Below, piece by piece: positions 1 through 64,000 of a stretch of DNA of 64,000 nucleotides; positions within the stretch are counted from its first letter, which is position 1; the number at the start of each line of letters is the position of its first letter. A program made the position numbers and the translations under genes. The stretch is from Brachyhypopomus gauderio (taxonomy: Eukaryota; Chordata; Actinopteri; Gymnotiformes; Hypopomidae): contig NC_135223.1 in the NCBI RefSeq assembly GCF_052324685.1, positions 15,338,654 through 15,402,653 of the forward strand, read 5' to 3'. The notes under the pieces were generated by a model. The model worked only from the letters and a program-made list of their open reading frames with translations, was not told the origin of the DNA and ran no database searches.

Positions 1-48
1 ATGTGTGAGTTGGAGCATAACGGGCCTGTGCGTGATTCTGCTTGGTGA

Positions 49-4485
<4,437 letters not shown>

Positions 4486-5067
4486 ACGTGCAGTAGAGGA
4501 GAGCAAAGGGGCGGCGACGGGCAGAATGTGATGAGGTACTGTTTCTTTTGTTTGTTTGTTTGTTTGTTTGTCTGTTGTTGTTGTTTTCTTGTTTGTTTTG
4601 TTTTCCAAAGTAGACTACACATAGCTTTGCATTGACATGACAGTGTGATGAACTGAGGCCACTGCCTTTACCATGTGCGAAAGAAGCTGCACAAACAGAA
4701 CGGGACAGTGAGCCAGCACAGCCGGGCTGATGATCTGACTCCAGCACCAGCTGGGCAGCGCCAGTGTTTGGTACCCCACTCACATTACCACACCTTACCT
4801 CACAGTGCTTCATTCTGTGCAACCAAGAGGTTCCTAAAAGCTTCTTTTTATGGCATAAATGTTCAATTTTTTATTTGTATTTATTACTGTCTTAGTCTGT
4901 TACAAACCCACTTCTTCTTATTTTTTATGGTAGTATTGTGCATTCGGTCCTTTTCTAGTCTTACGTGGCAAAGCCGCTGCCTAGTTGTTAAGCTCTATAA
5001 AGCTTTGTGACGTTCCTCTAAATATGAACCTAATGTGAATGATTGTAATATTCATCATGTCTGTCAG

Positions 5068-5073
5068 AATAAA
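5068..5073 (+). terminator. olfm3: olfm3 candidate poly(A) signal
   Basis: AATAAA, 583 bp after the olfm3 stop, the first canonical hexamer in the 3' UTR. The UTR (4486 onward) also has a (GTTT)n run at about 4540-4570. Confidence 0.6.
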
Positions 5074-8000
5074 TCTTTTATATATAAAATGCATCAGCCA
5101 TGACCAACCAAGTTAATAGCTGAGTTATTAAATATCAGGGTATTGTTAGAGTTGTTTAAAAAAACCTGCAAATTAAAATATACACGTTGAGGTCAGGTGA
5201 TCCGAAGAACAGTGTGAGGCCAGCATTCTGAACACCCAAGAGTACAAATGGCAGAGGTTGTAATGGGCTCCTTTCATGATGCTCGTGATGGGCCAGCCAT
5301 CTCTAAAATCAGAAATTCTCATGCATTCAGTTTGATGACTTTGAGTGCTGTCCTTTGGCGTTTCCAATCAACATCAAGGGCAGAGGAACGGGCATGATTT
5401 GAGTCCCTCACTGCAATTTCTTCTTCTCATGTCTGTGTCAAGATTCGCTGTCCACAAGCACAAAAGGAACGCTTTAAACGCTTCCCAGCCCCTGTTCGTT
5501 CAGCAAGAGAAAATAGCAGCTTTTAGGTATACCTCCACTACATACCGAAAGGCCGTACACCACACACACATACACACATGCCGCACTCCAGAATCAATTT
5601 GTTTTTCCACGTTTTTTGTCAAACATATTGTTTTCTAATGTACCGTATCTGCTAATGCTGGACCACCCATGTTCTCTCAATCAATCACAACCAAGACCAA
5701 AACTGTAATGATTTCGCTCACATGAGAAACACAAAACCATCCTTGAGATTCAGTCCAGCCATTACTCAGGGTACTGGGCTCACACAGTAATAGGAAGCTT
5801 CCTTCCAGGAATGCATCACAATGATGGTCAGCATCCATGGGTCCTGGTTGGTTTCCTAAGTGCCATTTTAACAGACAGTTGGGGTAAGGTCTGAATGATG
5901 CATTTATTCCTTCCTGTAGTGACCTAACTGCCGCTTTAGAGCCAGTGAGATGTAACCTTAGAAACAGACAACAAATCAAAAGACACTGCCAGTTCCACAG
6001 GTCCACTGGGAGACTCATCGTAAATTCCACAGACAGCAATAAGACCCCTCAGTGAAGGTAAAGGCTCCAGCGTAACGCTATTTCTCCCCTACTGAGTATT
6101 GATATTTTCCATCATATATGTCTACTGTTTTCCTTAATCCCTCAGAGAACAAGTCTTAGACCCATTCACTAAGCTGTTTTCATCCAGCTAGACATCTGTG
6201 TTTGAATTAAATCAATGGTGCTTGCAAGGACCTTGTGCAAAGTTGACGTTATCACAAGATTTAAAAAAAGTTTACACTGAAGCACAAAAATATAGACAAT
6301 GTTTTTAATGATACATAGATTATGTATAGATGCACACATATATTATTAGGTAACTTCACAAAACTTGATTAAGTGATGATTATTCTGATCTATTGGTGAT
6401 CATTTGGATCTGCCAGTTAGAGGAGATTAATCAGATCCACCCATTAGTGCAATTTATTCTGATCTACCCGTTAGAGCATTTTATTCTGATCTACCTAGTG
6501 GCTCACCTCAAACTCTCAGTACTCTCAGTCAAAATCAATAGCTAAAAGGAGATGAGATTCTTTGGTTAAAATTCAATCATTCTTTAAATCTAGTCTTCAT
6601 TCCCCTAAGCCCTAATGTAATAAACATTTTAGCGCTGCTGTACAGTGAGAGGCGGCAGCAGGGTGACCGCTTTCAGCCTCAGAAACAGACAGCTTCTCAG
6701 CTCCAGAGAAATGAAAGGTAATTTCTACATAGCTCTTCCCCATACTAAAACCTCTGCAATATCCCTGCCATGCAAACACACCTACACACACACACACACA
6801 CACCCTCACAAACATATACACACATAGTTTGAGAAAGAATTACCTACACTAGCTGAGAAACGACCTGAATTCAGCGAAGGCCTTAGCACCATGTAATTAC
6901 CATGTTATTCAATGGAGTTATCCTTCCCTGGACTGCTTGTGAAATGAATACAAAGCCTAAATTCACCATGGCCCACCTCCAGCTATGAAAAAAAAAACAG
7001 GTGATGAAAGGGAAGAAGATGCCATGGAAACCTGAGGGAGAGTTATGGTCTAAGGAACACATCGCTCCTGTTCTCAAATAAATGAATTCCTGTGTACACC
7101 TGCTTCATTGTATTCATTCATCTTCTTATGTTACCACATGGCTAAACTAATGAGACGACAGAATGTGCTCATCATACTGGCACCTGGAGTACATCACCTG
7201 GTACAAACTGTCTCACTTATTTAGACAGGTCAATATTTATTTAGACGGGTCAATATTTATTTAGACGGGTCATAGTCATGGTCACATTTGTAACAGAATT
7301 GTTTCTTTATGTTGTTATGTTTGCATTATTACATGTCAGTCATCTCAGGATGCACAGCCTGGTAATCAGCACAAACTTTATGTTCACAGCAAATTTCAGT
7401 TGTATTTCCCCTGTGGGACAATGGTCCATGAACACACACGCCACAGATTATGCAGTCCCGCGGCAGAAGGCAAAGTTTCCTGCTGTCAGATGCAACCAGT
7501 AAGGCTTTTAATCATGAGATAGAAATAACGCGGCATTAATTAAAACTTCATCCGATCCTAATGTCAGCCAAATTAAATCAAACACAAAGCAGTCTAAGCC
7601 TCATCGAGAGCAGGAGCTCAAAGTGTGCCTGTATGACTAATGCGAACTCTATGTGCTGTTTACTGAACAATGCCTAATTACTGTAAAAGAAAACACTCTC
7701 GGTCCAAGCCAATCACAGCAGCTGACCAGAGCTGCCGGTAATTGGCAGGCAAATCAACACCAAGACCTCATTTCATGTAGGGAAAGGCTTTTTTCTTATT
7801 TAAAACTGCCACTGATTTCCATATCAATCACAGCGCCCTGTTGGTTTCTTCAGCTCCATTTCAGATGCCTGGTCATTTTTTGCACTATTGGTGTTCTCTG
7901 TTTATTCTCTGATTATTCTGTGACTCATATTTCTGTTTGCCCAAAAAATAAATAAATTACATGCATGTGAATTTTACATGGATGATCTTTGACATGGACA

Positions 8001-8392
8001 GGCATAACAGCTAATCAAGTACTGGGAGGTGAAAACAATGTCGTACTTGTTCTGTAGGTCAAATATATAAATAAGCAATCATAGTGAGAGAGGAAACTGT
8101 GTTCCATCACTTCAACAGTTATAATTATACTTGGTGTGATTTCTTTCAAGAAGGTCATTCTTTTCTGGATTTTGTCTTGATTATCTACAATTTCAGAAAC
8201 CCCTCCAGTCACTCTTAATCATCGTCACTTTGTTCAGCCATACACTCAAGACTGCAGATTCACACAGAGACTTCCCATGTCCGACTCGGAACCACATGGA
8301 ATTCTGAGGTTAAAATACTGCACAGCCTGGACGTTGGAAGTGAGACGTATGATTGCCACCTCTGTGATCTGTAAGGAACAGCTCCATAGTAT
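5074..8392. other. intergenic, no gene seen
   Basis: No frame with coding character or family match was found. Contents are a short (CA)n at 6779-6803, degenerate copies of a ttctgatctaccygttaga motif at about 6370-6500, and AT-rich sequence with several ATTA-type motifs at 7500-7760 that could be conserved non-coding DNA. The last point is a guess. Confidence 0.5.
7217..7272. repeat. 20-bp tandem repeat, about 3 copies
   Basis: ttatttagacgggtcaatat is repeated nearly three times with one substitution in the first copy. Confidence 0.85.
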
Positions 8393-8400
8393 GTTATACA

Positions 8401-9402
8401 CAGTGATGTCAGTAACGCGTTACTCTAATCTTACCACTTTTTTCGGTAACGAGTAATATAACGCGCTACTATTTCCAGTCCAGTAATCAGATTAAAGTTA
8501 CTTATCCAAATAGCTGTGCGTTACTATTTTTATTTTCCCTAGTAAAAATATATATTTTTGCTTTCTTCTTGGCTCAGTTCTACTTTTGCGTCTGACCGTA
8601 GCGCTCGACTCCGCACGCTGCGCGCGACCCTGTGAGAGCGCGAGCCCGTTTTACAAGTCATTTTTTGCAGCGCCCTCCCGTAACGATGTGTGGTAGTATA
8701 AAGAAAACCCCTCAAAAACAGGGGTAGGAACATTTACCTGAAGAATTTTAATGTTGCACTGTGTTCCACGTTTGAAAAGTACTGGAATTTTGCCTAACGT
8801 CGCCTACTTTAAAATACTTGAAATTGTAATGGTATTTAGTTTCACAAGCTGTCTGACTGAACAAGGGTGGGTTTCCCGAAACGTTCGTAGCGCTAAGTAC
8901 TTCTTAACCTCGTACGTTTCATACGAGGTTACGAAGTACTTGGCGCTACGAACGTTTCGGGAAACCCACCCCAGTTCGCTTGTATTACGTTTACAAATAA
9001 ATTTACAAATAATACCGCGCAGCTACACAAATGTAATGTCAGGAGATACTGTAGCGACTACTACTCCTCACGGGGAGTCTCGCCCTTTAAGTAACACGCG
9101 ACTGCGCGCGCCAGGGTTGCGTTATCAATAAAGTTTCCCTCGTCGGGATTTTTGGATTAAGCAGTTTCTGCATCGGTTACCGAACCTGCTTCAATACATT
9201 GTTACTGTTAAAAATGCACTTCCAATAAAGTGAGTATTGGAAAAATTTATTTTGCTGCTGAATGTAACTACTAAAGTAACTTGTAATCTAACGTAGTTAC
9301 TTTTAAAATCAAGTAATATGTAACGTAACTAAGTTACTTTTAAAAGGAGCAATCAGTAATCAGTAATCGGATTACTTTCTCAAGGTAACTTAGCCATCGC
9401 TG
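8401..9402. mobile_element. non-autonomous hAT transposon, 1,002 bp, with 8-bp target duplication
   Basis: The element begins cagtgatgtcagtaacgcg and ends ggtaacttagccatcgctg; the termini are imperfect inverted repeats (CAGYGATG). It is flanked by a perfect 8-bp direct repeat, gttataca, at 8393-8400 and 9403-9410, the size typical of hAT insertions. Subterminal regions are full of gtaac/gttac motifs on both sides, as in the widespread fish hAT family. No transposase is encoded, so it must have been moved in trans. Confidence 0.92.
8865..8971. repeat. 107-bp near-perfect palindrome nested in the hAT element
   Basis: The left arm begins gggtgggtttcccgaaacgt. The right arm, ending gggaaacccaccc, is its reverse complement, with a loop of only a few bases around 8917-8922. 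It could form a long hairpin or be a small palindromic MITE nested in the hAT element. No clear target duplication was identified. Confidence 0.85.
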
Positions 9403-9410
9403 GTTATACA

Positions 9411-11794
9411 GCAGAAACATGACTGAATCAAAAAAGCAGCATTCCAACTCAATGAGCAGATACCCAACCTGTGGCCACCTTAACCATCGGACACATTTAC
9501 ATTTACTTCATCCCAGACCGGTAACAATCCCCAAGCAAACAGATAAAATGGCCCAGGAGAAATCAAAAAATGCAATGAAAGGGCATTTTCGCCTATTAGC
9601 GCTTTCACAGACTTCAGAAAGATCACAGAACTCAGTCATCAAATTACTAGGTACTCAAGCGTGCAATGATTTTGGCTTTTTGAAGGAAACCTATAAGCAA
9701 GCCGTGATGGAGGCACGTGGCTCTGTTTCACCGTGTTCATAAAGCTGGAAGCACATGGGTGGGAGGTGGGCAAGGACGTAAAAAGTCAAATCAATACTGG
9801 GTCACGGAGGTTTGTGTGTGTTGATTAGCACTGCAGGAAATGCACACCGGACCCGGCCGATGCGTCGTGCGTACTGAGAAATGAGAACCCATCAAAATTT
9901 TACACACCTCAAAAAGAAAACGTGCAAACTCCGATTCTGCTTAATATTTAGGATTTATATTGAGGATCATTTGTATATTCTACTAAATCTCACCATAGGC
10001 TCCCATTGACTACACAGAAGACTTGTTTTCGCTTGGACATTTCTGAAGAACGCTAATGTAATTTACTTACCTTATTACCACCAGTAAGGCCGTGCGGACT
10101 AATATGAGGGATAAATTCAGCGTCCTCGTGGCTCAGCTCCATTTTGGCAGTAAAGGCGCCGTGAGAGTAATGCCATTATTAATGGAAACTGACTAAATTT
10201 ATTCCCTGCACTCTTCCAAATTCAGCGCACATGGAGGGATGTGTCACTTTTCGGAATGAATTAATCATTGCAGCTGTTTATATTCTATATATCAGGGTTG
10301 TTTAAATTAAACTGTTCTCATCAATCTCACTTTTAATATTGCATTCGCTGTGGTCCTGGTCGGGTGCACATCTGATACGAGTCCACTTACTCTCTCGACC
10401 GGGCCCCACTCTGTAACCCAAAGCTGTCTGAAGGTTTCAGTTCGGTTGACTTTCTCTAGACCAGAAAACTAGGTCTATTCTATTCTAGTTTTTTATCATG
10501 CTAAAGGCGATAATTCACTTAGAATTGTTGGGCTTCCACCATTAAGTACTAAGCATAAATAAGCCTAACTTCACTAGGGAACACTATAAATGCAAATGCA
10601 GGTACAATGCAAATGCAGTTTCATTTACATCTGAAAAGCGGCTACCGGCCGCTCTCTTAATTGGAAATTCGATCGTGGTTCACATGATCTATTCCTATTC
10701 TGATCACCTGTTGAATTAAGACAAGCGGTCTGCCCCACTCAAACATGACAGCACTTCAGCACCAGTAGGGATCAAACTTCACAGCAAAAACTGAGCTTTT
10801 ACCATGTCTTTAAAACATAATATGCTCCCAGTAATAATTACGCCAGTGCAACACATTTCCCAGTCTTATTTCCTGGCCTTAAACTACATGCTGTGGCATC
10901 TCCTCTGCTCTAGCTCGTTTTTGACTAACTATCTAATCATCAGGCTGTTAGGGAGCTCGGTTGGTCATTGCAAGCGTAAAGTAGGACCAGGGCTACAAAC
11001 CACAGTCTTTGGGATATCACTCATCAGTACAGAGGACTGGCAGAAATAGACGCTACTAAAAACAGAAAAAGCTCCATTTGTTTGACTGATCAAAGTTTGG
11101 GCAACATGAAACTGGCTAGAAAACCCAGTGTGTCTACAGTGTGTTGGGCAGAAGTGAGCGAGACTCCTTCATCTTCCTGTTTCTCATGTACTGAAGGTGG
11201 ATTTGATGCTGTTTTGTTTTTGTTTTTCTTTGTACATTTGTTTTTATGTTATAAAGCATAGTGTATCCTTCTCCCCTGCTGCTAGTAATGTGCTCCATAA
11301 TGCCTCGCTGGGGGCAGACAGGAGCAGTGTGGCTACCTGGAGTGAGTGTCAGTCTCCGGAGGTATCTGGAACCATGGCAGCACTGCTGCAGAACGGATCC
11401 CCCTCATGCTGGGCTAGAGCCATTCAACAGCCCGGGTGATGTGAGCCCGGTGAGAGCTCAGCGTACCGTATTCCTGCAGAAATGAGGTGGCACTAATACA
11501 GCACGCCACTGTCAGCTCCTCTAATCTTTCCACACCAGCGGTGAATGGCTACCCCCTTCTGCAGGGGGATCACAGGTCAAGCTGTTGAGAGCCGTGTTCA
11601 TTGAGAATATGGTGACCCCGATACCTAAGACGCAAGCAGATGAGATTCAGCCAAATAAGACACGTAATGCAGAGCAGTTGCAATAGGGGGCAATAAATCT
11701 GAGAATTCTATATTCCCCTCTTCTTCTACACCACCCCCTACCCTGCACCACACTGCAAGGTGAAGTGCAGTGGTTTTCTCTAACAACCCCCTCT

Positions 11795-11795
<1 letters not shown>
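9411..11795. other. intergenic, no gene seen
   Basis: No coding exon could be supported. 10080-10300 is mixed-composition, low-repeat sequence with ATTA/TAAT motifs and looks like a possible conserved non-coding element, but only comparison could tell. Confidence 0.4.

Positions 11796-11864
<69 letters not shown>
11796..11864. repeat. (CA)n microsatellite
   Basis: About 34 uninterrupted CA dinucleotides. Confidence 0.98.
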
Positions 11865-11866
<2 letters not shown>

Positions 11867-12239
11867 CCCTTTCTCTCTGTTTCTGTCTCCTTTGTCCTGC
11901 CTCTCTCTGCTCTTTTTGTCTGCTTGTCTAAGTTGGGCACATCTGCGATGCTGCTTCTTCTCTGTAATTATTCTCTATTAAGTACAGGGTGACATGACAG
12001 AGGGGGTAAGAAAGTTTGATCAGAGATGAAAGAAGTTGTCTTTGTGCAGTCCAGCACAACAGGAAATTGAAGATTCCACTGGCATGACACGAAGGGTCAA
12101 GCTGAACAACCAGGGGTCCACTCAGAAAAGACCATTAGAGTCCATGTTTGTTTCATCTCCTTATCTTGCACCACTGGAGGGAGAAAGGACAGCTCTCTCT
12201 ACCTCGGTTTTCAATCACACTTACAAGAATAAACTATGC

Positions 12240-12240
<1 letters not shown>

Positions 12241-12296
<56 letters not shown>

Positions 12297-12303
12297 TGTG
12301 TGT
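12241..12303. repeat. (TG)n microsatellite
   Basis: About 31 TG dinucleotides with one T interruption near the end. Confidence 0.97.
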
Positions 12304-13371
12304 GAACACTGATGTTAAAGGTAGGTGGTTTGCAACAAAGCTGTGAGCATGTGAGCAGCACTGTGTTTCCTGTAGCACATGCTAAGCTGAATCATTAAGG
12401 ACCTGTGATTCATAGATGAGATCGTTGTAATCAACTGGCCACAAACTAAGCTGCATGCTAAGCTCTGGGAACTCTTTGAGAGTAGGCTCTGAGATGTGTG
12501 TGGTGGAACTCTCTGCACCCCTGGTGAAAGAAACATGTTCTGAAACCAAAAAAGATTCAAAGGGCCTGCAGTAAAACAGTAAAAGCTTCTGCCTGAAAGG
12601 CCTGCAGAAAGCACATTAATAAGCTCTGTGCTTTGATTCCATCCCCCGATAAATGAACCCACTCAGGCCCACCTTTCTCATTCAGCTAAAGAATGTTCTC
12701 TCTGGAAAATGTTTCTTGATGCCATAATTACTTTTTTATAATGTATGAACCTGAAATTCAGTCCACCGTATACAAACAAACAAGAAAAAAATACAACTAA
12801 CCAGGCTTATTGCTCTTTGAATTATATCAAATCCAAAGCAAATTCTAAAGAGATGTTAACAAATAACCCAAAAATCTAAACCTTTAACCCATAAAAATAA
12901 TACATCATACCATATTATATAATTCAGTACACAGCTCTATGTTCAAAACACACATAGGATCAAGCAATGAATCCTTCTTGTAACTTCTGCCCAAATAATT
13001 TTTCAGTTTATCATCAATTCTGTTATCACCCCTGTCATAGAGTGCCAAGCAACCAGGGCAAGCGTGCAGTTCCTCAGAGGTCCAGCAGGGTGAGACGATC
13101 CAGTGTAGTGGTCTACCCCTCGTCAGACCAGTCCCACACCAGCTCAGCTTCCAGTGAGAACCAGATTCTCCTCCTGCACTGGAGCACTCAAAAGCCCTAA
13201 ACAACGTCGTCTGAAGAGCAGAGAAGCTATTTGTTAGAAATGTTGTTTTACTAAAGGAGGTGAGTTAAAACATAAACAAGACAGGGTGGTTCCTCCCTTC
13301 TCTTCACTAAGCTCTGGTTTATGACAGCTATCTTCACAATCAGACGAAATGGGTCCACTGCAAAATGTCAC

Positions 13372-13728
13372 TGTAATGTCGGCAGCGAGACAAGGATGCC
13401 AAGATGAAGAGGCAGCGTTAGCGTAATGTTAGCCTTTTATTTAGCAAAAAGTGCAGTAGCAGTAACATGTAAATGACATGAGAAACACCTCACATGGTCA
13501 AACAAACAACAACCGACAAAGAACGTCAACAAGACACACACCTGTGTACTTGAATACAAACAAGACACAAGTGGAACACATCACAGGAGACCAGGAACAG
13601 GTGACACGAATGACAAAAACGAACACATACTCGCCTGTTCACACACCTAAACATAAGCACACAGACATGAACCAACGTAAACACATGCAGACACACCCAA
13701 GAGAGAGGTCAGGGGCTGTACCATGACA
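13372..13728 (-). mobile_element. probable solo LTR (357 bp)
   Basis: Read on the minus strand it starts TGTCATGGTACAGCCCCTGA and ends GCTGCCGACATTACA. It has an LTR-like layout with a poly(A) signal (AATAAA, + strand tttatt at about 13437) in the 3' third, followed by a short R/U5-like tail. Flanking 5-mers gtcac and cacac agree at only three of five positions, so the insertion is not proven. No internal retrotransposon region is present. Confidence 0.5.
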
Positions 13729-15864
13729 CACACACAGTATGCTTGGATAATATTATGTTTCAAACAATTGAAAGTAGAAATAGAAATGTTTTATTCTATT
13801 CTTGCTGTTTTGAAAAATGTACTGTATTGTTATTGCATTGTATTGTGTTAAATCTAGCCACGGATTTTGTGAACCACAGACATAAGAGACATGTGACGTG
13901 AATTGACACGTCATCGGTGTGAATAAAGAGACAGAAGGTCACCTAGACTCCTCCACCACTCCAGGACATTTCAAGAATGAGCAATCATCTGTGAAATAAT
14001 GAAATAATCTGTGGTTTTAAAGCCACTGTCTTTGAAGTTTAGAGCAAAGAAGAGGGAGAAGAGGAAGAGGAGCGGGAGGCCATCTTGGGTCTAATCGTCT
14101 TGTGTGCATGTGTGCATCTCTTCTGTTCTTGTCTGATGCATCTTCCGAGAACTCTCAGAGTAGAGCGGTAAACACACAGCCAATCCCACAGCGCCATGGT
14201 AACCAGAAGGATAGAGACGGGTGAGTCTGGATTGGCCAATGCACCGGGCACCTTGAGCACAGCCTCCAGAGCACGAGAGCCGCACCTGTTCAAGGATTGC
14301 TCTCCCTGTAGCCGATCAATATATTATAGCGCTTGTCCTTAGAATAGAATAAGAATAATAAGGAAGGTGAATATCATAATTTATATGATCTGAGTATATA
14401 ATGTGTTACCTGGGGCAGGCAGGGCAGCATTAAGCAGTTGAGGAGGAGTCAGAGTGAGAGAGGAAACTGGTAGAAGCATAGTGCAGTCACAGTGGAGTCA
14501 CAGTGGAGTCACAGTGGAGTCACAGTGGAGTCACTGAGAGGTCAGTGTGTCCGAGTCAGGGTTCCACGTGGTTCTGCCTCACCTCCCTCTGTTCTGGCCT
14601 CTCCCCTTACCTCTTGTGTGCAGGAGAACCATGGAGCAGCCAGAACAGATATCCTCCGTGTCCTCATGCCTGACTAGTTTGAGAGAAGAGAACAAAGACA
14701 ACAAATGCCCCATTATGCAAAGCTGGGAATCAGGAGGAAACCATAGGTCAACATCCTGACAGCCATAAAGAATTGTAGGTCAAAGTTTTGACATCCGTAA
14801 GGAACCAAAGTTGCAATCTAACATCCACACAAGTGGGACTTTTGTAATTCACTGAGTATTCAGACTAAGTGCTGAGCAGCTATTTGCCCTGTTTGGATAT
14901 TTGTGAGCAAAGTGAGTATAGTCAGTCTAGCAAGGGCTTCCATAGGCCAACCTATTGAGCAACATTGTCAAATGTCGTGCTTCTCCAAATAAAGGACCTA
15001 AGACAGAAGAGGCAGGGACGAGGGAAATGTGAACAGCCAAAGACAACGGAGAGGTGAGGCGTGCGAAAGGTAAAAGGTCACAGATTTGTTTCCTATCAGC
15101 TTTCTAATAAGTGAGCCGCTGAAAGACCCACATCTCATTCTAATGAATTAAAAGGCCAGTTAGTGTCCATCAGGACCACCTCACACCCTCGTGCGCAGTG
15201 TGGAAATGAACTCCGCTATAGGTGTATGTTTATTCGAGTTACAGCCAAACTCCTCCAGGCTGAGGGGGGATGTGTGGTGCACTGCAGGTAAGTGTTAGGA
15301 TGGGCGCAGTGATCAGACTGTATTACTACACGACCCAGTTTACATGTCAATTAAGATGAAAAGAAGTGGCCAGCAACTACAACAGGCCAGTGCGACGCTT
15401 TCTCCTCCAGACTCCACATGCCTGCTCTCTCCCCTGTGTCTCTGTCTACCCTGACTCAAGTCAGCCACAGGGCATCAGGTGGTAGGGAGCCAACCGGTGC
15501 TGAGGCAAGTTAGGCAGAGCTTTAAGAGACAGCCCCTCCCTCCCCAGGACTGAGAGTAAGGAAGACCCATGGTGTGGATGTTACCCATGTTGTTCTCTTA
15601 CCTGCAAAAAAGCCCCACAAAAAAAATCAAACACCACTACTAAAATGTGCAAAATATTCCCAGAACTTAAGCCGAAGCATGTCAACATCACCCCCTGCAG
15701 CGATTTCAGATGAAATTGTCAGAAGATCCTATTGCCATATGGTAGTGTGAGCTTTCGCAGTTTGAGTGTGCCCGGCTTTAAGCTGGTCTTTCAGCTTGGG
15801 AAAATGTGTGAGAATATTTGAAGCATCTCTTTTACTTCAAACAGAGCTCAAAGATTCAGAGAGA

Positions 15865-15898
<34 letters not shown>

Positions 15899-17675
15899 CA
15901 GAACTGTGATGTCTGTGTGGCATGGTAACTCATCACTGCCCGGCTTGTTGTGTGTTCTGTGTAAGGCCTTGGCTTATTTCCTTCCTCTTTTGGGTCAAGG
16001 GGTCACTGACCTTATTACCCATCAGCCCGGAGGCAACCCCTGCACCTACTCCAGAGACACAAGATAACATGCTCCTTCTCACACGTGTATTTCAGGACAA
16101 AAGTTTGAACACAGCCCTGTCTTTGTAATAAAAAAAAAAACAATAGTAAAATTAATAATAAACATAAAACAATATATATCAAAAGATAACAGAAGAGAAA
16201 AAAGATAATGTTGCCCTTATCACTGTATCTTTCTTTAGTTTTGATTGATTGTGGTCTGTATTTGGATGAGTCTCCTCTGGAGCTTCACAGTAAATACTAA
16301 CAAATTGTAAATTAATTGGAAATATGGTGCATTTTCAAAAATTATTTGCCAACAGAGAAGACATTCTGACCAAAGTCCAGCATGTTGATTTTACAGCTGA
16401 GATCTGAGTCGAGACTCCACAATAGCTGTAGTTGAGGCTGATTTGTGAAAGGTGTAACGTCTGAATCGGTCCAGTGATGGCTAGGACTACCACTAGCTGT
16501 AGAATTCCAATAGGTCTGACATTTTGATTGTAACCATCAAGCAAATACAGAGTGCATCACTTTTATGAGAACCTTATATATCCGAGGCATCATTTTATAA
16601 AATAACAGCAGATATGTCATGATATATGCTTTTCACAATAAGTGCCAGGAGCTTGATTGGAGATGCAGTAATTCTATGAGCCACAACAGTTTCTGTAGAG
16701 CGCCTTGGTGAATTGTTCCATCTAAATAAATCATCTAGGTGTAAAGTTTGATTTCAGTCATTATCCTTTTGCATAATAAAGTAACATGCAAATAATTTTC
16801 ACGTGTTTGCTTCCATACGTCTGACCCATACTCTACATGCAGTCCACAACCCCAAGGCACTGTTTATATTCAACAGGGCTACATTTGAGAACTGTATGCT
16901 GTATGTATGATTGGAGGGTCATTGTGCATAGAGAGAAGTGGTGATACTTGCTCATAACACCACCACACTTCTTGAGAAGATAGCCTGCATCACTCAGCCC
17001 ATGCTCACTCCACATCATCACACTCCAACTCTAGTGAGCATCTAGGATGTCTTCTTCGGACTTCAGGAGGCGTAAACGCTCCAGTTCCCAGGTTTCTGAA
17101 TGACATCATCCTCCTTATCTGTTTGTAGATGCCTTGTTCCAAGACGAACATCCAAACTCAAAGATCTTGGAAGAGTATAGATGCCTGCAAACATAAAGGA
17201 GTATTGCAAAACATTTAAATGTGAACATGTGAATTGGCATAGTAATTGGACAATAAATCACTGGAAGACTTGGTAAATCAGTTCACCTCAAAGTTATACA
17301 GACCAGGAGCTTTGAGTGCCCCCGTAGTAACAGTTCAACAGAGAAATCCAAACACCTCACAGACTTCCTGGCACAAGATTCAACACACAGTTATTTGGAT
17401 GGCAGTCCAGACCTGTGAATCCATTTGTATTTTCCGTATGCAGTTCGTGTTAGAATACTGGACAGTGCTCCAGATTTGGAGGGTTGGGACTATAGAGATT
17501 ATGGGTGCTCCAAAAAACAATCCCATGCTGATTTAGAAGCTTCTAGTAGCTTCACTCAATACAAGAATATAGACACATAACCCCAATGAAAAAAAGGTTA
17601 TTCTTTCTCATTTTTTACTCTTTTTTTCCCAACAAACATAAAATTAAATGCATTTGAGGAATAAATAATTAAATA
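13729..17675. other. intergenic, no gene seen
   Basis: No supportable exon. It contains a (GA)n tract at about 15870-15896 and an A-rich stretch near 16129-16140, otherwise unremarkable sequence. Confidence 0.4.
14485..14536. repeat. 11-bp tandem repeat
   Basis: agtcacagtgg is repeated about 4.5 times without change. Confidence 0.9.
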
Positions 17676-18560
17676 ATGCTGTACTGCAGAATGTTACATG
17701 GCAGATCAACTCCTCATGCATTACACAACAGCTCTAAACTGCACTTAAAACGCCAAAATCAACATCAAAGGACTATGCTGGCCATTCTGACACCCCACAC
17801 AGCTTGTATAGTGCCTGAAGTGTGCAATGCTGCCAAAGAGTCAGCCTGCCCACCATCCAGGCCAGTACACAAGTCACGCCGGTCCACTCCCCATCACACC
17901 CAGCTGCTCAGCACATCCTGCTACAGCAAGACCATCCACCACTGACCCTGGCAGTCGGCCAAAAAGCTTTGTGGGTGTCCAGAGGTCCCGGCTGAAGATC
18001 AGAGGAGCTGGAACAAATCCGGTCGAGTCCTTTATGGTGGAGCAGAATGCCAGCGGGACCAGACAGGTGGCAGTCCTAGCCACACTGGTAGTGTGCTGTG
18101 ACAACAGCAAGTTGGGTGGTGAGCATCCAGTTGAAATGGTTGATGGAGAGGCATAGTCCGAGACCTCCAGACTCCCAGCTGGCTGCAGTTCGCAGCCATG
18201 AACACCACCTCGTAGTTCCACTGTTGGACGTTGTGGGGCTCCTCAGGCACTCCAGGTTGGCATACCTCTTCCACCAGCTGCTCAGCCGCAGTGGCTATAT
18301 TTTGGTTTGGAATCATGTGCACCTCAGGCAGCTTACTGAAACAAAACGTGGCCATGGGGGACAGAGTGGGTCATGGGTGGGGAAGGGCTCAGGTAATCCA
18401 TTAGTTCACTGTAATGGAGAGACTTTGGTGGGGATTGCAGTGGTTCCCTCTTTGCCATGCACAGGTTGCAGCTGGGGTGTTACTTTTCATTCTGGTTCGA
18501 GACCCAAATGTCTCTTCTTCCAGGACAGCCCTAGAGTTGGTGGAGTGTTACTCACTGATT
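17676..18560. other. unassigned block with several open frames on both strands
   Basis: Sequence of higher GC content than its surroundings with overlapping open frames of 90-154 codons. The longest is + 18098-18562; - 18032-18355 reads MATFCFSKLPEVHM. I recognise no family and see no splice pattern. It may be a decayed retroelement or gene, or chance. Confidence 0.25.
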
Positions 18561-18986
18561 AAATTGTTATCAGTGGTTATTAAGCACAAAGCCGTCTATA
18601 AACATTTTAACAAGGATAGATTAGGGGTTGTATTGTAAATTTGTGATGACTTTTCAATATATTTGTGTAACTTGAGTACCTACCAACCACCCAAGCTTGT
18701 GAAGGAAGATGTCTTTATCACATGGGCTAAAACAACCCTCAGATTTGGCTCCTTTCTATATGTCAAGAGAGAAGTCTTTAGTATTATATCACTCCCGATC
18801 TAAGAATCCCCACCCAGCTTGAGAATTTCTATTCTAAAATTGAGCCATTTTTTGTCATATGCTCAGATTTGCCATTATTATGTCAAAGGTAAGAGTGGGA
18901 ACTGCTCTGGTGCCTTCACAGTCAGCAGGGACCTGTACGTGTGTGCTAAACAATTTGTGCCTTTTTCAACCTGGGTCTGTATGCAG

Positions 18987-19299
18987 CAGGGTTGCCAACT
19001 CTCACGCATTGAGCGTGAAACACACGCATTTGACCGTTTTCACACGCTCTCACGCCACACTTGCGATATCTCACGCCGAAAAAAAATCTAGTTTATTTAC
19101 CTCTGATCCACATCTATGATTCAATGAATTACTAGTTCGCTCTGGCGCCAACCACCGGCGATCGATAGATCGCGATATAATACTTAATTTGTGTCCATTC
19201 TACGTTGGCCACCCCCCGCCCCCCGTAAACAATCTACACTCGCCACCTCTTCCAGGTTCAAATCTCACTCCAAGTGATCTTCAAAAGTTGGCAACCCTG
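18987..19299. mobile_element. 313-bp inverted-repeat DNA element (MITE)
   Basis: It starts cagggttgccaact and ends with the exact reverse complement agttggcaaccctg (14-bp perfect terminal inverted repeats). The 6-bp direct repeat atgcag flanks it at 18981-18986 and 19300-19305. The interior has several cacgc words and a CG-rich core (cgatcgatagatcgcgat) with no coding capacity. CAG...CTG ends suggest hAT, but a 6-bp duplication is not the usual 8 bp, so the superfamily is left open. Confidence 0.85.
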
Positions 19300-20184
19300 A
19301 TGCAGGGCCATCAACAAAGCCTTCTCTAAAAGAGGCATCAGTGCCAACTGTGCAAGGGTAAACTACAGATGAGAGAAATGTTCAACAGTCAAAAATAAAG
19401 ATGATATCTTTGTCTATCTATGCGTTTCTTTGCCCATTTAGCAAAGCTAATTTAATACTAATGGAAGAAGTAATATATTATGCTAATTATTTGGGTTACT
19501 TACTGCAGGACCCACAGTAACATTTAATGATGTTGATTTGTTAGTTGAATGTCTGTCAGATCAACTTAATCTTATCAAGAGGTGAATAACATGGGAGTAA
19601 AAGTTATAAAGTTCAAGTTGTAATTATAAGTTGTAAGATAATAGGGGTTAGCAAAATTAGCATGCTGTGCTAGGGGAAAATGTTCTTAATGTCCCTTTGT
19701 AATTAGGCAAGTGTGCTTTGTGTTGTATAGGTATGTATGTCAGTGTGGATGTCACAGAGGCCTGACACCAGAGCAACCTATGGTTCAAACAATTGTTGCA
19801 TTACTGTGCTTTCTCTGGCAACAATATTTCTCCCAAGGCTCCCAGGGAAGAGGGGGCGGAATGGGGGGGGGGGGTTCATTATCATTATCATTTAGAGAAA
19901 CAGGCAATTAGACTGGTCATTCCAAACAAGGTAGTTTTGACAATTTCAGAAGGATGTGTGCTTGGTTGAGCCCTCCAATTCATATGATACATACACCTGC
20001 CACAACTTAGCTTATTAAGATAATGAATGTTGGTATTAAGACAATGAATTAATGTATTAATTGAATAAGATCAAATTAAGATTTGATTGATTTTAAACCA
20101 TAATTGGCACGGTTCACCCCTCAATCCTCCCTTGGGTTTGTTGGTGTTCATGTAGGCCTATAGGATCATCTGTGTATATGTGTG

Positions 20185-20477
20185 TGTCAAGGTACAGAGG
20201 GCCCCCTACTGGTCGCCCCCGTCTACAGCGGCAGCTGTCCTGTCTATTGTTGTGTTGTGTTCGTCCCTCAGGTGGGCGGAGCCCGTGATCCGTCTCACCT
20301 GAGGGTCGTTTGTTTGCCTATATATGTCGTCTTTGTAGCAGTTGACCACTGGTTATTATATCCTTCTTTTGGATCATGTCACAGGTTTTTGGTTTGCGCA
20401 CTTTCTTTAAACCATCCTTTTTCCCTGAGACTTGGCGTGATCGCTTCCATTTTATTTCGCTCACCCTGCCCATCACA
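20185..20477 (+). mobile_element. solo LTR, copy A (293 bp)
   Basis: It begins tgtcaaggtacagagggccc and ends gcccatcaca, bounded by the perfect 5-bp duplication gtgtg at 20180-20184 and 20478-20482. It contains a TATA-like cctatatatgtc and an internal inverted repeat, cctcaggtg ... cacctgagg. It is the same family as 60133-60429 in opposite orientation; the shared core around ggcggagcccgtgatccg is identical. No internal coding region remains. Confidence 0.88.
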
Positions 20478-20674
20478 GTGTGATTACATCTGTGTTTTTC
20501 TTAGAGTGTTATTCGTATCACCTGTCTCTTTTCTCATTAACGTTATATGTTACACTCATGTCTTGGTATTGTCGGTGTGTTTAAGTGTGTGTTGTCTATG
20601 TTCCTTGTCAGTCATTGTCCAACTTCAGTCCCGTATTTTCCTCTCATTGCAGTCAAGCGGGAAAACATTGAACC

Positions 20675-20850
20675 GTAAACACTAGTGAACTCTCGTGTTT
20701 ACACAGTCACCAATCCTTACCTGAAGACACAGCAGTCAAACTGTAAACACTGCTGAACTCTTGTGTTTACACATCCACCATCCTTCCCTGAAGACACACC
20801 AGGCAAAGTGTAAACACTACTGAACTCTTGTGTTCACACATACACAATTT
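20675..20850. repeat. 68-bp tandem repeat, about 2.5 copies
   Basis: gtaaacactrstgaactctygtgttyacaca followed by ccwtccttmcctgaagacaca recurs at about 20675, 20743 and 20811, with roughly 10-15% divergence by eye. Confidence 0.8.
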
Positions 20851-21574
20851 ATAAGTCACAATGTTGATTTCACTTTATATCCTTTGTTCACTTTGTTTAC
20901 ACTCTTTCTTCTACATCAATTCCTACTGTTGCTATGTACACATTGTAAATTGTGTTTTGGTGTTCTTGTGTAAGTATACCATAGCTGTCAGTAATGTCAG
21001 TGTATCCAAACCCTGTCAGAGATATAGTCTGTGAGTTTTCATCTTTCATCTTACTTTGGGAGAAGACACATGTGGAGCTCCTGACCAGCCCTGGAGGTTT
21101 TGTCCTGAGCCCAAATGCAGCAGTGGTGTTGCATTTGGTGGATGCATCCTACTTCTGACACCAACAAAGTGCTGGTATGGAGAACCAGAAAATGTCGTTC
21201 CATACTCTTAATTATAATGATGCACTCGTTAGAAAGACATACACATAATAAGCAGAGAGTGGAACTGAACTAACGGGGGACATCGAGGGGAGGGGGTGGA
21301 TGACTAAATAACAAATACGCCATAAAGAGGATAACACATTTCTACCATGTGAAGACACAGCTGGAATAAACCCCAGCAACTGTAGGTGACCTTCTACGCC
21401 GTAGCCCTGAATCCTGATATACTGCGTTGCACTGTGGTGTGGCAATTGCACAGCGGTGGAACAGACAGCTCTACAGAGCTCATCAGCATTGCTGAGAAAA
21501 TCACTCCGTGTCCAGCTGCCAAAAGCTAGAGGACCTTTATAAGACGTGCTAATAATAAAAAGCCCTCAATATAT

Positions 21575-21760
21575 GCAAGGATTCCAGCAACCCCTTTCAT
21601 CACCTGTTTACCCTCCTACCATCTGGCAGGTGTTACAGGTTCGGGCACAACCCAAAGCTCCAGACTATGGAACAGTTTTAATCCCATGACAGTTCACTTA
21701 CTAAATAAGGCTGCTGTCAGTTCTCAAGAGCGGCCAGAACCACACATTATGGACCCCATG
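21575..21760 (+). mobile_element. LINE 3'-end remnant
   Basis: One frame near 21578-21640 reads NPFHHLFTLLPSGRCYR, matching the C-terminal segment of many fish LINE reverse-transcriptase ORFs (pattern HPL..FxLLPSGRRYR). A stop follows soon after, and the flanks are too decayed to place the element. Confidence 0.5.
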
Positions 21761-22962
21761 TAATGCAGTCTGCTGCAACCATCCCCTGAACTTTATAAGG
21801 CATTCAGACACTTTATATTCACCATGCTCATCACTGTCTGTCAATGTTATCTGGGCTGCTGGGTTTTTTAAACAATCATCATGCTTCCTCTTATCATTAT
21901 GGTTAAACTTATTACTGCAATTTCTACTTCATTTGCTGGTGGTGGATAGGGGTCAGTATGGCATCTCGGACTAGTCTGAAGCTATGCGGAACCCTACACA
22001 GCAAGCCATGATGCACTGGGTGTTCTGACATCTTTCTGTCATAGTCAGCGTTAACTTTTCCAGAAGTTTCTAGCTTTCTAGTAGCTTTTCTGTGGGATGC
22101 TCTCCGTGTGCATTCAGTGAGCCTTGGGCATCCGTGAACCTGTTGCTGGATCACCAATCGTCCTCCCTAGAACCACTTGTAGTAGGTGCTCACCCTGGTG
22201 GGAACACTCCATAACACCTGTGGTTATGGAGATGCTCTGACTGAGTCAACTGGTCATCACAATTTGGCTCTTGTCAAACTCACATGCTTGCCCGATTTAA
22301 CTGCTTCCAACACATCAACTTCAAGAACCAACCGTTCACTTTGACAGGTGCCATTATAACAAGATAATCTGTGTTATTCACTATAGCTGACACTGGAGTA
22401 ATTACCAAAATAGAACAGTGATGATCCAATATTGTACACTAGGATAAAATTTAGGGACATGATGCATTTTAAAATGGTGACACCTCAGTCCTTCTCCAGC
22501 TGTCATGTGGTTGGGTTTATGGAGCAGACTTTTCCAAAAACAGCCTGAAACAAGCATACCGGTAATCATTCAGTGCTAGTGTGAGTATCACACTGGACAC
22601 CATCTCTTATTTAACATGATTGTTAGACTAAGATGAGTTTGAGTATTTTGCACTAAGCACATTAGACAAACATCATGATCCACCTAAAAGACTTCTCCTG
22701 AGAAATTGATGTGATACCAGTGTGGGCTGCAATCTGGAGAACACTAAAGTTAAGTGGAGGAAAACAGCATTTAAAATAAAAACAAAACCTCTCTCTCGCA
22801 AACACACTGAAATTGCACAAATAAATGTAAAGAGAAGCTGTCCGTGCTCTGTCAGGTCCGGGGAGAAGGGAGGTGAATACGTGCGCCTATCTTCTGCTTG
22901 GACCCAAGCCAGCACTGTCAGCCTGTCAAGCGGTTGAAGAGCTGTTTTCCACACTTTTGTAT

Positions 22963-22963
<1 letters not shown>

Positions 22964-23009
<46 letters not shown>
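22964..23009. repeat. (CA)n microsatellite
   Basis: About 23 CA dinucleotides. Confidence 0.97.
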
Positions 23010-23011
<2 letters not shown>

Positions 23012-23139
23012 CACACACTGCAAAATGCTCTTTTTCCCTGCCAGTAAAAGGTGCAATGAAGTGTCCCCTTAAAGAAAAGGCCTCTTTGGGCCCTCTACCA
23101 ACTCCGCCACCTCCAACAGGCCTTCAGCATAGATTAAGA

Positions 23140-23400
23140 AATTAAGCTAATTCCTTTATTGTGTTGCCAAGAGGAAGTGGCACAGGAAGAAACGACTGGC
23201 TTTATTGCCATGTCAGCAGTTCCGATTCACGTATCTTCCGGCGACAGGACGATGAAGCAGCAATTAACTTTTCTCAAGCCCGCCATGAAAATTTAATTCA
23301 GCAGCTTCTGCAGCCTGGAAGCACCTTTGAGGAGTCACGCTCACAAAGGCTGCAGAGTACACAAGGACCTGGGAAGTCCCATCTGTTCTGCAGAGGCGCT
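23140..23400. other. possible conserved non-coding segment
   Basis: Complex, repeat-free sequence between repeats, with no coding frame of note and AT-homeobox-like words such as aattaa. It is proposed only because it contrasts with the surrounding debris. Confidence 0.2.
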
Positions 23401-23410
23401 TAGATCTATA

Positions 23411-23830
23411 TACATGGTACCCTCCAGAATTATTAGTACCCTTGGTAAAGAGGAGTCAAAGAGACCATGAAAAATGTCTTTATTGTTTAGCAGTTTGATC
23501 TTATACTGATAATGTGAGAGAAATCTAACCTTTCTAGTGACTTAAAATCAAGCAAAAAAAAAACTCATTGCAGGAAAAAATCAGAGGAATAAAGAATGTT
23601 GAGATTTTCCCCCCAAAATCGTTCATTGAGGGAGATTGTTGGCATCTCCTATTGTTGGCCCGCTTTCTGTTCTACTGGCGTGAAATATATGAGGTGACCT
23701 GTGGGCCACACATCTTTAGCCATTTGTCAACTTGGAATAGATTACAGAAGTCATAAATTAAATGAGACAAAGGGTAGTTGAACCTCATAAATCACGGCTA
23801 TAAAAAAAATGGTTATATGAATAGTTTCGC
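23411..23830. mobile_element. Tc1/mariner-type MITE, left end and body
   Basis: taccctccagaattattagt followed by acccttggtaaa is the familiar terminus of a widespread fish Tc1-type element. The body near 23690-23740 (gggccacacatctttagcca) also resembles that family. The right terminus was not located, so the end coordinate is approximate. Confidence 0.55.
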
Positions 23831-24250
23831 GCCTAAAATACCCCTCGACACTATTAGGACAATGATTTGTTTTCAAACAAAGTGCCTGGAAAATGACCTA
23901 AGTGTATTTTATGCTCAGGTGGGGTGATGAGAATAGTTTAAGACAGAAAACTTTCTCCAAGAGTCACAGCTTTAACGTTGCATCAGATTGGATTTCATTC
24001 TGAGGTTATTCTGAGGTACCATCACCAACATAACACTTGTTCAAACATTGTAATAGTAATTAATGAATTTATTCGTTTGTTTGTTTACTTGTCTTGAACA
24101 AATTACTTGATTTGTTTTGATTTATTTAACTATTCATCTTCCAAATTTACTGATTTTATTTTTGCTTTCCTCTTAAGTGTCCAAAAGTGAGTTGTGATGT
24201 GGCCATTAGTGAATAATCAAAACAGTAAGCATTGGTTCCAGGCTAGTGTC

Positions 24251-24282
24251 CTGGGCTGGGCTGGGCTGGGCTGGGCTGGGCT
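24251..24282. repeat. (TGGGC)n pentanucleotide repeat
   Basis: Six copies of ctggg/tgggc. A nearby (AAT)n run lies at about 24377-24399. Confidence 0.9.
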
Positions 24283-24990
24283 TGCAAAGGTGCAGGATTT
24301 AGCTCTGCCGCCAGGATCTGAACTGGATTAAGCAGTTTAATGGACGAATGAATGAATGGATGAATTCATGAATGAATAATAATAATAATAATAATAATAA
24401 CAACAGTGATTTTATTAATAACAGTAATATTAAAGTCAAAGGCTGCAGCAGTTTTCAGTAATCATTTGGTTCACTGGGTAAAAATATTTCCCAATTTCTT
24501 TCCTGGGTGAATCTGAATCATGGCTCACAATATACCGTATATTTGAAACACTACTCAGGTTGCAGAACTCATTAGCTCATGCCATATGCTGTGTGCAGTA
24601 GCTAGGGAACGAGGAGCCATTTCACACTCAGCCCTGGAGTATCCACGCTTAGATACAGAGAAGCAGGTTGTAATAAATTCAGCTCATTCCAAAGTTCAGC
24701 GCTATAGTGACTATGATGGTGACACCAAGGATAACAACAAAAACACTCTGGCTGTCAGAAATGCCAGAACATTTTTTCACCAATTCTGAAATTCAAATCC
24801 AAACCCCCAATGAAACATGCTTTACTGACACTGAAGTCTGCTATAAGAAGGGATTTTTCAAATCAAAACATGACAAAAACCTTTTATATTACATTTTGTA
24901 GCCTTTGTTTTCAATACAAAGTAACCTAAAACAAAAAAAATGTGTCATCAAAGCATTTTTTTTATCTGGGTTGTCGTAGAACCCTACCTG

Positions 24991-25305
24991 CCAGGAGAAT
25001 ACCTGCCAGGAGCGTACCTGCCAGGAGCGTACCTTCCAGGAGCGTACCTTCCAGGAGCGTAGATTCCAGGAGCGTAGATTCCAGGAACGTACCTTCCAGG
25101 AGCGTAGATTCCAGGAGCGTACCTTCCAGGAGCGTACCTTCCAGGAGCGTAGATTCCAGGAGCGTAGATTCCAGGAGCTTACCTTCCAGGAGCGTACCTT
25201 CCAGGAGCGTAGATTCCAGGAGCGTAGATTCCAGGAGCGTACCTTCCAGGAGCGTACCTTCCAGGAGCGTAGATTCCAGGAGCGTACCTTCCAGGAGCGT
25301 AGCTT
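24991..25305. repeat. 15-bp minisatellite, 21 copies, with 60-bp higher order
   Basis: The core ccaggagcgta is followed by either cctt or gatt. Copies alternate in pairs (cctt, cctt, gatt, gatt) over much of the array, giving a 60-bp super-period. The period is divisible by three, so it reads as an open frame of RSVPSRSVDS-like repeats with no sign of being a gene. Confidence 0.95.
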
Positions 25306-26756
25306 CTTTGGCCTGCTACCCTGAGAAAATCAGGTGCCTTCCAAGTTTTCTTGGTGTGAATGGTTTGATGGAGGCAGAAATGGTGTCTTGTGTAATTTCC
25401 TAAATGTTTGTCATTCAGACAGCATGTGTGCCCTCTAACATGACATCTGCTGTAAAACCTTCAACCTTCTGCAGCATGTGGACATGATATGGAACATTTG
25501 AGTATCAGCATGAGTTGCCATTGTGCTGTACACTTCACAAAATGCCATCCTGCAGCAGGTGGGAGGCAAAACCAACTCAGGATACAGCCTATCAAAGCGT
25601 TTTTTTTTTTTGCTAAAACAATTTTCTTGTTGGAGGGAGGGGGAGTTAAAAGAAGACTTCCACTATGCCCTTGCAAGTCTATACAGATAAGGAAATCTTT
25701 GCTGGCAGCATCCTTGCTAGTCATTTTCCCCTCAAGTGTCCAGGCTGCTTTCAGGGAAAGAGATCTCTTCATCTGAGATCCAGCACTCCACTCTCACAGG
25801 CCACCTCTGAGGTGTCGTAGGGAACACTACGGTGGCACAAAGCATACAGATCTGTCTGCACTGGCAGCCACGGGGCAATGAGGGATGATTCCATCTGATA
25901 GAAAAGTCGATAGAGACTTCCATGACCTTGAGGGGAATCTCGTGGCCACTTCTGTGAGCCACACATCGTGTGAGGGAAGAGATTGCCTCACAGGAGAGCA
26001 ACACATAAAATAGATGTGCAAAATCTCACCGAATCGTCATTTTTCATACATTACTGGAACCCAAATGCCAGTGGAATAGGTGAGCTAATCAGCTTTTTTG
26101 CTCTCCCAGTTGGTTGATGGGGGATTTTACTCATTTGTGATGAACCCCAGTGCCCGCTAGCCTCTGGGTAACAGGTCAAGAACTGGAGCAAACAGCAGGT
26201 GATTATAATCCTCTAATCCATGAGATGCATCCTGCTAAAATGATTCTAACCACAATGGCGAGTGGTGAGTTGAACGTGGAGTGAGAGAGTCCTCCCATAC
26301 CCTAGAGTCATGCCGAATAAAGGAACAATACAGCATCACGTGATATGACACGACACCAGAGGACAGTGCACTAGTATCAAATATATTATTTTATTGTTAT
26401 CTGTTGTAACTACTTGTAATGATGATCAACCCCAGTAGAAGGTGCTGTTACTCCAAGATTTCTATTCGTGCAACACGGGACACTGAGCAACTCTGGGCAA
26501 TGCTAGTTGGATATGTTCTTTAGAATGTTCTCAGTTCATACAGCACTGACTGGGTGGAGACCAAGTATCCCCCCCCCCTCCTCTCCCCTCTCCTGTATAG
26601 TACATAAGTGTAAGCCAGGCAGTCTGACAATCTGGTGTTTCACAACTCTCCCACCCAAGGATTGAAAAGCACCACTTGTTCAAAAGAACAAGAACCAACA
26701 GAAGAATCTTTTTTTTAGAAAGCATTGTGCACTCTAGAGCACATCTCACAATTTGG
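25306..26756. other. intergenic, no gene seen
   Basis: No exon with a family match. Poly-T at about 25600 and poly-C at about 26571. Confidence 0.4.
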
Positions 26757-26760
26757 ATAC

Positions 26761-26773
26761 ACGCACACACACT

Positions 26774-26848
<75 letters not shown>
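26761..26848. repeat. interrupted (CA)n microsatellite
   Basis: Two CA runs separated by agacgcgcgc. Confidence 0.95.
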
Positions 26849-26850
<2 letters not shown>

Positions 26851-26917
26851 CAGGTCATTCAGATCAGGCTCTCACTCTCACATAGCACTGAACAACAAAT
26901 AAAACAGCTTGTGCATT

Positions 26918-27010
26918 CAAGGACTGTGTTTAACAAAGATCAGATCTTTCGAGGACTGTGTTTAACGAAGATCAGATCTTTCAATGACTTTCAATGTTTA
27001 ACGAAGACCT
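26918..27010. repeat. short direct duplication, about 2.5 copies
   Basis: aggactgtgtttaacraaga followed by tcagatctttc occurs twice in tandem, then a degraded third copy. Confidence 0.8.
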
Positions 27011-28426
27011 TTCCAATATCCAAGAAAATGAAATGTTCAATGAAACTATTTTAGTCAACAGAAATACAGCAGTTATAAGTGATAACATTCAACCAGCTGC
27101 TCATTACCACAAAACACATGCTGACACAGTGATCGGGACCTCACCACTAAAGGGAGGCGTTGTGTATTACCCCGGAAGGCTGTGTAGTAAGACTAAAAAC
27201 ACCATTACAGTGCTGTAAGTGCTGTCATTATGTATGGCATGCAAACATCGTATATCAAGAGGAGGAGGGGTTGCAGCAATGTTCACATCAGCCCTACAGG
27301 CTCTGCTCCTTTGTAGCTGATCTGAAGACCGTGCCAGGCAGGCTGCTTAATGCCACAGAACTGCAGACATGGTACGAAGAGCTCTGGGCAGAGCAGTGAA
27401 GGTGCGATGAGCACCGTGGACTGGAGGGTGTGTGTGGGAGCAGGCGTGCTGCTCTCGAGGCCTGACCTCATCTCCACACCCAGAATCAGACTCAGTCCCA
27501 CAGCAGGGAGGCTTTAATCGAGGTCTTACTGTATCTGATGCTTGAAACAGACAGGAGAAGAGGGAATAATAATCCTTGCAGCCTCAGCAGGAGCTTGAAG
27601 GGGATTGTGCTACAGTAGGACGTTCATACAGCTTCCACTCGATCATTTAAAAATCTAATGACTTTTATTTTAAAATCTTTAAAATATTGGTAAACTAGAT
27701 TAATCTGGATTTCATAACCTGCTAAAAATGACAAATGCATTTCACATGGATGACATTTACTGTATAGCTGCAGACCATTGTATTCATCTTGGTTTTCATT
27801 CAATAGAGACATCTAAGTTTATGCATATATGCATACAGGACATTCCACCTCTCCCTCTAGCACGGGAGACAGGCCCCTTAGGCTATGTGAGGTTTCTGAC
27901 ATGTTGGAATGAATAGTTCACTCATCTTCACTAAGGCGTAGGGATCAGTGGATGGACTCCAGGTCAGTTTATTAACACATATGATAATTCGAATCTCAAC
28001 CGCGATTCAAATATATTCAATATATCTCCCTGAGATTCATTATTTTATGAGCACTTTTTCTGAAAGATTCTATTTTCACATGAATTTACCTATTTCATCT
28101 GATTATGAGAGATCTCTTGCTTCAATTTCATATAGTTTTGTTGCATTCCTATTTTTGTATATATTTGTTGCAGGAGTTACCCATTAAATCCAATAAATAT
28201 CACTAGATCATGGCTGGAATCAAACCACCAAGAAAGTTGGGCTCATTCCTTATGTGAACTAAACAAACCCAACACATCTTAAAAGCCATATTATCACAGT
28301 ATTAAAAGGCTCTGAGAGTAGTGCCACAGAATTAGCAAAAAACAAAACAAACATGCAATTTCATATATTATTTCATACTTATTTCCACATATATTTTCAA
28401 TGTGATTACTGCAATCAGTGTTTCGC
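27011..28426. other. intergenic, no gene seen
   Basis: No exon with family match or splice context was found. Confidence 0.4.
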
Positions 28427-28641
28427 TTTATGACATTCTGGTACGAGACAGTGTGGTTTCGGTTTATGACATTCTGGTACGAGACAGTGTGGTTTCGGTT
28501 TATGACATTCTGGTACGAGACAGTGTGGTTTCGGTTTATGACATTCTGGTACGAGACAGTGTGGTTTCGGTTTATGACATTCTGGTACGAGACAGTGTGG
28601 TTTCGGTTTATGACATTCTGGTACGAGACAGTGTGGTTTCA
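28427..28641. repeat. 36-bp minisatellite, 6 virtually identical copies
   Basis: The unit is tttatgacattctggtacga followed by gacagtgtggtttcgg, repeated six times with no internal change visible except at the last junction. Near-identity suggests recent expansion. It lies about 450 bp upstream of candidate tecr exon 1a. Confidence 0.96.
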
Positions 28642-28752
28642 GTTGCTTTGCTGTCACCAATTTGCCAACAAGTGGATCATAACACATTCCTGAGCAGAGG
28701 AAGGGAGGACATTTCTATTTTTACCCCAGCAGAGGGCTTCCCCGGGTGCCTC

Positions 28753-28858
<106 letters not shown>

Positions 28859-28936
28859 GGGGTAGAGAGGGGAAAGAGAAAGTGAGATAGAGTCAGATTT
28901 CAGAGCTATCTGTCTATCCTGTAGTTCTGGAAGAGA

Positions 28937-28987
<51 letters not shown>

Positions 28988-29087
28988 GGAAAGAGTAAGG
29001 CAGAGAGAAAGAGGGAGAGAGAGTTTGGGAATAATCATTGAGATTGTCTCAGTATAAGAAGCCATTTGAAGAAGAAGCACTCTCAAA

Positions 29088-29111
29088 ATGAGCAGAACAA
29101 CATTTTTCGAG
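29088..29111 (+). CDS. tecr: tecr candidate first coding exon 1a
   Basis: ATG with A at -3, then MSRTTFFE and donor gtaaga at 29112, ending in phase 0 as needed for exon 2. FE before VEIL parallels YE in human MKHYE-VEIL. It competes with exon 1b, and the two may be alternative first exons. Confidence 0.6.
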
Positions 29112-32100
29112 GTAAGAAAAATGTCAAATATAATCAAATTTACAATTCACTAAAATTGACTAAAAAGAAGCAGTGAGCATTTCAAAGTTCAATGCCTTGT
29201 TATATAGTCATATCTTAAACTTTGCCTGAAGCTTAAAGCACATGTTCAGTGGAGTGTGCCAACTACTTTAAACCCAGTGTCCATTTAAATAAAAGTGAGA
29301 TTTTGCTTGAGATGAAATCGTACTGTATTTGATTACATTAAAAAAAAACTTTAATCCTTATGTGCTTTGCCAGGCATAGATGTACCTGGTCATGATCTTC
29401 ATATAAATTATAGTGTGCAGTGTACTGAATCTGCTCGTTGTGGCTAATCCACTCCCTGTCTGTGGCCCTGCTATGGACTTGGTCAGGGAGAGGACAGGAA
29501 TATCGTAGGTAGTGTCATTTAGTGAAATATGGACGCAGCAGATGTGTCTGAGAAAGTGCCATGCCATGATGTTCCTTTAGGGAAGGGAAGCGTTGCACCA
29601 TGTTGCGTGATTTTGGTGATTACACCACTGCAGGCAGACAGTATGGGAATTCTAAAGAGGCATATCACACTGTCATGGCAAAACCAAAACTATTTCAGTG
29701 CCATAGGAAATATTGCTTTGCAAAATGCAAATCTTTAAATCTTTAAATGCGCTCACTTTTCTTCATAAATCCCATTGGTCACCAGGAATTAGTTTTACTG
29801 TCAGAAACAATTTTAAGCCTCAATAATGAATCTGGTTGCCTGTTCATTGGGAGGTCTTGTGGTATTTTTGCCCTGGTGCTCTGTAGCTTTGTATTCAGCT
29901 GAAATAGCACAGGTGGGTTTGATCTTTCACACGCTGATCATACGTGCCTACATGTTGCAACCCTTATTAGACACGTGCAAATGTAGCTCAGTACCTGTGC
30001 AACACCCTGGCCTTCATGTAGGACTAGCAACTTTCTCATGCAGGGTTGTGTGTGTGTGTGTGAGTGGGTGTGTGTGTGTGTGTGGGGGGGGTCGAATGGG
30101 TGACAGGGGACAGCCGGCACTGTCCGTGAATCATGCATGCATTCATAATCTAATACACCAAAACCTCCAACCTGCACTAGTAAGAAACAGAGCTGGCGTT
30201 CATGATACAGGTCATAAAGTTTATTTAATTCAGATGAATGTATTGCTAGGCAGAACAAGGCCTACAGTGGCGTGAGAGTTGGACGTTGGCACTGATCCCA
30301 CCCAGCAGGGCGGCGGCCACAGCCTGATCCATCCCTCATCATTACTCCCACATTCCCTCAGCCCAGAGGCAGAGCAGATTTAGCACAAGCAGCCCAGGAG
30401 CCAGCACTCTGAAATTAGCACGGGCACTTTCATCGATTACTTTGCCTGACTGAAATTGCGACGGCTTTACGACCCGGCCCTTTGACCATGTGCAGAGGCT
30501 TCTGTCTGGTGTCAGCGTGGGTGACTGCTGCATTCTGTGCTGGACTGGCTAAAAAATGTGTGTTCATTTATGTGATTTGCTACAGAGAACAAGCGTTTGA
30601 ACAAGTGCAACTCCTGGGAACGTTTCTGCTTTTATCAACATTCATTTTCCACTCAGTTTTTAAATTCACAAAAGATTATGTTTGTATCAGAATCATTGCC
30701 GTTTTGAAATATCCTTCAAACCCATCAAGCTTTTTGAAGATAATCAGTTATATCCATGTAGAGTTTCAAGATAATCAAATTTTTTTATAATCAAAGAATC
30801 CATTATGTATCTCTGAAGAGCCATTGCTTCATTCCTTTTGGGTTCTCCCTTTCTCTCTCTCAACCCACCCACCATCTTAATCTCTCTTCCCTTCTATCTC
30901 TCCCTCTCACTCTCTTCCCCCTCTCTCTAACCCTCTTTTCACTCTCCTTCCCCTCTTCTCCCTCCCTGCTCTCTTTCTATCTCTCCCTCTGCCTCTCACC
31001 CCCTCCTCAACCTTGCCTCTTTCTGTCTTTCTCTCCCTCTGTGAACAGGATCAGCAGGGCTCTGGATCTCATGGTGCATGAGCACTACATCTTTGATAAT
31101 TAGACATACAAGGCCTTTTAAGAGGCTTTGCTGGGTCACAGCAATGTGTTGTACTTGGTGTTTTACACAGAAACCCTGCTGTGATGACACTTCAGAGCAG
31201 AGGGTCAGCCTGAGGACAGGCTCTCTCTAAACACCCGCCTGAGGTGTGAGCACAAGCTCCACTCGCAGAACTGCAGTTTAGAGAAGGATATGTCAGTATG
31301 TAGGAGTTTGAGTGAAGGTCTCTCAGTGTTGGAGACACACCTGCTTTCACCCGAGATAGTGTAAAAGGTCAGCTTCAGTAAAGAATTATCAGTACGTTTT
31401 TGTATTACCTGATCTCACTCATTAATCCTTTCTGCTAGCTTGAACTAATTAATTACCAAAGAGCTGAGGAGATGTTTTATTCTCTGAATCACATTTGCAG
31501 CGTTTCTTCAAAAGAAAAAAATGACGAGCTAACCTTCAGATTTTCTGGCGGCTTGAGTCAAAAGAACGCATCGGTGTTGTGGACCAGTGTTGACCGGTGT
31601 TGTGGACCAGTGCCCACAGAATAGTGCACACCTCTTCTCACAGAGGAATATTCTGTCTAGAATAAGGCTGACCACGGGTAAACACTCGAATGCAGCGCTT
31701 TGTGTCTAGACTAGACTAGAGCAACACCCGTCTACAATGTGTCTCGTCTTCTTCTGCTACCATTCTGCAGAGCTTTGGGTATCAATTAGAAGGTTATTAC
31801 ACTCTCCGGTATAAGCGTGACAGTTCTGCTGATCTCTGGACCTGAGGTGCTTTCAGCGCAAATTGCTCCGCTTTCCAACCTCTATACATGCACCATAAAT
31901 CAACCCGCGACATCCTCTAATTAAGATTAAAAACATCTGCATCACGACCCGGTGCATCAGGGAGATGGAGAGCTCGCCTACAGGGATACGCGAGACCCAG
32001 TTCGGCTACATACCCATGATAGACGTGATAAATATGCGATGAACCCGGGCCTAACGCGCCTATGATCTATATTTTCTAAAACGTTTGGCTCGTCAGCCAC

Positions 32101-33154
32101 TTACTAAGGCTAAATAAGGCGCTCCGTGCCACCGAGGCACCGTCCGTGCGGACAGCTTTAATCTGTCGGATTTAATCCGTTTATTTGGGCACGTCGTGGC
32201 GGGATGAAGCAGGTAGGTCTTCATATTTATGCAGCTGTTCATGCTTTCAGAAGAGATTATCGTTACCTCCATAAAACTCGATTTTAAGCTGTGCGGTTTG
32301 TCTGTTTCCACCTGTTTATTTACTGTTAATTCTCAACATCTATAAAAGCGGTGGATATCTGTACTTGGACCTTAGATGTGAAGCGCGAGCTATTTTAACA
32401 TTCTCAGTACTGTGGTTCTGGGTATGACGGGCCTATACCGCCCACGCCGAGGTCAAGATCCCTCTACATCAGTCTGATTTATGCTGATGGAATTAACATG
32501 AGGCGATGCAACCATAGTGTCTCCTTACTGGTCTAAAATAATACTTGTGTTCGTTTAGGTGGAGATTCTGGATGCTAAGACAAAAAAACAGTTGTGTTTT
32601 TTGGACAAGGTAAGCAGAAATTGACCGTAAATTAACTATTTTGCAATTTCCAACAAGTCTGCATTTTAGCACTTCCCCTACACTAACACACCTGGTTAAA
32701 TAACAGGTATGGTCATTAGCCGACGAGATTAATCTGATGTGTTTTGACAGGCAAACACTTTTGCAAACTTTAGATATTTACATATAAATATCATAGAATA
32801 TTTCAACAAATTCCACAGGAAAACATCAAATGACAACAACAAATGGTTGTTGGTTTTCCACGGGGTTTTTTATGAGGTTACGTTCTCAACATGAAGACAG
32901 TTACACTGCTCTGGCAATAACTTTAAGCTCTATGTAAGAATTCAACATCATGTGTTTGTGTACAGGTTGAACCTCAGTCAACCGTTGGTGACATTAAAGC
33001 ATTGTTCCACAAGTCACGTAAGATTCAGTTAATTGGTTCATGTCTCAGTGCCATGTTGGTCAGATGCAACATGACATTATATGTCTCACTAATGAACACA
33101 TGTTGAGTTTTGTTTCGCTACAGAGAACATTAAAATGTGTACAAATTTATCTCT

Positions 33155-33231
<77 letters not shown>

Positions 33232-36200
33232 GCACATATTTACTGTTGATTCCTCCAAGATCCAAGGTGGTATCCAGCAAGACAAGCTCTGAAACTACAT
33301 CCCAGTGAGTACAAGACATTTCATACTTAATAAAAGTCTCCCATTAACACTATTAAACATTATACTGATACACTGTTATCGTTTGAGACTCCTGTATTGT
33401 ATATCACCTGTACAGATACATGTGGTGAGGTGCTCTGGTCAACATGATCATGAGGCACTGAACACAAGCTGCAAGAGCCTTCATTTGAAATCATTATATG
33501 GGTTAACACCTTCCCAGAAGACATCTAAAAATGATTCTTCCATTAATCTTTTATGTCATCTATATAGCGGGTTTAAAAAGGTCAACTTGAGATTCATACA
33601 CAATGAGCTCATATAAAATTAATCCACTTGCTCCAGAAGCAGCGTCTCATTCCTCTGAGGGAAAAGCTGAAGGGTCTTTTTTTTCTCTCACTTGTGACTT
33701 ACGTTGGCACAGAACATAATTCATCATAGCATCAATTAAAATTAAACTGGAAAACATCTGTTATGTTGGGGGGGGGGGGGGTGGTGTATAGTATCATGAT
33801 CTCTAGAAGGTCGTGCTGACAAGTGAACACAGTATAGCGCAGAATCAAAAGCCATCATATATTGACAATACATTACAGTTTTATTAAGAATGACAGGATC
33901 AAAGTAACCAGATAATATCATTATTAAACTGGTTTTAATGTTTTTATTTTCTTTTCAGTGGGAAACCAGCTTACAGATGCAGACGTTCTTCAGAATCTCC
34001 CAGTCGGGACCACGGCTACGCTGTACTTTCGAGACCTGGGTGCGCAGTTAGGCTGGACAATGGTAAGAGCAGGGACACCGTCGAGCTGGACATGATCGCA
34101 CATGCCTCATGAATGACTGCGGAATATAATCAGTGCTTATATGGAACATTTCTGTCAGCAAGAATTCCTGTTTTGGATTCCTAGAGTTCCTAAAGGTGGA
34201 ACACCTAAGTACACCCTATGATAAATGTAATGTGTTGAGTATCATTAGTGCTGGAGAATGACGTTACCTTTCTGAGTCTTGGTAGAATTTACTCAGTCAT
34301 GTGTGGGATTTCTAAGGCTGCTTAGCAACAATGCCAGTTAACGAAAATTGCATAAAGCTAAAAAAAAAAAAAATGAATGAAACCTAAATAAAAGTGAATA
34401 ATCAGAATTTGCTATGAACCCTGATGTCAGAGATACTTTCCTGTATCATTCCTCTTGAGCTTGATTAGATGAGATTGCATGTCTGATCCCAAACTGAGCA
34501 GGATGCCATTTGTCATGTGCAGGTGTTTATGTCCGAGTATGTAGGACCACTCTTAATATACCTCCTCTTCTACTTCCGCCTTCCTCATATCTACGCCCAT
34601 AAATACGCCTTCAGTGTCAGCCCCCATCCTGTGGTCAGGTACGCCCCCTCATCTCTGGCCCTTATTTCACACCACAGTCCTTCATCTGCACCTCCGTGTT
34701 TCAACCTTTTTTAGTGTGTGATTTCGTCTCTGGTGTCCACAGGCTGGCATGTGCTTGTCATTCTTTCCACTACATCAAGAGGTTGGTGGAGACCGTGTTT
34801 GTGCATCGTTTCTCACACGGCACCATGCCTCTAAGAAAAATCATAAGGGTATGCACCGAAGACCACACTGCTGGAGACATCATTTAGCTCAGCTCTGACA
34901 AGTGGTGTAGTTCTAACAAATAAAAAAGTGATTTATCAGAAGAATAGGTAATATTTTGTATATGTTGTTTTGCTTGATATCACAGAACTGTGTTTATTAC
35001 TGGGGCTTTTCTGCATGGCTGGCTTACTACATCAACCATCCCCTCTATACTCCACCATGTGAGTGTACACCCAGACCATCATATTCCCTCACACATTTTG
35101 AAGACCAGTTCATTATGTTACCAAACACGTATAAATGATTTTGCAGCATATGGTGAGAGGCAGGTCTACTACGCCCTGATCATCTTTGCAGTGAGTACAT
35201 TTTTAATTTTCAACGATCTCAATGGAAAATTGCACGTTATCTTTACATCTAATCTCTATCTACTACATCTGTACCACATGGCTGGATATTATGGGAAATT
35301 ATTTCTAAATGTTTTTCGGTTCTTAGAAAAGACTGGGAAACTCATTTAAACTAAAAACAGCCGTGATAGCAGCGTAAGTGCAGTTCATGATGAAGATATC
35401 AGTGGTCATTCATAAGCTTCCATTGGGTTTGGAGTCATCGAGTTGTCTGTTTCCTACACAAAGGGAAGCCTGTAAAATTTATTAGTGATAATCAACCATA
35501 CTCTACAGATGTGATACAGAAAAAAAGATTAAAACATTTCTCTAATATTTCTGTTAATGTTCACTATATTCAGAGTTGGCTCCCATCTTTCATGACTTTT
35601 GCTGCTTGTCTTCCAGTTGTGTGAGGCAGGTAGTTTCTCAATTCACTGGTCGCTCAACAACTTACGAGGAGGTAAGCGGCTGATCAACAAATGTCTGCTA
35701 GATCAGTACAGACTGCATGACAGACGTCGGAGGATAAAAGACCGCGTTCTGTTGCATTTGGTTAGCAGGGGTCAAGTGTCGGCGTTTCCCTCACCCGTCC
35801 AAAAACCCCTTTACCTGGCTCTTCTTCTTCGTGTCCTGTCCCAACTACACGTACGAGGTCAGAGTCCTCTACACACCAGCACAATGTTCTCCAAACACGA
35901 GTGAACCTAAGTGTTGCCTTGTCATGCCATTCATGCTTGTACCTGTAGGAAACCGACTGCAATTTAGTAACCTCCCTGCTGTAATAGAGAGTAAACTGAA
36001 GTGTTGTAGTTCCTTTAGGATTGAGAATGAAAATCTGTAGAACAGTGGATACCATCCCTTGGTTTCATATCTACCTTCCTGCAAGTTTTACCTCCAAACC
36101 AAACTCACCTGATCTAGCTAACTATTGGCTGCATAGAGTTATTGGATAGATCTGGTGAGGTGGATTAGGGACGAAGTTAAACTCTGCAGGGTGGTTGATC

Positions 36201-36873
36201 TCCAGGACCAGAGTTCATTACCCTGCCATAGAATGTTCTAGAACGTTCTCCTCAGTTCCCTCTTTTGGTCTCAAGAGATTTTCTTTTAAAGCTTTTACTT
36301 TGAACATTTTAAAGCAAGGATATCCCCACAAAGTGGCAAAGGTCCAAAACTATTCCCACCAAAGAGTTGACTTAAATGTTCAAGGCTCCCTATTAATTAT
36401 TCAAACAGGATATGTTTCTAATTAGTTTTAAGAGAATTCTGGACCTGACCTAGCACTTTCTGAGAGAAAACATAAGCAGCCGGCACTTGAGTGTTTGTGT
36501 TTTGGCAAGAAGGATGTGGCGTAGTGCCAACAGCTTAACATTTGGTTGTGTAAAATCCAGTCCTCACCCTTGACGGTATTCTTCAATGAACTGCAGGTGG
36601 GCGTCTGGGTAAGCTTTTCCATCATGACTCAGTGTGTTCCAGGTGAGTTATTAGCAATGCACAGCTACATCTATATATCTTAATAAAAGCTAGCATATAT
36701 TATATATGACTGTAATCCTCTTGATCTGGTCTCTTTTTGTTGCAGTTGTTCTCTTCACACTGATAGGATTTGTTCAGATGACGATATGGGCTAAAGGGAA
36801 ACACAGAGCCTACACCAGAGAGTTTAAGGATTACCCCGCCGTACGCATGCCCATCCTGCCCCTCGTGCTCTGA
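29088..36873 (+). CDS. tecr: very-long-chain trans-2,3-enoyl-CoA reductase (tecr family), complete
   Basis: Join 29088-29111 (or 32204-32212), 32559-32609, 32966-33017, 33260-33304, 33959-34062, 34523-34638, 34743-34848, 34986-35058, 35147-35190, 35617-35671, 35769-35857, 36597-36642, 36746-36873. All introns are GT-AG and every phase joins. The product is 310 residues with exon 1a or 305 with exon 1b; human TECR has 308. TECR performs the last step of the ER fatty-acid elongation cycle, reducing trans-2-enoyl-CoA with NADPH, and also saturates the sphingosine-derived chain. The N-terminal ubiquitin-like part ([17 protein letters not shown]) is followed by membrane segments and the steroid-5-alpha-reductase-like C-terminal domain ([24 protein letters not shown]). 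Discriminating positions favour TECR over the muscle paralogue TECRL ([25 protein letters not shown]). A teleost-specific paralogue remains possible. Confidence 0.93.
31960..32203 (+). promoter_or_regulatory. tecr: putative CpG-containing promoter of tecr exon 1b
   Basis: The stretch just upstream of ATG 32204 is unusually rich in CpG for this AT-rich window (cgcgagacc, taacgcgcc, ggcgctccg, accgtccgtgcg, acgtcgtggcggg) and free of repeats. This is promoter-like by composition only; no TATA box was assigned. Confidence 0.4.
32204..32212 (+). CDS. tecr: tecr candidate first coding exon 1b
   Basis: ATG AAG CAG followed by donor gtaggt at 32213, phase 0. It starts MK like the human TECR first exon (MKHYE) and sits at the end of the CpG-rich stretch, so it may be the main start. 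It is tiny, so context rather than coding signal supports it. Confidence 0.55.
32559..32609 (+). CDS. tecr: tecr exon 2
   Basis: Acceptor tttag ends at 32558 and donor gtaagc starts at 32610. The 17 codons read [17 protein letters not shown], close to human [17 protein letters not shown]. Confidence 0.95.
32966..33017 (+). CDS. tecr: tecr exon 3
   Basis: Acceptor tacag and donor gtaaga. It encodes [17 protein letters not shown] and the first base of His. Confidence 0.95.
33151..33237. repeat. (CT)n-(CA)n compound microsatellite
   Basis: About 32 CT then about 9 CA dinucleotides in the tecr intron, close to the exon 4 acceptor where it extends the polypyrimidine tract. Confidence 0.97.
33260..33304 (+). 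CDS. tecr: tecr exon 4
   Basis: Acceptor ccaag and donor gtgagt. It completes [15 protein letters not shown] plus one base. A (CT)n-(CA)n tract lies 22 bp upstream of the acceptor. Confidence 0.93.
33769..33781. repeat. poly-G tract
   Basis: A run of about 13 G in a tecr intron, a common site of sequencing error. Confidence 0.9.
33959..34062 (+). CDS. tecr: tecr exon 5
   Basis: Acceptor tttcag and donor gtaaga. It encodes [18 protein letters not shown] then [16 protein letters not shown], the end of the ubiquitin-like region. Confidence 0.95.
34523..34638 (+). CDS. tecr: tecr exon 6
   Basis: Acceptor tgcag and donor gtacgc. It encodes [19 protein letters not shown], the first membrane segment, and ends two bases into an Arg codon. 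Confidence 0.95.
34743..34848 (+). CDS. tecr: tecr exon 7
   Basis: Acceptor cacag and donor gtatgc. It encodes [19 protein letters not shown] then [16 protein letters not shown], which is strongly conserved in TECR. Confidence 0.95.
34986..35058 (+). CDS. tecr: tecr exon 8
   Basis: Acceptor cacag and donor gtgagt. It encodes [19 protein letters not shown] then LYTPP, a membrane segment. Confidence 0.95.
35147..35190 (+). CDS. tecr: tecr exon 9
   Basis: Acceptor tgcag and donor gtgagt. It encodes (S)[14 protein letters not shown], phase 0 at its 3' end. Confidence 0.92.
35617..35671 (+). CDS. tecr: tecr exon 10
   Basis: Acceptor tccag and donor gtaagc. It encodes [18 protein letters not shown] plus one base. 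Confidence 0.93.
35769..35857 (+). CDS. tecr: tecr exon 11
   Basis: Acceptor tagcag and donor gtcaga, a weak but valid GT. It encodes [19 protein letters not shown], the signature of the reductase domain. Confidence 0.94.
36597..36642 (+). CDS. tecr: tecr exon 12
   Basis: Acceptor ctgcag and donor gtgagt. It encodes [15 protein letters not shown] plus one base; the human counterpart is VGSWIGFAIMTQCLP. Confidence 0.94.
36746..36873 (+). CDS. tecr: tecr terminal exon 13
   Basis: Acceptor tgcag. It encodes [19 protein letters not shown] then [20 protein letters not shown] and LVL, with stop TGA at 36871-36873. The C-terminus matches the TECR family in length and in the basic NADPH-side motif. 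Confidence 0.96.
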
Positions 36874-37278
36874 TAGCGAAGACTCATCACTCTACAGGAT
36901 GCCTGCTCCTCCTCACATTACAACAGGAGTTTCAGGACTAACCCAACTGCACTGATCATAATCCCCCTATGTGAAGATCAATGAAATCGCAGAACTATTG
37001 TGAATAATATGAAAGTATGGAGTGGAGTGGAGTGGACTGGACTGTGGTCTACACAGCAGAGTGATGAGGGAGCCTGTGGCTCCCTGTGGCCGTAGGAGCC
37101 CGGAGGCTGTCTGTTGCCAACATTAACATTTATATAGACAAAGAGACAGCTTCAGTAATGGCCAGTGACTGTAGAAGAAACGTGAGATAAATGAAGAAAA
37201 TGTTAATGGTCTCTGGGTGCCTCAGGTGTTTTCTATTTAGTTCTACTGCTTCCATGGCCTTAGAATACCAGGGTTTTA

Positions 37279-37280
<2 letters not shown>

Positions 37281-37319
<39 letters not shown>
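37281..37319. repeat. (TG)n microsatellite in tecr 3' UTR
   Basis: About 19 TG dinucleotides between the tecr stop and its likely poly(A) signal. Confidence 0.95.
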
Positions 37320-37320
<1 letters not shown>

Positions 37321-37347
37321 TGTGTATTTGTTGGGGGTGGGGGGGTG

Positions 37348-37353
37348 AATAAA
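37348..37353 (+). terminator. tecr: tecr candidate poly(A) signal
   Basis: AATAAA 475 bp after the stop; further hexamers lie at 37411-37416 and 37522-37527. Confidence 0.6.
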
Positions 37354-37800
37354 AGTAATATATTCCTTTTTCAACTGATGAATATTTACTTCATGACTGC
37401 ATAGGATCACAATAAAATCATGAATTATCTATTAATATATAAACATTTCATACTATACCCATACTGTATATTTATTTGGCTTGTCCATATTTAACGTGAT
37501 CAGAAAACATGCAACAATGAAAATAAACAACCATGTTCTCTGTGTACTCAGGAAACACTGCATGTTGGGAAAATAGATTTATAAATCTATTGTGTATTTC
37601 CCCATTTGCAGAAAAAGTAACCATCTGTGGTTTGCAATAATGTCACATAATGCAATGTATATATTTAATCAGAATAATATATAGAATAATCTAAGTAGTA
37701 ATAATCACCATTGGACACAAAAATATCAGTAACAAACGAATAAATATGAATAAATGATTCAGGTCTGGCTGGCTACCTCGTGACTTCTGTTTGCCTCCAG

Positions 37801-37806
37801 TTTATT
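37801..37806 (-). terminator. poly(A) signal of the abca4-like gene
   Basis: AATAAA on the minus strand (tttatt on plus), 59 bp beyond the last-exon stop codon. tecr and this gene are convergent, with about 450 bp between their poly(A) signals. Confidence 0.5.
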
Positions 37807-37864
37807 GCAGATGTTCTTGCATCTCTGCAGAAGGCCAAGCGATGAAAGTGTGCAGCAGAATGTA

Positions 37865-38080
37865 TCAGAGCTCCAAACAGCAGAGAAGAACCTCAGGACT
37901 CTTTTCTCCTGGTTGTGGCCCAAACCCAGCGTGCGTCAGCCTCCCTCGGGGGATGCGGCAGGTTTCTGTCCAAAGCTTCTCCAGCAGAACTCGCAGGTGT
38001 GGCTCTGATGTTCCATCTGGCCCCTGCAGCCTGTGAGCAGAGCAGTAGAGACACAGCTGCTTGGCAGAGTTCACCAACAC
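37865..38080 (-). pseudogene. abca4: abca4-like last exon (frame open)
   Basis: Acceptor ttttcctccag is followed by VLVNSAKQ, equivalent to VFVNFAKQ at the start of the last ABCA4 exon, where the intron falls after LDQ. The frame stays open for 71 codons to TGA at 37865-37867. The tail is longer than, and unlike, known ABCA4 tails, so the stop is probably not ancestral. Confidence 0.65.
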
Positions 38081-38405
38081 CTGGAGGAAAACACATGTGA
38101 CAATAAAAGCAAACACTCCAGAACTCAGTGGTCGCCCTACACAACTCGCTGAACAGGGCTGCTTTTTCTGATTGATTAGTAAAGCCAAATTTTCAAAAAC
38201 CAAAATGGCTGACCTAGAGGACCCCACTAATCTGTCCCACGTTAGCACGTGTAAGTAAATCTTTCAGGAACCAGAACAGGTGCCAACATCAAATGACAGC
38301 AGGAAAGACAAGATGTGCCTCAGTGCCCTCCCTGTGACAGACTTTGGTCCTGTTCGGATCCAAATGGTTGGGACAGAATCCTGTGAAATCTTCCCCTCTG
38401 CTTAC

Positions 38406-38469
38406 AGCAGCATTCTGGGTAACAGACTAGTCCTCAGTACTGACAACTGTCCTTGATGGACAGGAGCAG
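38406..38469 (-). pseudogene. abca4: abca4-like penultimate exon with stops
   Basis: Acceptor gccaccag, then LLLSIKDS (family LLLSHKDS), then a frame change to TED, stop, SVTQNAA (family EEYSVTQTTLDQ), then donor gtaagc. Both relevant frames contain a stop, TGA or TAG. Confidence 0.7.
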
Positions 38470-38968
38470 CTGGTGGCAGAGACCGACCCCAGGGCTCCTA
38501 TCCTAAATCATAAGTCATTCTGGAGTCCCCCACAGGAATGAGGGGTTCTGTTCCAGTGCTGGTTCAACCGGCTCACGTACGTCACAGCCGCAAACTGACC
38601 ACACACAGCTGCTCTCTTCATCGGCTTTTGATTTTTTTTTTTTCTACAGTTCTGGTTGTGATGAGCCATTTTGTATGTTTGCATTTCTGTGTGAAAAGGC
38701 AATTCATTAGCACAAGACCCTACCATCTGGTGCAAATGGTTTCATTATCATTTGCAACAGATGGTTTGTTAATAATGATTTTTTTGTATTTGATATAATG
38801 GGTCTGTGTGGGACGGTGTGACACAAGCAGCAGGAGGGCGGGGCAGCCAGTGCTGATGAGGGCGGGGCAGGTCTTAGACCGTCCAGTCAGGATAGAGAGA
38901 ATAGATGTGTGAAAAGAGAGAACATGAAAGATGGAGTGATGCAACCGACATGAATGAGCTGTGAGTGT

Positions 38969-39036
38969 ATATGTGTGTGTGTGTGTGTGTGTGTATGTGC
39001 GTGCATGTGCATCTGTGCATTGTGTGTGTGTGTGTG

Positions 39037-39078
<42 letters not shown>
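38969..39078. repeat. interrupted (TG)n microsatellite
   Basis: About 110 bp of TG with a few interruptions (gtgcgtgcatgtgcatctgtgc). Confidence 0.95.
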
Positions 39079-39080
<2 letters not shown>

Positions 39081-39856
39081 AATGTCACTTATCTTGATCT
39101 CTGGAACTCCTCTGGAACTCCTCTATACCAACCAACCTGTTATCTACAGCATCAATATCAGAACAGAATGTTGTGTACAGCATCAATCCGAGGACAGTAC
39201 ACTGTGTCCTGTTACATATCCAGGATATTGGTCAGAATGTTGTAAGACACAAATAATGCATTGTATGCAGACAGGACCATGTAAAACATTGAAGCAGTCA
39301 CTGAAGAGGAAAAGGAGTTTCATTACGTTATTCTGCAGATATCCAAGATACATCCACATCCAAAAATATCCCCATGGTGACAATGGGAATAGGAATGTCC
39401 ATAAGGGGGCATGTTTACACTGTGGTAACAGTAACAAAATAGCAATGACTCTATCTTAAAATTTTATACTGGCCTATATATTTTATAAAAAAAAAAATGA
39501 ATTATGCTTGGAATATGTGTCATATACTCTCACAGCATCACAACCCGAGGGCATGATAGTCTGAATCATATGAAGCTATGAAACAGCAATCTACCAGACC
39601 AGGACAGTGTTAGGGCACACAGATGTGGGGATTATTATGGCATTAGGATGGGTGCATGGGTGTGGGTGTGTGTGCATGGTCAGGGTGAAGGTGATGTAGT
39701 GGGATGGGTGGAGATGGTGTTAAAGCATGTGGCCATAAAGAGAATGGAGTCTTAGGATATCTGGGCAGGTTTGGGATGGTGTTAAGGTCACACCTACCAC
39801 CATAATGGGCCGTAAAACATGCTATCCACAGCACACGGTGTGACTGTGCACTTTAC

Positions 39857-39905
39857 CTCTCCTGATGGCCACGTCCACACAGATCCTGCGTACCGCTAAG
39901 TATAT
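39857..39905 (-). pseudogene. abca4: abca4-like NBD2 entry exon remnant
   Basis: Acceptor tctcag, then IYLAVRRICVDVAIRRG and donor gtaaag. The family has KIYPG..SPAVDRLCVGVRPGE with an exon border after RPGE. It is shortened by about five residues. Confidence 0.55.
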
Positions 39906-40116
39906 CTGAGATATCATACTGCTATGAACTCGTATGGTGGACAGGGAGAAAACAATGGTTAGTGGCTTCATTACTTTTCACTTATACTGAATATATTAAG
40001 TGCAAATACCTTTTGTAAAACTGCCTTTTTTGCTTTCTTGCTGACCTGATTTAAAAGTTAACAGAAGTGAAGGAGACCAAAAGTCTCCTCCTATTGGGAG
40101 AGAGAGATGTGGCTAA

Positions 40117-40230
40117 CACACGCACACGCAGACACACTCACACGCACACGCAGACACACTCACACGCAGACACACTCACGCTCTCACACACACACACAAA
40201 CACACGCACACACACACGTGCGCATGCATG

Positions 40231-40281
<51 letters not shown>

Positions 40282-40300
40282 ACTCCACACACACACACAA
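40117..40300. repeat. (CA)n-rich tract
   Basis: About 180 bp of CA/CACG repeats; a further (TG)n lies at 40642-40682. Confidence 0.95.
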
Positions 40301-40646
40301 CTGCTGAGGTTTTAACCTCAGACTACAGAATTCAATTAAGCAGTTACAGTGCATGAATTAGGGCATGTATGCAGCATACAGTACAGGCTCTGTTCATGAA
40401 TTAATATTACATAAGCTGTGACATTAAAATACTTTTACTTGTGAACTATCATGTAGTTTTTATAAATATAAAACAGCATTAAGTATAAAATGTAGAAATA
40501 TAATACAATTGTACTATATGTAGTGTGGGATACTGAGTCAGAGACTGATATAATAACCTCGATGTGTCACACTGTAAAGTATTATGTGTGAACTGAGGAT
40601 GTATTGATTTGTGTTAGGGTTGCATGTAACTGAAGATTAGTATGTG

Positions 40647-40684
<38 letters not shown>

Positions 40685-40699
40685 CTCACTAGTGCTCAC

Positions 40700-40792
40700 C
40701 AGGAAGCAATCCTGGATGAGGATTTTGAGGGTGAAGTAGACAAATCCCTCCACAGCAATAAACGTCATGTTTCCCCCACCAAATCCCAGTTA
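40700..40792 (-). pseudogene. abca4: abca4-like membrane exon with frameshift
   Basis: NWDLVG is read in one frame and GNMTFIAVEGFVYFTLKILI in the next, followed by donor gtgagc at 40699. The family is [20 protein letters not shown]. The match across the frameshift is residue for residue, which makes this one of the clearest disabling lesions. Confidence 0.8.
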
Positions 40793-40808
40793 AAAAGCTC
40801 CACCTCAT

Positions 40809-41033
40809 AGATCTATCACACCATAAATCTTTCACCCTGTAGGTCTCTCACAAAATAGATCTCACGCCATAAATATCTCACACTGTAGATCTCTCACATT
40901 GTAAATATCTCACACTTAATATATCTCACACAGTAGATCTCTAACACCATAGAAGTCTCACACCATTAATACGTCACACCGTAGAATTCTCACACTGCAA
41001 ATATCTCACACAACAAATCTCACACTGTAGATC
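40809..41033. repeat. 16-17-bp minisatellite, left part
   Basis: Degenerate tctcacactgtagatc / tctcacaccataaata units, split from the right part (41700-41892) by a LINE insertion. Confidence 0.9.
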
Positions 41034-41699
41034 AAATCAAATCAAATCAAAGTTTATTTGTATAGCGCTTTTCACAACACATGTTGTCACAAAGCGCTTT
41101 ACAGGATTTAAAAGGTTAACAATACTATGGGTCCAGAACCCTAATGAGCAAGCCAAAGGCGACAGTGGCGAGGAAAAACTCCCTATGATGGTGGGGATTA
41201 GGAAGAAACCTCGGGAGAACCAAGACTCAAAAGGGAACCCATCCTCCATTGGGCGGCCCGTTAACACACAAATTACACGAAATACAGACAAATACACAAG
41301 TCACAAACAAATCACACAATCAGACTAAGTAAAGGTAAAAATGAAAGTTCTGGGTTTTGATATTGTCACTGTAAATGTCTGTTAATGAACACCAGGCTTT
41401 CATTCCATGTCGGAGCAGCGATGCTGGTATTGTAGGCTCCGACTGCAATGTTACTCTCCAGGTGAACCTCGGAGAAAAGATACGAGATGTAGTAACTATG
41501 TAACAGATTAATCAAAGGCCAAACTAAACAGATGAGTCTTTAATCGAGTTTTAAACAATGAGACTGTGTCTGAGTCCCGAATAGAGGCAGGAAGATTATT
41601 CCACAATTGTGGAGCTTTAAAAGAAAAGGCTCTTCCACCTGCTGTGATCTTTTTGATCCTAGGAACAGTTAATAACCCTGCGTCCTGAGAGCGAAGTGA
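41034..41699 (-). mobile_element. 5'-truncated L2/CR1-like LINE, inserted into a minisatellite
   Basis: The minus strand encodes the C-terminal end of a LINE polyprotein: GRAFSFKAPQLWNNLPASIR then TVSLFKTRLKTHLFSLAF, stop at about 41508. The 3' UTR contains the gcgctttt...acaaagcgctt hairpin common to fish elements, and the element ends in a (TTTGA)n tail (atcaaatcaaatcaaatcaa on plus). Only about 0.67 kb remains. Confidence 0.85.
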
Positions 41700-41892
41700 T
41701 CTCACACTGTAGATCTCCCACACTGTAAATATCTCACACTGTAGATCTCCCACACTGTAAATATCTCACACTGTAGATCTCTCACACTGTAAATATCTCA
41801 CACTGTAAATATCTCACACTGTAAATATCTCACACTGTAGATCTCCCACACTGTAGTTCTCTCACACTGTACTTCTCTCACACTGTACTTCT
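41700..41892. repeat. 16-17-bp minisatellite, right part
   Basis: The ctcacactgtagatctccca unit continues on the far side of the LINE insertion. Confidence 0.93.
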
Positions 41893-43228
41893 CTGCTTTC
41901 ATGCCATTATCCATCAACCTCATGAAAGAGTTTACAGTGAATTTTAGCAAAGGTTTCTGGGTACACCATTTCCTCAGTGTATACAACACAGATTCCACTA
42001 ATTACGGAAGAGAAAGACATGTAGGCTGTACTGGGGAGGCACAGATAAAAGGAAGATCCACATTACCACAGGGCTCTGGAATACAAACCACACTCCCAGG
42101 CCCCTAATGAGCATCCCTAGGATTTGAGAGGACTTTTGAAAGGCCAAGTCCAGGAGTTGTTTAAGAATACAGCAAATCTCAGAGGGACTGTCTAGACCGT
42201 CCAGGGGTATACCAGGGATGGGGCTACGGTGTCTATCAACAGCCAGAGGCAGAGAGAGAGATAGAGAGAGAAAGAGTTAGGAGGAGAGGGTAGAGTGACT
42301 CACTAAAGCGTGCGCAGACATCTGTCACGGCTCACGGCTGTGTCAATTAGCCCCCGGCCTGGAAGTGAACAGGGCGTTTTTCAGAACCCTTATGATTATA
42401 CTTAAACAGAATCCAGAGAGATAAACAGACAGAGAGAGAGGGGGAATAAGGCAGGGAGATTATAGTGGGACTGAATGTATTATTACTCTTTCAAGAGGGA
42501 AACTACGATCTGTGTGATTTGGCCTAGGTCTGGGTTCTGGAGGAATCACCACTGAGAGGTGCTCTATCACACTCACACTGTCAAACAGGGCCAGGATGGA
42601 AGTGACTCCAATATGCTGTGTTCAGTATTAGTCTTCCAACAAAACATGTAGCTAGTGTAGCTTTTCTCCAAAACCCTTTAAACACTTTATTCTCCCAACC
42701 TCAGACTGTCACATCCCAAGAGCTGAATCAAAACCATGTGAACTTTGCTCAAAATGAAACTTTAATCAAAACACAGACATGCATTAAGTATATAAACTTT
42801 GCTGCCTTCTTGACACTAGAGCTTTCAAAGCAATAATGCTCTGAATTGCAAACATTAACTGAATATACTGATAAACAGAACAATACACCTTTATAAAGTA
42901 AACTGTGAATGTAATCACAACAGTGTCAGCATAAGAGCTCCAATTCTGTTCAGCAGAGGTACATTATTGCACATGTATTTTTTTCACGACAAGAGTTTTC
43001 ATGTTATACACACACAAGCACTCACAAAAACACACAAAAGTTTAACATTTGCAGTCAAGCACAAAACACAAAACTTCCAAAGAAACAGGATGTTTCAGAG
43101 GTTCTTCATCTGGTTTGCAAGCAAAGTGCTTCTGAATTAGTAGTAGAAGAAACCAGTTTGTATTTGAAAGGTTTGCTTATATTATATATAGTTTGTTTTG
43201 TTTTTTACCCCTTTCATATGGATGTCAG
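41893..43228. other. former abca4-like intron, nothing identified
   Basis: Ordinary AT-rich sequence with short GA runs at 42250-42280; no exon match found. Confidence 0.4.
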
Positions 43229-43411
43229 TCATACACTACGGTCATAGAGTTTGAAGGTAGCAGTCGTAGAGGTTGACGACAGAGTGACATGTCCGTGACA
43301 GGGACCCAAAGCGAAGCAGCTATTGATGTTTCTCATACTCTTTGCAAGGTTAAAGCCTGCCTCAGCGTAGATAATTCCTGCAGTGCCCATCGACTTCAGC
43401 ACAAATGCTCT
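43229..43411 (-). pseudogene. abca4: probable abca4-like membrane exon remnant
   Basis: A strong acceptor (gcttttcttttcag) is followed by a 60-codon open frame, AFVLKSMGTAGIIYAEAGF onward, to TGA at 43229-43231. Position and pattern (G-A-MMYPASF, then ATFVLELF-like ATFKLYD) fit the ABCA segment before the last membrane helices. A neighbouring frame gives ASLWVPVTDMSLC, like FDVPSTAYVALSC. The assignment is by position more than similarity; it could be an unrelated terminal exon. Confidence 0.4.
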
Positions 43412-43861
43412 CTGAAAAGAAAAGCAATTTCACTGCCCGTACATAAAATAGTGGCATGGCTGTGTATACTATTACACATTAATTCACGAGGGCAGTAATT
43501 TCTGTATATTGGAGCGGCAGCTTTTTCTTGCCTCTTTCTTTCGCACTGTTGTGCTGGAACAGAACTCAATAAAGCCATTTTATACTCACTCAGCTGTGCT
43601 GGAGGTCTCAGGGAAGGGTGTGCACCCCGAGTGCCTTGGAAAACTGATGTCCTTTAGTTTTTATCTTTAGATTTCCTTTATATTAACAGCGCTGTTGCCA
43701 CAGACCACAGCAATACAGCGTACTTCTTCCACCACTGGCAGGTGTGGCATCACCAAAGTTCTCTCTATGATGAGGTGATGCAAGGGTACAAATAATTTTC
43801 CACACAAAAATTTTATTCCACATAGAGAAACAAAGCAGGACTCTACAGTGCAGCAAAGTGA

Positions 43862-43881
43862 CCCCCCCCCCCCCCCCCCCC
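43862..43881. repeat. poly-C tract
   Basis: About 20 C in a row. Confidence 0.95.
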
Positions 43882-44761
43882 TTTGAATGACTGTACTGAC
43901 TATGAATACAGATGAGAATGGACAGGCTCAATAATTGGTGCTCTGATGTCATCTGCAATTTCATCATCCCTTTTATGCATGAATTCACTTTGGCAAAACT
44001 GCTCCCTCATTGGTTGATGCGACAATTAGAATGTGTTGTAAATTCAGCTGGTTTGTGTTTAGACAATCACAGCTGTGTGCCGTTTTGTGCCCTGAATAAT
44101 ACAGGGATTCAGTGATTGAGTGGCAGTGCTTTCTGTAAGGCATCAGGTTAAGTGTGCTTTGGGAACTGAAAAGAGTTTTTTGCATATATGTGTATTTCAG
44201 GACTAGCAGTTGAGGTAAAGCTTTGAATAACTGGAGAATCCATTTTAATGTGTTAACAATTGAAAAAAAAAACATTTATTTCAATGTCACACAATATCAC
44301 AAAAGGGCACAACCAACTACAAAATGTAATTCAGGATGAAGACTACTTTAAATAAAAAAATTTAATGAATTATTTAAAAAGTTAATTAGCTTTAATCCCT
44401 TTTCTCTAGAAATATTTGTTTCCTTGCTAACAGTTGCCCACTTCAGGTTTCACTTTCCTGACAGTGCCCCACAGTGGTCCTCAGTGGCGGCGTTCCTGCT
44501 CTCTTTCTGAGTTAATGTGATTTGGGGGGGGCACGGGACATACAAACATCCACTCTGAAGAACAAACATGCGGTCAAAAGCAGACACTGACAAATTACTC
44601 CAATCCCAGTTGGACTTCCAGTCTGTTTCACTCTCACCTATTCGTCTTTCACCAGCCGCTGCAACAGCAAGCTTGTGTGACGGGCCTAAACACACGATGA
44701 GAGGCCCTTCAGAGGCAAGCGCATGAGCACCTGACCTCTCTCTAATAAGACGGTCCACTGA

Positions 44762-45049
44762 CTGCCCTCACCCATAGAGCTGCCCTCACCCACAGAACTG
44801 CCCTCACCCACAGAACTGCCCTCACCCATAGAGCTGCCCTCACCCACAGAACTGCCCTCACCCAAAGAGCTGCCCTCACCCACAGAACTGCCCTCACCCA
44901 TAGAGCTGCCCTCACCTATAGAGCTGCCCTCACCCACAGAGCTGCCCTCACCCATAGAGCTGCCCTCACCCACAGAATTGCCCTCACCCACAGAGCTGCC
45001 CTCACCCAGAGAGCTACCCTCACCCACAGAGCTGCCCTCTCTACAGAGC
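44762..45049. repeat. 18-bp minisatellite, about 16 copies
   Basis: ctgccctcacccayagag units. The minus strand reads as an open [12 protein letters not shown] repeat only because 18 is a multiple of three. Confidence 0.95.
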
Positions 45050-45660
45050 TGACCTTTATCCAGAGCTGCCCTCACCTGGAGAGACAGGAAATAAACACTC
45101 ACAATTAAAGCCAAAAGCTGATGACTGATGTGAACAGTGTGTGTAAATGATATTTAACACCGCAGGATAAAACAGTGGATGACATCAGCAACAGAAAAAA
45201 TTCCATACATACGTCCAGCAGTGCGTGGCCTCAACAACACCCTGTTCAGTGTTTCTCTCTAATGTACTAGTGAAGAAAGCACAACAGAAAGGTTTTCCAG
45301 AAAGGCAAGTGAATTAACAAAACCACACATTACCAGTGAAGCTTAAATGACAGATATCCATGAAGACAGATGGCAGTTAGCTAAGGGAATACATTACCAC
45401 ACAGCCCAACTTTGAGGAGTTGTTGTGATTCTGTTGCGCTCTTGTTAACTACGTTAAGCCCCCAGGTAAATCCTAAACTGACTATCTAACCCAGAAATCC
45501 TGCTTTATGCTGCACCATTTGGAATTAAACCCACATTGTCAAAAAGAACAATTAAGAGAAATGTTTGTAATGCCAACTGGGCAGTTTGAGGCAATTATGT
45601 TTAACTGTATCAGTCTAGGGCTCTGACAATAAATCAGCTCAAAGACATGTACATACTAAC

Positions 45661-45822
45661 CTCTGACAGCTGCTCCTTAGTAAAACTAAGAGAATCACTG
45701 TTGTGTTGCCACACTGATGCCACACTGATAGGGCTGGCATAAGCAGGAAGACTGGGTCTGAGGATGGCATTGCTCAGCACATTCAGGAAGACCACAAAGG
45801 TGTGAAAGACACCAATTAGACA
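45661..45822 (-). pseudogene. abca4: abca4-like second extracellular domain exon
   Basis: After an aattag acceptor, the frame reads GVFHTFVVFLNVLSNAILRP, then SLP, and ends SFTKEQLSEV before donor gttagt. The family is [20 protein letters not shown] ... LNLTKEQLSEI. No stop lies in this exon, and it is the best preserved block with certain identity. Confidence 0.8.
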
Positions 45823-47253
45823 CTAATTATTCAAAAGCTCTTTATGAATAATACATTTAATAAATAACAAATTGACTGTGATGAAGCATAGGCATTGAAT
45901 ATGTATGTATTAAAAACTTGTATTTAACATTGTATTTAGTTTCCATGTATTTCAGAAATGTAGCAAAGTCCTTCACTAGCAAGTTTGACGTTTTTTTTTC
46001 CCTATAAGCAATATATGAGCAGTATCACTAAATAAATTATGATTTGTTTGAATTTAAAAGGAAAATTAGCATGTAGCATTCACATACAAAACTACACATG
46101 GTAGACAAAATCATCATACATACTTTACATTTAAACCTAAATAATTAAAGTTGAACATAATCACGAAAGAAAACAGGCAGGAGAATAAACACGTGTTCAT
46201 TAGTCCTAATAGCAGTCAGGCAGTCTGTCTACCATGTGCAGTAGCTAACACCGTTAGCATCCGTACATGGCAAGCGGCCTGTGCTCAGATTTACAGACCC
46301 CTTGGTTGCAAAGACTGCAGAAATATCGACTGTATCAAGAGGGGGACATCTTGACGTTCTTGACAGCATGTCAGAATATCTGCTGCAAACATCTCAGCAT
46401 CATGGTGGATCCATAATGGAATGGACAGCCATATCGCCGGAATCATTACCCATCAGGTGTGATGGCTGCTCTGAAGGGTCGTAAAGCAGTGGCAGAAGAG
46501 AGCGGTTTTCCAGAAACACCCTCTAGTGCACACGCAGCTCACTCACTTTCTTCTCATTTTACCAAACGATAATGCACAACGGCCTCCTAAGTCATCAGGT
46601 CTAAACGCCCACGAGGTATTTTGCCGCACCGTGTAGATTTCCAAAACCGTTTCCATCATACACAGGGCCCATTACATAAAATTTGTGTATGGCATCATTC
46701 CAAAAATGTTAAAGCTTGCCCTGAGATAGCCCCACTCCTTATGAAGTCTGTCAAATGTATATGTTGCTATGTATTTCTGTTAGTATGCTCACTGCCATAC
46801 AGGCTCATTAGCTGTCGTTAGCACAGAGATCTTAATTCAGATACTGGTAGCGGCTATATTAGCAGAAACTGCTATTGGTTCCTGTTATGTGAAGTAGTCA
46901 CTCTAATTGAGCCTAATAGTCTTGGATGGCTTGAGGACACACTCCAGGAACTGCCCCCCAGGTGCCTCTGTACCTACAGCAAACTGCCGGTGAGCTCTCA
47001 CCCACAAGCACTGCACACAATGTCCACCAGAGGGAGATGTTGTACCATCCACATAAAACATTGTAGAATATAACACCACTGTTTATTCAGCTAGGACGTA
47101 TTCTTTAAACTACAAATAAAAAAGTTAACAAGTTACTTCACATCAACAGTAGAGCTGTCGATATAAATACCAGAGAAGATATATACTGGTATGGAACGAG
47201 TCTCATTTATCACATTTCAAACATAAGAGAAAAAAGCAGTAAACATGTCTCAC
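45823..47253. other. former abca4-like intron, nothing identified
   Basis: No exon match. Several short open frames without family resemblance. Confidence 0.4.
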
Positions 47254-47389
47254 CTCCATCTAAAGCAGCTACTTGAGCCTTCTGGGTAGCCACCGCAACA
47301 CCATGATGCCTGTGCTTGGTCCACTCAGGACTGGCTAGCATGGTGGTGAGGGTGGGGTCTACTGGGGACACCTCCCACTCAGGGTGTTG
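47254..47389 (-). pseudogene. abca4: abca4-like second extracellular domain exon
   Basis: Acceptor catgtag, then QHPEWEVSPVDPTLTTMLAS and PEWTKHR, and donor gtgaga. The family is [20 protein letters not shown] and TQVNPSP. Similarity fades in the second half, suggesting a frameshift near the CRCST segment. Confidence 0.65.
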
Positions 47390-47531
47390 CTACATGTGTA
47401 TTCTGTGAAAGGGCAGTGATAGGGTTAATCAAGGTTCATCCTAGATTAATCTAAAACACACACACACACACACTTGAATAAACAGGAACATACAAGGGTA
47501 AGTTTCTCATCACACACTTAGGTCCACCCAG

Positions 47532-47566
<35 letters not shown>

Positions 47567-47664
47567 AACATACATTCTATACATTCATACTCATTACTAT
47601 GAGTGAGAGGAAGAGCCAATCAGAGTGCGAGGATGACAGAGGGAGACTGGTCAGAGCAGCTCAC

Positions 47665-47862
47665 CTGCGTGTCTCTCCAACCATCCTAAAGAACACCCTG
47701 AGCGTCAGAATGAGGCTGGAGAGGGAGGCCAAAGAGCCGGCAGAGACCCACACACACCAGGCAGCAGAAGCTAAGGGGCCGCAAAGCTCAGTAAACAAAC
47801 CAACGCAGATGGCAGCCAGTAGAAACCAGCAGTTTTTCATGAGCACTGTAAAACAGCAGTAA
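47665..47862 (-). pseudogene. possible abca4-like regulatory-domain exon
   Basis: Cleanly bounded by acceptor ctgttttacag and donor gtgagc, with one open frame (LMKNCWFLLAAICVGLFTEL ... LRVFFRMVGETRR). It fits the expected place for LLPN...LFRELEETLA ... LEEIFLKVTE, but identity is low. It could be an unrelated exon. Confidence 0.35.
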
Positions 47863-48360
47863 AATAACTCTTCTCCAAACAAGATTCAAGTGTATTTAAA
47901 ACACTACTTGACTACATTACCCATTACCAAAACAATAAAACTGCTTTTGCTTCATTTTATATGTTACCAATGTCAGTTCTGTTCTTTGATACATATCAGT
48001 ACATCAGCTACTTTGACAGCATATTATAAAAAGTGCTATTAAAATAAAGTTGAACTAAAATCTGTAGAGTATGACAGAACAAACCAGGAAGTGCTCAGCC
48101 TATAGCATGAAGGCTGCAGCAAGTCCAGTGTCATAACACAGTCACCGTCATGTCAGCCTGGGGGCTGAAAGAACTCTCTGCTGTAACTTTGAAGAATATC
48201 TGCAAGATGTATTATTATGATGTATGTATTATTATGTATTATGATGATGTTATCCACATGAGTGCCAGGGTCCAGTGAGGTGTAGCACACCCAGCAGAGG
48301 CTGATACCTGTGGGTACTTCTTCCAGTTCCCTGAAGAAGCTGGCAGGAAACCCCAGCTGG

Positions 48361-48745
48361 CTAACAGACACCCCAGCTCAGACACCCCCAGCTCTGACAC
48401 CCCAGCTCAGACACCCCCAGCTCTGACACCCCCAGCTCTGACACCCCCAGCTCAGACACCCCCAGCTCTGACACCCCCAGCTCAGACACCCCCAGCTCAG
48501 ACACCCCCAGCTCTGACACCCCCAGCTCAGACACCCCCAGCTCAGACACCCCCAGCTCTGACACCCCAGCTCTGACACCCCAGCTCAGACACCCCCAGCT
48601 CTGACACCCCAGCTGGCTAACAGACACCCAGACACCCCAGCTCTGACACCCCAGCTGGCTAACAGACACCCAGACACCCCAGCTCAGACACCCCCAGCTC
48701 AGACACCCCAGCTCAGACACCCCCAGCTCAGACACCCCCAGCTCC
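48361..48745. repeat. 16-17-bp minisatellite
   Basis: cagctcagacaccccc / cagctctgacacccc units, about 24 copies, some with a ggctaacagacacccag insert. Confidence 0.95.
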
Positions 48746-49573
48746 TACCCTATGAGTCAACAGTTTTTCTGATAATAAAGAAATGGCTAATGCTAAGGAT
48801 CCAGGATACTGTTTTGTGACAGTATAAAAAACACCTTCATGAACCTTTAATGGGACCTGTATTATTTCTTTCAGCATTATATTAAATGATTACATTTATT
48901 AAATGATTTACATTGCATTTATTACATTACTGACATTTGTTATATATCATACAATACGCATCAGGAATGTCTGAGACTAGTCAGATGTTCACCGGGCAAA
49001 CGTAAAATCTTTATGATTCCTTAAAGGGCTCATTACAGGCAATTACAACCAATATATTGTGCAGTCCTAGTTCATGCTAATATTAATTACTTGCTATAGC
49101 ACTATGCTAGTTTCCATTCACAGTTACCATGGCAACAGTTTTGATAGGACTATCTCTTTAAAGGTAAATGAAAGCAAGCAGGAAACTATTAACAATGATC
49201 CTATATGGAAAGTGTTAACACTGAAGTCATATGACTAAGTACTCAATTATCATGGATTCACGTATCTTACTAAATAAATACTGATTTATCAGTGTGCCGT
49301 ACTGTCCGCCCATCGGCCATTGGCTTTGTCCCACTGGACTCGCTCTCTATATACTTTGGGCAGAGGGAACAGCTGCCTGCATCTATAAATCAGAGAATTG
49401 TAAATATAAGAGAAAAAACATCTCCAGGAGCTGGTGTGTCAGGAGCCCAGACAGGGAGTCCAACCCTGGGGAACCGCCTGCCTCTTCAGGCACCTAGAGG
49501 AGATACTCATAGATATTGGCCTCAGATGTTTCAGAGAGTGTTTTCAGAGACACATCAGTGGAGTGACATTTAC

Positions 49574-49746
49574 GCGCACATACACACACACACACATACG
49601 CACACACACACACACACACTCCTGGTAGAGCAGGCAGATCAAGCCACTACAGCCACCAAGGTATGGAGGACTTCCACAAGTTCGATTCCCAGAGCAGCAG
49701 ACATTCTGTTACATATGAAAGTAGGTCTGGACAAGAGAATCTACCC

Positions 49747-49785
<39 letters not shown>

Positions 49786-49790
49786 AAGTA
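49574..49790. repeat. two (CA)n tracts
   Basis: CA runs at about 49574-49619 and 49748-49790, flanking a possible SINE head. Confidence 0.9.
49620..49700 (+). mobile_element. possible tRNA-derived SINE head
   Basis: tggtagagcaggcag resembles a pol III A box and, about 45 bp later, gttcgattcccagag resembles a B box. It does not fold convincingly as a complete tRNA, so an old SINE head is more likely than a gene. Confidence 0.35.
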
Positions 49791-50249
49791 GAGTGTTAGC
49801 AGTCTGAAACCTTGGCTAATGACCATGAAGGAATGGTTTCAGGGGCTTCTGCCAGTTACTTTGAAGTGAAACCCAGCACTCTAAAGAGTGTCTTCCCCTG
49901 GGATGTCACTCCAGGTCTAAGCCGATGATTCTTCTTTAAAAGAAAGCAGGATAAGAATATCCTGAATAAAAGCACAAGAATCCCCAGGCCAGGCATCCAG
50001 TGAGAAGGTCTTAGTGTCTCTTTTAGGCCAGAGGACCTCAGAATGCAGCTTCAGCTCCAACCTGGTCCCTGTTGTGATCTATATCACTTTCTCAAATGAC
50101 ACATGGTCTGATCACACAGCCAATCAGTACTACACCCACAGACACACATGTACACACAGACACACCAAAGGCAGCGTAAGCACCTCTCCTAGTGCACGGT
50201 GGATTGTGTTAAACACGACAGACCGGTGTGAGGTGGAAGTCCCCAGCAG

Positions 50250-50322
50250 AACCCACCAGCCACATCGTCACTGAGCAGGTCTGCTTTCTTCATGTTGTGT
50301 GTGGAAAGGATCACTGTACAGT
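50250..50322 (-). pseudogene. abca4: abca4-like NBD1 H-loop exon remnant
   Basis: TVILSTHNMKKADLLSDDVA is read on the minus strand; the family is [20 protein letters not shown]. The H-loop His is kept (STH), but the DEAD-like acidic pair is KK and GDR is SDD. Similarity stops abruptly after DVA. Confidence 0.75.
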
Positions 50323-51394
50323 CTGCACGCGTCCACACACACACACACACACACATACACACACACACACTCAAACACACACACATTACATGGACATTCG
50401 AGAAAAACACATAACCAATAAACACCTGACTGTACTGCACACATGTACAGTAGATTTCAAATAGCTTTCAGAGCAACAATGATAAGGTCTCAAATTTTTT
50501 TCTCTACCGACAGCTCAAACCAGTGATGAGGAAGGTCCCACACTCAGTTTCAATAAATCCCATCACAGCTATTCCTGCCCCTGTAACAGTGTGTGTGTGT
50601 GTGTGTGTGTGTATGGAGTGTCTGGAGTGTGGGTCTGCTCCAGACTTAGGCCCACTTTAGTACCACCCTCAAGAACCATGGCAACAGACAGGTTCAACAG
50701 ACATGGTGCCACACTGGTAAAGCACCAGTTCAGGAAACTGTTCTAAAATGCTTCTTGACAGTGAGGTGAAGATTCCTCAGCCTGCCATGATCACTCAGCT
50801 CCCCAAAGTGAAAAGCCTGATGCAGTATAATAGCAGCATTTTTAGAGCTTGAAAATTTCAAGAAAACCTTTAGTTCCTATAAGGTCAGAGGTACATGTCA
50901 TATTAAGTCTAATCATGAATTTGAACACAGGACATCTGGTCAAGTGGTTTTGCTGAATCACCATCATAACAAATATTAAATTTCCAGTTTCCAGTGATTC
51001 CAGGTTCAAGCACGTATAGGCCCTAGGGGCCTGAATGGCCCATGGGGCTGTTTTGAGTAAATTATTTACCTTTGACTAGAATGCATGAACTGTACATTTT
51101 AGTGTCAGTCCTATGTAACAGGCCTATTAGGAACTTAGGGATATGTAAAGTAAAAGTAGTCCCAGGGTTATTAAGTTTACTTCCTTTTATTAGCATTTTT
51201 ATCACATACCTAAAAAGGAACTTCCAAAAGCTTCTTAATTAAGATATATGCAGATAAATATTGCTCATCAAACCTTGTGTAATTAGTCTGCCTTATTTAT
51301 GACTTCTTATCATCAGAACTTAAAACCCCCTTTTCCCATCACCAATACAAACATCTGGATACACAGACTTGGCAGAGGATGTGTGTGTGGGGGG

Positions 51395-51475
51395 GCTTTG
51401 CCGGTAGAGCTGACACACTACAGCTCCTGCTGAACCTCAGCCAGCTTCTCACCCTTCAGGCATGAGCAGACCAGG
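51395..51475 (-). pseudogene. possible abca4-like fragment after NBD1
   Basis: GEKLAEVQQEL followed by a stop, read on the minus strand near 51410-51450, resembles EAKLVECIGQEL of the ABCA4 linker and lies in the right order between the H-loop and second extracellular domain only if local rearrangement is allowed. Weak. Confidence 0.25.
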
Positions 51476-52283
51476 GTGGGCCCTGCCTCCAGAGCTGGGC
51501 GGGGCCAAACACGGCAGTCAGAGAGTGTCTCTCCTGCAGACAACACTCAGGAACAGGGGGCTTCTGCTGCCAGATGTGTCACTGTCATCACACTATCTCT
51601 GTGTCCTCATAAGTTTATCTTTTATCATGATAATCTGCCACCGTGACACCGTGTCTCTGCTCCATATCACTGAATGTGTGGCGTCCCAATTCACTAGATT
51701 AGATCAAAAGAAAAACACACCAAAGCCCCACATATGACATAATCTAATTGGTTTTTCTGAGTTGAACCTTTTACAGCTCAGGGCAGGTGGGATGCTGATG
51801 AGTGCACAGGGTGCATATGAATCACACTGTGTGCAAAAACAGCAAGCAAAGCGTGTTTCTCCCACTGGCAATAATTAGGAAAGGGAGCCTCAGTGTGCAG
51901 GAGAGGAGGTCCAGTGGCTGAACCCGTCTCGTGCTGTGAGGGCAGCACCTACTGAAACACAAAGAGTATCAGAACACAGAACAGTTACTGCTTTAAACAC
52001 CCCCACCAGATCCAGGCATCCCTACTGCAAACCACCCCAACAGTGTTCCTGAACCGTCTCTAGATGGCAACAACAGAAACGTGTTTTTTGGATATGAAAG
52101 CCTATTATACATTTGTAAAGGTGCATTATTGCCAGTTGTTACATCATTTATTCCTAATTGCTCAGTGAGCTAAATCAAAACAAGTTAAGGGAAAGAAATT
52201 ACTGTGAATATCAGTGGGACGTTTTCTATTTTGCTAACTGATGTGAGTAACCTCAAGCAGCCTACAAAGTATTATTAGACACC

Positions 52284-52646
52284 ACATACACTGTGTTGGA
52301 GACACCCCATACCCTGTGTTGGAGACACCCAATTCACTGTGTTGGAGACACCCAATTCACTGTGTTGGAGACACCCAATTCACTGTGTTGGAGACACCCC
52401 ATTCACTGTGTTGGAGACACCCCATACCCTGTGTTGGAGAGACCCCATTCACTGTGTTGGAGACACCCCATTCACTGTGTTGGAGACACCCCATTCACTG
52501 TGTTCCCCATTCACTGTGTTGGAGACACCCCATTCACTGTGTTGGAGACACCACATACACTGTGTTGGAGACACCACATACACTGTGTTGGAGACACCAC
52601 ATACACTGTGTTGGAGACACCCCATATACTGTGTTGGAGACATTCC
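52284..52646. repeat. 23-bp minisatellite, about 16 copies
   Basis: cattcactgtgttggagacaccc units, with a shortened copy at about 52501-52508. Because 23 is not a multiple of three, all three plus frames read through copies. Confidence 0.95.
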
Positions 52647-52990
52647 ATGTTCTGTACTGGTATTTCCCTGTGCACTGTGGATTTTGTGTTTTCTGTAACA
52701 CCTGATTCTGCTTATTAAGGGCCTCATTATCACTCCGTGAGCTGAGTCAGGTAGATTAGTGCAGGGAAAACACCTCTAATCAACAGACTGTTAACTGAAG
52801 TCTTCAGGGATGAATCTAAGTGTCCAGGCTATTAAACCCCATGGAATAAGGACTTGTAATGGTCCGGTCTGTTTTCATACTACACGTAGGTGGGTCTACA
52901 GACCGATGTGTGTACAGCACAGGCTCAGGGATCGGCATTGTTTTTTATCTGCACAATCTCCCATACAGATTTTCTGAGTTTGGACTTTTG

Positions 52991-54402
52991 CTGCAGTGGT
53001 ATGAGAATACACAACTCCTGCAGTGGTATGAGAATACACAGCTCCTGCAGTGGTATGAGAATACACAGCTCCTGCAGTGGTATGAGAATACACAGCTCCT
53101 GCAGTGGTATGAGAATACACAGCTCCTGCAGTGGTATGAGAATACACAGCTCCTGCAGTGGTATGAGAATACACAGCTCCTGCAGTGGTATGAGAATACA
53201 CAGCTCCTGCAGTGGTATGAGAATACACAGCTCCTGCAGTGGTATGAGAATACACAACTCCTGCAGTGGTATGAGAATACACAGCTCCTGCAGTGGTATG
53301 AGAATACACAGCTCTTGCAGTGGTATGAGAATACACAACTCCTGCAGTGGTATGAGAATACACAACTCCTGCAGTGGTATGAGAATACACAACTCCTGCA
53401 GTGGTATGAGAATACACAAGTCCTGCAGTGGTATGAGAATACACAAGTCCTGCAGTGGTATGAGAATACACAGCTCCTGCAGTGGTATGAGAATACACAA
53501 CTCCTGCAGTGGTATGAGAATACACAGCTCCTGCAGTGGTATGAGAATACACAGCTCCTGCAGTGGTATGAGAATACACAACTCCTGCAGTGGTATGAGA
53601 ATACACAACTCCTGCAGTGGTATGAGAATACACAACTCCTGCAGTGGTATGAGAATACACAACTCCTGCAGTGGTATGAGAATACACAACTCCTGCAGTG
53701 GTATGAGAATACACAGCTCCTGCAGTGGTATGAGAATACACAACTCCTGCAGTGGTATGAGAATACACAACTCCTGCAGTGGTATGAGAATACACAACTC
53801 CTGCAGTGGTATGAGAATACACAGCTCCTGCAGTGGTATGAGAATACACAACTCCTGCAGTGGTATGAGAATACACAGCTCCTGCAGTGGTATGAGAATA
53901 CACAACTCCTGCAGTGGTATGAGAATACACAGCTCCTGCAGTGGTATGAGAATACACAACTCCTGCAGTGGTATGAGAATACACAGCTCCTGCAGTGGTA
54001 TGAGAATACACAGCTCCTGCAGTGGTATGAGAATACACAACTCCTGCAGTGGTATGAGAATACACAGCTCCTGCAGTGATATGAGAATACACAACTCCTG
54101 CAGTGGTATGAGAATACACAACTCCTGCAGTGGTATGAGAATACACAGCTCCTGCAGTGGTATGAGAATACACAACTCCTGCAGTGGTATGAGAATACAC
54201 AACTCCTGCAGTGGTATGAGAATACACAGCTCCTGCAGTGGTATGAGAATACACAGCTCCTGCAGTGGTATGAGAATACACAACTCCTGCAGTGGTATGA
54301 GAATACACAGCTCCTGCAGTGATATGAGAATACACAACTCCTGCAGTGGTATGAGAATACACAACTCCTGCAGTGGTATGAGAATACACAGCTCCTGCAG
54401 TG
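52991..54402. repeat. 27-bp satellite-like array, about 52 copies
   Basis: The unit is ctgcagtggtatgagaatac then acaactc or acagctc, about 1.41 kb in all. Copies differ almost only at one A/G site; two copies read acaagtc and two tgatatg. It lies in the intron just after the NBD1 Walker A remnant. The unit is 27 bp and lacks stops in several frames on both strands, which creates apparent proteins over 400 residues that are artefacts. Confidence 0.98.
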
Positions 54403-54668
54403 AATGTTGGGAGATGTTCCGCTCCCTTCAGCGTAAAGCACAGTGTGCCATGCGATGTGCCAGTTGACACTCTGTACACAGAACAGGCCAACAGACATCA
54501 TGTGTTGTGGGGGGAATCCACCCTCTAGCAGGCGGGTATCTATTGTACTAGACAAGAAACCTACATCATGTAATAAAAACCCTTACAATCTGTTTAGCCC
54601 TGTATACTCTCAGGACAGGTCAGGGTGGTCAGACTGTGTTTCCTCACTTGTATTACTATGTAACATAC

Positions 54669-54762
54669 CAGGGCACCTGCTCTATTATGGGCCAGGAAGG
54701 TTCTGACGTGGCCCTCCTTGTAGATGACCTGTCCACAGCAGGCCTGGAGCAGCCACCTGACC
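54669..54762 (-). pseudogene. abca4: abca4-like NBD1 Walker A exon, frameshifted
   Basis: Acceptor gttatag, then CSRPAVDR in one frame and VIYKEGHVRTFLAHNRAGAL in the next, then donor gtatgt. The family is [20 protein letters not shown] followed by FLGHNGAGKTTT. The Walker A is reduced to AHNRAGAL: the catalytic Lys and following Thr residues are gone and a glycine is Arg. No ATP binding would be possible. Confidence 0.85.
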
Positions 54763-54794
54763 CTATAACACAGTGAACCACTCACAGGGCCAAC

Positions 54795-54935
54795 ACATCA
54801 CACCACACCACACCACACAACACCACACCCCACCACACAACACCACACCCCACCACACTACACCACACCACAACACCACACCACACAACACCCCACCCCA
54901 CCCCACCCCACCACACCACAACACCACACCACAAC
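54795..54935. repeat. CAC/CACAC low-complexity tract
   Basis: Irregular caccacacc repeats, about 140 bp. Confidence 0.95.
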
Positions 54936-55286
54936 GTACAGTATCAGCTACTTATCAGTTTAAATCGGTTTTTTTATCTTACCTACATATTTCAGTAGGT
55001 TACTTAATTATGTAATATTAAATAACTTATTAATACAGAAATATTATGAAGGAAACAAAGGGCACAAATCAGAGGAAATACATTCCAATGAACAAATTGG
55101 TTCAACACATCCATACACAATATGAACTTTTAGCACAAACACTATCAATAAAAATAACAATCTCTTAGAAGTCCAACATACCAGGCCATCAGCTCCCCAC
55201 ACTGGTGTGTGTGTATGTAAAATCCATTAGAAGGAAAGTGTCATTTGATTGATCATGTTCACAAATTTGGATCACTCGTTCTGTCA

Positions 55287-55544
55287 TTATAAGACACAAC
55301 TGAAGACACAGATCCTGTCAGCTTTCTCCAGCAGGACGTCTGCAAGGTCCCGTATAGCTGTGGTCAACATGTGTTTGCTGGTGGGCAAAAGGCCGAGGAA
55401 GAGGATCCTGCTGTTGGTGGCTAGGCTGGCCTTATTGAGGAAGGCAAGGATTAGGAAGCACTGTGTGATGGTCAGGAGAAAAAGGTAGAGGATGATGATG
55501 ATGAAGAGGATGACTGGATCACTGTAGTTCAGCACGTTGTCTTG
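55287..55544 (-). pseudogene. abca4: abca4-like membrane exon
   Basis: Acceptor tcttag, then LNYSDPVILFIIIILYLFLL, TITQCFLILAFLNKASLA, then a degraded LTTAIRDLADVLLEKA. The family is LHYSDPFILFLFLLAF ... [20 protein letters not shown]. The open frame runs 82 codons, but the ACSGVIYFTLYLP segment is lost. Confidence 0.8.
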
Positions 55545-55889
55545 CTAAGAAAAACTATTTGAACAAAATGGCAATGCTGTACTTCATTCTGAAAATGGAT
55601 AACTCAATGTGATTCACAGTGAGGACCACTAGAGGTCAGTATGATACAATATTCTAGCAAACCCAAACGAAAAACCCACAAAATATTAGAGGTTCATCAC
55701 TTCTCAGAAAAGTACGTGCCACTGTGACCACCCAAACACATGACTAGAACTACTGAAACATACCTATTACCATCAGCTTATTGTCAAACCTTTTGGGAAT
55801 CAAGTGACCGGTAGCTCTTCAAAAATACAGTATGACATTCTTGACTGCTAAAAGTAACACAGCAGAGTTACTATGTCCTTCTCAAGCCA

Positions 55890-56099
55890 CCGTAGCTGAT
55901 ACCTCTCATAATGATGGCTGTGTGTAGGATAGTAGTGGTACCCATCATGACGAAGCTGTTGAAGAACCAGTCACACCTTGTAGGAGACACCCATGGGCTT
56001 CAGGGTCTCCTTCAGGCCCATCTCCTGCTCTGCACTGTCATGGAAACAGAGCACACCCATGCCACCATGAAGATAGGAAAACACCGTCTGAGGGTCCCC
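55890..56099 (-). pseudogene. abca4: abca4-like membrane exon with two frame changes
   Basis: Acceptor cattcag, then RCFPIFMVAWVCSVSMTV in one frame, EQEMGLKETLKPMGVS in a second, and WFFNSFVMMGTTTILHTAII in a third. The family is RCFPIFMVLAWIYSVSMTV, EKELRLKETLKNQGVS, and [20 protein letters not shown]. Confidence 0.85.
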
Positions 56100-56116
56100 C
56101 TGAATGTGCATGCACA

Positions 56117-56117
<1 letters not shown>

Positions 56118-56172
<55 letters not shown>
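56118..56172. repeat. (CA)n microsatellite
   Basis: About 27 CA dinucleotides, 19 bp upstream (on minus) of the exon acceptor at 56100. Confidence 0.97.
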
Positions 56173-56174
<2 letters not shown>

Positions 56175-56308
56175 TACAGATACGGCTGTGGCATTGCTAA
56201 GGAGTGAATCCGAGTTCCATGTTTTGAACACTTAACCCAACAAATGACCTATGCCACCTTCAAAGGGACCACCCTGCTGTTAGACTGTAAGACCAACAGA
56301 TCATTCTC

Positions 56309-56430
56309 CTAGCAAGGGTATTGTATCTGCTGCAAGTAGACCTCTAGGGGGCGCTGCCTGCCTGTGAGGGTCTTTATGATCACCTGCTCCACTATGTCCT
56401 GCAGGTATATCTCTCCCCGCACTTAGCAGA
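56309..56430 (-). pseudogene. abca4: abca4-like extracellular domain exon ending in stop
   Basis: IYLQDIVEQVIIKTLTGRQR then PLEVYLQQIQYPC and an in-frame TAG at 56309-56311. The family is AYLQDMVEQGITR ... GIYLQQMPYPCFVDD. Confidence 0.85.
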
Positions 56431-56544
56431 GATCATGAACGGTGTCACTCCGAGGAACAGAGTACCAGTGCCTGACTGTGGGTTGATAGATAAGGCAGAA
56501 TGGATGTCTGAAGTATGGAAAACCAGTAGGTCCAAAAAGGCATT

Positions 56545-56745
56545 ATGACAAATACTCAGATCTGAATTCATGGGTGCGCTCCACTGTGTCAATGTGCATG
56601 CGGACCTGAAACTAGACATGTGGTACAACTGTACAGGAAATACATCCACAAAGACCAGGCCCAGCCAGAACTTTCTCTTGACTAAAAGTTCTAGGGCCCA
56701 ATGGATCTCGTCTGAAAGACCCATGAACTTATCCAGAAGTAGGTA
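56545..56745 (-). pseudogene. abca4: abca4-like extracellular domain exon, stop and frameshift
   Basis: Acceptor ctttttgcag, then YLLLDKFMGLSDE, KRKFWLGLVFVDVFP, then a frame change to PHV, stop, FQVRMHIDTVERTHEFRSE. The family is [44 protein letters not shown]. The conserved Lys codon after PHV is a TAG. Confidence 0.88.
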
Positions 56746-58660
56746 CTGCAAAAAGTGTATGTAAATAAATGAAAACAATTCCAGGTGAAAAAAATTTTAG
56801 GTGATTTTTTTTTTTTAACCAAAGTAAACTGAATTCACAGCTGAACTCTGCTGAACTGAACAGCACTGAACAAAGCCAAAGCAATGGGTCCCAAAAGAAC
56901 TCCGATACTTGGTCACGGCCATATACAGTTCTTTCTGGGCCCAGTGCTGGGTTGAGAAACTCCACGAAGCTGGTGCCATAGTTCACATTCTCTCCTTTTC
57001 CTTTCGACAGCTCAATGCAGGACCCGATTCCAGGCCAACCGTGTCGGACGGAGCAGAGGGTCCCTCTCCCCAGTAGGGCGCCCCCCCCCCGACACTGACA
57101 CCCACCCCTTCACCTCCCCACACGCTCCTGCCCACTCAGCCTAACGCCGCCTTCACCGAACTGTCGTGCGTTCATTCGTGTGGGTCGGACCTGTGGCAGC
57201 AGAGGCGCTCTGTGGAGGATAAGGCCTGTGGGGCCTGTGGACACTGTCAACAGGCTGGGCCTCCTTCTAAATGGATGCCTGAAAGGGGAGGCAAAGGGAG
57301 TGACAGCTGTACCTAATTGGGCTCAATCGGTGGGTCTGTCACCCCTGAGTGTGATTAGCTGGGCCTGAGACAATGGCAGGGAGGGTGTGCGATTAGGATG
57401 AAAGAGGTTGGGCTTCCAGCCCTACTGCTGAAGGGCCCTCTGGGACACCGCTGTGCTCTCGGGGAGAAGCTCAGCTTTTCTGCACTCTGCTCCAGATCAG
57501 AGGAGCACAAAGACACCGGGGAGTCCTGCGCCTCCTCTGATGGTTTCTCTGCAGGAGTTTTTTGTGTGTTCGGTTGGGGTACAGGAGGAGCAGAATGTGT
57601 GCACACGAGTGTGAGGACTGCACGAAGTGTGTGAGGCAGTGTGGGGAGAGGGGGAGTGTGGGAAGGGTATTAAAGAGTGGGATAGGGAGTGCGGAGAGGT
57701 GAAGGGGTATAAAAGGAGGTGTGGACAGGTGAAGGGGTATAGAAGGGGTTGTGGATTGGTGAAGACCCATGACCCCCTTCTCTGAGGACACACAGAGACA
57801 TTTACGTGGATTTTCCACGTAATTTACCTGACGAAATTCAGGTGTTTGTATTCTCTCTCTGCCCGTCTCTCTCTCACTCCCTGTCTATCTCTCTGTCTTA
57901 CCTCCCTGTCAGTCAGGTTGAAATAGTTCCTTTAATCAGTGTCTCAGGCCAGCACCCGAGTCCTCCTCTGGACAGGACGCTGAGGATATGGCCTGCTCTT
58001 TAACTCTAGTTCATGTTGCCCCTCACTGCCCTGTTCCTGATGGAGTCTTGAGATAGGAACAAAGATGGGTGCTGATATGACATTCATTATTAACAACCTA
58101 TATACCACTGCTATAGGAGCTTATAGGTAAGTATAGGAGTTTTACACAATGGATAATGTAGTTTTTATCTAATTCGATCTTTAATTCAAATGGAAATATT
58201 CAGGTACAGTTTAATATGTGTTATTGGAGATAAAAGGCCTTTATTTGCTGGGAGTTAATCATTTCCAAGCACACACTCTCTATACACACTGTCATGCTTT
58301 AGGTTCAACTCACTCACCTACAGCAAGGTCATCTGGACTCGTGAGAGAGGCTCCACCCCTGGGGACCGACCTCCACCCAAACACACATCAGGGTCCACCA
58401 TGTTTACGTGACTACACACACACGCACACGCACACACATACGTACACACACACACAAACTCTCGATCTCTTTCCCTTTAGAATAACTTGAACACCTAATG
58501 TGAAAACTCCTGCATGCATGCGCTCATAAGAATCTTAACACAATAATAATTAAGAAGAAGGATGAGGATGAGGATGAGGATGAGGAGAAGAAGAAGACAC
58601 TGTTTCTATGTTCAAGCTGAATCTTTGGTGTTTCAGGTCAAATTCACCTGTAACTCTAAT
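56746..58660. other. mostly unassigned; upstream part of the abca4-like locus
   Basis: A minus-strand frame at about 56880-57010 (GENVNYGTSFVEFLNPALGP) may be another extracellular-domain scrap, but I could not align it safely. 57040-57180 is GC-rich with a C run. A (CA)n lies at 58409-58456 and a GATGAG run at about 58560-58585. Confidence 0.3.
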
Positions 58661-58689
58661 CCTTCACCCATTTGTTGAATGTCTTGTGG

Positions 58690-58795
58690 GGCAAACATAA
58701 AAGAGTGGAGAATAATGGACAGTTGGTGGCATGCATCCACCTGCTCCTGTACTTACACTGTCCCCCCAGCCAAAGCATGCGGAAGTGCCCCTGAA
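58690..58795 (-). pseudogene. possible abca4-like exon 3 remnant
   Basis: Acceptor ctgcctttcag, then HFR in one frame and ALAGGTV, stop, VQE in another. This could represent HFPNKALPSAGTVPWVQG of ABCA1/ABCA4 exon 3. Short and speculative. Confidence 0.25.
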
Positions 58796-59099
58796 AGGCA
58801 GCGGGGAGAAGGGAGACACAGGATCCTGCCGAGGCCCAGGGGAGTGCACGTGGCCCGCTGCCCAGGACGTGGGCGGGGAGCGCCATCCCATGGGGAGGAG
58901 CTCTATACCTGTGTTCCTAAAAACATCCTGAGCTGAACGTCAAAAACAAGAATTAGAGATGGAGAAAAGGAGAACAAGAGAGAGATTCAGATAGAGAGAG
59001 AGACAGAGAAAGGAGAATATGACAATAGGATCTACATAGACACACTAGATCTCCCTCATTGAGCACAGTACATGAGTTTTGGAAAACAGGGTGACTAGC

Positions 59100-59655
59100 C
59101 AGGACCTGACCTCACAAGGACCTGCAGGAGAGAGAGAGGAGACCTAACCTACAGGAGAGAGAGAGGAGACCTAACCTACAGGAGAGAGTGACAGGAGACC
59201 TGACCTGCAGGAGAGAGAGAGAGGAGACCTGACCTGCAGGAGAGAGAGAGAAGAACTGACCTGCAGGAGAGAGGAGATATGACCTACAGGAGAGAGAGAG
59301 GAGACCTGACCTGCAGGAGAGAGAGACAGGAGACCTGACCTGCAGAAGAGAGAGAGAAGAACTAACCTGCAGGAGAGAGGAGACCTCACCTGCAGGGGAG
59401 AGAGAGAAGAACAGACCTGCAGGAGAGAGGAGATATGACCTACAGGAGAGGGAGAGGACACCTGACCTGCAGGAGAGAGGAGATATGACCTACAGGAGAG
59501 GGAGAGGACACCTGACCTGCAGGAGAGGAGACCTGACCTGTAGGAGAGAGAGAGACGGGACACCTCACCTGCAGGACAGAGAGAGGAGACCTGACCTACA
59601 GGAGAGATAGAGAGGAGACCTCACCTGCAGGACTGAGAGAGGAGACTTAACCTAC

Positions 59656-59712
<57 letters not shown>
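59100..59712. repeat. GA-rich minisatellite ending in (GA)n
   Basis: Variable-length units of gacctgacctgcaggagaga, about 20 copies, ending in a pure (GA)n tract at 59658-59712. One more gacctcacctgcaggaga follows. Confidence 0.93.
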
Positions 59713-59716
<4 letters not shown>

Positions 59717-60132
59717 CACCTGCAGGAGAGGGAGATAAATCTGGGGAAATGTGAGGCTGTCTAAGCAGTGTTATGAGGTGATGTGATGGTGCAGGAGAAA
59801 GAAGAATCAGAGGTCTGTGATGGGAGGTCAGATCAACGAAAGTCTGTAGTGCTGCCTTCACTCAGAGAAAATCACCAACATCGAAAGGACATCGGATAGC
59901 AATCCATGAATTTGGTGTTAGAATTGAGTGAACTAGTTGTACAAACCCTTGTCGTTATTTCAGTAAGGTATGTTACTGTTTTTTTTGCAGGAGCTGAAAA
60001 TTGGATTCTCACCAGCCCTTGATCAATCATTAACGTTACCCTTACTTCCTAATTGTCAATTTTCAGATTTGTATTTTATCTGTATTCATTTACTTTCCAT
60101 TTCATTTAATCGAATTCTCTTCTTCTTATAAT

Positions 60133-60429
60133 TGTGACGGGCAGGTGTGAGCAACAAAAAGGAAGCGATCACGCCAAGTCTCAGGGAAAAAGGGTGGTTT
60201 AATATAAAGTGTGCAAACCTAAAACCCGTGCAATAGATCCAAATTAAGGATATAATGACCAGCGGTCAACTGGTACAAAGACAAGACATATATAGGCAAA
60301 CAAACGACCCTCAGGTGAGACGGATCACGGGCTCCGCCCACCTGAGGGACGCACATGACGTCACCAGACAATAACAACAACAGCCGCTGTGGACAGAGAC
60401 GGCCGGTAGGGGGCCGCCTCACCGTGACA
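60133..60429 (-). mobile_element. solo LTR, copy B (297 bp)
   Basis: On the minus strand it begins TGTCACGGTGAGGCGGCCCC and ends GCCCGTCACA. The 5-bp direct repeat ataat flanks it at 60128-60132 and 60430-60434. It matches copy A at 20185-20477 over its length and carries the same cctcaggtg ... cacctgagg inverted repeat. The right repeat merges into an (AAT)n tract, so that duplication is a little less certain than copy A's. Confidence 0.85.
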
Positions 60430-61790
<1,361 letters not shown>

Positions 61791-61799
61791 GCTGTATTG

Positions 61800-61912
61800 A
61801 GTAGAAGCACTCTTGAACTAGTACAGCCACGAGTCTTCTTGGTGAAGGATGCAACACGTTTTTGATACCTGGATTTGGGGATCCTCTGCCATTCTTCCTT
61901 GCAGAGCCTCCA
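61800..61912 (-). mobile_element. Tc1-like transposase C-terminal scrap
   Basis: The minus strand reads CKEEWQRIPKSRYQKRVASF then TKKTRGC, like the helix near the end of fish Tc1 transposases (EEW.kIP.s.c..Lv.s...R). Its upstream side is replaced by the 30-bp array. Confidence 0.5.
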
Positions 61913-62177
61913 ATCATTATACCCCAGCACAGACCTCATCCAATCATTATCCCCCAGCACAGACCTCATCCAATCATTATGCCCCAGCACAGACCTCATC
62001 CAATCATTATCCCCCAGCACAGACCTCATCCAATCATTATCCCCCAGCACAGACCTCATCCAATCATTATACCCCAGCACAGACCTCATCCAATCATTAT
62101 CCCCCAGCACAGACCTCATCCAATCATTATGCCCCAGCACAGACCTCATCCAATCATTATCCCCCAGCACGGACCTC
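61910..62177. repeat. 30-bp minisatellite, 9 copies
   Basis: caatcattatnccccagcac followed by agacctcatc, nine copies with a single variable base (a, c or g) after tat; followed by poly-A at about 62180. Confidence 0.96.
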
Positions 62178-62492
62178 TAAAAAAAAAAAAAAACTGGAAT
62201 TTTTATAATGAAATCACATAATTGTTCATAACATGGTTAATAGAAATCTCTCACTATAAATGTTGCATCGTTGTAAAGGATGAATTGGCTTCATGTACAA
62301 TGAAAGCACTATAGTGTATACACTGCCTGTTATGGCACAGAACATTCGGTACACATAAGCATATGGGCATGTGCCAAATGCATAGGCTGTGACTGCATAT
62401 CCCAGCCTTTTCTTATTGCACACATGCACTGGCAAGAACAGATACAAACACACACAAGCCTTAGCTTGGCACTACTCCAACAAATTGGACAC

Positions 62493-62494
<2 letters not shown>

Positions 62495-62569
<75 letters not shown>
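62495..62569. repeat. (CA)n microsatellite
   Basis: About 37 CA dinucleotides. Confidence 0.98.
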
Positions 62570-62871
62570 AAAACACAGTCAGCCAGCCAGCAACACCATG
62601 CTCCACTCTGACCCTCTGTCCACATTCCGCAACTCCCACAAGCCCTATTATACACCACGCTGCATGTGGTCTGCGTGTGTGTGTGTGTATACGAGTGCTA
62701 AAATCCACACAGCATCTCATTACAATGTCAATATTAATGAGCCTGGCAAAGGCAGTTGCCACGGACACTCATACGTAGGTGAAATGCACGTTTGCGAATA
62801 TAGGTTACGCGTGCGAGTCAGACGTGTGTGAACCTGTCACTCAACTGACAGATGTCCTGTTCACGCCATCC

Positions 62872-62902
<31 letters not shown>

Positions 62903-63945
62903 TTTCTGTCTGATTAGTTGCTAAGGGCTTATCCAGTCAGTTCTGTGTTGGCTCTGAATTAGGCGTCCCTGAGAAGGGCCTCAGAAGACAGAAAGCCCTG
63001 CGTTCCTCGCCACCCCCTAAAAACATTTCCATATGAAAGCCATTAAAGAGCCTTTTTAACACTGATGTCATTCCTGCAGTCTGAGCCTTTGTCACTGTGG
63101 CCTGCGGCTCCCGCCTGTACTCCGCTCCCCTGAAACTGGGTGTGTAACGCCGCACCGCACCAGTAGGGAGCGACACTGAGACCTGCCGGAGCTCCGCTCA
63201 ACTCACATTTAAAACAGCCTGAACAGAAAGAATTCAGCTGTTCAGCTGGGGGCGGGGAGGGTGCTGGGGTCTCGGGAGAATGATGTGCACAGAGCTCACA
63301 GGGCTGCCACCTGCATAGACCCCCACACAGGCCACCTGCCTGCCCCCCCCGAGCTGAGATCGAAGGTGCACAAACTACCTGAAACCTGAGACTTCACTAC
63401 CTCACTAGCGATTATGTTGTCAATGAGAAGAGTCAGATCAAGGGCTGGTGGAGAGAAGCTCGCACGTGTGCGGCAGAGCAGAGTACCTGATCGGCTTGGA
63501 CCTTAGGGCCGACCGAACGCGAGGGACGTCTCGGAGCAGGTACGAGGACGCAGCCCCTACCTGCCCAGGGACCAGAGCAATGAGAGGACGGGGTCGTTAG
63601 CATGCGGAATGACCCTTGGCGACGGCAATGGCTACAGCAAGAATGCAGCACTTCGACGTGTTGTGGGGCATTCCTCTGGGAGGACTTCAAGTGGACTCTC
63701 CAGCTGCTGAGTGGGTTGGACCGTCCTCAGAGAAGATGGAGAAGGACAGAATGTGGATGGAATGCGAGGCATTTTGACCCCGTCTCCACTGAAGACTTCA
63801 GAAACGTCCACTCAGCTCAAGAAACAGTTCGGTGTGAGAGGTTAAGTGGAAAACTTAATTAAATGGCATTCTCAGTGCTTTCATTAACTCAAGCCCACAC
63901 CAATCACAGAAAGAGAAGGGAGATATGTGAAGAGAATGTAGAAGG

Positions 63946-64000
<55 letters not shown>
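62570..64000. other. intergenic to window end, no gene seen
   Basis: Holds (CT)n at 62873-62897 and terminal (GA)n from about 63945 to the window edge. Frames of about 80 codons at 63433-63862 show no recognisable family. Confidence 0.4.

Follow-up and report, generated by a model that had tools for sequence, protein, structure and literature searches.

Does a run of short, minus-strand exon-like scraps on contig C13 of Brachyhypopomus gauderio, a gymnotiform, weakly electric fish with an assembly of 796.5 Mb, represent a decayed abca4 gene, and if so, does the species retain another copy? The window, by which we mean the whole 64,000-nucleotide stretch analyzed (C13:15338654-15402653), had been described in a sequence-only reading as holding a full-length, in-place decayed abca4-like gene that was a unitary or duplicate-copy pseudogene and not a processed one. 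We consider it very likely that the locus is a non-processed abca4 pseudogene that decayed in place, and that it belongs to a duplicated arhgap29-abca4-tecr block, most likely a product of the teleost genome duplication, whose counterpart on contig C19 carries an intact abca4.

A tblastn comparison with human ABCA4 (query confirmed over residues 52-1165) gave a colinear minus-strand chain of 9 pieces scoring 307 bits, against 49 bits for the best of 40 dinucleotide shuffles, 30 bits on the plus strand and 45 bits with the reversed sequence. The tblastn check that the sequence-only reading had called for thus does find colinear matches, but human ABCA1 matched this result with 310 bits over 10 pieces, so that the check indicates an ABCA gene without saying which. 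Frameshift-tolerant spliced alignment guided by human ABCA4 scored 1024 versus 318 on the other strand (region 37000-68500), and 1213 versus 295 when the intact ABCA4 from C19 was the guide. As had been proposed, the ABCA4-like exon remnants are colinear on the minus strand, running from 56.75 kb to 38.06 kb of the window (Table 1). At its upper end, 56745, the range originally assigned to the gene coincides with the start of exon 12, and one further remnant lies beyond the window.

Table 1. Remnants of abca4 exons and neighboring genes; exon numbers follow human ABCA4.
Feature	Position	Strand	Observation
abca4 remnant locus	C13:15.376-15.405 Mb	minus strand of window	
exon 3 remnant	just past window end, L009:820-961		both splice edges exact; open throughout
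exon 12 remnant	56556..56745	-	acceptor and donor in same place and phase as C19; 1 frameshift, 1 stop
exon 13 remnant	56298..56471	-	both splice sites kept; 2 in-frame stops
exon 14 remnant	55907..56104	-	2 frameshifts; both splice sites lost
exon 15 remnant	55320..55544	-	acceptor kept, donor lost; open throughout
first Walker A region remnant	54675..54757	-	motif not intact; weak block, under other-strand maximum
exons 22 and 23 remnants, first nucleotide-binding domain	50258..50694	-	scores of 65 and 75 against an other-strand maximum of 74
exons 25 and 26 remnants	48161..48344	-	weak blocks; placed by order and borders
exon 30 remnant	47309..47400	-	1 frameshift
exons 34 (weak) and 35 remnants	45652..45976	-	exon 35 open throughout
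exon 39 remnant	42293..42389	-	weak block; 1 frameshift
exon 40 remnant	40694..40809	-	1 frameshift; score 81 with human guide, 59 with own-copy guide
exon 43/44 remnant	39164..39277	-	weak block; 1 stop
exon 45 remnant	38825..38884	-	weak block
exon 48 remnant	38406..38496	-	weak block with 1 frameshift and 1 stop; donor displaced by two codons, phase kept
exon 49 remnant	38057..38080	-	VLVNSAKQ versus VFVNFAKQ; acceptor retained, weak block; final remnant that can be placed with some confidence
tecr-like gene (very-long-chain enoyl-CoA reductase)	32559..36873	+	intact neighbor; blocks without frameshift or stop; first 5 codons insecure
olfactomedin-domain exon, read as olfm3	3763..4485	+	open throughout

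The strength of the signal differs from exon to exon. With the human guide the alignment consists of 46 blocks, 29 of them scoring at least 30; the other strand yields 39 blocks, and 26 of these reach the same score. Because the best of the latter scores 76, single weak blocks mean little. Only exons 3, 12, 13, 14, 15, 35 and 40 rise above the other-strand maximum with the human guide; when the own copy serves as guide, the other strand peaks at 74, so that exon 30 (89) and, barely, exon 23 (75) are added and exon 40 (59) is lost from the set. The remaining exon assignments rest on order and borders. Exons 4-11 have no secure trace in the spliced alignment, and a Pfam search with two remnant pieces returned no family with an E value of 1 or less. 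The description of a decayed copy stands, but "full-length" was an overstatement: of the gene's 50 exons, many are unrecognizable, and most cannot be identified one by one.

Assignment to a subfamily comes from 86 positions that are fixed in ABCA4 and differ in human ABCA1, at which the remnant has the ABCA4 residue in 57 cases, that of ABCA1 in 7 and neither in 22, in an alignment guided by ABCA4. The remnant row itself was aligned with the B. gauderio ABCA4 as guide and so leans towards ABCA4 and towards the C19 copy. ABCA1 was dropped as the identity of the gene on these diagnostic positions, although its tblastn chain is as strong, and the remnant is assigned to the ABCA4 subfamily, closer to ABCA4 than to ABCA1.

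Retained introns bear on how the copy arose. Twelve splice edges, picked from the 36 edges of 18 blocks and belonging to exons 3, 12, 13, 14, 15, 48 and 49, were compared with the intact copy on C19. Eight are exact (both edges of exons 3, 12 and 13 and the acceptors of exons 15 and 49), one is in phase and two codons off (the donor of exon 48, a weak block) and three are lost (both edges of exon 14 and the donor of exon 15). The 29 blocks with scores of at least 30 have 58 edges, 21 of which lie no more than 3 residues from a human exon border, whereas 2000 shifted sets gave a mean of 7.5 and a maximum of 18. Given that introns are kept at their parental places, the abca4 remnant is not processed, just as the sequence-only reading had maintained, and a processed copy is ruled out. 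The accompanying statement that most splice borders are still recognizable holds for nine of the 12 edges compared, counting the one that is two codons off, and cannot be extended to the whole gene.

Parental introns are accompanied by a disabled frame, and the locus thus has two features of a non-processed pseudogene. We counted 9 frameshifts and 6 stops in the 29 blocks, with weak blocks included. Assembly error is an unlikely source of these lesions because the blocks of tecr, in the same window, contain neither a frameshift nor a stop. A diverged gene that still works, or a member of another ABCA subfamily, would be in keeping with exons 3, 15 and 35 being open throughout and with the equally strong chain obtained for human ABCA1. 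However, we give such a gene almost no credence, in view of the stops and frameshifts in exons 12-14, a Walker A motif that is not intact (in a weak block), the preference for ABCA4 at the diagnostic positions, and the fact that, among 340 residues that do not vary across gar and 29 teleost rows, the remnant keeps 204 and has not kept 136. The frameshifts, stops and unrecognizable exons leave the C13 abca4 without a readable gene.

Searching the same genome with ABCA4 residues 52-885 returned 53 matches (54 of 69 candidates scored), two of which are the C13 remnant itself, and the most ABCA4-like set lies on C19, a contig of 16216160 bases. Several C19 matches carry one flagged stop, located where the ends of the matches extend into introns, and the spliced blocks have none. 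Spliced alignment covers human residues 6-2270 without a stop or frameshift in any block, apart from a misplaced five-residue first block that falls beyond an arhgap29-like exon, and the gene is annotated as ABCA4 in the public B. gauderio record (P0241, 2297 residues). Further matches on C5, C1, C12, C184, C98, C3 and C2 were provisionally taken for other ABCA genes. As the genome search covered residues 52-885, an additional partial copy may exist. The ABCA-family gene on C98 has many exons, with approximately 26-78% identity to human ABCA4 and ABCA1 alike.

The intact second abca4 that the sequence-only reading had suggested looking for is therefore present on C19, and of its two options, unitary or duplicate-copy, the duplicate survives. 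That the species lost its sole ABCA4 would accord with the position of the remnant between arhgap29-like and tecr-like genes, where abca4 is expected, but this reading is refuted by the C19 ABCA4, free of stops and frameshifts, and retains next to no probability.

Neighboring genes are shared between the two loci. Upstream of the C13 remnant, on the same strand, is a RhoGAP-domain gene, which we read as arhgap29, a gene that stands beside abca4 in human. Its 3' exon gave 2 matches (12 candidates scored), one on C13 and one on C19, each next to the ABCA4 locus; the two exons are 51% identical, and the C19 exon directly precedes abca4 and shares its strand, as on C13. Just downstream of the C19 abca4, a tecr-like relative (C19:7659961-7663296) is arranged tail to tail with it as in the window, and its exons are 51-75% identical to those on C13. 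C6, C729 and C761 carry other tecr-like relatives. The protein of the tecr-like gene in the window is 99% identical to one in a B. gauderio record. Gar tecr and abca4 proteins each come from a 47769348-base contig, which suggests that the tecr-abca4 linkage is old. Placement of the remnant in its original position near tecr and olfm3, as first described, is borne out by the tecr-like and olfactomedin-domain genes of the window, the latter presumably the olfm3 paralogue. Abca4 thus holds a conserved place beside arhgap29, and the blocks are paired, each abca4 copy being flanked by an arhgap29-like and a tecr-like gene. Given the same neighbors in the same orientation, the C13 remnant very likely belongs to one half of a block that was duplicated long ago. 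The intact C19 ABCA4, a retinal-specific phospholipid-transporting ATPase, and the C13 remnant are alike in exon order, splice places and neighboring genes, but the C13 copy is broken and many of its exons can no longer be recognized.

Paired blocks of this kind are what a whole-genome duplication leaves, and therefore the teleost genome duplication is the most likely source. Under this proposal, the arhgap29-abca4-tecr block would have been doubled, most likely in that event; in the B. gauderio lineage the C13 abca4 would have lost its open frame and then drifted, and the C19 abca4 would have stayed intact, the C13 copy presumably being lost because the other copy suffices.

The age of the remnant was approached through fish ABCA4 rows, of which 45 were chosen from the best 120 of 1567 and 3 near-duplicates dropped, leaving 42 in addition to two tetrapods; for the tree, 12 more were dropped, giving 33 rows including the remnant. 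Among 646 residues placed, 342 are identical to the C19 copy. Identity of the remnant to the 42 fish rows ranges from 49.5 to 52.9%, with its own species (52.0%) and electric eel (50.0%) no closer than the others, and is 46.5 and 47.1% to the two tetrapod rows. At 11 positions changed in gymnotiforms the remnant is ancestral at 7, derived at 1 and other at 3, and where the B. gauderio copy alone has changed (27 positions) it is ancestral at 12, derived at 5 and other at 10. The otophysan test offered 0 sites; the teleost test offered 3, of which 2 are derived and 1 other. Retention of 204 of the 340 invariant residues would correspond, by a crude conversion of our own, to approximately 0.22 neutral changes per site, a lower bound because only recognizable exons enter the calculation.

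These data also bear on whether the remnant derives from a recent, gymnotiform-specific abca4 duplicate and not from the teleost genome duplication. In the tree the remnant sits on a very long branch (4.9), and its grouping with the gymnotiform copies is not rejected (p-AU 0.224); in addition, the 5 of 27 B. gauderio-only states that it shares are in line with a recent origin. However, the gymnotiform-changed positions, 7 ancestral against 1 derived, and the diverged arhgap29-like and tecr-like genes flanking both copies argue for an old block duplication, and we regard a recent duplicate as improbable. Together, identities, ancestral states and neighbors favor an old duplication as the probable origin of the C13 copy.

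Which of the two copies was lost can be approached by comparison with zebrafish. The zebrafish ABCA4 row is on a 63.6 Mb contig, which fits chromosome 2 (abca4b) better than chromosome 24, the latter being approximately 42 Mb. In a tree with no nameable abca4a-type row, it clusters with the C19 copy. Given the fit to abca4b and this grouping, we infer that the lost C13 copy is the counterpart of zebrafish abca4a and the retained C19 copy that of abca4b. According to one study, zebrafish keeps both abca4a, on chromosome 24, and abca4b, on chromosome 2; abca4a mutants show Abca4 staining similar to wild type, with most Abca4 protein coming from abca4b, and have longer green and red cone outer segments at one year (PMC11744051). 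In B. gauderio, by contrast, one of the two, presumably abca4a, is a pseudogene. Table 2 of another study lists one ABCA4 for medaka and two each for zebrafish and carp (PMC4825979). Medaka, with its one listed copy, thus resembles B. gauderio, and no remnant is described for medaka in the available part of PMC4825979.

Loss of one abca4 copy looks like a known kind of event, ordinary spare-gene loss after an ancient genome doubling. Our literature search for abca4 loss in electric fishes, made on titles and the starts of abstracts and mostly among papers outside subscription, returned nothing. South American electric fishes have been described as long-wavelength-cone monochromats. Gymnotiform electric fishes are also nocturnal as a group (PMC5307702). 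The C13 abca4 loss may be linked to a reduction of cone vision in these fishes. That the loss is common to South American electric fishes, as part of a shrinkage of the cone system, is a doubtful proposition; if true, the remnant would date the relaxation of cone function. The sequence-only reading had spoken of the loss of a retinal lipid flippase copy; a loss of retinal function is unsupported, as one intact copy remains on C19 and ABCA4 function is not shown to be lost in B. gauderio. What the locus adds is the loss of a retinal duplicate gene in a gymnotiform, with the remnant still in place between intact neighbors, in a species that a gene list alone would score simply as single-copy for abca4.

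An intron of the abca4 remnant contains a minisatellite (window 52991-54402) composed of 52 copies of a 27-base unit, 97% matching, and the open frames that run through it, at 409 to 545 codons long, could be mistaken for genes. Further minisatellites are listed below. Between positions 17812 and 18562 of the window, both strands carry open frames that overlap one another and are 112-156 codons long.

Further minisatellites in the window and additional tecr-like genes in the B. gauderio genome
Feature	Location	Position
Minisatellite	window	44762-45076
Minisatellite	window	48365-48744
Minisatellite	window	52277-52642
tecr-like gene	contig C6	26119100
tecr-like gene	contig C729	8530
tecr-like gene	contig C761	2844

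The tecr-like matches on C729 and C761 yield almost identical alignment rows, and the two loci may be one stretch that was assembled twice. On C13, the contig of the window, two ABC-transporter matches of equal score (9812698 and 9833761) lie ~21 kb apart, perhaps reflecting a tandem duplication. A rhodopsin-like gene on contig C4 (22525142-22526182), a near-complete match within a single open frame with 76% to human, is one of 118 opsin- or receptor-like matches in this genome.
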